The notes beneath the pieces are model-generated. The model did no database searches. It was given only the letters and a program-made list of their open reading frames with translations, and had not been told where the DNA came from. 38,394 nucleotides of DNA from positions 1 through 38,394 of the IMG/VR virus record IMGVR_UViG_3300023179_005725; one strand, given 5' to 3'. Origin of the DNA: a virus. Position numbers and translations under genes: made by a program. Positions 1 through 38,394 of the stretch are shown one piece after another (the stretch's first letter is position 1; each line of letters begins with the position of its first letter).

Positions 1-133
1 ATCGTGCCCGTTCGCACTGTGAGCGTCACGCCAGCAGTACCACCACGGCAGCCGCGCCGATTGCCACAGGGTTCACCGTCTTCTTCGTGTCTACGTCTCC
101 GGGCGTGACGCTCACAGTGCGAACGGGCACGAT
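1..133. repeat. 30-bp perfect inverted repeat at the window edge
   Basis: Bases 1-30 are the exact reverse complement of 104-133, with 73 bases between them. The inner copy encodes part of the C-terminal region of the leftward gene that ends here. The outer copy supplies that gene's stop codon (26-28) and begins exactly at base 1. This is seen directly. It may be a fold-back artefact at a contig end or a true terminal hairpin or inverted repeat. Confidence 0.9.
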
Positions 134-1237
134 GCCGGACGGCAGCGGCGGCGGAGGGAGCGCCTCTGCGATCAGCTGCGCGCGCGTCTTGGTCGCCATC
201 GGGTGCTTGGTCGGACCCGTATGGCTCTCCAGACCGCGCATCCCCTGCTGCGGGAACAAGATGCCCGTCACAGCGCCGATCGCTCCAGCGATCGCGTCCT
301 GCGCCTGCGGCGGCAGGCCCGCCGGAACACCGAAGCCCATCGCCGCGCCGATGCCGATCAGCGCCGTCGGGTCGACGGTTCCCATCACGATCGGCATCAG
401 CGACGCGCCCTGGCCGGGGGACCAGATCATCACGATGTCCTCGATGTAGCTACTGAGCGTCTGCCGCAGCTGCTCGATGGCCTGCGGCGGCAGCGTGACC
501 GTGCCCGTCTGCGCCGCGACCTGAGCGAGAACCATCGGCAGCAGGACGGCCGCGATGTCGAGCAGCGTCTGAAGCCCCGCAGGATCACGGACGGCGACAG
601 CGAGCGTGATCGGACGCGACATCATCAAGCTGGCAGGCGCGCTGTTCGCCAGGTCGATCATCTGCTGCAACTGAGCGGGCAGCGCGATCCGAGCGCCCCC
701 GAAGCTCGTGAGCCGCTGGAGCAGAGCGAGCAGCTGCTTGCCAGTCGTTGCTACGTACTGCGTCCTCGACCGAAGCTCGCTCACGGCGTCCGGCGGCTGC
801 ATGAAGCTCGTACGCTGCACCGCGCCGTACCAGGGTTGCAGGTCGTTGTGCCGGAACAGATCGGCGTAGCTGCCGGACGCTGCGAACGAGTCGCAGCTAC
901 TGAAGCTCGCGGCAGTCGCGCTCCCCGAACGCACGGCTCCGACCAGTCCTGGGTCGAGCCGGTTCTCCGCCCACTTCTTGCCCAGGCAGTAGAACCAGTT
1001 GACGGGCACGGCTGGCCCCGGTCCGAACGGAGACCCGAACGACGGAGCGGCAGCGACCGCAAGCGCGAGCGCCCGCGTTGCTTCGATCTGCTGCGCTGAC
1101 GGCGAGACCCCAGCGGCCCCGTCGAGCAGCGCCTGATGGATCACCGCCACTTCGTACGGCGACCAGGGCCGAACCGCGCCGAGGCTGAAAGGCTGCGCCT
1201 GGATGATCGGTGCCGTGGCTGCGGTCGCTGGTCCCAT
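26..1237 (-). CDS. Large alanine-rich protein with C-terminal membrane segment; 3' end possibly artefactual
   Basis: 403 residues, ATG start at 1237, 23 bases after the stop of the Nudix gene, so probably the last gene of the leftward operon visible here. I recognise no family. The protein is rich in Ala, Pro and Gln. Residues about 215-245 (around DIAAVLLPMVLAQVAAQ) and 290-325 (GIGAAMGFGVPAG and AIAGAIGAVTGILF) are hydrophobic and Gly/Ala-rich, and the extreme C-terminus (VAIGAAAVVVLLA) looks like a membrane span. Three Cys lie in the N-terminal half. The stop codon falls inside the terminal inverted repeat, so the true C-terminus may continue beyond the span, for example into the short basic tail seen on many proteins of this cluster. 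A virion or membrane protein is likely by context only. Confidence 0.75.
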   Translation of the reverse strand: MGPATAATAPIIQAQPFSLGAVRPWSPYEVAVIHQALLDGAAGVSPSAQQIEATRALALAVAAAPSFGSPFGPGPAVPVNWFYCLGKKWAENRLDPGLVGAVRSGSATAASFSSCDSFAASGSYADLFRHNDLQPWYGAVQRTSFMQPPDAVSELRSRTQYVATTGKQLLALLQRLTSFGGARIALPAQLQQMIDLANSAPASLMMSRPITLAVAVRDPAGLQTLLDIAAVLLPMVLAQVAAQTGTVTLPPQAIEQLRQTLSSYIEDIVMIWSPGQGASLMPIVMGTVDPTALIGIGAAMGFGVPAGLPPQAQDAIAGAIGAVTGILFPQQGMRGLESHTGPTKHPMATKTRAQLIAEALPPPPLPSGIVPVRTVSVTPGDVDTKKTVNPVAIGAAAVVVLLA

Positions 1238-1260
1238 GCTGGCCAGCCTAGCACGGGCGG

Positions 1261-1689
1261 CTAGTTCCCCGCGACGCGGCTCAGTACGTACGGCATCGAA
1301 GCGAGCAGGCCAGGGTGCATCGGCTCAGGCAGCGCGCGCATGTCGAACCACGCGGCGGCGTCGCTCTCCCAGTTGAGGCGACACAGACGCTGCACCTGCT
1401 TGGCCTGACCCGGAGTCAAGAGCACGACATACAGCGTGTAGTGCAGATCGCGCGACGCGTTGCTCGCGTCGATCTTGAACGACGGCGGCGTCCCGACAAG
1501 TCGAGGCACGTGAAGGCCCGTCTCTTCGTCCGTCTCTCGGATCGCGGCGTCCATCGGATGCTCGCCGCTTTCCACGACACCGCCCGGGTTCGCCCATGTT
1601 CCCGGCTCCGACACCAGGGGCGACCGGCGCACGAGGAACACGCTCTGGCGGCTCGGCTCAACCAGCAAGATCCCGGCAGCCTCGATCAT
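1261..1689 (-). CDS. Nudix hydrolase
   Basis: 142 residues; the ATG at 1687-1689 overlaps the SGNH-hydrolase stop as ATGA. The complete Nudix box is visible at residues 36-59: G, five residues, E43, seven residues, then RETDEETGL (G-x5-E-x7-REUxEExGU). It is preceded by the usual beta-strand pair with a substrate-side loop (VRRSPLVSEPGTWANPGG). Nudix enzymes hydrolyse nucleoside diphosphates linked to another moiety, using Mg2+ held by the Glu residues of the box. The exact substrate cannot be read from sequence: it could be oxidised or excess dNTPs, NAD or ADP-ribose derivatives, or capped RNA. It sits with SGNH hydrolase, GroES and UvrD genes, an accessory enzyme cassette. Length is typical for a minimal single-domain member. 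Longer upstream starts would run into the SGNH gene. Confidence 0.93.
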   Translation of the reverse strand: MIEAAGILLVEPSRQSVFLVRRSPLVSEPGTWANPGGVVESGEHPMDAAIRETDEETGLHVPRLVGTPPSFKIDASNASRDLHYTLYVVLLTPGQAKQVQRLCRLNWESDAAAWFDMRALPEPMHPGLLASMPYVLSRVAGN

Positions 1690-2264
1690 GCGCCTCTTAC
1701 GTACGACCAGATCGCTTGCGCCCACGCGGCGTATCCGGCAGGCGTCGCGTGGATGCCGTCGGAGGTGCGCTCGAACGAAAAACCTCGCGAGTCCAGGTAC
1801 TCGACGCCGGTCTTCTGGATGATCTGACGCACCAGGTCGGCCTTGAGCCGCTCCGGCAACGTGGGCATACCGATCCAGACGAGACGCGCGCCCGATGCGC
1901 GGACCGTGTCGACGATCCTCTGGATACGTGCCGCGCTCACCGTCGGATCGGACATGGCGGCGTCGTTGGTTCCCAGGCTGACCAACACAAGGTCTGGGCG
2001 ATGCGACTGCAGCAAGCTGGAGATCTTCGAGTCCCACTGGGCCGCCGACGTACCGCCCTTCGCTTCGACGCCTACGTAGGATGCGCCGTCGGCCATCGCG
2101 AGCGCCTTGAGCCTTGGGCCAAGCCCGACCGCGAGCGAGTCCCCGATCACAAGCACCCGCTGCGGACGACCCCCTGCGGCGCGCGACTGCCCGCTACCGA
2201 CGAGCAGCAAGAGCAGCAGGGCTGCTCCTGCCGCCAACCACGGCCAGGGCTTCGTCGGCTTCAT
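1686..2264 (-). CDS. SGNH/GDSL-family hydrolase with N-terminal signal/membrane segment
   Basis: 192 residues. Residues 1-30 are a basic start followed by a hydrophobic core (LAAGAALLLLLLVGSG), a signal peptide or membrane anchor, so the enzyme acts outside the cytoplasm or on a membrane. Motifs of the family are all present: GDS with nucleophile Ser43, the block II glycine in KGGTSA (residue 71), GTND (98-101) with the oxyanion-hole Asn, and DGIH (169-172) with catalytic Asp and His. SGNH enzymes are esterases acting on lipids, acetylated sugars or peptidoglycan O-acetyl groups; which one applies here is unknown. The start at 2264 is chosen because it gives the signal sequence directly; the upstream in-frame stretch overlaps the neighbouring gene and has no signal. 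It overlaps the Nudix gene downstream by 4 bases. Confidence 0.92.
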   Translation of the reverse strand: MKPTKPWPWLAAGAALLLLLLVGSGQSRAAGGRPQRVLVIGDSLAVGLGPRLKALAMADGASYVGVEAKGGTSAAQWDSKISSLLQSHRPDLVLVSLGTNDAAMSDPTVSAARIQRIVDTVRASGARLVWIGMPTLPERLKADLVRQIIQKTGVEYLDSRGFSFERTSDGIHATPAGYAAWAQAIWSYVRGA

Positions 2265-2283
2265 CCGTCGGAAGCTACCACGT

Positions 2284-2568
2284 CTATCCAGCGGTTCGTG
2301 CCAGACGGAAGGTTCCGTTGCCAAGCGTTCCGATGGCGTTCTCTTCCTCCGGTGCCTGACCGAGCGTTCCGAGGCCAGCCTCCTGCTGAATCTCCCGCAA
2401 GAACGCCTGGGGAGCGGACTCGTCGTCGCTCTGCGGGCCAACGGGACTCGGGTTCTCGGGCGGCCTCACCGAGGCCATCACGAGCACGGCGGCAGCCTGA
2501 TACACGCGCAGCAGCGCGGCCTTCTGTTCGTCGGTGTACTCGTCGCTGGTAGACAGAGCGCCCATCAT
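2284..2568 (-). CDS. Small hypothetical protein
   Basis: 94 residues, no recognisable family. The two consecutive ATG codons at 2566-2568 and 2563-2565 overlap the GroES stop, so translation is probably coupled. The N-terminal half is predicted helical (DEYTDEQKAALLRVYQAAAVLVMASV), with a mildly hydrophobic stretch that could be a short membrane helix. The remainder is acidic, Pro/Gln-rich and likely disordered, ending in a short Gly-rich tail. It lies between GroES and the SGNH hydrolase in the same operon. No function assigned. Confidence 0.7.
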   Translation of the reverse strand: MMGALSTSDEYTDEQKAALLRVYQAAAVLVMASVRPPENPSPVGPQSDDESAPQAFLREIQQEAGLGTLGQAPEEENAIGTLGNGTFRLARTAG

Positions 2569-2882
2569 GCCTGCTTGCTGGCCCTCTCGACCGCGAGAAC
2601 CTCTTGCTCGCGCAGGATAGCATACTGCTTCCCGTAGCTATGCACGGGCCGAGCAGACTGCTCTTCGTACAGCACGACGTCACCGACCTTCACCGCGAGG
2701 CCGACCGGCGTGCCGTTCTGCGCGAGGAACCCCTCGCCCACGGCGAGCACCCGTCCGCGCTTCATCTTGTCGATCGCGCCCGGGGACACGATGAACTTGT
2801 TCGGGCTGTGTACCCGGGAGTCGTCGGAAACTGGCTCGATCACGACCCGGTCTCGGATCGGGAAGATCGTCGTCTCGCTCAC
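2565..2882 (-). CDS. GroES-like co-chaperonin (Cpn10)
   Basis: 105 residues, the usual length of GroES. The family pattern runs through the whole protein: an N-terminal strand with DRVVIEPV, a variable mobile-loop segment (residues 19-38), then GRVLAVGEG, VKVGDVVLYEE and a C-terminal YAILREQEVLAV strand. GroES forms a heptameric lid on GroEL and is needed for encapsulated folding; phage versions such as T4 gp31 let the host GroEL accept a large capsid protein. The start is GTG at 2880-2882, overlapping the UvrD stop by four bases (GTGA), with a GAAGAGG ribosome-binding site nearby. Longer upstream frames simply re-read the UvrD gene. No GroEL is present, so it must work with a host GroEL. A capsid-assembly role is inference. 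Confidence 0.93.
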   Translation of the reverse strand: MSETTIFPIRDRVVIEPVSDDSRVHSPNKFIVSPGAIDKMKRGRVLAVGEGFLAQNGTPVGLAVKVGDVVLYEEQSARPVHSYGKQYAILREQEVLAVERASKQA

Positions 2883-5752
2883 TCTGACCTCTTCTCGTTG
2901 TGCTGGTTGAGCATCCGCTTGGCCGTGGTCGGCATGCGGCAGTCGATCGGAATGTCTCCGATGAACGGGCTGGGGCGGTTCGACTGCATCTTGCCGTACA
3001 GGAAGCGATCCTGAGCGTGCGTGAGATACAGCCTCTTCTTCGCGCGCGTCACGCCGACGTACATGAGCCTGCGCTCTTCGTGGTCTTCGATGCTGCCGGG
3101 CTTCGCCTTGCCGGACGGAAACAGCCCCTGCTCGCATCCGATCAGGAAGACGTCGTCGAACTCAAGCCCCTTGGCTGCGTGGATCGTCATCAGATGGATG
3201 GACCGCTCGTCCTCGTCTTCGGTCTCTTCGGAGAGCATCGTGATGCGCTCGACGTAATCATCGATCGTCGGCGTGTCGCCCTGAGCGCCCACGCGGGCCT
3301 CGAACTTGGCCGCATCCGTGATCATCTCTTGTAGGTTCTGCGACCTCGCAAGCGCCTCGGCGGCCTGCTTCTGCTTGCCGTCGCCACCCAGGCGGCCCGC
3401 CTCGTCGACCCAGTACTTGAGCAGGCCGCTGTTCTCCATCAGGCCCGCGACAATGTCCGAAGGCCGACCGTCCACTGCGGCGTCGCGACCGCTGCGGATC
3501 AGCGCCCGGAACGCTGCGATGCCCTGCCGCTCGCGCAGCCCGAACGCCGCCCAACGCTCGGCCTCTTCCAGCGCGTCGTAGAGACTGATTTTTCTGCTGG
3601 CAGCAAGGTCGGAGATGCGGCCGAGCGTCTTCGGGCCGATGCCGCGAGGCGGGCTGTTGATCACGCGGATGACGTCCACGTTGCTACTCGGGTTCACCAG
3701 CAGGCGCAGGTACGCGATCGCGTCTCGGATCTCGGTCCTGTCGAAGAACCGGAACCCGCCGTGCACCTTGTATCGGAGATCGGCGGCGCGAAGCTCCTCC
3801 TCTAGCGCGCGCGACTGCGCGTGCGAGCGGTACAGCACGGCGATCTCACGAGGCTGCGTTCCCGAGTCGATCAGCTTCTTGGACGTTTCGGCCACGAACT
3901 GCGCCTCTTCGCGCTCGTCGTCACACTCGACATCCCAGACGTGATCGCCTTGGCCGTTCGCGGTGTGCATCCGCTTCGGCTCTCGCGAGTCGGCGTTCCT
4001 CTCGATGATCGCAGCCGCGCCGTTGACGATGCGCTGCGTCGAACGATAGTTCTGCTCCAGCTTGACGACCTTCACGCTGGGGTAGAAGTCGCGGAACTTG
4101 CGGATGTACTCCGGCATCGCTCCGCGCCACGTGTAGATGCAGTTGTGGACGACAACGCCGTCCGCGACGTACGTCTCGTCGCGCTCGACGGCGAGCGAGT
4201 ACACCGTGCCTTCGTACCAGTCGTTCTCCATCGACTCGATGGGAACCCAGTCCGTGTTGCCGTGCCGCTGCGGCACCGGGAGCATCATCAGCCCCGGCAT
4301 CAGGTTGGCCGCGTAGCACTCGTAGAGCGTCGTGCGGCCCATGCTCTCCCACGACTTGCCCGGCAGCGGGTAGAAGGGCAGGTCGAAGTTGAGGTCGTGG
4401 TCCGCCAGACACAGCAGGCCACGGTCGTGGTTGCCGAGCGACAGCATGCCGCCCTCGGTCGTGCCGTCCTCCAGAGCCTCGAATACCTCCCCGATGCTCT
4501 GCGCGGTCATGTGCTGCGCGCCGTGCGCTGGCTCGAACGTGATCGTCGGCAGCCCGTACTTCGGACTCGTGATCGACTCGTACACGCTCGCGCCCGTGCG
4601 GCTGTCGAACGTGCCGAGCACCCACACCTTGTCGGCCTTCTCCAGGCGGGCGCGCTGGCCAAGGTGCAGCGCCCCCTCTGCGTTGAACAGCTGACACCAG
4701 CCGATCCGGAACCCGAAGCCGTCGCGCCACATCAGGTACACCACGCAGGCGTCACTGCGCCGGTCCGCCCAGCGGCACACGAGCCGGTGGTTCGACGTCA
4801 TCTGCACCGTCCGGCCACCGACGGTGACTTCGTGCATCGGGCCTTCGTACTCGCGCCTGCCTACGCGAACCCTGCGGCCGTCGCGCAGCGCGGCCCGGTC
4901 CCATCCCACCACGACGTCGCCGTCGTTCAGATCCTCGATCGCCTTGGTCTCGCCGCTGCGCGTCGTCTGGATGATGGTGCCCGGCGGATGGCACTGATCG
5001 TCGTCGCCCACCACGCACAGGTTGCCTGTCTCCGCCGCGAGTGCGCGCACGAGACGAAACTGCGGCTCGTCCGTGTCCTGGAACTCGTCGACCATCACGT
5101 GCTGCCAGCGAGACCGGATCGACGCGCCGATGTCGTCCTGGCGCTCGGATAGGTGCATCGCGTACACGATCAGGTCCGCGAAGTCGTATGCGTTCGCGGC
5201 GACCAGCTGCGCTTCGTAGCGCGACCAGATGCGACGAAACAGACGCCCGGCTTCGTCCTTGTCATCGACGTCGTTCAGCACGAGCAGCCGTCGCTTGTGC
5301 TTCTCGATCATGTCCGCGACCAGCGAGGGCTTCAGATCCGGCGGCCACGTGCGCCGCTCCTCCTTGGCCAGCGCCTCTTCGTCGCGCAGGATGGTCTTGA
5401 GCAGCGCCTCCTGGTCGTTCTCGTCGTAGATCACGAAGTCTTTCCGCCGACCGCTCTCGGGTGCGTACCTGCGGAGTATTCGGACGCAGATCGAGTGGAA
5501 CGTACCTACGCTGAGTCCCTCGGCGTGGTCGGCCAGCATCGCCACCACGCGGTCGCGAAGCTCGCGAGCAGCCTTGTTCGTGAACGTCACCGCCAGGATG
5601 CGCGACGCCGGTACCCCGTGATGGCGGACCAGGCTCGCGATGCGATGCGTGATCACGCGCGTCTTGCCGCTGCCTGCACCAGCAAACACCAGCAGCGGCC
5701 CGCTGACGTGGGACACCGCCTCCTGCTGCGACTCGTTCATGGATGCCGACAC
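2879..5752 (-). CDS. UvrD/PcrA-type superfamily 1 DNA helicase containing an intein
   Basis: 957 residues as translated, of which residues 254-537 are an intein; the spliced helicase would be 673 residues, normal for UvrD/PcrA. Visible SF1A motifs: Walker A GAGSGKT (about 25-31), TFTNKAA (56-62), GTFHS (83-87), Walker B VDEFQDT (221-227), motif III GDDDQ interrupted by the intein and resuming at IYTWRGA, QNYRST, VLYRSHAQSR, MTIHAAKGLEF and YVGVTRAKK near the end. It is a 3'-5' ATP-dependent translocase that unwinds DNA, here probably in viral replication or repair. The first codon is GTG at 5752; an ATG at 5740 is an alternative. A TTGACA promoter lies so close upstream that the transcript would be almost leaderless. 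It is the first gene of the UvrD-GroES-SGNH-Nudix cassette. Confidence 0.96.
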   Translation of the reverse strand: MSASMNESQQEAVSHVSGPLLVFAGAGSGKTRVITHRIASLVRHHGVPASRILAVTFTNKAARELRDRVVAMLADHAEGLSVGTFHSICVRILRRYAPESGRRKDFVIYDENDQEALLKTILRDEEALAKEERRTWPPDLKPSLVADMIEKHKRRLLVLNDVDDKDEAGRLFRRIWSRYEAQLVAANAYDFADLIVYAMHLSERQDDIGASIRSRWQHVMVDEFQDTDEPQFRLVRALAAETGNLCVVGDDDQCHPPGTIIQTTRSGETKAIEDLNDGDVVVGWDRAALRDGRRVRVGRREYEGPMHEVTVGGRTVQMTSNHRLVCRWADRRSDACVVYLMWRDGFGFRIGWCQLFNAEGALHLGQRARLEKADKVWVLGTFDSRTGASVYESITSPKYGLPTITFEPAHGAQHMTAQSIGEVFEALEDGTTEGGMLSLGNHDRGLLCLADHDLNFDLPFYPLPGKSWESMGRTTLYECYAANLMPGLMMLPVPQRHGNTDWVPIESMENDWYEGTVYSLAVERDETYVADGVVVHNCIYTWRGAMPEYIRKFRDFYPSVKVVKLEQNYRSTQRIVNGAAAIIERNADSREPKRMHTANGQGDHVWDVECDDEREEAQFVAETSKKLIDSGTQPREIAVLYRSHAQSRALEEELRAADLRYKVHGGFRFFDRTEIRDAIAYLRLLVNPSSNVDVIRVINSPPRGIGPKTLGRISDLAASRKISLYDALEEAERWAAFGLRERQGIAAFRALIRSGRDAAVDGRPSDIVAGLMENSGLLKYWVDEAGRLGGDGKQKQAAEALARSQNLQEMITDAAKFEARVGAQGDTPTIDDYVERITMLSEETEDEDERSIHLMTIHAAKGLEFDDVFLIGCEQGLFPSGKAKPGSIEDHEERRLMYVGVTRAKKRLYLTHAQDRFLYGKMQSNRPSPFIGDIPIDCRMPTTAKRMLNQHNEKRSE
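4142..4993 (-). other. Intein inserted in motif III of the UvrD helicase
   Basis: 284 residues from Cys254 to Asn537 of the precursor. It interrupts the conserved helicase string GDDDQ/(S)IYxWRGA, with Cys as the +1 residue in place of the usual Ser. The block A start CHPPGTIIQT, a block B-like TSNHRLV with its His, and the terminal block GTVYSLAVERDETYVADGVVVHN followed by C are all present. These are the Cys1, block-B His, penultimate His, terminal Asn and +1 Cys needed for standard splicing. The middle contains VYLMWRDGFGFRIGWC, then an ExxxSPKYGLP segment. That resembles a GIY-YIG-like or other nuclease or insert domain of inteins at this site, but I see no complete LAGLIDADG pair. Splicing is predicted, not shown. 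Confidence 0.93.
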
Positions 5753-5753
5753 G

Positions 5754-5800
5754 ACTCGGCATCTTCGCTACTCAACCGTGAGTTGTCAAGTATGACAACT
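5754..5800 (-). promoter_or_regulatory. Promoter with overlapping dyad operator for the UvrD operon
   Basis: On the minus strand a perfect TTGACA (5789-5784) is followed after 17 bases by GAAGAT (5766-5761), a weak -10 box. A 20-base dyad, AGTTGTCA AGTA TGACAACT (5781-5800), overlaps the -35 box and looks like an operator. The start codon GTG (5752) begins about 8 bases after the -10 box, so the transcript would have almost no leader. There is no Shine-Dalgarno sequence to compete with this reading. Confidence 0.6.
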
Positions 5801-5817
5801 TTCGACCAAGTGCAGGG

Positions 5818-6594
5818 TCACGCGCGGCGCAGGCGTCGCAGCGCGGCCGTGGTCGCGGCCCAGCCCGCTGCGCCCGAGACGAGCAGCGTCAGTAGCCGCG
5901 CGAGCGCGCCCCCCGAGCCGCCGCCACTGAGCCAGGGCACGAGCAGCCCCTGCCAGACCATCGGAGCGATCTGCGTCGCGTGCTGGCCGTGCGACACCGA
6001 CGGACCGAAGACTGCCAGCCAGACGTTGCCCGCCTGCCAGACGTCTTCGGGCTGCACGGACACCCCTGGCAGCGTCGACACGCGGCGGAACTGCACGCCG
6101 GAGCGCGACTCGACCTCGTCCTTCACGGCATGGAGCGTCGCGTAGCCAGACGGATAAGCTCCTGCCGGGTTGTGAGACGCAGTGGCAACGAAGAGCTTGT
6201 TGCCCCTGAGCGCGTCGAGCGCGAACCGGACGTAGCCCTCCGGCGGCGTCGGCCGCGTGCGGGACGAGTCCGCCCACGTTGTGTACGTACTGTCCGCCAG
6301 CAGCACCGCGCGAACCAGCGCGCGGTCGGCTGCCGACATCAGGGCGGGCTTGGCGATCTCGTGTCCGGCCGAGAAGCTGCCGATGATCAACTCGCCATCG
6401 GGCACGCCCGCCTGGGCCAGCAGCCCGCGCACAATGCTGCCGCCAGCCTTGGCTCCGATACTCGCGCCGATCTGCGAGCAGTCGGGAGAGCCGTCGCCCG
6501 TACACGTGACGTAGGTAGTCGATGCTCCAGGCACGGTCGCGCCTGCGACCTGCGCCGCGCTGACCGGACCGAGCCACGCTACCGCGAACGTCAC
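5818..6594 (-). CDS. Alpha/beta-hydrolase-like protein with C-terminal membrane anchor
   Basis: 258 residues from a GTG start that overlaps the preceding stop as GTGA. Residues 1-15 are hydrophobic and may form a signal sequence. The segment LIIGSFSAGHEIAKPALM near residues 70-87 has the look of a nucleophile elbow (strand, S-x-S-x-G, helix), although the first Gly of GxSxG is replaced by Ser. Candidate acid and His residues are D at LLADSTYTTWAD and H at SHGQHATQ. Two Cys near residues 31 and 39 could pair. The C-terminus ARLLTLLVSGAAGWAATTAALRRLRRA is a membrane span with a basic tail, the layout of many neighbours. A secreted or membrane-tethered esterase or lipase-like role is likely but not proven. 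It ends 65 bases before the UvrD start, with the UvrD promoter between. Confidence 0.7.
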   Translation of the reverse strand: MTFAVAWLGPVSAAQVAGATVPGASTTYVTCTGDGSPDCSQIGASIGAKAGGSIVRGLLAQAGVPDGELIIGSFSAGHEIAKPALMSAADRALVRAVLLADSTYTTWADSSRTRPTPPEGYVRFALDALRGNKLFVATASHNPAGAYPSGYATLHAVKDEVESRSGVQFRRVSTLPGVSVQPEDVWQAGNVWLAVFGPSVSHGQHATQIAPMVWQGLLVPWLSGGGSGGALARLLTLLVSGAAGWAATTAALRRLRRA

Positions 6595-8084
6595 GACGGC
6601 TTGTCGGCGGCAAGGATGGCAGAGATCACGACGAGCATCGCCTCGTCATAGCCGACGCCCTCCGCGCCCATGCGCTGCATCAGCTGCTCGGGCGTCATCG
6701 TCTTGAGCGCACCGGCTGCATCCCAGACAGTCATCAGGTCGGCCAGATGCTCCTCCAGAGCCTCTTCGCCATCGTTGCGCCGGAACTCCTGCGCGACGCG
6801 CGAGACGCTCGGCTCCGCGAACACCAGCTTCTGCGGTCCCTCCGGGAACACTCCGCCGAGCACGACCGACGACGCAGCCTGGAGCGCGATCTCGGACAGA
6901 TACAGCGGCTCCAGTTCGGGAGCGCGAGCGACCGCGACTTGATACGCGTGGATCTCCCCCGGCAAGGAGAAGTCCGTGTTCGCGAGCACGTGGTCGAAGT
7001 CGTGAACCGCGCGCGACATCCAGTTCAACTCGGGCGACCAGAGCGGCGTGTCCGAGAACCCGGTGAAGACCCACATGTGCCCGTTGCCGAGCACATCCGC
7101 CTGTAGCTCCGCGAAGCTGGCGTACGGGTCGCGCTCCGTGAACTCGATCCGGATCTTCTGCCGCAGCTTCTCGAACTCTTGCATGACTCGATACGCCTGA
7201 GCGCGGGCCATCTCCTGCGCCTTCGGCGTCCCAGCGATGTCGACGCCCTTGAGGTACGCCTGGCCGAGTGCCTCGATTTGCTCTTGCGTAAGCGGCATTG
7301 GATTTCTCCGCATCATGGTAGCGATCGGACGCTCAGACAGCCACTCGGGGGGCACGTGACCCTCGAAGCGAACGTCTCCGATCTCGACTAGCGACCCCTG
7401 CCAGTCGTCGGGGTCCAGTTCCACACCGTAGTCCTCGAACTGCTCCTCGTCGGCCTTCAGCCGATCCACGGCCTCGGCGGGCACTTGCACCGCCAGCACC
7501 GCGAGCACCTTGCTCGGATCCGGGTGGGCGCGGTCGAAGCGTTCGGCATCCATTTTCTCACCACGCTCGCACTGCCAGGACATTTTCGCCCAGTAGAGCG
7601 CCCCCTGCGGTGACCCTGCGAGGTACACGCCCTCGGTTCCGGCTCCGCCCCATCCCGCAGACGGCTCAAGGCCGCGAGCCAAGATCGACGGCAGCGCGGC
7701 GCGCGTGGTGCCGTGGTACAGCGTGACTGCGGACGCTTCGGCGGGGTTGGCCTCGTACTCGCGCAACATCTTCTTCAGCGACTTCGCGGGAAACGGGCTG
7801 TATGCCCACATGATCAGCGCAAGGTGCCTGCGCGTCGGCCTTCCCTGGCTATCTACCAGCTTCTCTCCGTGCTTGCGAACCTGCGCCATGTGCCGGTTCA
7901 CGAAGTTGTTACGCCGGTTGCGCCACCACGGATCCAGCTGCGCGAACCGGCCTCCGACCTTCTTGTACTGCGTGAAGAAGCCGCGCTTGGAGCGCGCGAC
8001 ATCGCTCACGCCGCGCTCCTTGGCCATCGGCTCGAACTTCGCCGCAAGCGAGAGCGGCATCCACTTCGGTTCGCGCGACGCCAT
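6591..8084 (-). CDS. Multidomain protein with ADP-ribosyltransferase-like domain and an HDxxxH domain
   Basis: 497 residues. N-terminal region (1-110): a basic helical module (VARSKRGFFTQYKKVGGRFA; RRHLALIMWAYSP) of unknown role. Middle (120-250): YHGTT (123-127), SILARGLEP and GVYLAGS (152-158), the H-G-T and Y signatures of the ADP-ribosyltransferase or KptA-like fold that bind NAD or an ADP-ribose-like ligand. C-terminal (262-497): helices, then WMSRAVHDFDH (355-365), FSLPGEIHAY (372-381) and a helical tail; the His, Asp, His and Glu are arranged as if to bind metal. ATG start at 8084 shares a base with the CHAP gene stop (TGATG); the stop overlaps the next gene as GTGA. No signal peptide. 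It could be an effector injected with DNA, an internal virion protein, or a counter-defence enzyme. Substrate unknown. Confidence 0.75.
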   Translation of the reverse strand: MASREPKWMPLSLAAKFEPMAKERGVSDVARSKRGFFTQYKKVGGRFAQLDPWWRNRRNNFVNRHMAQVRKHGEKLVDSQGRPTRRHLALIMWAYSPFPAKSLKKMLREYEANPAEASAVTLYHGTTRAALPSILARGLEPSAGWGGAGTEGVYLAGSPQGALYWAKMSWQCERGEKMDAERFDRAHPDPSKVLAVLAVQVPAEAVDRLKADEEQFEDYGVELDPDDWQGSLVEIGDVRFEGHVPPEWLSERPIATMMRRNPMPLTQEQIEALGQAYLKGVDIAGTPKAQEMARAQAYRVMQEFEKLRQKIRIEFTERDPYASFAELQADVLGNGHMWVFTGFSDTPLWSPELNWMSRAVHDFDHVLANTDFSLPGEIHAYQVAVARAPELEPLYLSEIALQAASSVVLGGVFPEGPQKLVFAEPSVSRVAQEFRRNDGEEALEEHLADLMTVWDAAGALKTMTPEQLMQRMGAEGVGYDEAMLVVISAILAADKPS

Positions 8085-8848
8085 CAGACGATCTCGGGCG
8101 GGATCGCCGCCGGACGGAAGTACCCCGCGCCAAGGATCCCAGGAGCGTCGTACCTACGCTTGGATCGGGCGACCATGTCCTCGCCGGGGCCGCTGTTGCC
8201 GTCGATCGTGCCGTAGAACGTGTCGTCGATGCGCTGTTCGACCAGCGCCACATGGTTCGCGGACCCGCGGTTGGTGCGCGCCCGGTAGAAGATGATCATC
8301 CCCGGTTGAAGCGTTGTCGAATCGGTTCGGATCTCGTCGCCATCCACCCAGCCCATCTTGGGTGCGTTCGCGGGGTCTTGGAACTGGCGGACGAGCAGGT
8401 TCGGGGTGTCCGAGCCCTTCATCGGGACAGGTGTACCGAGCGTCTTGAAGGCGCCCATCGTCCACGTAGAGATGGCCGCCGCGCACCACTCCTGCGGAGT
8501 GATGACTCCGACGTTCCGCAGCATCTGCTCGACACGCGGCCCCCAGTTGTAGGAGGTCTCGCGCACGCCGAGGTCGCGGCGCGCAGCGTCGATCATCGCC
8601 GCCGCGATCTTGTCCGACGGATCGATCGCTTCGCCCTTCACGGGCAGGATCATGGTCATCGGCGTGACCGATCCTGGGCCGACGGGCGGCGGAGCCTCCT
8701 GGTACGGCTCCATCTTCGGCAGCCCGTCCGACGGCGGCTTCGCGGCACTCTGGCTGCGAAGCGCCCACGCGATCGCGCCGACGGCTCCTCCGAGCGCGGA
8801 GAAGGTCAGCACGTCCGTCAGCAGGTCAGCGTTCGCGTTCCGCCTCAT
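8084..8848 (-). CDS. Membrane-anchored CHAP/NlpC-P60-like peptidoglycan hydrolase
   Basis: 254 residues from the ATG at 8846-8848 (4 bases after the previous stop, with GAGGCGG upstream). Residues 11-30 (TDVLTFSALGGAVGAIAWAL) form one membrane span, then a Pro-rich linker (37-66), then a catalytic region. EWCAAAISTW holds Cys122, ANHVALVEQ holds His199 and TIDGNSG holds Asn218, in the order and spacing of CHAP-type cysteine amidases or endopeptidases. QPGMIIFYRA is the usual strand before the His. Such enzymes cleave peptidoglycan amide bonds during entry or lysis. The membrane anchor suggests a virion-membrane entry enzyme rather than a free endolysin (inference). A longer frame upstream overlaps the preceding gene and is less likely. 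Confidence 0.82.
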   Translation of the reverse strand: MRRNANADLLTDVLTFSALGGAVGAIAWALRSQSAAKPPSDGLPKMEPYQEAPPPVGPGSVTPMTMILPVKGEAIDPSDKIAAAMIDAARRDLGVRETSYNWGPRVEQMLRNVGVITPQEWCAAAISTWTMGAFKTLGTPVPMKGSDTPNLLVRQFQDPANAPKMGWVDGDEIRTDSTTLQPGMIIFYRARTNRGSANHVALVEQRIDDTFYGTIDGNSGPGEDMVARSKRRYDAPGILGAGYFRPAAIPPEIV

Positions 8849-8852
8849 GCGA

Positions 8853-9152
8853 TCACCGCCTCGGACGTACCAGCTTCTGTTCATACACCAGAAACGCGGC
8901 GAGGCCAAGACCGACCGCTGCGTACGTACCGATCGTACGGGCCTCCTGTTCGTCAACCGGCGTGCCGTTCTTCATGGCCGTGTACGCGCGCGCCAGGTTC
9001 AGCGCCGATCCACCAACCAGCATCCCCGCGACGCCGCCGAACATGCCGCCCCGGTAGGTGCCGATCGCTGCGCCCACGCCATGCGCGAGGAACGATAGGC
9101 CGAGGAAGTTCGACTCCTGCGCCTGCGTGAGACCGAGCGCGGACGGCTGCAT
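8853..9152 (-). CDS. Small glycine-rich membrane protein (paralogue of the 12273 gene)
   Basis: 99 residues. Two or three membrane helices are visible: LGLSFLAHGVGAAIGTYRGGMFGGVAGMLVGGSALNLARA (split by TYRGG) and TIGTYAAVGLGLAAFLVY, ending in a short basic tail. Gly-x3-Gly spacing is typical of packed helices. It matches the C-terminal half of the 12273 protein (GVGAAIGTYRGGMFGG against GLGAAVGATRGTLFHA; VGGSALNLARA against WGGAAMNAWRA), so the two are paralogues. It starts at ATG 9152, sharing a base with the upstream stop (TGATG). Likely a virion-membrane or membrane-modifying protein; exact role unknown. Confidence 0.75.
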   Translation of the reverse strand: MQPSALGLTQAQESNFLGLSFLAHGVGAAIGTYRGGMFGGVAGMLVGGSALNLARAYTAMKNGTPVDEQEARTIGTYAAVGLGLAAFLVYEQKLVRPRR

Positions 9153-9364
9153 CAGTTCACCTCGCGCCCGACCATGCCAGGCGGCGCGTACGCATGCCCG
9201 TCGAGCGACCTGATCACGCCGCCAAGCTCCGCCGTCGCCTCGGCTGACTCCTCTGCCGTCAAGGACGTCGGCAGAACTACGAGCATCACCCGACCAGAGC
9301 GAAGCTCGTTGCGGACGATGACGTAGTCGCCCTCGGGCAACCGGAACGGGGCTTCGCTGGCCAT
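9152..9364 (-). CDS. Small soluble hypothetical protein
   Basis: 70 residues, ATG at 9364, three bases after the preceding gene's stop. The predicted fold is two strands (GDYVIVRNELRSGRVMLVVLP) followed by an acidic helix (TAEESAEATAELGGVIRSL). There is no membrane segment, unlike its neighbours, and no recognised family. Its stop shares a base with the next start, so translation is coupled. Confidence 0.65.
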   Translation of the reverse strand: MASEAPFRLPEGDYVIVRNELRSGRVMLVVLPTSLTAEESAEATAELGGVIRSLDGHAYAPPGMVGREVN

Positions 9365-9367
9365 TGT

Positions 9368-9577
9368 TCAGTGGACGTGCATCTTCGCGTAGTGCTGAAC
9401 GACGAGCATCGTTCGCATCGGCAGCGAGCAGGGCTTGGCGAAGTCACCCTGCGGGCCGCAGACGCGGCAGCGGCAGGAGATCCAGTACCGGCCGTGGCCG
9501 TCTGGCCCTGCCGCGTACTCGACCGACGGGTTGTTCGGCAGCGGCGAGAAGTGGCGAAACGCGGGACCAGGCATCAT
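9368..9577 (-). CDS. Small Cys/His-rich protein, possible zinc-binding
   Basis: 69 residues; tandem ATG codons at 9575-9577 and 9572-9574 overlap the upstream stop. Four Cys lie close together (CRCRVCGPQGDFAKPC), with several His (RHFSP, GHGRYW, QHYAKMHVH), compatible with a small zinc-binding knuckle. No membrane segment. Function unknown. It is retained as a gene because of its operon position and tight coupling on both sides. Confidence 0.6.
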   Translation of the reverse strand: MMPGPAFRHFSPLPNNPSVEYAAGPDGHGRYWISCRCRVCGPQGDFAKPCSLPMRTMLVVQHYAKMHVH

Positions 9578-9837
9578 CCACCTACGGTATCTACGAGTTT
9601 CTGAGCGATGGTTTCGGCGTCCAGATCGAAGAACTGCTTCGCCGCCATGACGGCAGCGGCGCAGGCGCTCCCGAGCATGATGTTGCGACGCTCTTCCCGT
9701 GTGACGCCGTGCACGAACAGGTGCTCCGCGCCGAGCTTGGCGATGTAGATGCCACCGATGGAGCCGATCACCACGGCCGCCAGCGTCGAGACCTCGCTAG
9801 GTACGGCCAGCTGCTGACCTCGGGTTCGAGTCTTCAC
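9574..9837 (-). CDS. Small two-helix membrane protein
   Basis: 87 residues from a GTG start (9835-9837) preceded by GGATC. Two hydrophobic segments, VSTLAAVVIGSIGGIYIAKLG (about 16-36) and NIMLGSACAAAVMAAKQFF (about 52-70), flank a charged loop (VTREERRN), a helical hairpin in the membrane. The C-terminal part is an amphipathic helix. Holin-like and virion-membrane roles are both possible; sequence alone does not decide. Confidence 0.7.
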   Translation of the reverse strand: MKTRTRGQQLAVPSEVSTLAAVVIGSIGGIYIAKLGAEHLFVHGVTREERRNIMLGSACAAAVMAAKQFFDLDAETIAQKLVDTVGG

Positions 9838-9878
9838 GGTGAGATCCTACAACAAGACGCTGCGAGCAGCCGCCATGT

Positions 9879-10412
9879 TCAACGCAGCCCCGCGGGACGC
9901 TCGATGCCGGTGCCGCTCAAGCACTGGATCATCAGCGGGCCGCCGTACGTAAGATGCGTGCCGGTCACCGCCTCCGCGATGCCGTCGGCCGCCCACTCGA
10001 TCTGGTCGCGGGTTCGAGTCGCCCACTTCTTGGCCCAGTGACGGCCCCACTTGGTCGCCTCCGGTGACCCGATCCACTCAGCTTTTCCCGGGCCGTGGTC
10101 CGGCATGCGCCAGTGCGCCGGGTACAGGAAGTCGGCCGCGTGGCCGAACTCGTGCGCCAGCACGGCGACGAGGTTCTCCGTCGGGAGATCTACGATCTGC
10201 GGCGCGAACACCATGTGCAGCCCGTCGTCGCGGCACGCCGCGAAGTGCCGCACCGAGTCGTGCCTGCTCGGATCGATGTCGAAGTCGATGCCCGCGATCT
10301 TGACGAGAACCTCCGACTCCCCCGGAGGGGCGTACGCGAGGTAGATGTCGCGCACGGCGTCCCAGTGTGGGCGCACGATCTCGCGCGCGATCTCAAGCTC
10401 CATCGGCTCCAT
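9879..10412 (-). CDS. HExxH zinc metallopeptidase-like protein
   Basis: 177 residues from the ATG at 10410-10412, which shares a base with the preceding stop. LVAVLAHEFGHAADF (residues 81-95) contains HEFGH, the zinc-binding and catalytic motif of gluzincin-type metallopeptidases. The later segment DQIEWAADGIAEAV offers Glu139 and Asp143 as a possible third ligand, as in minimal gluzincins. There is no signal peptide or membrane span, so it is probably cytoplasmic or internal to the virion. It may process virion proteins or act on a host regulator; which one is not shown. It lies just downstream of a beta-rich membrane-anchored protein. Confidence 0.8.
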   Translation of the reverse strand: MEPMELEIAREIVRPHWDAVRDIYLAYAPPGESEVLVKIAGIDFDIDPSRHDSVRHFAACRDDGLHMVFAPQIVDLPTENLVAVLAHEFGHAADFLYPAHWRMPDHGPGKAEWIGSPEATKWGRHWAKKWATRTRDQIEWAADGIAEAVTGTHLTYGGPLMIQCLSGTGIERPAGLR

Positions 10413-11407
10413 CACAGCCCGACTCCAGCTGAAACGCCCACGCTGACTCCGCCACCGAACTGCACGGCGACATCCGGCCCTACGTACAGGTTCTCTAGCA
10501 ACGGAAGCGGCTTGCCGATGTTGAAGTACGCAGGCACCAGCGTCAGGGCGAGGCCGCCGAGTCGCGGCTCGTACGCAACACCTGGAACCGCGAACACCCA
10601 GGTCGCGAACGTGCCCGGCTGTCCGTAGCTCGCGAGCGCGAACTGGAGACCCGGCAGGACCGCAACACCCTCGGCCGCATGCACGAACGGGCCGATCCCG
10701 ATGCCGAGCATGGGCGTCAGCCTCCATCGGAACGACGAGGGCGGCTCGTCCTCTACGTACTGAGCGTTCGCAACGGGCAGCTTGTAGGTTCTGCCGTCCA
10801 CTTCGATCTCGAACTGCGTGTACGCGTGCCGCTTGCCGTCCGAGCCGATCGCGCCGACGGTGTACGACTTGTAGCTGCGCGGCAGCACCTGGATGTCCCA
10901 GGGAGCCTGCTGCCAGGCGCTGAAGCCCACCGTGCCCCAGGGCACTTCGCCGCCCGGCGCAGGCTCCGTCAGCGTGAGCACCTGCCGCGACTCGGTGTAC
11001 TTCCACCGATCCACACCCGGCGGAGCCTCCGACGGTGCGGCGGCACTTGCGGCTGGCCGTGCTTCGCTGGCGGACGACGCCAGGCCCGCCTGTGTCTTGC
11101 CGTAGGTACGAACGGTTGAAGCCACGAGAGAGTTCACCGACGCACCAAGAGCCGCCGCGTCGTTGCGGATCTGGCTCAGATCTACGCCGAGATGTGACGC
11201 GAACTCGTCTGCGCCTCCTGGCGCGGTCTGGATCTCCGCTGCGCGGACGGTACCGTCGGGCAGAGAAACTTGCCCCACGCTGCTCAACTCGCGCACGCGA
11301 GCCTCCGCGTCGGACAAGCGGCTCCGCTGCCAGGCGATGACGCCGATGAGCGCGGCGATCAGGGCGACCAGCGCAGCGCGGGCCGCCGTCACGCCGTTCG
11401 TCGGCAC
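10412..11407 (-). CDS. N-terminally anchored protein with coiled coil and beta-rich C-terminal domain
   Basis: 331 residues from a GTG start at 11405-11407. Residues 8-27 (AARAALVALIAALIGVIAWQ) are a membrane span, followed by a short coiled coil (RSRLSDAEARVRELSS) and an Ala/Ser-rich linker (110-135). The C-terminal part has alternating strands with Gly turns, ending LYVGPDVAVQFGGGVSVGVSAGVGL. That repeated even-odd hydrophobic pattern resembles outer-membrane beta-hairpins. The architecture of inner-membrane anchor, periplasmic linker and outer-membrane-like strands would suit a spanin-like or envelope-crossing protein in a Gram-negative host (inference). No family recognised. Confidence 0.7.
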   Translation of the reverse strand: MPTNGVTAARAALVALIAALIGVIAWQRSRLSDAEARVRELSSVGQVSLPDGTVRAAEIQTAPGGADEFASHLGVDLSQIRNDAAALGASVNSLVASTVRTYGKTQAGLASSASEARPAASAAAPSEAPPGVDRWKYTESRQVLTLTEPAPGGEVPWGTVGFSAWQQAPWDIQVLPRSYKSYTVGAIGSDGKRHAYTQFEIEVDGRTYKLPVANAQYVEDEPPSSFRWRLTPMLGIGIGPFVHAAEGVAVLPGLQFALASYGQPGTFATWVFAVPGVAYEPRLGGLALTLVPAYFNIGKPLPLLENLYVGPDVAVQFGGGVSVGVSAGVGL

Positions 11408-11411
11408 GACC

Positions 11412-11900
11412 TCACCGACCCATCTGCTGCCGGATCGCCTGCACCGCCGCCGCGCAGAACTGCTGGCACGCCTGCTCGACCTTCGGGGGGATGAACCCGC
11501 GCGCCCGGGCGAGATCGAGCGACTGCTGGATGTCCGAAGGCGTCAGCCACACGAGCAGCGCGGACGTACAGCGGGCACACGGCAGCGCGGGCCACCAGAC
11601 CTGCTCCTTGCCGTCCCACTTCCAGTCGAGAGGAGCGCCGCGAAGCAGCCCCTGAGACCGCTGGTACGCGACGACCGGCGGCACGCCAGCGCGGAGCGCC
11701 AGCATCTCCGGCCACTCGATGACCATCACCTTGCGCGAGCCGCAGCGCGCGCAGTCGAAGTTGACCACCAGACCTTCCGGCGATCCGGACTTGCGCTGCG
11801 CCTCGTGGTCGCTCAGGGCCGGACACAGCCCGGCGCACTCGGAACCGAAGATGCCGCGCTGCTGGTCGATGACGTCGTCGAAGTTCTCTTGCTCGCCCAT
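11412..11900 (-). CDS. Zinc-ribbon-like hypothetical protein
   Basis: 162 residues, ATG at 11898-11900 with GGGGAG just upstream. Two CxxC pairs, CARCGSRK (about 51) and CARCTSA (about 108), separated by a beta-rich stretch, form a plausible zinc ribbon. Further Cys lie at GSECAGLCPA and QACQQFC. No membrane segment. The fold suggests nucleic-acid or protein binding but no family is recognised. It lies 10 bases after the stop of the coiled-coil membrane protein and 4 bases before the next start. Confidence 0.7.
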   Translation of the reverse strand: MGEQENFDDVIDQQRGIFGSECAGLCPALSDHEAQRKSGSPEGLVVNFDCARCGSRKVMVIEWPEMLALRAGVPPVVAYQRSQGLLRGAPLDWKWDGKEQVWWPALPCARCTSALLVWLTPSDIQQSLDLARARGFIPPKVEQACQQFCAAAVQAIRQQMGR

Positions 11901-11910
11901 GTGCTCCCCT

Positions 11911-12276
11911 TCACGGCCTGCAACGGTCGCGTGAACTCGACATCTGACACAGGATCAGCACGTTGTCGTGCAGCGCGCGCGTGACCTCGTCGATGTCCTT
12001 CAGCGTGCTCTTGATCTGGTTGAGCCGCTCTTCGGTCACCTGCTTGTGTGTCTCCAGCAGCGTGATGCGCGCCACGAGGCTCCCCTGCGTGTCTTGGATG
12101 CCCTTGACGTCGTCCTGGATCTTCTTCGCCTGCGCCTGCGCCTCGGAGACGGTCTGCCGTAGCATCCCCCACGCGCTTCCTACCGTAAGTAGCGCAACGA
12201 AGATCTGGACGCTCGGCCCAGCCCACTTCGACGCCGTGTCTGCCGAGGTCGGCCCGTTCGACGCACCCATGTTCAC
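11911..12276 (-). CDS. Membrane-anchored coiled-coil protein
   Basis: 121 residues. A membrane span at about 22-40 (SVQIFVALLTVGSAWGMLR) is followed by a long heptad-like helix (EAQAQAKKIQDDVKGIQD... LLETHKQVTEERLNQIKSTLKDIDEVTRAL). The C-terminus has one Cys and a basic end. The ATG at 12274-12276 overlaps the upstream stop as ATGA; a second ATG lies two codons on. This layout (N-terminal span plus coiled coil) resembles hemolysin-XhlA-type phage proteins or an inner-membrane spanin subunit, so a lysis role is possible but unproven. Confidence 0.7.
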   Translation of the reverse strand: MNMGASNGPTSADTASKWAGPSVQIFVALLTVGSAWGMLRQTVSEAQAQAKKIQDDVKGIQDTQGSLVARITLLETHKQVTEERLNQIKSTLKDIDEVTRALHDNVLILCQMSSSRDRCRP

Positions 12277-12842
12277 TCGTCCTTCGACTCAGATCTGCGG
12301 TTCTGCTTCCAGAGAAGCCAACTAGCCAGACCCCCGCCGACGATCGCGAACGTACCCGCAAGGACGGCCTCGCGTCGATCCGTCTTCGCAAGGCGCGCTG
12401 CTCGCCACGCGTTCATCGCAGCGCCGCCCCAGAGTCCGCCTGCGATGGCGTGGAACAACGTGCCACGAGTCGCGCCCACGGCTGCACCCAGGCCGACGAC
12501 CACGAGCGACGCTCCCAGCAGCGTCCGATCCGCAGTCGCCTGCGCCTCGTCCATGCCCATCGCCCGACCGGGACGCGGCCGAGCGATGGAGGACGCAAGC
12601 GCAGGCGGCAGGTCGTCTGCCAGAGACGGGCCGCGCTGGGGCGGCGGCGGAGCCATCGCCGCGAACTGGTCCGGCGTCGGCATGGCCTGCGCCTGCGCCT
12701 GCGCCTGCGCCTGCGCCTGCGGGACGATGGCCGCCGTTTGAGCGCCGGACGACGAGTCTGCGGACGGCTCAGTCCACAGCATCACGGGCGGAGTCTCCCC
12801 TGATGCTGTGGACGCGTAGCTACCGAGTCCTCCGTCGGCCAT
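12273..12842 (-). CDS. Gly-rich membrane protein with QA repeat (paralogue of the 8853 gene)
   Basis: 189 residues. The N-terminal 100 are low complexity: Ser/Thr/Ala-rich, then a run of Gln-Ala pairs encoded by tandem GCCTGC hexamers (12684-12719, minus-strand reading), then Pro-rich. The C-terminal 80 residues carry helices LLGASLVVVGLGAAVGATRG, LFHAIAGGLWGGAAMNAW and AVLAGTFAIVGGGLASWLLW with a charged tail (KQNRRSESKDE). This half is paralogous to the 8853 protein. The ATG at 12840-12842 has no clear ribosome-binding site, and a TACGCT -10-like box ends 7 bases upstream, so a leaderless start is possible. A membrane protein of the virion or of lysis; not resolved. Confidence 0.72.
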   Translation of the reverse strand: MADGGLGSYASTASGETPPVMLWTEPSADSSSGAQTAAIVPQAQAQAQAQAQAMPTPDQFAAMAPPPPQRGPSLADDLPPALASSIARPRPGRAMGMDEAQATADRTLLGASLVVVGLGAAVGATRGTLFHAIAGGLWGGAAMNAWRAARLAKTDRREAVLAGTFAIVGGGLASWLLWKQNRRSESKDE

Positions 12843-12889
12843 CGACCGCAGCGTATCTCACCACGAGTCGCCGGGAAAGCCGAAACTGG

Positions 12890-13549
12890 TCAGGGCAACG
12901 AGTCGACCGGCTTCTCGATGCTCGTCGCGACGTCGTGATCGCTCCAAACCTCGGTGCGCCGACGGAGCCACCGGCTCGCCGTAGCGAACCGCGCCTTCGC
13001 TCCAGGCTGCCCCGGCTCGCAGCGGCCCGTCGTGTACAGCGAGAGCCGCTCCTCGACCGGGAGATCGGCGCAGACGTACATGGCCGAGCGCAGGACGCCG
13101 AGCGCGTCTCGGGCAGCCTGCTCGGGATCGCGCAGTAGCTCCTCGCACGTGTGGCCGTACATGTTCTTGCCCGCGCCGATGTTGAACTGCCACGGCGTGC
13201 AGCTTCGGCCGTTGTCGCCGCGGGCGTGCTTGCCCTGACCGAGGGCCACGTCCCGACGGAACCCGGACTCGAAGAACGCCACCGAGAGCATCAGAGCGGC
13301 GGTCCTGGCGCGGCCATCCGGCCCGCTGAACACCGGCTTCTCGGCCGGATCGTACGCGACGCGCGCCACGACCGAGGCGAACTCCTCGTACCGGGCCTTG
13401 GTCTGGTCAGCGCTCTCCACAGCTTCGGCGTACGTCCGTCCGTAGGACAGGCGCTCGGGCGGGACCGCCGCGAGCATCGTGCCGAAGAGCCAGGAGACGA
13501 CGGGCTTGAGTAGGGGATGGATCGACATGGACGGAAACAGAACATCCAT
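12890..13549 (-). CDS. Lytic-transglycosylase/lysozyme-like protein
   Basis: 219 residues from the ATG at 13549; TTG at 13564 and ATG at 13528 are alternatives, and none has a good ribosome-binding site. ALMLSVAFFESGFRRD contains the Glu (residue 94 from this start) placed as in SLT-type transglycosylases (ESGF), followed by a Gly-rich loop and SCTPWQFN in the position where SLT enzymes have GxxQ. Several Cys (C117, C135, C160, C177) could form disulphides in a periplasmic or virion-exposed domain. The N-terminal 30 residues are hydrophobic (LLKPVVSWLFGTMLAAV), a possible anchor. It would cut glycan strands for DNA entry or for lysis. A palindrome GGATAATATCC and a GTATCTAC site lie just upstream. 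Confidence 0.7.
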   Translation of the reverse strand: MDVLFPSMSIHPLLKPVVSWLFGTMLAAVPPERLSYGRTYAEAVESADQTKARYEEFASVVARVAYDPAEKPVFSGPDGRARTAALMLSVAFFESGFRRDVALGQGKHARGDNGRSCTPWQFNIGAGKNMYGHTCEELLRDPEQAARDALGVLRSAMYVCADLPVEERLSLYTTGRCEPGQPGAKARFATASRWLRRRTEVWSDHDVATSIEKPVDSLP

Positions 13550-13594
13550 CAAGACGGATGTCAAGTTCCCGTGTGGGATAATATCCTACCGTAT

Positions 13595-13846
13595 CTACCG
13601 TTGGGGAGCCATCCGGGGGTCCAGCTTGACCGGAGGAAGGGTCATTCCCGGAAGCCTGCCTTGAGGACGACCGCCTGGAGCGCCCGGTCCGATCTGCTTG
13701 TCGTGCTGTGGCCGAGGCGGCATGCGCGACCGGCGAACCACTCGGTAGAGCACGTAACCGACCAGCCCGACCAGCGTCACGCCGCCGAGCGCCAGAGCAA
13801 GAGCCTTGCGACCCTCGTTCGGGCTGTAGCTCCCACGCCTGCTCAC
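13595..13846 (-). CDS. Small single-span membrane protein
   Basis: 83 residues from GTG at 13844-13846, chosen because GGAGG lies 5 bases upstream and the GTGA overlaps the preceding stop; an in-frame ATG at 13864 is an alternative. One membrane span (KALALALGGVTLVGLVGYVLYRVV, about 17-40) is followed by a basic, Pro-rich tail (RRSRMPPRPQHDK... LPPVKLDPRMAPQR). The short N-terminus is charged. A virion-membrane or accessory protein; no family recognised. Confidence 0.72.
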   Translation of the reverse strand: MSRRGSYSPNEGRKALALALGGVTLVGLVGYVLYRVVRRSRMPPRPQHDKQIGPGAPGGRPQGRLPGMTLPPVKLDPRMAPQR

Positions 13847-14337
13847 CGGATCCTCCGAAGCCATCGGCTCTGAAGCCAGTACGCGGCGACCATTGACACG
13901 CAGAGCGCAGCGACTCCGCCTGCGCGCTCCTGCCACTCCATCGCAGGCGTCGGCGGAGACGGCGGCATCGGCGGGGGTGGGCCGACCGGGCCGGGCGGCT
14001 GCCCGGGGACAGCCGGAGTCTGCCCGTATGGCCAGAAGCCCAGCAGCTGGACGTTCTTGTTGGCGTCGATGCTGGAGGCTCCGGGCGCTTCTTCGCCCGT
14101 GAATACCCCCTCCAGGTACGCCGTCCAGCTGCCGAAGCCCGACGGGTCATCGCGCTCGGCCGACAGCCAGTCCGCAGGCAGGGCGGTCTTGTCGAAGAAG
14201 GCGATCTGGCGGAAGCCCTCGCCCTCAAGCTCCGTACGTACGCGGGACTCTCCGGCGACGAGCTTCGGAGCCTTGATCAGCAGCCGGGCGCGGTACCGCT
14301 GGCCGACGACGAGCGCGAGCGGGCCGACCGACTTCAT
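13843..14337 (-). CDS. Tail-anchored protein with beta-rich N-terminal domain
   Basis: 164 residues, ATGA overlap with the previous gene. Residues 1-95 form a compact mixed domain (VVGQRYRARLLIKAP, IAFFDKTALPADWL, SWTAYLEGVFTG). Residues 110-132 are almost only Pro and Gly, a flexible linker. A C-terminal span (AGGVAALCVSMVAAYWLQS) then ends in the basic tail RWLRRIR. This is the recurring layout of the cluster, placing the soluble domain on one face of a membrane. Function unknown. Confidence 0.72.
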   Translation of the reverse strand: MKSVGPLALVVGQRYRARLLIKAPKLVAGESRVRTELEGEGFRQIAFFDKTALPADWLSAERDDPSGFGSWTAYLEGVFTGEEAPGASSIDANKNVQLLGFWPYGQTPAVPGQPPGPVGPPPPMPPSPPTPAMEWQERAGGVAALCVSMVAAYWLQSRWLRRIR

Positions 14338-14936
14338 CCGACGATGCCGTCCTTCTTGACGTCGAGCTTCTCGCCCGTGATCAAGATCAGCGGGCCGTCC
14401 TTGTTCGTGTAAATGAACAGGAACGGCTGATCCTTGCCCTTGCCGACCTGCGACCAGAGCATCTTGGACGCGCCGACGTACCCGTGCCGGATGACGATCG
14501 CGACGCAGCCCGCGTCCGGATCGTCGCGCTCGTCACCGAAGTTCGGCTCGTACTCGTCTCCGCCCGTGTGCAGCTTGAGGTTCGCTTCCTCGAAGAATCC
14601 CAGCGTCGCGAAGTGCTGCGGCATCGGGCACGACGAGAAGTCGACCACAGGCCCGATCACCGAAAGGTCTTCGCTCGTGTCCCAGTCCTTGAGAAGACCC
14701 GGCTGTACGAAGGCGCGGTTCCGGCTCTCTGCCAGATGCTTGTACAGTTCGTAATCGCCCTTGTCCTTCCACTTGTCAGACGCGTAAGCGACGGCGAGCG
14801 AGTCTCCGACGTTCTGCCAGTGCGTGGGCCAGCCGAACTCGTATTCGGTGCGCCGCCGCACCGGCCGGTCGTTGAACACCTCCACGTACCTACGAGCGAC
14901 GTCTTCTGCGTCGTACGTCCGGATGCGCTTGCTCAT
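14334..14936 (-). CDS. Hypothetical soluble protein
   Basis: 200 residues from the ATG at 14934-14936, which overlaps the upstream stop as ATGA; the longer reading frame extends into the neighbour. No membrane segment, one of the few such proteins here. It is charged and aromatic-rich (YDAEDVARRYVEVFNDRP, EFGWPTHWQNVGDS, YELYKHLAESRNR), with a C-terminal beta-rich part (CVAIVIRHGYVG, FLFIYTNKDGPLILITGEKL). No catalytic pattern I can name. It sits between two membrane-protein genes and is translationally coupled to both. Confidence 0.7.
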   Translation of the reverse strand: MSKRIRTYDAEDVARRYVEVFNDRPVRRRTEYEFGWPTHWQNVGDSLAVAYASDKWKDKGDYELYKHLAESRNRAFVQPGLLKDWDTSEDLSVIGPVVDFSSCPMPQHFATLGFFEEANLKLHTGGDEYEPNFGDERDDPDAGCVAIVIRHGYVGASKMLWSQVGKGKDQPFLFIYTNKDGPLILITGEKLDVKKDGIVG

Positions 14937-15370
14937 GATGATGCCTGCTTGCTTGCCCACGTGCCCAGCGCGAAACCTACGACCGCGCCATAAGCGCCTG
15001 CACCTGCACTCGTCTGACGAGGGGTCGCGCCGCTTCTGTAGCTATACCAGGATGCCGATACTGCGCCCACCAGGGCCCCCGCGACGCCGGCCAGCAGGAA
15101 CGTGCCGATGGGAGCCCCCGGACCCACGATCGCGCCGAGCCCGGACACGCCTGCGGGCCGCGACGCGAGCACCCCCCTGGCGTTCCACCCCTGACCGACG
15201 AGCTTCGCATCGGAAGGAAGAGGTCGCGCGGCATCCATCGCCGCTACGCCGATCTTGCCGGCATCGGACGGCAGCCCCGGCACAGGCAGATCCGCGTTCA
15301 CCGCTACGCCCTTGGCGGACTCGTAGTAGTGGTACAGCCCCTCTTCAGGCACGAACACCGAGTACATCAT
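14933..15370 (-). CDS. Gly/Ala-rich membrane protein
   Basis: 145 residues from the first of two ATG codons at 15368-15370, overlapping the upstream stop. The N-terminal half is soluble (VFVPEEGLYHYYESAKG; PGLPSDAGKIGVAAMDAARPLPSDAKLVGQGW). The C-terminal half has two spans, GPGAPIGTFLLAGVAGALVGAVSASWYS and AGAYGAVVGFALGTWA, with glycine-zipper spacing, and ends in a short polar tail. A virion-membrane protein by context; function unknown. Confidence 0.7.
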   Translation of the reverse strand: MMYSVFVPEEGLYHYYESAKGVAVNADLPVPGLPSDAGKIGVAAMDAARPLPSDAKLVGQGWNARGVLASRPAGVSGLGAIVGPGAPIGTFLLAGVAGALVGAVSASWYSYRSGATPRQTSAGAGAYGAVVGFALGTWASKQASS

Positions 15371-15765
15371 GGCTGCTTCTTGATCCTGCTGGAAAGTAGC
15401 GCCGTCACCGCGATCAGCGCGACCGCTCCGACCCACTTCATCTCATCCGTCAGCCACGCAGGCGGAGGCGCCGCTCCGCCGTTCGAGGTGTCGTGACCGA
15501 TCAGTTCGGCCTTGGTCACTGCCGCCTGCGGCATCTCCACGCCTGGAACGGCGAACGTGCCGGCAGCCCTGATCGTGTGCCCATCGAAGGAAACCGGCTC
15601 TATCGAACGCACCCGGACTACGGCCTGCATCTCGGTTCCGACCGGCCGAGTGATGCTGACGACGTCCACCGGGAACTCCGACGCCAACGCGCCGGGGACC
15701 CAGGTCGCGTCCGAGGCGACGTCCTTGCCCGAAAGCGTCAACCGGAGGATGTCGCCTCGGGCCAT
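15367..15765 (-). CDS. Tail-anchored protein with small beta domain
   Basis: 132 residues, ATG at 15763-15765, nine bases after the upstream stop. Residues 1-85 alternate strands (DILRLTLSGKDV, VDVVSITRPVGTEMQAVVRVRSIEPVSFDGHTIRAAGTFAV), a likely beta-barrel or sandwich. A short linker follows, then a C-terminal span (KWVGAVALIAVTALLSS) with the basic tail RIKKQP. Same topology as its neighbours; probably one of a set of membrane-tethered virion proteins. Confidence 0.7.
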   Translation of the reverse strand: MARGDILRLTLSGKDVASDATWVPGALASEFPVDVVSITRPVGTEMQAVVRVRSIEPVSFDGHTIRAAGTFAVPGVEMPQAAVTKAELIGHDTSNGGAAPPPAWLTDEMKWVGAVALIAVTALLSSRIKKQP

Positions 15766-15774
15766 CGACGAACC

Positions 15775-16566
15775 TTACTCCTGACGGTTGCGAGCCGCGA
15801 CGGCGAGCAGCCCCACGGCGGTCGCGAGCAGCGTCGCTCCGACGACAACGCTGGCGAGGTTCGTCTTGGGCTTGCAGTTCGGAGGAGTACCGGTCGTTCC
15901 CTCGGGACACGACTTCGGCCCGATCGGCGCACAGTTCGGCGGCTTGCCAGTCTGCCCCGGCGGACACACCGCGGGAGCAGGTCCGCCCTGACCGTACCAG
16001 ATGCGATCCTTCAACTTCTTGTACTCGGCCGCATCACGCATCGCAGGCGCGGAAGCCGTCTCGGCGGCCAATGCGTCGAGCACCTGCCAGCTGAAAGGCT
16101 CAGTGAAACCACGCAGCTTAGCATAGCTCTTGATGGCTCTATCGCTGCGTGAACCCCAGACGCCGTCAACATCGCGCGTCTTGTCCAACCCGTAGTTGGA
16201 CGGGTCTAGCTGGCCGGTGGATCGGTTGACGATGGACAACTGCATCTGCTCGCGCTCACCGAACCGAATCGTACCAGGGCACCCCCAGACCCCGCCGGTA
16301 AGTACAGGACTCTTCCCCCCAGGGCAGTCGAACACCTTGGGCGGGCACTCCCAGGTCTGCGTCTCCGCGTTGAAATCCGGGTTCGCGCCGTCCGGGCACT
16401 GGATCGGGGAGGGGGGAGGCGGCGGCCCGGCATCCTCTCCCAGGCTCGCGAACGCATACGGGCTGTAGGCGCGCTCCATCGCTCCGAACGGCTCGTAGCC
16501 GAACAGCGACGCCTTCTGCATGCGCGCCACGAACCCGGTCTGCCCGAAACCAACGATCTTCGCCAT
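15775..16566 (-). CDS. Cys/Pro-rich tail-anchored protein with peptidoglycan-binding-like domain
   Basis: 263 residues, ATG at 16564-16566 with GAGGAG close upstream. Segments in order: polar N-terminus, Pro-rich run (48-53), Cys-containing Pro/Gly repeats (QCPDGANPDFNAETQTWECPPK; DCPGGKSPV), and a helical module with DVDGVWGSRSDRAIKSYAKLRGF. That string closely follows the PG_binding_1 pattern VDGxxGxxTxxAVxxFQ. A second Cys-Pro-Gly repeat block follows (VCPPGQTGKPPNCAP; SCPEGTTGTPPNCKP), and the C-terminus is a membrane span (SVVVGATLLATAVGLLAVAA) plus RNRQE. The repeats resemble disulphide-rich spacers. Likely a membrane-anchored, cell-wall-contacting virion protein (inference). Confidence 0.72.
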   Translation of the reverse strand: MAKIVGFGQTGFVARMQKASLFGYEPFGAMERAYSPYAFASLGEDAGPPPPPSPIQCPDGANPDFNAETQTWECPPKVFDCPGGKSPVLTGGVWGCPGTIRFGEREQMQLSIVNRSTGQLDPSNYGLDKTRDVDGVWGSRSDRAIKSYAKLRGFTEPFSWQVLDALAAETASAPAMRDAAEYKKLKDRIWYGQGGPAPAVCPPGQTGKPPNCAPIGPKSCPEGTTGTPPNCKPKTNLASVVVGATLLATAVGLLAVAARNRQE

Positions 16567-16574
16567 GATCTCCT

Positions 16575-16841
16575 CTACTTCTGCGCCTTCTGCCAGAGCG
16601 ACGCGAGCGCCATCGCCAGGATACCTGGCTGTCCGAGAACCGTCCCGACCACGAACCCCGCCGCGCCCCAGACGCCCTCTCGGCCACGCGGCGCAACTGC
16701 GGCGCCGAGCAGCACGCCGAACGCGCCACGCATCATCATCGTGGTGGCAAGCTCACCCGATCCGATCGTATCGCCGCCCGGAGGCACGTCGAGCCCGATG
16801 CCCTGAGAGCGCACGGTGGGGACGAAGTACGACATGCTCAT
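16575..16841 (-). CDS. Small Gly-rich membrane protein
   Basis: 88 residues; ATGA overlap with the upstream stop. A polar N-terminal 30 residues precede two hydrophobic helices: TTMMMRGAFGVLLGAAVA and VWGAAGFVVGTVLGQPGILAMALASLW, ending in a basic QKAQK. It is reminiscent in pattern of the 8853 and 12273 pair but too diverged to be called a paralogue. Function unknown. Confidence 0.7.
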   Translation of the reverse strand: MSMSYFVPTVRSQGIGLDVPPGGDTIGSGELATTMMMRGAFGVLLGAAVAPRGREGVWGAAGFVVGTVLGQPGILAMALASLWQKAQK

Positions 16842-17167
16842 CGCTTCGTGAGAGACGTCAACACGAACCCGATGGCGCCAGTGGCCGCGCCCGCAGCGAG
16901 CCCAGCGACAACCGGGCTCTGCCCACGAAGACGTCTGCCCGTCATGCCACCAGCGAAGTACCCGACCGTCCCACCGATGACCGCCATGATCGCCAGCGGC
17001 GCGAAGCTGATGCCATTCATGCCGAGGGTAGCGCCGATGCCGTCCGGACCCGCGCCGATTCCATCAGGACTGGCTCCGAATCCGGCCATGCCTGCACGCC
17101 GACCGGAGCAGCCGCAGGAGCCAGAGAGACCTTCGAGAGAGCCGAACCCGATCAGATTGTTGCTCAT
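16838..17167 (-). CDS. Gly-rich two-span membrane protein
   Basis: 109 residues from the ATG at 17165-17167, with GAGGGG upstream; the longer frame reads into the neighbour. The N-terminal third is Gly/Ser-rich with a Cys pair (GSCGCSG) and a short DGIGAGPDGIGA repeat. Two spans follow: ISFAPLAIMAVIGGTVGYFAGG and VVAGLAAGAATGAIGFVLTSL, separated by a basic loop (TGRRLRGQS) and ending in TKR. A membrane protein of unknown function. Confidence 0.7.
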   Translation of the reverse strand: MSNNLIGFGSLEGLSGSCGCSGRRAGMAGFGASPDGIGAGPDGIGATLGMNGISFAPLAIMAVIGGTVGYFAGGMTGRRLRGQSPVVAGLAAGAATGAIGFVLTSLTKR

Positions 17168-17174
17168 GGACCCC

Positions 17175-17558
17175 TCATCGTGACGAGTAGGCAGCGAGGA
17201 GCGCAGCGGCGGCTGCGACAGGAACGAGCGCACTGGCCACACCGGCAACACGACCGACGTTTTCGTTGCTCGCACCCTTCTTGAGTGACGAGTAGGCCAG
17301 CGCAGCAACGGCGCCGACCGTGCCACAGATCAGGATGTCGCCGACCAGCCGATACTCCGCGAGAAACGGCGTGCTGGCCCCGAGCCCGGAGTAGGGCGAC
17401 CGCGCGTACGGACGAGCCGAGAACGGCATCCCGAAGCGGGGCGTCGTGAAGATCGGCCCGTGGTAGCGGGTCGGCCACGGGTGCTCGATCGGGATCTGGG
17501 GGTTCGGAACCCCGCCGTACGTATCGCCGAAGATGCTCTGGCGGTCGGACGAGATCAT
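17175..17558 (-). CDS. Membrane protein with aromatic/proline-rich N-terminus
   Basis: 127 residues from the ATG at 17556-17558, seven bases after the upstream stop. The first 65 residues are Pro- and aromatic-rich (QIPIEHPWPTRYHGPIF, FGMPFSARPYARSPYSG) and lack regular structure. Two spans follow: LVGDILICGTVGAVAALAYSSL and VGRVAGVASALVPVAAAAALLAAYSSR, joined by a basic polar loop. Likely a virion-membrane component. Confidence 0.7.
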   Translation of the reverse strand: MISSDRQSIFGDTYGGVPNPQIPIEHPWPTRYHGPIFTTPRFGMPFSARPYARSPYSGLGASTPFLAEYRLVGDILICGTVGAVAALAYSSLKKGASNENVGRVAGVASALVPVAAAAALLAAYSSR

Positions 17559-17565
17559 GCGCGCC

Positions 17566-18414
17566 TCACTTCTTGTCGAGGACGTACTTCTTGAAGAGAG
17601 CCGCCGACGCGCCGAGCGCGATGCCGCCGAATACGTAGCCCCACAGCCCGGGCGGCGACCCCGCCTCACCGAACCCGCTCACCGGAGCCGCACGGCGGAC
17701 CATGCCGGGCGGCAACGGCCGAGCGAACAGGTTGCGCTGCGCGTCGGGGTTGAACGGGCGTCCGGTCACGCGCGGGAACGCAGGCGCGAGCGTCGTCGCC
17801 CGCGCGGTCGGCTCCCGCAGGAGCGGCCCGACGGGGCGCTTGGCAACCGACCCGACCGGAACCGGACGCATCGGAGCCGCGTCAGCCGTCGGCACCTTCT
17901 TCACAGCAGCCGGGCGAGGCACACCGACCGCACGCGCGCCGCCGCCAACAGGCAGACGAGGCGCGAGCGGCTTCGACGTGCCGCCGCCGATCAGACGGCC
18001 TCCCCAGGTCATCCCTCCGCCGGGGATCGAGATCACTTCCGCGCCGCTCGGGATGCTCTCGATCTCCTTCGAGGGCACGAACGGCAGTTCGCGCGCGAGG
18101 TATCCCGGCAGGTTCGGATGGTCCGCGAACACCCCGAGGTTCGCGTGCACGGTGTTCGCGTGCCCCGGCATGTCGAAGACGCCGCTACCTACGACGTCGT
18201 CCTGCTTCTCCAACGTTTCGGCACTGCGATTGTCGTAGTCCGAGTCGCCCGCCCAGCCCTCGGTGTGCCCGAGACCTGCGAGACTGCGTCCGTGTTGCAT
18301 CATAAGCCTCTCGCGATCTGCGGGATTGATCTGGCCCAGCAGCCCGCCGTCAGGATTGTGCGAATCCTGCGGTACGTAGCCAGGCCACGGCTGGTTCGAG
18401 TGCCTCGGGTACAT
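17566..18414 (-). CDS. Tail-anchored, Pro-rich structural-type protein
   Basis: 282 residues, ATG at 18412-18414 with GAGAAG just upstream. The N-terminal 130 residues are polar and His-rich (GHTEGWAGDSDYDN, MPGHANTVHANLGVFADHPNLPGY). The middle (150-235) is low complexity, Pro/Arg/Ala-rich (GGARAVGVPRPAAVKKVP). The C-terminus has a span (GLWGYVFGGIALGASAALF) and the basic tail KKYVLDKK. It is third in a run of three similarly built proteins (19235, 18430, 17566). Function unknown; a virion role is inferred from layout. Confidence 0.7.
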   Translation of the reverse strand: MYPRHSNQPWPGYVPQDSHNPDGGLLGQINPADRERLMMQHGRSLAGLGHTEGWAGDSDYDNRSAETLEKQDDVVGSGVFDMPGHANTVHANLGVFADHPNLPGYLARELPFVPSKEIESIPSGAEVISIPGGGMTWGGRLIGGGTSKPLAPRLPVGGGARAVGVPRPAAVKKVPTADAAPMRPVPVGSVAKRPVGPLLREPTARATTLAPAFPRVTGRPFNPDAQRNLFARPLPPGMVRRAAPVSGFGEAGSPPGLWGYVFGGIALGASAALFKKYVLDKK

Positions 18415-18429
18415 GCTTCTCGACTTCGC

Positions 18430-19218
18430 TCACTTCTTCCGGAGCTTCATCGCGACCGCGCCGACCGCGCCAATGGCGACGACGCCGATCAGCACCTTGG
18501 TCATCGTCGACATGCCGCCACCGCCCTCCGCCGACTGCTGCGCGGACTGCTGCGCGGAGAGCTTCCACCCAGCGGGCGGGGCCGCCGATCCGGCAGCGAT
18601 CGCGCGCGCGTAGGCGCTCGGGCTGGACTCCGCAGCGCCCTTGCCAGCGGCCTTCTGCGTAGCTCCCCAGGCACGCCAGGCGTTGAACCACTCGGTTCCA
18701 GCGCCATTGTCGCATGACTTGCCCGCGGCGTCGAAGATGGCGCGCTCGGCGTCCGAGATCTTGCCGAGAAGCGCACCAGCGCACGGCGCATCGCCAGCGA
18801 ATCCCTCCATCGCGCGCGGAACGCCGAACGAGCCGCGACCGAAGCGCGCACGCCCCTGCGCCGGGACCGGCTCACCGTGGACCGTACCGAAGATGTCGAC
18901 CCAGCCCTCGGTCTTCGCGAGCGCAGGCTGCTGGGGCACGATCTTGTCGCGGTACGGGATCTCGTGCACCGTCACGACCTCCGGGTCGCCCTCCGTCACG
19001 GGACCGCCGAAGATGTTCTCGGAGATCACGCGGCCAGGGTTAGTCTGCACGGCCGGAAGCGCGCGCACCACCCGCTCGTCGACAGGAAGCTGCCCCTGGA
19101 GCGGATACGGCGCAGGCCACACCGGCTTCGTCTCCGCGAGCACGAGACCAGGGTGAGCCGCGGACGGCGGCATGACGCCAACGCGTCGAACGGGAGCGGT
19201 GCGGTACGTCGGGATCAT
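18430..19218 (-). CDS. Tail-anchored protein, paralogue of the 19235 product
   Basis: 262 residues from the ATG at 19216-19218 with AAGGAAG upstream. Residues about 35-110 share with the next gene upstream the strings GRVISENIFGGPVTEGDP, EIPYRDKIV and GWVDIFGTVHGEPVP. An added middle domain (120-215) has two Cys (APCAGALLG, KSCDNGAG) and a WFNAWRAWG helix, then repeated AQQSAQQSA, and a C-terminal span (KVLIGVVAIGAVGAVAM) with KLRKK. The paralogy with 19235 is seen directly in the translation. The shared IFGGPVT domain is not one I can name. Confidence 0.75.
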   Translation of the reverse strand: MIPTYRTAPVRRVGVMPPSAAHPGLVLAETKPVWPAPYPLQGQLPVDERVVRALPAVQTNPGRVISENIFGGPVTEGDPEVVTVHEIPYRDKIVPQQPALAKTEGWVDIFGTVHGEPVPAQGRARFGRGSFGVPRAMEGFAGDAPCAGALLGKISDAERAIFDAAGKSCDNGAGTEWFNAWRAWGATQKAAGKGAAESSPSAYARAIAAGSAAPPAGWKLSAQQSAQQSAEGGGGMSTMTKVLIGVVAIGAVGAVAMKLRKK

Positions 19219-19234
19219 CGGGACGTTCTTCCTT

Positions 19235-19795
19235 TCACTTCTTGCGGGTGCCGAAGTAGACCAAAGCGACGACTGCCGCGACGGCAACCGCAGGCTTCCA
19301 CGGGAACTGCGCGAGAGACGGCGGCTCGCCCAGGCTCACGCGCGTGCCGAACGCGCCGCCTCGGTTGCGCCGACTGACCTGCGCGGACTCGGGCACGCGC
19401 GCGCCGTGGTTCGCGCCGAAGATGTCCGTCCATCCCTCGTCCGAAGGCAGCCCCTTCGGGTAAGAGGTGACCACCTTGTCGGTGTACGGGCTGACGGTGA
19501 GCGTCGTGACGGCCGGGTCTCCCACCGTCACGGGACCGCCGAAGATCGACTCCGAGACGATGCGACCCGCGTTGAAGTCGCGCACGCCGACGTTGAGCGG
19601 AGCTTTCGCGGTGGTCGGAATCACGGCCGTGCTCGTCGGCGCGGGCCAGCCCGGCTTGACCGTCGCGAGCACGATCCCAGGCCGAGCAGGCTTCTGCACC
19701 GACGTGCCCACGATGCTCACCGGGCCGACAGGGCGCGGAGCGAACTGACGGGCCGGAGGAGCTACGGGAGCAACGGGGAAGATCGGCATCGGCAT
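19235..19795 (-). CDS. Tail-anchored protein with IFGGPVT domain
   Basis: 186 residues from the ATG at 19793-19795 with GAAGGAA upstream; the long in-frame extension overlaps the transglutaminase-like gene and is rejected. A Pro-rich N-terminus (1-40) is followed by the paralogous core GRIVSESIFGGPVTVGDP ... SPYTDKVV ... GWTDIFGANHG, then a C-terminal span (PAVAVAAVVALVYFG) with TRKK. It is the shorter member of a duplicated pair with 18430, lacking that protein's Cys-containing middle domain. Confidence 0.75.
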   Translation of the reverse strand: MPMPIFPVAPVAPPARQFAPRPVGPVSIVGTSVQKPARPGIVLATVKPGWPAPTSTAVIPTTAKAPLNVGVRDFNAGRIVSESIFGGPVTVGDPAVTTLTVSPYTDKVVTSYPKGLPSDEGWTDIFGANHGARVPESAQVSRRNRGGAFGTRVSLGEPPSLAQFPWKPAVAVAAVVALVYFGTRKK

Positions 19796-19809
19796 GGTTG
19801 GGTTCCTTC

Positions 19810-20406
19810 TCAGTCCAGACTCAGCACCATCAGTTCTTTCGCGCGCTGCGCGGCCTCGCGCTCGCGAGGACCGGCGACTCCGTCGAGCCAGATCCACCGG
19901 CTCGTCTTCGGCTCCTTCACGCGGACGCCGACATGAGACAACACTTTCGGCTCGAAGCCAAGCGCAACCAGTTCTACCTCCCGACCGATCTGGAGGCACA
20001 TGGTCGCCGCCATGCACGCGATGTCGTCGCAGTCGACCACCGTGCAGCCTCGCTCGCGGATCTCCTCGACCATGCGCCGAGGCGTCTTCACGAGTTCGAC
20101 GTGCCTGGGGTCGTTCGAGTACCGGAACAGCGGCGTGCCCGCGCGCCACGGACTCTGCTGCACGAAGCAGTTGCGGACGGCAAGGATCTCCCCGAGGTAG
20201 TCCTTCGGGTGAACATCCTGCACTACGTACTCGGTGAACCAACGACAGAGCATGTGCTTCTCGCCGTTTTCACCGAGCGCGTGTGCGGCCATGACCTCCA
20301 AGGTGTCCTTCGGACCCTTGTACTCCCGCACGGCGGCGCGAGGCTCAACGCCGAGGAACGGCGTCGGGCTTACGTGCGCTCCAGCGGTGAGGGTTCTGTA
20401 GGCCAT
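19810..20406 (-). CDS. Transglutaminase-like (papain-fold) protein
   Basis: 198 residues from the ATG at 20404-20406; a TTG 16 codons upstream lies inside a hairpin and is unlikely. The core follows the transglutaminase-like pattern: a lead-in with RNCFVQ, GTPLFRYSNDPRHVEL, then ERGCTVVDCDDIACMAATMCLQIG (Cys before an acidic pair, start of the core helix), then VLSHVGVRV with the catalytic-type His and WIWLDGV with the Asp. Cys, His and Asp appear in the order of the family. Members act as proteases, amidases or cross-linkers; here virion-protein processing or peptidoglycan attack are both possible. It lies between the coiled-coil protein and the tail-anchored set. Confidence 0.78.
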   Translation of the reverse strand: MAYRTLTAGAHVSPTPFLGVEPRAAVREYKGPKDTLEVMAAHALGENGEKHMLCRWFTEYVVQDVHPKDYLGEILAVRNCFVQQSPWRAGTPLFRYSNDPRHVELVKTPRRMVEEIRERGCTVVDCDDIACMAATMCLQIGREVELVALGFEPKVLSHVGVRVKEPKTSRWIWLDGVAGPREREAAQRAKELMVLSLD

Positions 20407-20426
20407 CTTCGCTTGCCGAAACTGAA

Positions 20427-20465
20427 CGGCCCGCTCGTCGGAGTGTAGCTCCAACGAACGGGCCG
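20427..20465 (-). terminator. Strong hairpin between the coiled-coil and transglutaminase-like genes
   Basis: A 16-base stem (20427-20442 with 20450-20465, two G-T pairs) with a 7-base loop lies 30 bases after the stop of the 20495 gene. On the minus strand it is followed by TTCAGTTTCGG, only a weak T tract. It may attenuate rather than end transcription before the 19810 gene. A GTATCTAC palindrome (20478-20485) precedes it. Confidence 0.5.
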
Positions 20466-20494
20466 CTGCAAGCCCTAGTATCTACAGAACGAGG

Positions 20495-22891
20495 CTAGGA
20501 GGCCAGCTGCTGGCTGGCTGCCGCCCACAACTCCTGTACGTACCGCTGGCCGTCACGGGTGACGATCGCCGTGCTCGACCCCTGCTCCTGCGCCTGGACG
20601 CTCGCGACGAGCGCATCGGGCGTGAACATGCCGAGCAGCGCCACCGCGTTCTGCTTGCCGACCTTGTCGATGAACCCACGGGCGAACATGCCCGGAGGCA
20701 CGACGCCACCGCGGATCGCGATCTCCAGTTCCTGGAGGAACTGCGCGAAGTGCTCGGGCTTCACGTCGACCGACTGCGCGGGAGCCGAAGCGGGCGCGGG
20801 AGCCGGGTTCGGCGCGAACAGGTCCGGCCCACTGAAGCCTTGCGGCTCCGACGGTGCAGTCGGGAACGGCAACGGCGCGGTCGGCATCGGAGCCGGGCGA
20901 GGGGCGGGGGGCGGAGCAGGCTGCTGCGCCCACGGCGGCGCGAACCCCGCAGGCGGCGGAGCCATCGGTGCCGGACGCTGCGGCTGCATGACGGGCTGCT
21001 GGCTCGGGAACGCCTGGACGAACGACGGGCGCTGCATCTGCGGCGGAGGCTGCTGCTGCGGCGGAGGCCATCCCGCAGCCTGGGGCGGCGGCAGCATGCG
21101 CGGCGGAGCCGCACCCATCGGGAGCATCATCGGCCCAGGCGGCCCGGGGGGCATGCCCGGAGGCCCGCCTGCTGCGCCCGCCTGCTGCCGACTGGAGATC
21201 ACATCGCGCGTTATCTCCGGCAGCTTGTCGACGAGGCTCATGCCTGCCTTGGCCAGGGTCTTGCGCCAGTCGAACTCGCCCTCTTCGCTCGGGGTCGCGC
21301 CCTCTTCCTTCGGTCCCCAGCCCACGAGCGAGACGATGTTCTTCGCCTCCTCGATCGCCTGGGCGGGTTCCTTGTGGCTGGCGGCCCGAAGATCCTGCGA
21401 TTCCCGCTCCGCCGCGTCGGCGCGCGCGGTCTGGCGCTGGATCTCGTCGCGGAGCCGCTGCATCTCGGCGTTGACGTTCTCGATGCGAAGCGACGCCGTG
21501 TCGCGCGCGACCGACGCCTGCATCTCGAACTGGCTACGAACGGACACGATCTCGCGCTCGCGCGACTCCTTGATGGACGCGATCTCGCGCTCCTTCGCGT
21601 CCTTCAGCGCCGAGATCTCGCGCTCCGACTGCGACTGGATGTCGCGGATCCGGCTCTCCAGCGTCTCCTTCAGCTGGGAGAGACGAGACTCGTACGTCTC
21701 GCGCATCGTCGTTCGCTCGCGCTCGGCGTCCTTCTGCGACTGACCCTCGCGGCGCTCCATGTCGCGGACCAGAAGATCGCGCTCTTTCGACGCTGCCGAC
21801 TCGACGCGGCGAAGCTCTTCGGTGTGCGAGTTCGTCAGGCGCGTGAGATCGTCGCGGTGCTGCTGCGACACCTTGTCGATCTGCGATGCGCGCTCCTCCT
21901 GGATGCGCCGCACCTCGCGCTCGTGATCCGCCTTGAGCGCGGCGATCTTCTCCGTCTCGCTCTCGCGAGCGCGCCGGTCCGCGTCATGCTGCACCTGCAC
22001 CAGCTGCGTGCGGAGCTTGTCCGCCTCGTCGCGGACCTTGAAGTAGTCGTCGCGCAGCTGCTGGTTCTGGTTGCGAAGCAGTTCGACCTGCTGCTGCGCG
22101 AGGCTCTTGACCTCGTTGATCGAACGCTCGTTCTGCTCGCGGACGGCGACGAGGAACTTCTCGGGCGTGCGCGCAGCTTCCGCAGCCACGCTCCTCGCCT
22201 CGTCGATGTACCTCCGGCGCTCCTCGGCCTCCGAGCGGACGCGCTCGCTCTCGGCTTCGATCCTCGCCTTCTCGACTTCGGGGTGCGACGTGGCGAACTG
22301 CTGCGGGTGCTGCACCATTGATTCCTCTCTCGACTCTGCTGGTAGGTACGTGAGCTTCGGAGGGCCGGGGATCGACACCTCGACCTTCTTGAGCAGCCGC
22401 ACGACGCGGTTGCCGAGGGAGTCGACGCGCTGCGCGGCGCTCGGCGGACCGATCACCGACACGTCGTAGCGCTGCCCGCCGAAGCGCGCGGCGAACTCCG
22501 TCATGGAGATCGGCATGTCGAGGTCCATGATGAACCCAGCGACGCGGACCGCGCCCGACGGGCCGTGGAAGTGCGTCGGCGCCTTGCGCTCGATCCGGAG
22601 CTTGTAGTCGCCGTCTCCCACAGGGAACAGCGCGTATAGATCCTCCAGCGTCTTCGGGTCCGCCGACAGATGCAGCGGGATCGTCGGCTCCGGCGACGGC
22701 GCGGCCGTGGCCGCGCGCGTCACCGTGCCTCCCGGGATCGCATACCCCCGCTTCGGCTGCACAGCAGGCGCGTACGTCTGCTGAACCGCTGGTACATCCG
22801 GCGGGGAAAACGACTCGGCAGCTTCGAGGCGACGTAGCTCCTCCTGAGCTTCGCGCATCGCCTCGTCGTCAACGTCGAACGACTGCGTCAC
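20495..22891 (-). CDS. Large coiled-coil and proline-rich structural-type protein
   Basis: 798 residues from a GTG at 22889-22891 overlapping the upstream stop (GTGA). Domains: acidic helical start (1-30), a folded region with beta content (75-185, including DYKLRIERKAPTHFHGPSG and GFIMDLDMPISMTEF), and a very long charged coiled coil (about 195-510), rich in repeated RE/EREI strings such as AKEREIASIKESREREIVSV. A Pro/Gln/Met-rich disordered stretch (560-700) and a helical C-terminal domain (HFAQFLQELEIAIRGGVVPPGMFARGFIDK, 710-798) follow. No membrane segment. The rod could be a scaffold, an internal core or a vertex/packaging component. Tape-measure identity is unsupported because no tail genes are present. 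Confidence 0.8.
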   Translation of the reverse strand: MTQSFDVDDEAMREAQEELRRLEAAESFSPPDVPAVQQTYAPAVQPKRGYAIPGGTVTRAATAAPSPEPTIPLHLSADPKTLEDLYALFPVGDGDYKLRIERKAPTHFHGPSGAVRVAGFIMDLDMPISMTEFAARFGGQRYDVSVIGPPSAAQRVDSLGNRVVRLLKKVEVSIPGPPKLTYLPAESREESMVQHPQQFATSHPEVEKARIEAESERVRSEAEERRRYIDEARSVAAEAARTPEKFLVAVREQNERSINEVKSLAQQQVELLRNQNQQLRDDYFKVRDEADKLRTQLVQVQHDADRRARESETEKIAALKADHEREVRRIQEERASQIDKVSQQHRDDLTRLTNSHTEELRRVESAASKERDLLVRDMERREGQSQKDAERERTTMRETYESRLSQLKETLESRIRDIQSQSEREISALKDAKEREIASIKESREREIVSVRSQFEMQASVARDTASLRIENVNAEMQRLRDEIQRQTARADAAERESQDLRAASHKEPAQAIEEAKNIVSLVGWGPKEEGATPSEEGEFDWRKTLAKAGMSLVDKLPEITRDVISSRQQAGAAGGPPGMPPGPPGPMMLPMGAAPPRMLPPPQAAGWPPPQQQPPPQMQRPSFVQAFPSQQPVMQPQRPAPMAPPPAGFAPPWAQQPAPPPAPRPAPMPTAPLPFPTAPSEPQGFSGPDLFAPNPAPAPASAPAQSVDVKPEHFAQFLQELEIAIRGGVVPPGMFARGFIDKVGKQNAVALLGMFTPDALVASVQAQEQGSSTAIVTRDGQRYVQELWAAASQQLAS

Positions 22892-23403
22892 TGCCCTGCT
22901 CCGGCCGCGCCCGCCTCCTCGGCGTCGCCCTCGTCTTCGCCGTCGTCGAGCAGCGTGTTCTCTTCGATCAGCGCGAGAAGCTCGTCAGCCACCTGCACCA
23001 TGCGAAGCATCTGCTGCTTCACCTGCTCCGCGGTCCCGGGAGCTTCCGCAGTGGCCGCCACCAGCACGCGCGCGCCCGAGATGAAGTCGCGGAACTTCGC
23101 GGCGTCCTCCGGCTCGAACTGCGTGCCGCCGTCGTCGGACGCAGCGGCTCCGCCCTCCTGGAGATCCTGGATCATGGAGAACGCCGCCTGGAAGTTCGCG
23201 ATCACCGACGCCTCGAACCGAGCCAGGTAGCTCGCGAGGTCGCGGTCGTACGCGAGCAGAGTGCCCGACATCTCCGTCGCGACTGCGGCGGAAGAAGGGT
23301 TCTGCATCGCCGCGATGCGCCGCTGATCCTTGATGATGGACTGAGCCAGCGCCGACAACTCGTCCATCGGCTGCTGAGACTCTTCGGGAACCTGCATCAC
23401 CAT
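22888..23403 (-). CDS. Helical acidic hypothetical protein
   Basis: 171 residues, ATG at 23401-23403 with GGAG 8 bases upstream. Almost wholly alpha-helical: DELSALAQSIIKDQRRIAAMQ, DRDLASYLARFEASVIANFQAAFSMI, EQVKQQMLRMVQVADELLALIEEN. It ends in a very acidic, Ala/Gly-rich tail (DDGEDEGDAEEAGAAGAGQ). One base separates it from the preceding stop, and its own stop overlaps the coiled-coil protein's start, suggesting joint assembly with that protein. No family recognised. Confidence 0.72.
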   Translation of the reverse strand: MVMQVPEESQQPMDELSALAQSIIKDQRRIAAMQNPSSAAVATEMSGTLLAYDRDLASYLARFEASVIANFQAAFSMIQDLQEGGAAASDDGGTQFEPEDAAKFRDFISGARVLVAATAEAPGTAEQVKQQMLRMVQVADELLALIEENTLLDDGEDEGDAEEAGAAGAGQ

Positions 23404-23404
23404 C

Positions 23405-24262
23405 TCACTTCTCCTTGAGGTTGAAGAGCGAAACCTGCTCTACCTTCGTAGCGATACGCTTGCGATCCGGCCCGTCGAGGAACCGCTCGACGGAAACGAA
23501 GTCCGGCGGATCCCGATGCTCGCAGGCGTACACCGCCTGATCCTGCACGCTCATAAGCGCGCCGCCGACGCTGCGCCGTCGCGTGCAGTTGCGGTACAGC
23601 ACCTGGTGCCCGAACTCGCCCGGCTTGAACGCGGGGTCGTCGTTGGCGAAGACCATGCGCGTGTAGTGCTCGCACCGCTCACGACGCGGCTTGACCAGCA
23701 GTAGGCCGCCCACGGTCTCGACGAACTTCGCGCCCCACTTTTCGATCACGCGAGACGGCTCGAACCTGCGACGCTCGACACGTTGGCCATCGTCGTCGTA
23801 TTGCGAGCGCAGAACCACGAACCCCTGCGCGGGCGTCGGAGGCTCAATGGCCAGCCCCTTTCGCGCGCGCCGAGGCTCGTAGTCAGCAGGGTAGAGCGCA
23901 GCATCGACCACCTGTGGCAAACGAGCGCCTCGCGGGAGTTCTTCGTCGCTAAAACACTCGACGTATTCGCGCTCGTCCTCAATGCAGACGACAGTGTCAG
24001 GCCCAAATCCGGGCGCGATGGCAATCGCGTCGGATGCGTCCATTGGCGTCGGCAATCCGTCGTCCGGATCGACGCCGACATTGATGGTCTCGACTGGGAA
24101 CTGCTCCGCGAGTTCGTCCCTGATGCTGATCTCGATGTTCTCGCGATCGTTGGAGGCTTCCTCGGGCGTCTGCTCAGTGCTGCTCGCGGCTACCTGCGAG
24201 CCGTCAGCACTGGCTACCTCCTGGGGATCTCCGTTCGGCGGCGTGGCTTCGTCGTTCGGCAT
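23405..24262 (-). CDS. Cys/His-rich hypothetical protein, first gene of the leftward operon
   Basis: 285 residues, ATG at 24260-24262. Residues 1-60 are acidic and disordered. The C-terminal half has a Cys/His pattern, RCEHYTRM, LYRNCTRRRSVGGALMSV, AVYACEHRDPPDFVS, that could hold a metal, with further Cys at VVCIEDEREYVECFSDEE. No membrane segment. It has no ribosome-binding site, and a -10-like box ends eight bases before the ATG, so it may be read from a leaderless message. As the first leftward gene it is likely transcribed together with the virion-type genes behind it. Function unknown. Confidence 0.72.
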   Translation of the reverse strand: MPNDEATPPNGDPQEVASADGSQVAASSTEQTPEEASNDRENIEISIRDELAEQFPVETINVGVDPDDGLPTPMDASDAIAIAPGFGPDTVVCIEDEREYVECFSDEELPRGARLPQVVDAALYPADYEPRRARKGLAIEPPTPAQGFVVLRSQYDDDGQRVERRRFEPSRVIEKWGAKFVETVGGLLLVKPRRERCEHYTRMVFANDDPAFKPGEFGHQVLYRNCTRRRSVGGALMSVQDQAVYACEHRDPPDFVSVERFLDGPDRKRIATKVEQVSLFNLKEK

Positions 24263-24270
24263 GGCGCGCG

Positions 24271-24299
24271 AAACTAGTCACTGGCCGCCGCCAGCACAA
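24271..24299 (-). promoter_or_regulatory. Candidate leftward promoter, leaderless type
   Basis: On the minus strand TTGTGC (24299-24294), 17 bases, then TAGTTT (24276-24271). The ATG of the 23405 gene starts eight bases later and no ribosome-binding site is present. The -35 box matches only half of the consensus. Confidence 0.4.
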
Positions 24300-24505
24300 G
24301 AGGCTTCTTGACACTTTCGCCGGTAGCTACGAAACGTCCAAGTCCAACCACCAGTCCTGGTGGTGCTCCGTCGGCGCACACACGACCTGTAGTGCCTCGA
24401 TTTTTCGATCGGCGGAGTGCTTGACCGACTCAAGGCGGCGGCGTACCGTCGCCGTCCCTGGTGAGGAAGGAACCGCGCCAGGAACGATCAAGTCCCCCAA
24501 AGGCG

Positions 24506-24536
24506 AGCGCCCAGAGCCGGAAACTCTGGGCGCTCT
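24506..24536 (+). other. Perfect 12-bp hairpin in the helicase leader
   Basis: GAGCGCCCAGAG (24506-24517), loop CCGGAAA, CTCTGGGCGCTC (24525-24536). A second hairpin CGAAGC/GCTTCG follows at 24542-24563. Neither is followed by a T run, so they look like leader structure, an attenuator or part of the origin rather than an intrinsic terminator. Confidence 0.7.
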
Positions 24537-24665
24537 AGGCCGAAGCTGTCAGAGGCGCTTCGACATGAACAACGAGACTGGGAAGGAGTCAGCCCCGACG
24601 TCGGCGCGAAGCCTGGCACCCTGCACAGGGCACGTCAAGCACATTCACTCCTGCGGAGCACCGCA

Positions 24666-27446
24666 GTGAGCCGCCGTCAGAAGAGGGGCCGTCTCCCTGG
24701 TGAATCAGAGATCGAGTATCAGGCTCGGCTCGCCAACATCCGCCAAGCAGAGGCACAGGCCAAGCGTGCGAAGCGAGAACGACGTCCGGGTGAGTCCGAT
24801 GCCGAGTACCAGTCTCGGATGTCGCTGCTGCGACAGCAGGAGGCCGACGCTCGTCGTGAGCGCCGTGTTTCTACGCGCGGCTCTTCGCCCGACGGACGGA
24901 CACGACCCCCCCCGACGGACGGACAAATCAGGCCCGGACCGGACGGACACTGTGTCCGTCCGGTCGGGGACTGGACGGACACAGAAATGTCCGTCCAGTC
25001 CGACGCGAAAACCAGCGAAATCACAGCGTTTTTCGACGATGTCCGTCCGGTCGGTGTCCGTCCGGTCGGACCTGCCGACGTCCTGCCCCCCTCCTATGGA
25101 GGGGGGGCAGGACGGACGTCGGCAGACGAATGTCCGTCCAGTCCCTGTCCGTCCAGTCCCTGTCCGTCCAGTCCCTGTCCGTCCAGTCCCGAGGCTGAAA
25201 GCGAACTGATGCCACCGACCTCCGCCGAAGAGTCTGATCGCCGAAACAACGTGATCACGCTCTTCGCGGACAAGCGCCCCGCCGCGCCGCCGTTCGACTT
25301 CGCGGAGCGCGAGGAGTTGCTCTGGGCGCGCATCGCGCAGCTGGAAATCAGGCTGGCGGACGCCGAACAGGCTCTCGCGTCGGCGCAGGCGGCGGTCAGC
25401 GCGCTGCAAGATGCCGTCGTGTGGCTCCAGCGACCCGCGCGCTCGCAGCCCGTCGAGCCTGCCGAGGCCGAAGCTGCGCCGTCCGCCGTCGAGCCGGAGC
25501 CGCACGCTTCCGCGACGGACGACGTCGTGCACGAGTCGAGCGTGGACGAGCCGACGCGCGACGCGATCTGCGCCGTCTGGATGTACCTGTGTTCGAGGTA
25601 CGTGGCCGATCGCGCCGCCCACATCGCGCTCTCGGACGTAGACGTCGTCGCGCTGGAGCAGGTCTGGTCGCAGGCCAGCGAGGCGGCGTATCAGAACCGG
25701 CCCAGGGCGGAAGACCTGTTCTACGTATGGGCCGAACGCTTCCTGCTCGATCAGGCCGTTCCCGAAGCAGAGAAGAACCCTCGTGGCTTCTGCGTGAGAA
25801 GCCACCTGTTCCCGCGCCGATTGCCGGAGGGTCTCTGCGAGAAGTGGCCGCCGATCGAACCGGAAGAAGACGACTATCTACAGTGCTTCCCGTTCGACGT
25901 GATCCGCGTCAGTGGAGCCAGGCTGCCGCTGGGGGCGCGCATGTCGCAGCCCGCTGACAACGAGCGCGCCGAAGCGCCGCCGAAGGCGTTCCGGTGTCTG
26001 GTCGAAGTAGAGCGCGCAGAGGCCGACGGCGAGACCGTCGAAGAGCACCTGCGACGCCGCGTCGAGTGCCAGCACGCGTTGATCGTCGCGGCGCGCGCGT
26101 ATCCGAAGGCGCTGATGGCTACGGGCCTGCGATCGACCGACTTCGACGCGCCCGACTACGGACTGCTCTGGATGGCGATCGAAAACGTCATGCGGACCAA
26201 CCCGCAGGCGGACTCGGTCTCGGACGGCGAGTTCCTGGAGCACGCCCGCAAGCTCGGCGCGCGCTTCCGAACCCCGGACGGTCACAACATCCTGCTGCGG
26301 CTCTGCCGAGACCCGGCCGTCGGCGTCGAGTACGCGCTTACGGTTCTCGCGAAGGAGCTTCGGGCGACCGACGATCTCCGTGTGTGGGCGGAGACCGCGA
26401 AGAACTTCGCGGAGCGCGTTCAGCGCACGGCGGACCCGCTGGCCCTGCGGCACGAGTGGGTCGTCGAGGCGCAGGCGATCGCGCAGCGGTACGACAACGG
26501 AACCAGCGTCAAGTCGCTCGACGAGTCGGCGCAGGCGTGGCGCTCGAAGGGGTCCGCGGGAAGCATCGTGCCCACCGGCTTCTCGGAGATCGATCGCCCT
26601 ACCGGCGGCGGTCTCGGCCGTGGCGACATGATGGTGATCGGCGGCGGGACCAACCACGGCAAGAGCTACTTCGCGACCAAGATGCTGAAGAACCAGGCAG
26701 ATCTCGGCAAGACCTGCTTGTACATCTCGGTCGAAGACTCGGAAGAGCTTCTGCTGTGCCGCATGCTCGCGGACTACGCGGACCCACCGCTTGCGCCGAA
26801 GGACATCCGCGTAGCGATGCACGGCTCGTCGCCCGTCGCGGACCCGAAGATCATCGACGCCGCAGCGGTGAAGATGCGCGCGCACCAGCAGGGTCGCGTC
26901 AAGACCGTGCACGCGCCGAAGTGGACGGTGTCGCAGGTGTGCAACTCGATCCGCCAGCATCGCTATCTGCACGGCATCGACATGGTCGTCGTCGACTACA
27001 TCCAAGCCGTTCAGCCGGATCAGACGTCGAACAACAAGACGCAAGACGTCGCGTTCATCGTCAGCGAACTCAAGAAGTGCGCGCACGAGGTCGGCGTCGC
27101 GCTGGTCGTGCTCTCGCAGTACGCGCGCGACGAGTACCGCAACGGCACCGAGCCGACGGTCAACTCGTGTAAGTACGCGGGCGACATCGAGAACGAAGCC
27201 GAGGTGATGCTGCTTCTCTGGCGTGACGAAGACCACCAGCTGTGGGCCAAGCTCGCGAAGCTGAAGTGGGCGTCTTCGGTTGGCCATCGGTACATCGTCG
27301 CGACGCACGAAGTGACCGGCGCGGTGCTCGACTGGACGCGCAAGATTGAGGATCCGGCGTCCCAGCAAGACCAGCAACAGCAGCAGCAGCAGCGCGGCCG
27401 TGGTGGACAGAGGCCGTTCCGGCGGCCGTCGGGAGGCAACCCGTGA
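24666..27446 (+). CDS. DnaB-type replicative helicase with long N-terminal extension
   Basis: 926 residues from GTG at 24666, with GGAG 8 bases upstream. N-terminus: two copies of a 29-residue basic repeat (LPGESEIEYQARLANIRQAE and RPGESDAEYQSRMSLLRQQE). Residues 75-180 are a low-complexity Pro/Gly/Asp segment encoded by the iteron array, including four CPSSP units. Then a coiled coil (about 208-245), a helical region, a DnaB N-domain-like stretch (about 440-590) and the RecA core: Walker A GGGTNHGKSYF (about 658-668), YISVEDSEE, Walker B DMVVVDYIQAV (about 770) and VALVVLSQYARDE. A Gln run (QQDQQQQQQQ) lies near the C-terminus. It is a hexameric 5'-3' helicase for the viral fork. About twice the usual DnaB length, due to the N-terminal half. 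Confidence 0.93.
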   Translation: MSRRQKRGRLPGESEIEYQARLANIRQAEAQAKRAKRERRPGESDAEYQSRMSLLRQQEADARRERRVSTRGSSPDGRTRPPPTDGQIRPGPDGHCVRPVGDWTDTEMSVQSDAKTSEITAFFDDVRPVGVRPVGPADVLPPSYGGGAGRTSADECPSSPCPSSPCPSSPCPSSPEAESELMPPTSAEESDRRNNVITLFADKRPAAPPFDFAEREELLWARIAQLEIRLADAEQALASAQAAVSALQDAVVWLQRPARSQPVEPAEAEAAPSAVEPEPHASATDDVVHESSVDEPTRDAICAVWMYLCSRYVADRAAHIALSDVDVVALEQVWSQASEAAYQNRPRAEDLFYVWAERFLLDQAVPEAEKNPRGFCVRSHLFPRRLPEGLCEKWPPIEPEEDDYLQCFPFDVIRVSGARLPLGARMSQPADNERAEAPPKAFRCLVEVERAEADGETVEEHLRRRVECQHALIVAARAYPKALMATGLRSTDFDAPDYGLLWMAIENVMRTNPQADSVSDGEFLEHARKLGARFRTPDGHNILLRLCRDPAVGVEYALTVLAKELRATDDLRVWAETAKNFAERVQRTADPLALRHEWVVEAQAIAQRYDNGTSVKSLDESAQAWRSKGSAGSIVPTGFSEIDRPTGGGLGRGDMMVIGGGTNHGKSYFATKMLKNQADLGKTCLYISVEDSEELLLCRMLADYADPPLAPKDIRVAMHGSSPVADPKIIDAAAVKMRAHQQGRVKTVHAPKWTVSQVCNSIRQHRYLHGIDMVVVDYIQAVQPDQTSNNKTQDVAFIVSELKKCAHEVGVALVVLSQYARDEYRNGTEPTVNSCKYAGDIENEAEVMLLLWRDEDHQLWAKLAKLKWASSVGHRYIVATHEVTGAVLDWTRKIEDPASQQDQQQQQQQRGRGGQRPFRRPSGGNP
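24894..25184. repeat. Iteron array with palindromes inside the helicase gene (candidate origin)
   Basis: Thirteen copies of GTCCGTCC or its complement: GGACGGAC at 24894, 24917, 24941, 24973, 25110; GTCCGTCC at 24954, 24989, 25041, 25056, 25132, 25147, 25162, 25177. The last four form an exact 15-base tandem repeat. Convergent copies form a dyad with 14-base perfect arms and a 1-base loop (24937-24965) and another with 11-base arms (24971-24998). A long stem of about 22 pairs with a 4-base bulge spans 25073-25124. A short AT-richer patch lies at 25006-25040. Elsewhere in the window I see only isolated copies. Confidence 0.85.
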
Positions 27447-28504
27447 GCAAGATCACGATCCGAGAAGTGGGCCGACTGTGCGGCGTCGCACTGCCGTCTG
27501 CGCCCGGCAAGGCGCAGTGCCCGATCCGCAAGCACAAGCGCGACGACAAGACGTTCCGCGTGTTCTTGTCGCGAAGCGGCGACGAGATCTGGAAGTGCTG
27601 GTCGTGCGACGAGCCGGAGAACGTCGGTGACGCGGTCGCCCTGTACGGGCAACTCAAGCAGCTAGACCGCAAGGACGCGTGGCGGCAGCTACGCGACATG
27701 GGCTACGAGGTGCCCGGGGCCGATCGGCTTCGCCCGATCGCTTCGGCGCGACCGGCCGCCTCGGCGCAAGTGTCGACGAAGCCGAAGATCGGCGTTCGAG
27801 GCGCGCGCAACGACCGGGTGCTCGCGCTACCGAAGGCGAGGCTCGACGAGTGGTCGTCGCTGCCGGACGAGCACGTGAACCGCTTCCTGCGTTCGCGTGG
27901 CTTCTCCGAGTCTTTCGACCACCGGAGCTACGGCGTGATCGCGATGCCCGCGGACTGCGTCGGGTTCGTCTACGTGGACCCGATGACGGGAACGCCGTGC
28001 CGCGTGAAGGTTCGCGCGATTCGCGAAAAGCGGTTTTGGAACGAGCCGCGTCCCGACCCCGCGCAGCCTGGAGCCAAGGCCGTAGCGCCGCTCTGGCTCG
28101 CTGACCGGCTCTCGCTCGCGCTGACGCCGCTCGACAGCATCGTGATCACCGAGGGCGAGCTAGACGCGCTCGCGCTCGTGTCCGTCGGCATCTCGAACGT
28201 CGTCAGCCTGCCCGACGGCTCGGCCAGCGCGACCACCGTGAGCCTGGAGCCGCTCTGCGGCATCTTCAGAAACTGGTACGTAGCGGTCGATCAGGACGAG
28301 TCGGGCGAAAAAGCCTGGAGATACCTACGGGACCGTGCGCGTGACTCGGGTGCCGAAGCGTTCCGCGTTGCCTGGGCCACCCTCGACGGCGACGATGTTC
28401 GCCACTTCAAGGACGCCAACGAGGCGCTGGCCGCCGGGTTCGCTCGCGCAGACTTCGTTCGGTGCATCGAACTTGCTGGGACGCCGCGCAGGCGCGTGGC
28501 GTGA
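27443..28504 (+). CDS. DnaG-like primase (zinc finger plus TOPRIM domain)
   Basis: 353 residues from GTG at 27443, with GGGAGG 6 bases upstream and a GTGA overlap with the helicase stop. Residues 15-56 are a zinc-binding module (CPIRKH ... KCWSC) like the CHC2 finger of phage and bacterial primases. Residues about 230-320 form a TOPRIM domain: IVITEGELDALALVSVGISNVVSLPDG (conserved Glu) and YVAVDQDESGEKAWRYL (DxD-like acidic motif), with a later KDANEAL. It would lay RNA primers at the fork with the adjacent DnaB-type helicase. It is shorter than bacterial DnaG, lacking an obvious C-terminal helicase-binding domain, as in many phage primases. Coupled translation with the helicase suggests a stoichiometric primosome. 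Confidence 0.92.
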   Translation: MSKITIREVGRLCGVALPSAPGKAQCPIRKHKRDDKTFRVFLSRSGDEIWKCWSCDEPENVGDAVALYGQLKQLDRKDAWRQLRDMGYEVPGADRLRPIASARPAASAQVSTKPKIGVRGARNDRVLALPKARLDEWSSLPDEHVNRFLRSRGFSESFDHRSYGVIAMPADCVGFVYVDPMTGTPCRVKVRAIREKRFWNEPRPDPAQPGAKAVAPLWLADRLSLALTPLDSIVITEGELDALALVSVGISNVVSLPDGSASATTVSLEPLCGIFRNWYVAVDQDESGEKAWRYLRDRARDSGAEAFRVAWATLDGDDVRHFKDANEALAAGFARADFVRCIELAGTPRRRVA

Positions 28505-28550
28505 ACGTGTCACGGTTGACTTGTCATTCGTGACACGTTAGGATCTCACG
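28504..28550 (+). promoter_or_regulatory. Strong promoter with nested dyad operator
   Basis: TTGACT (28516-28521), 17 bases, TAGGAT (28539-28544): near-consensus spacing and boxes. A perfect 10-bp-arm inverted repeat AACGTGTCAC (28504-28513) / GTGACACGTT (28530-28539) brackets the -35 box, and an inner TGACTTGTCA dyad (28517-28526) sits on it. The GTG start at 28551 lies 6 bases after the -10 box, where the transcript should begin, so the message is predicted to be leaderless. Confidence 0.75.
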
Positions 28551-29393
28551 GTGGAAGAGCACCAGCAGGCCATCGAGCGAGTGAAGCTCGTCCAGAAGAG
28601 CGCCGAGGTCGCACGTCGCGTGAGCGCGGGCCGCGCGGACGCGTCGAAGACGGCGGCCCGTCTGATGATCAGAGGTCTACTGCCCGCGCATCTGGGCGAC
28701 GAGTCGACCTGGGCGGCCGACAACGCTGCGCCGTCGGCGTCGGCTCCCGGCCGAGGGGTGCGTGAGGCTCTCGCGGACTGCGTCGCGCCGCTGGCGGAAG
28801 GCGCACTGATCGGCGGCGTGTTGCCGAGTACGCTCGCGACGCTTCTGCTGGCTGCGTACGACACGGAGCTACGGTGCCCGCTGGAGCGGATCCCGCAGCC
28901 GGACGTGTCCGTCGTGCGCGTTCTCGCGCACGTCGAGTCGCTCGGCCTGTCGCTCAAGCCGTCGCTCGCGGCGCAGGTGGCCCGACGCGCAACGCTCGTG
29001 CTGCTCTCGCACGTCAAGCAGCGCCGTCCGATCGTGCTGCCTCCCACCGTCCGTCCATCGGACGACCCGCCCGAGGCAGAAGCTCCGCCCAGCGAGGCCG
29101 CGGACGCCGTGACCAGTCCTGCCGCGCAAGCGGGGCGACAGGTTCGTGGTTACGTACGGGTGTCTGGGAACATCGGTTGGGCCGCTGGCGTCGTAGAGAC
29201 GCCAGTCGGCACGGTTCTGGAGGCGTTGCTCGCAGACGAGCGCGAGCGCGAGTCCCTTCAGAGGGACCAGGCTCGCAGCCAGCCGTCGGTTGTGGTCTGG
29301 TGGGACGGACGCGCGCGCGTCGTGCCGAAGGAAGCGGTGACTCCATCGTCGAGATCGGCGTGGGTCAGCTGGTGCAAGGAGCAGAACACGTGA
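28551..29393 (+). CDS. Hypothetical protein, first gene of a small operon
   Basis: 280 residues from GTG at 28551, immediately after the promoter. The N-terminal 50 residues are basic and helical (IERVKLVQKSAEVARRVSAGRADASKTAARLMIRG). The middle is helical and Leu/Ala-rich (LIGGVLPSTLATLLLAAYDTEL, LAAQVARRATLVLLSHVKQRRP), then a Pro/Glu linker, then a beta-rich C-terminal part (VRGYVRVSGNIGWAAGVVETPVGTVLEALL; SVVVWWDGRARVVPKEAV). No family recognised and no membrane span certain. Being alone under a tightly placed operator, a regulatory role is conceivable but not shown. Confidence 0.72.
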   Translation: MEEHQQAIERVKLVQKSAEVARRVSAGRADASKTAARLMIRGLLPAHLGDESTWAADNAAPSASAPGRGVREALADCVAPLAEGALIGGVLPSTLATLLLAAYDTELRCPLERIPQPDVSVVRVLAHVESLGLSLKPSLAAQVARRATLVLLSHVKQRRPIVLPPTVRPSDDPPEAEAPPSEAADAVTSPAAQAGRQVRGYVRVSGNIGWAAGVVETPVGTVLEALLADERERESLQRDQARSQPSVVVWWDGRARVVPKEAVTPSSRSAWVSWCKEQNT

Positions 29394-29986
29394 CCGAAAG
29401 CATCGTAGCGAGCGTGGTGTGGGTGACGCTGTGTGTCGTGCTTGCGATCCGCCAGCATCGGCAGCGGCTCGACCTGGAAGAGCAGGTTCTGCGGAGTGCC
29501 GTGGAGGCTCAGAACTGGAAGACCGAGGCCGAGAAGAGCGTCGAGGAGCTACGCCGTGCAGACGCCGCCAGCAAGGAGGCCACGTCGGCGGCGTTGCTTG
29601 CTGCCGAGCAGGCTACTGCGATGGTCGAGAACGAGCGCAGGAAGGCTCGCGAGTTGTTCGCGGTCGTCGAAGCCGTGCTGCGCGAGCGCGATCAGTGGAA
29701 GGAGATGTGGTTCACGCAGAGCCGCGAGCACCTCAACGCGCAGAACGCGCTGGAGCACTCGATCGAGCAAGCCCGAACGTGGCTTCGGTCTGCGCTCGTG
29801 GCGGTGAACCAGCACCGCGTCGATAAGGGCCAGGCTCCGATCGCGTTCGGTCTGAACCCGAAAGATCCTCCGGTCGGCACGGCAGCGCAGTTCGAGGCGC
29901 TGATCGAGCAGGCGAAGCGCGAAGCGCCGCAGCACGTAGACGGCATCGCGATGCGAGACCGGATCGTGGCCGAGGGCGACGCTTGA
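29390..29986 (+). CDS. Membrane-anchored coiled-coil protein
   Basis: 198 residues from GTG at 29390, with AAGGAG 8 bases upstream and a GTGA overlap with the previous stop. A single N-terminal span (SIVASVVWVTLCVVLAIRQH, about 4-22) is followed by about 120 residues of charged helix with heptad character (RLDLEEQVLRSAVEAQNWKT, ELFAVVEAVLRERDQWKEMW). The C-terminal region is shorter and mixed (QAPIAFGLNPKDPPVG). No family recognised. It is translationally coupled to both neighbours. Confidence 0.72.
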   Translation: MTESIVASVVWVTLCVVLAIRQHRQRLDLEEQVLRSAVEAQNWKTEAEKSVEELRRADAASKEATSAALLAAEQATAMVENERRKARELFAVVEAVLRERDQWKEMWFTQSREHLNAQNALEHSIEQARTWLRSALVAVNQHRVDKGQAPIAFGLNPKDPPVGTAAQFEALIEQAKREAPQHVDGIAMRDRIVAEGDA

Positions 29987-30450
29987 ACCGGCACGAGCGG
30001 CGGGCGGCAGCCAGCGGGAGCGCGCCGACCGCACGAAGCCTGGAGCGCAACGCTCACAGGGTGCGACGAGCCGCTGCTCCGGCGCTTCCGCCAGCGGCTT
30101 CGGTCCAGGCCGAGACAGCGTCCATCGCGATGGCGACGATCGCCGCGTGCGCGTCGGCACGTAACGACGTGCTGCGCGAAAGCCTCGCTGAGAGTCTCGG
30201 GGAGACTGCGGACAGCGATCAGATCGTCGACTACCTACTCGCACTGCTCGCGGGCAGCGTAGACCGCTACTCCGACGCGTCGGACCAGAAGGACGCAGTC
30301 AGGGCCACCGTTGCGGTGTCGGATCTCGTCAACATCGCGATGGTTCTCCGCCACGCGCTTGCTTCTGTCGGTATCTGCGGCTGCGAGCGGTGCGAGAAAA
30401 TCCGCACTCGTCTGTCTGCGAAGAAATCGCTTGACCGCGTAGCTACGTAG
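29983..30450 (+). CDS. Hypothetical helical protein with C-terminal CxCxxC
   Basis: 155 residues from TTG at 29983, overlapping the upstream stop as TTGA; a more distant start is not available without losing coupling. The N-terminus is basic and disordered (RHERRAAASGSAPTARSLERN). The central part is helical and acidic (VLRESLAESLGETADSDQIVDYLLALLAGS). The C-terminus has ICGCERCEKIRTRLSAKKS, a small Cys cluster that could bind metal. Function unknown. Its end overlaps the -35 region of the next promoter. Confidence 0.65.
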   Translation: MNRHERRAAASGSAPTARSLERNAHRVRRAAAPALPPAASVQAETASIAMATIAACASARNDVLRESLAESLGETADSDQIVDYLLALLAGSVDRYSDASDQKDAVRATVAVSDLVNIAMVLRHALASVGICGCERCEKIRTRLSAKKSLDRVAT

Positions 30451-30458
30451 CGTAGAGT
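30431..30458 (+). promoter_or_regulatory. Promoter of the lysine-rich repeat protein gene
   Basis: TTGACC (30431-30436), 16 bases, TAGAGT (30453-30458). The spacer holds a GTAGCTAC palindrome (30439-30446) and an overlapping TACGTA, which could place a regulator between the two boxes. Predicted leader about 45 bases to the ATG at 30509. Confidence 0.6.
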
Positions 30459-30508
30459 TTCCGTCGAGCATCACGCCGGTTGGTTCCGTCGCTCGGGACC
30501 GGCGCACC

Positions 30509-32740
30509 ATGCGAAAGGCACGGGTGCGTTCAATGGCGGTTGGCAAGGTTCGGCGGATCACGCTCAAGCAGGCGAAGTCGTACCAGCGTTCGGTTCCGAA
30601 CGGCATGGGGGTCACCTCCATCGCTTCGGTGAATGGCCCGGGCGCGTACGGCCTGTCGGACTACACCGGCCGCTACGCGCAGACGCAGTCCATGCTGGGT
30701 CGCGGCATGCGCGTCGAGGACGCTCGCATGCTGCGGATGTTCCCGAACCCGTACGACCCGATCGGCGGAGCGTCGGCGGTGGTCGACCGCCCGACGCCGG
30801 AGCAGATGGAGGCGGCGCTGGAGCGTCGGCGTCCGCTGACGGGCGCTGCCAAGAAATCCGCCGAGCGCAAGCGAAAGCGCGAGGAGGCGGAGGCGCGCAA
30901 GGCTGCCGCGGAGGTGGAGCGCATGGCGGCTGCCGCCGCCAAGGCGGAAGCCGATCGGCTCGCGGCAGAGGCGGCGAAGGAAGAAAAGCAGGCCCGGTCC
31001 GAACGGGCGTCAACCGGACGGGCATCGTCCACATCAGGAGCGAGGAAGATGGCGAAGAAGAAGGCGAAGAAGAAGGGTCGCTCGAAGAGCAAGAAGAAGG
31101 CGCTGGTCGGCCGGAAGTACGGGCCGAAGGGCAAGTTCCAGTCGATTCGCGCCAGGGTCGGCAAGCGAACGGTGCGTACGTACGCCCGTGCGACGAAGAC
31201 CGGGGCGGCGAAGATCCCGACCTGGGCGCTGATCGGCGCGAAGAGCGCGCGCGAACTGAAGAAGGCCCAGGAGGAGATCATGGGTCCGCGCACGAAGCGC
31301 GCCGACTCGCTCCTCAACCGTCTCGACAAGCTCGCGAAGCTCCGCAAGAAGGCCGCGGAGTCCGTCCTGGAGGGCAAGTCGCTCTTCTACCCCAACGCCC
31401 GCGTCGTGTCCTACGAGGATCTGATGAACGAGAACGGCAAGAAGAAGAAGAAGAAGGCCAAGAAGTCGAAGGCGAAGAAGTCGGCGAAGGCGGCGAAGGC
31501 GGCCAAGAAGCACAAGGGCTACGGGCCGCACCTCACCAAGGCGCAGAAGAAGGCGAACAGCAAGCGCCGCTCGCGCGCCCGGTCGGAGATCAAGTCGCTC
31601 GCCAAGCTGCTCGGGGCGTTCAAGCCCGCGCGGTCGAAGAAGAAGACCGCGAAGAAGATCACCAAGATCCGCAAGAGCGCCCGCAAGGGTCTCACGGCGG
31701 TCAAGGCGTACTTCGCGAACGGCGGCGGGATGTACGACGCCAACGGCTACGGGATGTACGACGCCAACGGCCACGGGATGTACGACGAGAACGCCTACGG
31801 GATGTACGACGAGAACCGTCGTGGCCGCCACGGCCACGCTGGCCCTCGCCGTAGGGGCCGGAAGGGCTTCAAGAAGACCCGTCGGCGTCACTACGAGGAG
31901 AACGGCTTCGCCGGGACGCTCCTCGACGCCGTGAAGACCGGCAGCGTCGCGGTCGGCGGCTTCCTCGTCCACCGCGCGCTCGCGCACTTCGTCGATGACA
32001 TGGTGCTCGGCAAGGTGACCGCGCTCCAGTCGGGCACCGGGGCGAAGGTTCGTCCGATCCTCTCGGGCCTCATCACGATCGCGGCTGGCATCCCGCTCAC
32101 CGACATGGCGGGCAAGGGACTCTCGTCCGAGCAGCGCAACCTCGTCAAGACTGGCATGGTGGTCTCCTTCGTCCAGGGCGCGATCGTGTCCCTGCTGAAG
32201 GGGAACGAGTACGGCGACAAGGTCGTGGGCTACCTCGCGGGCTACCCGCAGGCGTACCGTGGCTACGGCGAGTACATGGCGACGTCCGGCATGGGTGAGT
32301 ACATGGCGACGTCCGGCATGGGCGAGTACATGGCCACCTCGGGCTTCGGCGCGTTCGAGCAGGCGGCTGCTGGCTACGGCGCGATCGAGCAGGCGGCTGC
32401 TGGCTACGGCGCGATCGAGCAGGCGGCTGCTGGCTACGGCGCGATCGAGCAGGCGGCGGCGGGCATGGGCGAGTACATGGCGACGGGCGTCCAGGGCATC
32501 GGTGACTACGATGTCCGCGCTCCCGCGGTGTACTCTGGCTACGGCCAGACCGACGAGGGCATCATGCCGAACACGAGCGCGGCGGAGTACGCGCTCTCCG
32601 TGGCCGAGGCTACCTCGGGCATCGGGGACGCGGGTGCTCTCTCGATCGTGAACCCGTCGGATCTCGCGGTCCCGGTGGGCGACGGCGCGGAGGCTCTCCG
32701 TACCGGCGTGCTCCAGGGCGGCGACGGCATCTTCGGCTGA
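30509..32740 (+). CDS. Lysine-rich, histone-like repeat protein with membrane segments
   Basis: 743 residues from ATG 30509 (ATG 30533 is an alternative; neither has a strong ribosome-binding site). Regions: basic N-terminus; Ala/Glu/Lys helix (120-170); several Lys/Ala/Ser runs of histone-H1-like character (KMAKKKAKKKGRSKSKKKA; KKKKKKAKKSKAKKSAKAAK); four 8-residue units GMYDANGY or variants (about 407-438); a basic patch (GPRRRGRKGFKKTRRRH). Two or three hydrophobic segments follow (AVKTGSVAVGGFLVHRALAHF; ILSGLITIAAGIPL; TGMVVSFVQGAIVSLL), then three GEYMATSGM units and four G[YF]GA[IF]EQAAA units. Codons are strongly biased to GC-ending forms, as in highly expressed genes. A DNA-condensing virion protein tied to a membrane is a reasonable inference; no family recognised. 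Confidence 0.8.
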   Translation: MRKARVRSMAVGKVRRITLKQAKSYQRSVPNGMGVTSIASVNGPGAYGLSDYTGRYAQTQSMLGRGMRVEDARMLRMFPNPYDPIGGASAVVDRPTPEQMEAALERRRPLTGAAKKSAERKRKREEAEARKAAAEVERMAAAAAKAEADRLAAEAAKEEKQARSERASTGRASSTSGARKMAKKKAKKKGRSKSKKKALVGRKYGPKGKFQSIRARVGKRTVRTYARATKTGAAKIPTWALIGAKSARELKKAQEEIMGPRTKRADSLLNRLDKLAKLRKKAAESVLEGKSLFYPNARVVSYEDLMNENGKKKKKKAKKSKAKKSAKAAKAAKKHKGYGPHLTKAQKKANSKRRSRARSEIKSLAKLLGAFKPARSKKKTAKKITKIRKSARKGLTAVKAYFANGGGMYDANGYGMYDANGHGMYDENAYGMYDENRRGRHGHAGPRRRGRKGFKKTRRRHYEENGFAGTLLDAVKTGSVAVGGFLVHRALAHFVDDMVLGKVTALQSGTGAKVRPILSGLITIAAGIPLTDMAGKGLSSEQRNLVKTGMVVSFVQGAIVSLLKGNEYGDKVVGYLAGYPQAYRGYGEYMATSGMGEYMATSGMGEYMATSGFGAFEQAAAGYGAIEQAAAGYGAIEQAAAGYGAIEQAAAGMGEYMATGVQGIGDYDVRAPAVYSGYGQTDEGIMPNTSAAEYALSVAEATSGIGDAGALSIVNPSDLAVPVGDGAEALRTGVLQGGDGIFG
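31727..31822 (+). repeat. Four 24-bp tandem repeats (GMYDxNxx)
   Basis: Four in-frame 24-base units, each beginning GGGATGTACGAC, encode GMYDANGY, GMYDANGH, GMYDENAY and GMYDENRR. They separate the lysine-rich part from the membrane part of the 30509 protein. Confidence 0.85.
32267..32488 (+). repeat. Tandem 27-bp and 30-bp repeats (GEYMATSGM, GYGAIEQAAA)
   Basis: Three 27-base units (32267-32347) encode GEYMATSGM/F. Four overlapping-start 30-base units (32342-32461) encode GFGAFEQAAA then three GYGAIEQAAA, followed by one diverged GMGEYMATG. DNA copies are nearly identical, so copy number probably varies between related genomes. Confidence 0.85.
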
Positions 32741-32756
32741 TCACCGAAGTGAGAAC

Positions 32757-32789
32757 GGCCCGCCATGCTGAAACCCAGCGTGGCGGGCC
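32757..32789 (+). terminator. Intrinsic terminator after the repeat protein gene
   Basis: A 14-bp stem (GGCCCGCCATGCTG with CAGCGTGGCGGGCC, one G-T pair), loop AAACC, starts 16 bases after the stop and is followed by TGTTCTGCATCATTCTGT. This is the clearest terminator in the window and isolates the repeat protein gene from the capsid-type genes. Confidence 0.75.
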
Positions 32790-32849
32790 TGTTCTGCATC
32801 ATTCTGTAAGTAGTCCCTGTACGCAACGTGCAGTAACTACGGAGACGTT

Positions 32850-34043
32850 ATGGCGAAGCTCACCAACGTGCGCGAACGGGTCCATCAGCCCTTCAGAGAT
32901 ACGCTGATTCGCACCTCGGGCCTGTACCCGTCGGCAGTGCAGGATCGTACGGACCTGTTCACCAAGGCGGGGAAGAACGACGCGGAGAGCAACCTGAAGA
33001 ACGGCTCGACGCTTCCGAGCGACCAGAGCATGGTCGTGCTCGCGCTGCGGGTGTTCACCTGGTTCCGCGCGTCGCAGCTTCGCCCGTTTCCGGTGTGCTG
33101 CGACTTCCGGCCCGGTCCTAGCGTGGCCAGTCCGGCTGGCGGCTCGTCGCTGAACGAGCAGCAGATCCTGATTGCCGCGCGGCCGGATGGGCCGTGTACC
33201 TCGACGGTTCTGCTGTGCAACGGCGACATTCAGCCGACGGCCGACTGCAACACCCTCGCTCCGATTCTCAACGGGTCGGCGATCGGTAACTACGAGGACG
33301 TCTATCGCCTGCACTGGCAGGCGGAAGAGCAGCTGCTGTGGAGCTTCGGCTCCGGGCAGAAGTTCTCGCTCACGAGCATGCCCACGGCGTACTTTCCGTA
33401 CGGTGGGGGTATCTACGGCGACATGGGTCACGCAGGCACGGCCTGCTGCGCGGCTATCGTGTTGGAGTCGACGGGTTCGCCCAGTGCACCGCCGGTCATT
33501 CGTGGCCTGGGCGGGTGCTGCGCCGGATCTGTGATCGGGGTCAGCGTGGAGTTGTCGGAGTCGCCTGGGAGCTATGTCGTCACTGTCGAAGGCAAGGGGA
33601 TCGCATCGTTCACGGCCACGATCCCGGCCTCCAGCTTCCCGATCACGTTCCAGGTTGGTCCGGACGGGGGCGATCCCTGCCTGGAGATCACGCTGTACGC
33701 GCCGACGCCTGGCATCGCTCCGATTTCCGGGCCGTTGTACGCCTACTTGTACGAAATCCGCCGCGATTGCTCCTGCGGGCCGCTGATTCACTGGGAAAAT
33801 GGCACGCCGGACCACAGCGGGATCCTCCGCTTGGCTCGGGCGATTCTGTTGCCGCCGAGGCAGAATGTGCTCTGCCAGGCGCAGATCGTTCGGCTTCCCG
33901 ACGGCGGCAACGCTGGCACGTTCGGCTCCACGCAGGGGTCGCGCGACATGCTCTCGCTCACGGGCAACCTCAACGCCGTGGACGCGCTCCAGAAGGTGAT
34001 CAGCTTCACCTTCGACGGCCTCTTCAGCCGAGACGTTCAGTAA
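32850..34043 (+). CDS. Candidate major capsid protein, large paralogue
   Basis: 397 residues, ATG 32850 with GGAG 5 bases upstream. It shares nearly all of the smaller 34201 protein: MAKLTNVRERVHQPFRDTLI, SNLKNGSTLPSDQSMVVLAL, NYEDVYRLHWQAEEQLLWSF, TAYFPYGGG, then DHSGILRLARAILLPPRQNV and KVISFTFDGLFSRDVQ at the C-terminus. Between YFPYGGGIYG (190) and LIHW (312) it carries about 120 extra residues, beta-rich and Cys-containing (ACC, GGCC, CSC), absent from the paralogue; a shorter divergent stretch lies at 76-140. The pattern of paired strands suits a jelly-roll capsid subunit. Capsid identity is inferred from position, paralogy and fold pattern, not from a named match. A GTAACTAC site lies 10 bases upstream. 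Confidence 0.65.
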   Translation: MAKLTNVRERVHQPFRDTLIRTSGLYPSAVQDRTDLFTKAGKNDAESNLKNGSTLPSDQSMVVLALRVFTWFRASQLRPFPVCCDFRPGPSVASPAGGSSLNEQQILIAARPDGPCTSTVLLCNGDIQPTADCNTLAPILNGSAIGNYEDVYRLHWQAEEQLLWSFGSGQKFSLTSMPTAYFPYGGGIYGDMGHAGTACCAAIVLESTGSPSAPPVIRGLGGCCAGSVIGVSVELSESPGSYVVTVEGKGIASFTATIPASSFPITFQVGPDGGDPCLEITLYAPTPGIAPISGPLYAYLYEIRRDCSCGPLIHWENGTPDHSGILRLARAILLPPRQNVLCQAQIVRLPDGGNAGTFGSTQGSRDMLSLTGNLNAVDALQKVISFTFDGLFSRDVQ

Positions 34044-34054
34044 GTACAAGTCGC

Positions 34055-34192
34055 TTGACAGGGTGTTCCTGATCAAGTACGAATAGCAACAACGCGCTGC
34101 GTGTGTGCTCTGGGCACGCAGCGCGCAACTCTCCAGAGCGAGGAGCCTGCGGTCGAACGGGAACCAAGCCCGACCAACATGGTAACCGCAGG
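34055..34192 (+). promoter_or_regulatory. Promoter and structured leader of the small capsid-type gene
   Basis: TTGACA (34055-34060), 17 bases, TACGAA (34078-34083). The predicted leader of about 110 bases holds a hairpin with perfect 10-bp arms (34094-34103 with 34115-34124) and a larger stem with 8-bp arms (34146-34153 with 34185-34192) that ends one base before GTAGATAC (34193-34200) and the ATG at 34201. The structure may stabilise a very abundant message or control its translation. Confidence 0.65.
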
Positions 34193-34200
34193 GTAGATAC

Positions 34201-34977
34201 ATGGCGAAGCTCACCAACGTGCGCGAGCGGGTGCACCAGCCCTTCCGCGATACTCTCATTCGTAGCTCCGGCTACTACGCGTCGAACGTCCAGGACCGCA
34301 CCGAGCTGTTCACCCAGGCGGGCAAGGACGACGGCGCGTCGAACCTCAAGAACGGCTCGACGCTGCCCAGCGACCAGTCGATGGTCGTCCTGGCGCTCCG
34401 CGTCTTCACGTGGTTCCGCGCTTCGGTGGCGCGCGGCGCGACGGTCGACTGCTCGGGCACGGGCGCGGGTCCGTTCGTCCTCACGTCGAACGGCGACTAC
34501 AACGCGGCGACCGTCCAGTGCGGCGGCACGGGCGTGCAGACGCTGAACGGCCAGGCCGTCGGCAACTACCAGGACGTCTACCGCCTCCACTGGCAGGCGG
34601 AGGAGCAGCTGCTCTGGTCGTTCGGGTCGGGCCAGAAGCTGTCGCTCACGAGCATGCCCACGGCGTACTTCCCGTACGGCGGCGGCCTGTTCGGCAACAA
34701 CGGCGGCGTCACGGATCTGATTCACTGGGGAAACGGCACGCCGGACCACAGCGGTATCCTCCGCCTGGCCCGTGCGATTCTCTTGCCGCCTCGCCAGAAC
34801 GTCCTCTGCCAGGCGCAGATCGTGAACCTGCCGGACGGCGGGAACGCGGGCATCTTCGGCTCCACGCAGGGGTCGCGGAACATGCTCTCGCTCACGAGCA
34901 ACCTCAACGCGGTCGACCTCGTCAACAAGGTCATCTCGTTCACGTTCGACGGCCTCTTCAGCCGCGACGTCCAGTAA
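34201..34977 (+). CDS. Candidate major capsid protein, small paralogue
   Basis: 258 residues, ATG 34201. It has the same N-terminal 75 residues and C-terminal 90 residues as the 32850 protein, with only a short loop (GNNGGVTD, about 165-172) where that protein has its extra domain. Strands are plausible at SMVVLALRVFTWF, YRLHWQAEEQLLWSF, ILRLARAILLPP, VLCQAQIV and KVISFTFDG. It has its own strong promoter and structured leader, and codons are strongly GC-ending, suggesting it is the most expressed capsid-type protein. Paired large and small paralogous capsid proteins are known in tailless membrane viruses such as P23-77, though there the two are far more diverged. Identity here is inference. 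Confidence 0.65.
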   Translation: MAKLTNVRERVHQPFRDTLIRSSGYYASNVQDRTELFTQAGKDDGASNLKNGSTLPSDQSMVVLALRVFTWFRASVARGATVDCSGTGAGPFVLTSNGDYNAATVQCGGTGVQTLNGQAVGNYQDVYRLHWQAEEQLLWSFGSGQKLSLTSMPTAYFPYGGGLFGNNGGVTDLIHWGNGTPDHSGILRLARAILLPPRQNVLCQAQIVNLPDGGNAGIFGSTQGSRNMLSLTSNLNAVDLVNKVISFTFDGLFSRDVQ

Positions 34978-35107
34978 TACGTACAGAAGCCTAACGGCTT
35001 CCTGCGTACTACCGGCAGACGACCCCCTCGGGCCTGTTTCGGCAGGCTCGGGGGGAGCGTCCTCTATGTAGGACGAACCTCGGCGCAGAGCCGAGAGGAG
35101 AACAGTC
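34978..35107 (+). promoter_or_regulatory. Four-hairpin intergenic leader
   Basis: Between the small capsid-type gene and 35108 are four successive stem-loops: 34986-35001 (6 bp), 35023-35054 (GC-rich with a bulge), 35057-35074 (CGTCCT/AGGACG, 6 bp perfect) and 35078-35094 (CTCGGC/GCCGAG). AGGAG follows 7 bases before the next ATG. No clear promoter boxes. The first hairpin may be a weak terminator; the others look like processed or translation-controlling leader structure. Confidence 0.65.
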
Positions 35108-36184
35108 ATGGCATACGGTCAGTTTCCCCCGGGTGGCGGCTTCCCTGGCGGCGCAGATCCCATCTCGCAGATGCGGTCTGATCTTGCGCGGCTTCGTCAG
35201 GACTTCGAGAGCCGCTACGGCAACATCGCGCAGCACATCCGTCGTCGCGACGATGTCCTGGAGAACGCATCCCGCAAGCTCGGTGAGATCGCCGCTGCGG
35301 TGGACGTGCTCAAGACGACGCGCTTCGGCATCGACGACGCCCCCGGCCTCGTGCGGATCGAGAACATTCCCGGCCGTCGCGTCCCGTTCACGTTCCTGGT
35401 CGACATCCCGATCGGCGCGAACACGACCAGCATCCAGCAGGGGTCGCTGACGATCTCGCAGGAAGGCCCGTTCGTCGCCGTGAAGCGCATGGCGACGTTC
35501 CAGAGCGCCTTCGAGTTCCAGGTCAACCCGATCAACGGCATCATCGACAGCCCGGCCAGGTATTCCGGCCGTAGCTTCGGTCGGTTCCGTCCGGTGAGTT
35601 CGGCGTGGGATCTGCTCGACGCGCAGGGGCCGATCAAGCAGGATCCTGCTTTGCAGTTGGGTCTCGGGCTGACGCCGCCGTCCGCAATCTCCGACGGCCT
35701 TCCCGCGTTCACTAGTTCCGCGAGCGGCTTCCGCACGATGGAGTTCGACGGTCGCATCGCCGTGATCAACGCCGGGTCGAGCTACCCGCGCCAGAACATC
35801 CCGGTTCCGTCGGCGTTCTGGTCGATGTCGATCAACGCGCCGTGGGATCTGGGCGCGCTCGACTTCTTCGAGCGTGGCGAGGTCATCACCGTGCAGGTCA
35901 GCCCGACGCACGTGAACAATCCGCCCGTCGGCAACGCCGATGGCAAGAACATCTACTTCGGTCAGCTGCTCGCTCCGGCGGGTTCCGTGATCGGCTTCCC
36001 CTTCCTCTCGGGGCAGTACGATCCTCACGAGGGTATCGTCACGCCGGGTGCCTACGTCTTAGACAACGGCGTCGACCCCGTAGTGGTCGGCACGGCGCAG
36101 ACGGACCCGATCGTGCGGTTGCCGGACGGCATCCTCACCCTCGGCTGGGAAGGCTACCGTATCATCCAGCCGGTGGCTCCCTGA
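35108..36184 (+). CDS. Structural-type protein: N-terminal coiled coil, beta-rich body
   Basis: 358 residues, ATG 35108 with AGGAG 7 bases upstream. Residues 1-18 are Gly/Pro-rich, 20-75 are helical with heptads (MRSDLARLRQDFESRY; VLENASRKLGEIAAAVDVLK), and the rest is beta-rich with aromatic and Asn/Gly turns (VPFTFLVDIPIGANTTS; GSLTISQEGPFVAVKRMATF; ILTLGWEGYRIIQPVAP). No membrane span, no Cys. Placed directly after the capsid-type pair and coupled to 36184 by TGATG. A minor capsid, penton, spike or second-layer protein is likely; no family recognised. Confidence 0.72.
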   Translation: MAYGQFPPGGGFPGGADPISQMRSDLARLRQDFESRYGNIAQHIRRRDDVLENASRKLGEIAAAVDVLKTTRFGIDDAPGLVRIENIPGRRVPFTFLVDIPIGANTTSIQQGSLTISQEGPFVAVKRMATFQSAFEFQVNPINGIIDSPARYSGRSFGRFRPVSSAWDLLDAQGPIKQDPALQLGLGLTPPSAISDGLPAFTSSASGFRTMEFDGRIAVINAGSSYPRQNIPVPSAFWSMSINAPWDLGALDFFERGEVITVQVSPTHVNNPPVGNADGKNIYFGQLLAPAGSVIGFPFLSGQYDPHEGIVTPGAYVLDNGVDPVVVGTAQTDPIVRLPDGILTLGWEGYRIIQPVAP

Positions 36185-36972
36185 TGTTCCCTCGGTCGGC
36201 CCCCGACCGATCGTTTCCTGTCCCGTCGCGTGTCTTCGGTCAGGACGCTGGCACCCCTGGGCAGGGATCGGAGCCGTTCGCGGTTCACCAGCCGGGTGGC
36301 GCACTGCTTCAGCAGGTGCTCCACCCGAGCATCACGGTGTTCGACCAGATGTTCCGGACGCTCCCGGACGACGGCTGGTACAACCCCGGCGTAGCTCCGC
36401 AGCGTCCTGTCCAGTTCGAGCTTGGCTCGTTCAAGGTGCCTGCCGGAGTTCACCTCTGGCTGATGGGGTACCAGTTCTCGGTGTACCGCCTGTCGGGCAC
36501 GGACGCGGGCGACTACGTGCCCGCCGAGGACGCGCGTTTCTCGAACGTGCTCGGCTGGGATCTTACGCTCGACGGCAAGCGCCCGGCGTCGCTGCTGTTT
36601 CAGCTGGACCCGATCCCGGTCCAGACGACGCGCCAGCAGTTCGAGCCGCAGCTGAACCCGCTGTCGGCAAGCGCGGACATCTTCGCGGAGTCGCGAGCGG
36701 TGCGGGCGCAGTTCAACCGCGCCGCAGCCAACAGCTTCGCGAGCACCGCGAACCCCGGCACGTCGCTGCTTCCGAACCGCGCGCGCCGCGTCGGCCCTGC
36801 GGCTCCGGCTCCGTTCACGTACGTATGCCGCGAGGGCGTGAGCGTCGCGCTCGGCTGCGTGATCTTCCGTCCGGTGCCGACGCCGCTGGCGTTCGTGCAG
36901 GGCGAACTCTTCGGGTACCTCGTGCAGACGAACATGAGCGACTCGCTCCAGAACCGTCTGCGGCCCCGGTAA
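36184..36972 (+). CDS. Beta-rich structural-type protein
   Basis: 262 residues from ATG 36184, sharing a base with the upstream stop; the longer in-frame extension re-reads the neighbour. A disordered N-terminus (1-40), then strands (PVQFELGSFKVPAGVHLWLMGYQFSVYRLSG; NVLGWDLTLDGKRPASLLFQLDPIPV), a helical insert (SASADIFAESRAVRAQFNRAAAN) and a final beta region (VSVALGCVIFRPVPTPLAFVQGELFGYLVQT). Translational coupling with 35108 suggests the two proteins form one complex, such as a vertex or a heteromeric capsid layer. Family not recognised. Confidence 0.72.
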   Translation: MFPRSAPDRSFPVPSRVFGQDAGTPGQGSEPFAVHQPGGALLQQVLHPSITVFDQMFRTLPDDGWYNPGVAPQRPVQFELGSFKVPAGVHLWLMGYQFSVYRLSGTDAGDYVPAEDARFSNVLGWDLTLDGKRPASLLFQLDPIPVQTTRQQFEPQLNPLSASADIFAESRAVRAQFNRAAANSFASTANPGTSLLPNRARRVGPAAPAPFTYVCREGVSVALGCVIFRPVPTPLAFVQGELFGYLVQTNMSDSLQNRLRPR

Positions 36973-37151
36973 AGTCATGCTCTCGATCGACCTGCTCGCT
37001 AACCAGAACCAGGCGTCGGCCGACGATGTGTCGTCGCCTGCGAGCGACTGTGCGGGCGTCGGTCGAGAGCGTGAAGTCTCGTACCTACTCAAGTGAAAGC
37101 TATCGTGATACGGTAGCTACGAAACGAAGTTACGAAACGAACAGGACGCCC
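36973..37151 (+). other. Structured intergenic region with direct repeats
   Basis: No convincing gene. A long foldback pairs 36979 onward (GCTCTCGA then CGACC) with GGTCGAGAGC ending about 37071. Downstream are two GTANNTAC palindromes (37081-37088, 37113-37120), the 16-base element shared with 24321-24336, and a direct repeat TACGAAACGAA at 37118-37128 and 37131-37141, 11-22 bases before the ATG. A 39-codon frame (36977-37096) lies in the hairpin but lacks a ribosome-binding site. It may be a promoter/operator or a small structured RNA. Confidence 0.55.
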
Positions 37152-37703
37152 ATGAGCTACATCACCTACGGAACCAGCGGCCTCGGCGCTTACTACACGT
37201 CCCCCGTTCGTCGTGTGGCTCCGAGCTACAGCGGCTTCGGTGCGCCGGACGCCGGGTTCGACCCTGCGTCGCTGTTCGCTCAGTGGCAGGCATGGCTGCC
37301 GATCTGCGCTCCGCTGAAAGGCAAGGCCACCTGCACCGATCCGGGGAAGAAGGCGTCTGTCGGCATCGTTCAGGCGGCGCTGCTCGCGGCCGGATTCGAC
37401 CCGAAGGGTGTCGACGGAACCTGGGGAACCAACAGCCGTGCGGCTTGGGCGGCCTTCGCACGCTCCAACCCCGGTGTGACGCCGAGTGGAGACTCCTACG
37501 AGTCGTTCACGCTCTCAGACTTCCAGACCCTCGCGCGCAAGGCGTACGGATGGATGGGTGGTTCCGGTGGTGCCTCGACTGCTGGCATGCTCGGCGGAGG
37601 CCGCGGTATCCTGCTCATCGGAGTCGCCGCGGTCGCCGTAGCGACGATCGCCGTGGTTACGTCGAAGCGCAAGAGGGGCGCCGGGTCTAGCTCGGTGGCG
37701 TGA
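37152..37703 (+). CDS. Tail-anchored protein with peptidoglycan-binding-like domain
   Basis: 183 residues, ATG 37152. Residues about 66-130 resemble a PG_binding_1-type domain: SVGIVQAALLAAGFDPKGVDGTWG and TNSRAAWAAFARSNPG, including the VDGxWGxxxxxAxxxF signature. Two Cys (PICAPLKGKATC) precede it and may pair. A Gly/Ser linker leads to a span (GILLIGVAAVAVATIAVVTS) and the basic tail KRKRGAGSSSVA. It is paralogous to the protein starting at 38012 (FDPASLFAQW against FDPAAVWTKW). Likely a membrane-tethered virion protein contacting the cell wall (inference). Confidence 0.74.
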   Translation: MSYITYGTSGLGAYYTSPVRRVAPSYSGFGAPDAGFDPASLFAQWQAWLPICAPLKGKATCTDPGKKASVGIVQAALLAAGFDPKGVDGTWGTNSRAAWAAFARSNPGVTPSGDSYESFTLSDFQTLARKAYGWMGGSGGASTAGMLGGGRGILLIGVAAVAVATIAVVTSKRKRGAGSSSVA

Positions 37704-37951
37704 ACGTGAGCGCAGCCCCGCAGGTATCCGTTGCGGACATGATTCAGGTGGCGAAGGAAGGTTCGCCGCTCCTGATCAATGCCGTGTCGCGATTGGCCGG
37801 GCTGGGCGCGGCAGAGCAGAACGCTCTCGCGAACAAGGGTGTTCCGGGCTGGGCGTGGGCTGCACTGGCGGGCACGGTAGGTGTCATCGTAGGCATCCGA
37901 TGGTATCGCGCAAGACCAGAACAGGTGCCTGCGTGGATCGTAGGCAAGTAG
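37700..37951 (+). CDS. Small single-span membrane protein
   Basis: 83 residues from GTG 37700, overlapping the previous stop as GTGA; a second GTG two codons on is an alternative. The N-terminal 45 residues are helical and soluble (VADMIQVAKEGSPLLINAVSRLAGLG). One span (WAWAALAGTVGVIVGIRW, about 51-68) is followed by a short tail (YRARPEQVPAWIVGK). A virion-membrane protein by context. No family recognised. Confidence 0.7.
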   Translation: MNVSAAPQVSVADMIQVAKEGSPLLINAVSRLAGLGAAEQNALANKGVPGWAWAALAGTVGVIVGIRWYRARPEQVPAWIVGK

Positions 37952-38011
37952 GGCGATCGTCGCGTACACAAAATCTGTCAGAACGCCTCCTCTCTAACAA
38001 GGGCAAGTGAC

Positions 38012-38394
38012 ATGTCGTTCGTTGTCTATCGGGCTCGTCCCTCTTCCGGCTACTTCCTGGGTTTCGGAGCGTCGCTGTCGACTGGTGGTGTCTTCGATCC
38101 GGCGGCAGTGTGGACCAAGTGGGCGACCGGGGGGTCGTCAGCGAACGCGGCGTCCAAGTTGATCAACCAGGCTCTCATGGACCTCGGTGCGATCCCTGTG
38201 GGTACTCCCAGTGCTGTCTGGACCAACTCCGCCGCGTTCAAGAGTGTGACGGGTTCCCCGTTCCCCGCAGCCACAGCGACTGCTAGCAAGGCGGCGTTGC
38301 AGACGCTGGCAGCGAAACTCGACGCAAGGGGCTCTGGCACGGTTCCCGGCACCACGCCCGGCACCACGCCCGGCACCACGCCCGGCACCACGCC
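38012..38394 (+). CDS. Partial paralogue of the 37152 protein, runs off the window
   Basis: 127 complete codons from ATG 38012 with AAGG 9 bases upstream; no stop before the end. It resembles the 37152 protein: SGYFLGFGA, FDPAAVWTKW, then a helical PG_binding-like stretch (AASKLINQALMDLGAIPVGT; AVWTNSAAFKSVTG; ASKAALQTLAAKLD). It then enters a Pro-Gly-Thr-Thr repeat encoded by four 12-base units. By analogy with its paralogue it should end in a membrane span beyond the window. Confidence 0.72.
   Translation, partial: MSFVVYRARPSSGYFLGFGASLSTGGVFDPAAVWTKWATGGSSANAASKLINQALMDLGAIPVGTPSAVWTNSAAFKSVTGSPFPAATATASKAALQTLAAKLDARGSGTVPGTTPGTTPGTTPGTT
38345..38394 (+). repeat. 12-bp tandem repeat at the window edge
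   Basis: Four exact copies of CCCGGCACCACG (38345-38392) plus two bases, encoding PGTT units. The contig stops inside the repeat, a common place for short-read assemblies to break. Confidence 0.9.

Follow-up and report, generated by a model that had tools for sequence, protein, structure and literature searches.

Origins within initiator genes

In phage lambda and the Stx phages P27 and 933W, the replication origin lies within the central part of the initiator gene, and extra iterons add residues to the O protein (PMC7466680). The lambda origin contains four iterons next to an AT-rich tract, and the helicase is recruited by a separate protein, P. In the Streptomyces plasmid pWTY27, RepA binds iterons on opposite strands together with a long inverted repeat (PMC3583192).

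The locus described here lies in the window, the whole 38,394-bp stretch of viral DNA that was analysed. It contains a repeat array that we read, with a probability of roughly 0.83, as a replication origin inside its own initiator gene in the style of lambda O, with iterons that would be bound by the initiator module and would receive the attached DnaB. The lambda and Stx origins resemble it in that the iterons sit mid-gene and encode a protein stretch whose length varies with iteron number (PMC7466680). In both settings the initiator also adjoins a helicase-recruiting gene. Compared with lambda, the iterons of the window are shorter, more numerous, present in both orientations, and accompanied by strong dyads. 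The window's initiator, fused to a DnaB of its own, matches no known family. Like the window, pWTY27 has a short direct repeat that occurs on both strands plus a long inverted repeat, but its iteron region is non-coding and outside the rep gene, and its replication proteins are different. The alpha protein of satellite phage P4 is a single polypeptide that both binds the origin and acts as a helicase, as proposed for the window, but its helicase belongs to a different superfamily, it has a fused primase, and its origin lies outside the gene. An origin within an initiator gene is already known from lambda. The new elements are the virus group itself, an initiator family that matches nothing in the libraries, a DnaB fusion without a loader, and a dyad-rich array. 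A literature search, with most subscription journals outside its coverage, found no initiator-DnaB fusion with iterons.

An initiator-like module fused to DnaB

The array is carried by a 926-aa ORF (24666–27446) with a GTG start that overlaps the stop of a short upstream ORF. The downstream part of the product has a DnaB C-terminal ATPase domain (Table 1). The initial annotation had placed the array in the replicative helicase gene; the ORF is the same, but the array falls in the initiator-like module upstream of DnaB and not in the helicase proper. This module (searched as 24666–25949) had no matches in Pfam or PHROG, Lambda O and other known phage initiator families included, and none among 50,697 phage records. 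Its status as an initiator rests on its position and its relatives. The AF2 model of the module has low confidence apart from the N-terminus, where the RRPGESxxEYxxR block is modeled as two helices (pLDDT about 80–94). A DnaC-like loader gene is absent from the window cassette and from the group of close relatives.

Other features were found at the 5′ end of the gene. The short ORF (24565–24669) ends in a TGA that overlaps the GTG of the initiator-helicase gene; this GTGA arrangement suggests that the two are translationally coupled. A strong 12-bp hairpin at 24505–24535 lies between divergent arms, about 130 bp 5′ of the gene. Rfam and tRNA scans were empty.

Table 1. Coordinates of features at the proposed origin and its cassette (window positions; names beginning with G are related contigs)
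Feature	Position	Strand	Basis
Initiator-like module, residues 1–425 of the 926-aa ORF	24666–25940	+	Separate counterpart genes directly beside the helicase in G004, G006, G007, G027
Pair of basic, helical RRPGESxxEYxxR modules; putative DNA-binding domain	24690–24866	+	Sequence, AF2, motif in relatives
Iteron/palindrome array, proposed replication origin	24888–25190		Repeat counts, frame/strand classes, recoding null
Dyad 1, two iterons head to head, 1-nt centre	24937–24965		Arms 24937–24950/24952–24965, perfect 14-bp
Dyad 2, 6-nt centre	24968–25001		Arms 24968–24981/24988–25001, perfect 14-bp
AT-richer patch, possible unwinding element	25003–25042		47% GC; statistically ordinary
Two direct iterons, 15-bp spacing	25040–25068	+	Sequence
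Long bulged hairpin, C-run/G-run stem	25072–25125		Sequence and folding
Four exact tandem iterons TGTCCGTCCAGTCCC, 15-bp units, encoding CPSSP x4	25131–25190	+	Sequence
Cumulative GC-skew minimum of the window	25301		Skew computation
DnaB-family helicase module, from ATG 25941; separate gene in relatives	25941–27446	+	DnaB_C, E = 1.8e-31
TOPRIM primase gene, same cassette, following the 926-aa ORF	27443–28504	+	Sequence scan

Composition of the array

Exact copies of GTCCGTCC/GGACGGAC number 13 inside 24894–25184 (291 bp), and this recount agrees with the number first reported. The whole window holds 18 copies of GTCCGTCC, compared with 3.7 expected and a maximum of 11 across 100 shuffles. Twelve of the array copies extend to the longer form, TGTCCGTCC, which has one further copy outside the array, for a window expectation of 0.62. 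Two dyads had been described with arms of 14 and 11 bp. Both are present, but the shorter arm length was wrong, as each has perfect 14-bp arms. The bulged stem and the four exact 15-base tandem repeats of the initial annotation were also recovered. The stem has 13 perfect inner pairs and folds as single-stranded DNA at −26.9 kcal/mol (z = −8.0).

The AT-richer patch that had been singled out exists but is unremarkable: 58% of random segments of initiator-module length hold a patch that is equally AT-rich, and we therefore dropped it as evidence for an origin. Its GC content is ordinary for the window, and it is lower in several relatives.

The array is a feature of the DNA

The copies occupy all six frame/strand classes of the ORF. 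Synonymous recodings that kept the amino acids and drew codons from the segment's own set (1,000 trials) gave a mean of 3.1 copies of GTCCGTCC and a maximum of 7, compared with the 13 observed. Inverted 8-mer pairs numbered 140, for a recoding mean of 15 and a maximum of 46. Exclusion of the CPSSP block left nine copies, still extreme against a recoding maximum of six. Because recodings of the same protein never exceed seven copies, the array is a DNA-level feature. The protein accommodates it as a predicted disordered linker, with pLDDT mostly below 50.

Slippage in a low-complexity linker could leave repeats with no DNA function, and both the predicted disorder and the four tandem 15-mers, which are in frame, would fit such an origin. 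Inverted copies, the use of all six frame/strand classes, and the recoding tests all speak against slippage, as do relatives with arrays at a similar position but of different sequence, and we consider it extremely unlikely.

A location 5′ of the true gene start was suspected at first, since the high-GC third-position signal typical of the helicase begins only near 25206. It was rejected because a single open frame runs from the N-terminal motif through the downstream helicase, and relatives have counterparts of each, which places the array inside the coding sequence. A repeat array within the coding sequence of an initiator is the arrangement seen in lambda.

Three of four close relatives carry iterons in the equivalent gene

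A direct search with the whole ORF returned only helicase relatives at 27% identity; a conserved capsid-like protein gave access to the closer ones. The four closest (G004, G006, G007, and G027) were chosen by helicase identity, with repeats playing no part. Their helicases are 35%–41% identical to the window module. In each, the helicase is its own gene and is abutted by an initiator-like gene with the RRPGESxxEYxxR N-terminus found in the window; the rest of the module aligns weakly (19%–23% identity overall). Since the two genes are separate and abutting in all four, the long ORF of the window is read, from sequence, as a probable fusion of two genes with a former boundary near ATG 25941.

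Three of these four initiator-like genes contain iterons of their own, unrelated to those of the window: GGTSAGAAT in G004 (nine copies), AAATGATCC in G007 (five copies), and GGTGWCAC in G027 (nine hits, with palindromic sites scored on both strands). The G006 gene shows no clear iterons but does have a hairpin whose arms are 21 bp long. At all five loci, the window included, the initiator-like gene or module contains the strongest palindrome (chance about 4e-6). Comparison with relatives, as the initial annotation had advised, found iterons or dyads persisting in the equivalent gene, but not the same iteron sequences. The position of the array seems to be fixed while the iteron sequence turns over, which is new relative to lambda.

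GC skew switches near the array

The cumulative GC-skew minimum of the window falls about 110 bp past the array; a switch near 25 kb had been named as support for an origin. In nine of 12 contigs, no more than 2.2 kb separates the minimum from the initiator gene (P about 2e-10 under uniform placement), and in six the distance is at most 500 bp. Minima were located at 163,698 in G004, 55,462 in G002, 18,251 in G017, and 82,510 in G025; that of G006, at 41,622, falls within the hairpin, and those of G001, G011, and G012 lie no more than 2.2 kb from the gene. The minimum lies away from the gene in G007, G008, and G010, although G007 shows a local one. In G004, the minimum and maximum are separated by half a genome, as expected for a bidirectionally replicated circle.

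The skew is partly confounded, because gene direction changes near many arrays as well. After orientation was fitted, an effect of side on skew was kept in the window (t = 3.6), G004, G001, G002, G008, G011, and G017, was weak in G006 and G010, and was absent in G007, G012, and G025. This skew minimum and the arrays in the equivalent gene of relatives together support the initial assignment of the array as a replication origin.

Distant relatives and wider scans

More distant relatives have different iterons, some of them within recognised phage initiator genes. G001 has a CCGAAGCAAA array inside a gene matching "replication initiation protein" (E = 3.5e-12), G010 has GTGACAC sites inside a gene matching Phage_rep_org_N, G002 has GTCACGNANCGTGAC palindromes, and G008, G011, and G012 have still other arrays. 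Several of these relatives illustrate the pattern and do not test it, because the array helped to locate their initiator gene. In G028, G016, G019, and G009, the region upstream of the helicase showed no strong array. Where relatives have a winged-helix-type initiator, an ATPase-loader-like gene mostly separates it from DnaB, and PHROG recognised this gene as DnaC-like in all three tested.

An additional partial array in G001, directly 3′ of the initiator gene and before the primase gene, would suit an autoregulatory operator at which the initiator module represses its own operon while replication starts elsewhere. Operator binding is common among initiators, and dyads are well suited to dimeric repressors. 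This explanation is nevertheless unlikely for the window, where the array lies 220–525 bp within the gene and a sigma-70 scan found no promoter-like site; in many relatives, moreover, the array matches the GC-skew switch. A centromere-like partition site or a DNA-packaging site near the origin could also consist of clustered repeats, but the scanned window proteins include no partition gene, and in some relatives the arrays lie inside genes matching replication initiators, which makes such a site very unlikely.

A scan of viral contigs for the exact iteron found nothing. A looser scan for triples of GTCCGTCC returned 93 stretches. Of these, 13 were inspected, and most proved to be simple or coding repeats without an apparent tie to replication.

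Proposed mechanism

In the preferred reading, an origin within the initiator gene, the initiator module would bind the TGTCCGTCC[A/G]GTC[C/G] iterons and the dyads, probably through its basic N-terminal helices. The N-terminal module is a better candidate for the iteron binder than the product encoded at 28551. The bound initiator would deform or open the DNA, and its binding would deliver the covalently attached DnaB straight to the origin. Direct delivery is proposed because the initiator is fused to DnaB and the cassette has no DnaC-like loader gene. The adjacent primase would then start bidirectional synthesis.

We give about even odds to a fuller reading: a loader-free, self-recruiting initiator-DnaB fusion with the origin in its own linker, belonging to an initiator family absent from the searched libraries and an undescribed virus group, in which the iteron and the binding domain are replaced together while position stays fixed. 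The locus would give this virus group, two of whose proteins had no match among 50,697 phage records, a compact candidate replicon. It offers a natural test of whether an initiator tethered to DnaB can substitute for a helicase loader. Because most of a dozen related contigs have different repeats at the equivalent place, initiator-iteron co-evolution may be directly measurable.

Other features of the window and its relatives

In G007, two AGCGTACGGATAAT palindromes lie at about 47750–47910 (L196), near the GC-skew maximum of the contig, and are possibly a terminator or terminus site. The right end of the window (38330–38394) falls within a tandem CCCGGCACCACG repeat, so the contig was probably cut by assembly. 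A UvrD-like helicase at 2879–5752 is split after GDDDQ by an intein-like block that starts with CHPPGT and ends with VVHN before a Cys. Tandem paralogous proteins are encoded at 32850–34043 and 34201–34977, the first with an inserted block of ~130 residues. The pair is conserved across about 25 viral contigs, a large share of them 54–182 kb in length, and had no match in phage records. These paralogues are possible jelly-roll capsid proteins, although the model is weak (best E = 0.045).

Follow-up and report, generated by a model that had tools for sequence, protein, structure and literature searches.

Shell genes in duplicate?

Two similar genes stand side by side in a virus record, one of them longer by an internal domain, which raises the question of whether they encode subunits of the virus shell and what the longer copy might add. 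The window, by which we mean the whole stretch of DNA analysed, is a single IMG/VR virus record, 38,394 bases long. Its left part holds minus-strand genes; plus-strand genes run from about 24.4 kb, and the primase among them is followed by a cassette in the order K, A, B, C, D, all on the plus strand:

24666-27446, plus strand: DnaB-like helicase
27443-28504, plus strand: Toprim primase
30509..32740, plus strand: protein K, 743 aa
32757..32789, plus strand: 14-bp hairpin in the K-A gap
32850..34043, plus strand: protein A, 397 aa, ATG start; paralogue of B with an enlarged Cys-rich loop and an inserted beta-rich domain
33078..33287, plus strand: another divergent and lengthened stretch of A (residues 77-146, 5 Cys), lying between predicted core strands three and four
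33426..33782, plus strand: insert found only in A (residues 193-311, 119 aa, 7 Cys)
34093..34125, plus strand: 12-bp hairpin in the A-B gap
34201..34977, plus strand: protein B, 258 aa, ATG start; the conserved short form, in all relatives
35024..35055, plus strand: 14-bp hairpin in the B-C gap
35108..36184, plus strand: protein C, 358 aa; a coiled coil at the N-terminus (18-72) and a predicted jelly-roll-like domain (about 85-358)
36181..36972, plus strand: protein D, 263 aa; start uncertain (TTG used), conserved beside C
36969..37703, plus strand: 244-aa frame, part of the ORF 36825-37703

The codon usage of the A and B ORFs is of coding type. BLASTP aligned A 1-184 with B 1-159 at 66% identity including gaps (E=5e-75) and A 312-397 with B 173-258 at 91% identity (E=2e-52), so the similarity is not due to chance. 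A and B are paralogues, and A carries an insert. A preliminary description of this DNA had noted 397- and 258-residue products sharing N- and C-terminal parts at high identity, with a beta-rich, Cys-containing insertion at about residues 191-310 of the larger one; both observations held, the insertion being placed at residues 193-311.

Protein K has a Lys/Arg-rich N-terminal half, hydrophobic segments at about 470-580, and near-exact tandem repeats (GMGEYMATS, YGAIEQAAAG). Short Gly-rich repeats resembling those of K are present in other cassette proteins of relatives. The hairpins in the K-A, A-B and B-C gaps are strong and lack a T-run, and in relatives, too, stable structure flanks B on either side. 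The 244-aa frame has a hydrophobic C-terminal segment with a basic tail, as well as a weak endolysin/peptidoglycan-binding match.

B is conserved with C and D across related records

Protein and profile scans placed 27 IMG/VR records (9-182 kb; 25 loci found via B and two more via C) and four MAG contigs in the B family. The B-C-D order is conserved: nearly all of these records have (K)-B-C-D, with a K-like hydrophobic-segment protein immediately upstream of B, and C and D after B in sufficiently long records. A single B-type gene was present in 26 of the 27 records, the other (L023) having two in tandem by whole-record search, and the insert of A occurred in no homologue of the B family. Identity to the most distant clade was 33-39% for B, 36-39% for the core of A, about 26-30% for C and 16-21% for D; the protein 3' of C in that clade is divergent and still alignable with D. 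By sequence identity, B is the best-conserved cassette protein. Profile comparisons did not relate B, C and D to one another. The labels of the MAG contigs conflict (Methanomicrobiales, Pseudomonadota, Deltaproteobacteria, Planctomycetota) and do not fix the host. In one relative, L006, an ORF of 461 aa lies between B and C (10813-12198); it has a repeated SLGPKPTPQHTLDRIDP motif and, by eye, looks like an HNH endonuclease.

Profile searches of A, B, C and D against Pfam, PHROGs and the PDB gave nothing credible, and B and D were not found in phage and plasmid collections. Weak matches of C in these collections were rejected, as they were to DnaB genes or, spuriously, to an AMP-nucleosidase. 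The literature searched yielded no described group of large tailless phages, and we could not match the virus family to any known virus; the B family appears to be undescribed.

The duplication is lineage-specific but old

A and B had earlier been taken to stem from a fairly recent duplication, a view that the synonymous sites do not support. A and B have a dS of 0.69 and a four-fold-site identity of 0.51, against 0.41 expected from composition (P=0.017), and B compared with its nearest relatives, L007 and L008, gives dS values of 0.77 and 0.66 and four-fold identities of 0.54 and 0.53. Synonymous divergence between A and B is therefore about equal to that separating this virus from its closest relatives, and lies near the floor set by composition. 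The high protein identity reflects selection: in every core segment dN fell far short of dS (0.02-0.21 versus 0.53-0.97), and the core of A is under purifying selection. Synonymous divergence was fairly even along the core and thus gave no sign of recent gene conversion. In the tree, A and B grouped together (99/97), as did the two L023 copies (94/85), which indicates two separate duplications; the branch of A (0.21) was longer than that of B (0.13). The duplication, and with it the origin of A, is lineage-specific but old.

Predicted folds of A, B and C

The preliminary description had also expected a single jelly-roll core. The model of A, built from 33 sequences, is of low confidence (pLDDT 60.6, pTM 0.59), with strand blocks mostly at pLDDT 67-88, and its core has eight strands (15-22, 33-36, 62-74, 162-168, 171-178, 329-332, 340-346 and 380-391). 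Within the families listed by VIA-align, 9 of the 11 rows spanning the core were viral jelly-roll capsid proteins, including enterovirus VP1/VP3 and rotavirus VP6, with Z of 3.8-4.7; all VIA Z scores were below 8, a level that unrelated models reach according to the tool. The top row for the core was a non-capsid sandwich, the carbohydrate-binding module of a xylanase (Z 6.0). Foldseek searches of the A and C models against the PDB and BFVD gave no match below E 0.08. The strand count and the viral rows favour the expected core, and the low model confidence and Z scores hold that expectation back: the core of A and B is most likely eight-stranded and jelly-roll-like, with a single predicted jelly roll in B.

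Protein C, which is conserved beside B, was modelled as a helix of some 55 residues at the N-terminus followed by a beta domain, again at low confidence (pLDDT 61.8, pTM 0.52). Viral jelly rolls made up 41 of its 50 VIA rows and came from about eleven virus families. The best row, and the best structural match of C, was the SPV1 MCP (6oj0; Z 7.1, rmsd 3.6, 136 aligned, 11% identity), which had no link to A or B; SH1 (Z 5.4) and P23-77 VP17 (Z 5.3) were also among the rows, their matches spanning Z 5.2-5.4. The make-up of this list, in which single scores are weak, suggests that the model of C is a viral jelly-roll-like fold.

Two Cys-rich segments of A may form one knob

The insert of A is bounded by GGG-I-YGDMG and PLIHW and has six predicted strands. 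It was modelled as its own sheet (216-282), a beta unit separate from the core, as had been anticipated for the inserted domain. Searched alone against Pfam, the PDB, viral_contigs and the compared loci of relatives, it had no match; its VIA rows (RNA-phage coat proteins and flavivirus envelope, Z under 5) were taken as chance. The second divergent segment, residues 77-146, had been missed in the preliminary description and is 37% identical to B over aligned codons. Together, the two segments hold 12 of the 13 Cys of A (loops versus core, Fisher P=0.001), and whole homologues carry just 0-3 Cys each. In the weak model of A, the insert comes after the fifth of the eight predicted strands, the F-G position, and the D-E loop is enlarged too. 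The D-E and F-G loops of a canonical jelly roll lie at the same end, so that, if the weak model is right, the two Cys-rich segments of A would be neighbours. Such an arrangement fits their joint growth into one disulphide-linked knob.

Tail, packaging and membrane genes

We searched 18 records for the terminase families PF03237 and PF04466 and the portal family PF04860. None had a match, and the controls rang; the Caudoviricetes hallmark of a large terminase plus portal was thus absent as far as these three families define it. Records of up to 182 kb (including G002, G005, G006 and G008) had no recognisable FtsK/HerA-type packaging ATPase except for a HerA-like match in G001. Matches to PF01580 were DnaB, and PF01935 rose above the cut-off only in G001; the records may be fragments. 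A query with the P23-77 ATPase found only a nucleotide-kinase-like ORF, in G002, and one with the SSIP-1 ATPase, a query that has no positive control, found no match anywhere. Many small proteins in the window (12-19 kb, minus strand) and around the G008 cassette (L067-L068) end in a hydrophobic segment followed by basic residues. These C-terminal segments near the cassette are what would be expected of a membrane-containing virion, to which they point indirectly.

The G008 record also has a run of large genes (L065 3030-15691), several of them collagen-like or starting with MSRFGSVTI. PHROG tail-fibre matches in G008 were rejected as evidence for a tail, as they stem from the collagen-like repeats. 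The collagen-like gene set may possibly encode adhesion fibres in a terminase-less virus.

A and B as probable shell subunits

We hold that A and B work like shell subunits of the general architecture of P23-77 and SH1. Their capsid role is likely because the cassette is conserved and includes the jelly-roll-like C, and because the core rows of A are mostly viral jelly-roll capsid proteins. Strong similarity to a non-capsid family had been named beforehand as evidence against such a role, and no non-capsid family matched; the description of A and B as capsid-type proteins is likely to be correct. We put a probability of roughly 0.6 on the reading that they are paralogous subunits of the shell of a large bacterial virus, one that probably lacks a tail and contains a membrane, with B, C and D making up the shell and A as the knob-bearing copy.

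B would be the ancestral, conserved form, and the shell would be built from B, from C, whose jelly-roll domain would sit on a coiled-coil stalk, and from D. After B duplicated in this virus lineage, copy A would have retained the lattice-facing core and both termini, and its D-E and F-G loops, which share an end of the barrel, would have grown into a Cys-rich beta domain that projects from the particle and is cross-linked by disulphides. At some positions A would stand in for B, acting as a decoration or as a knob for host contact; it is probably a minor subunit whose projecting knob is stabilised by disulphides. The presence and position of A and B in the virion, the outward projection, the disulphides and the function of the knob are what we infer.

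Alternatively, A and B could be a vertex pair, in which B is the penton, A its spike-bearing version, and C (and D) tile the shell. The penton of PRD1 is P31, and its spike P5 has a related base. A spike-like addition on a paralogue suits a vertex, the jelly-roll evidence is stronger in C, with vertical-type MCPs on top, and the core rows of B resemble single jelly rolls in general. However, we consider a vertex pair unlikely: B is the most conserved of B, C and D, as would suit a protein that makes many contacts in the lattice, and in sphaerolipoviruses it is the MCPs, not the vertex complex, that are most conserved (PMC5332951).

Comparison with known tailless viruses

On the reading of the preliminary description, A and B would be the large and small MCPs of a P23-77-like virus, with B tiling the shell and A adding a projecting turret, here taken to stand on every capsomer. 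Viruses of this kind pair two MCPs (VP16/VP17 in P23-77, VP7/VP4 in SH1), each of them a vertical single jelly roll, in an icosahedral virion that has an internal membrane, and carry an FtsK/HerA-type packaging ATPase. Both cases share the idea of a small beta domain inserted into a large subunit, and the plan of A recalls P23-77 VP17 and SH1 VP4, large MCPs whose turret is a small barrel of about 75 residues in the D-E loop (PMC6441041). The insert of A, in contrast, has 119 residues, is Cys-rich and lies at F-G of the weak model. Both MCPs are conserved in the SH1/P23-77 group (Halopanivirales; PMC5332951), whereas of A and B only B is conserved. The absence of a second copy from 26 of the 27 related records, and of the insert from all of them, indicates that the shell can be built without A, and B is nearly always accompanied by the unrelated C and D as conserved partners. 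Furthermore, VP16 and VP17 have no detectable sequence similarity, unlike A and B with their 66-91% identity. Neither has a profile relation to B, C or D, a negative qualified by the fact that such comparisons do not link VP16 with VP17 either. An optional insert-bearing protein and conserved partners of B are reasons not to file A and B as a P23-77-type pair, which we judge improbable.

SSIP-1, a tailless phage of bacteria that contains a membrane and has two types of MCP (PMC6356626), also bears on a P23-77-like pair, as its gp45 and gp46 are adjacent paralogues (26% identity, E=1e-12; L082 34635-35956). Its layout resembles K-A-B-C in that gp44, with hydrophobic segments, is followed by gp45/gp46 and then by further structural proteins, but gp45 equals gp46 in length and there is no inserted domain. 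B, C and D had no tblastn match in a collection containing SSIP-1, and profile comparisons to SSIP-1 were at noise (best K versus gp44, single-comparison P 0.016); by structural-protein similarity in these two comparisons, the present viruses do not group with SSIP-1.

It is very improbable that A and B are non-structural or surface-binding beta-sandwich variants, for instance carbohydrate-binding proteins outside the shell, as the xylanase row and the legume lectins that dominate the weak Foldseek list are all at noise level, there is no carbohydrate-binding Pfam match, and both chain ends are strictly conserved in a protein with a fixed place beside a jelly-roll-like one.

Returning to A and B as subunits of a B, C and D shell, we tentatively suggest, at somewhat less than even odds, that the B-C-D cassette is the mark of a group of large tailless bacterial viruses (records up to 182 kb) that is of high rank and not yet described. 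Their shell would consist of three sequence-unrelated proteins, of which one or more would be a vertical jelly roll; they would have neither a terminase nor a recognisable FtsK/HerA packaging ATPase, and one lineage would have duplicated a shell gene and gained a disulphide-rich F-G tower. Isolated phages of this kind are small (17 kb for P23-77, 44 kb for SSIP-1), and a conserved shell cassette in records as long as 182 kb would demonstrate that large bacterial viruses, too, can use a capsid of this type. It would also add a new capsid protein family missed by current libraries, and the A/B pair would offer a clean natural case of tower gain through duplication and loop growth.

Other genes of the window

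A UvrD-type helicase on the minus strand (2879-5752) has an intein-like insert within its frame, with an Intein_splicing match between the Pfam UvrD N and C parts. Two further minus-strand genes, at 1686-2441 and 8087-8851, encode a GDSL/SGNH hydrolase and a CHAP-like peptidoglycan hydrolase, which are candidates for entry or lysis.
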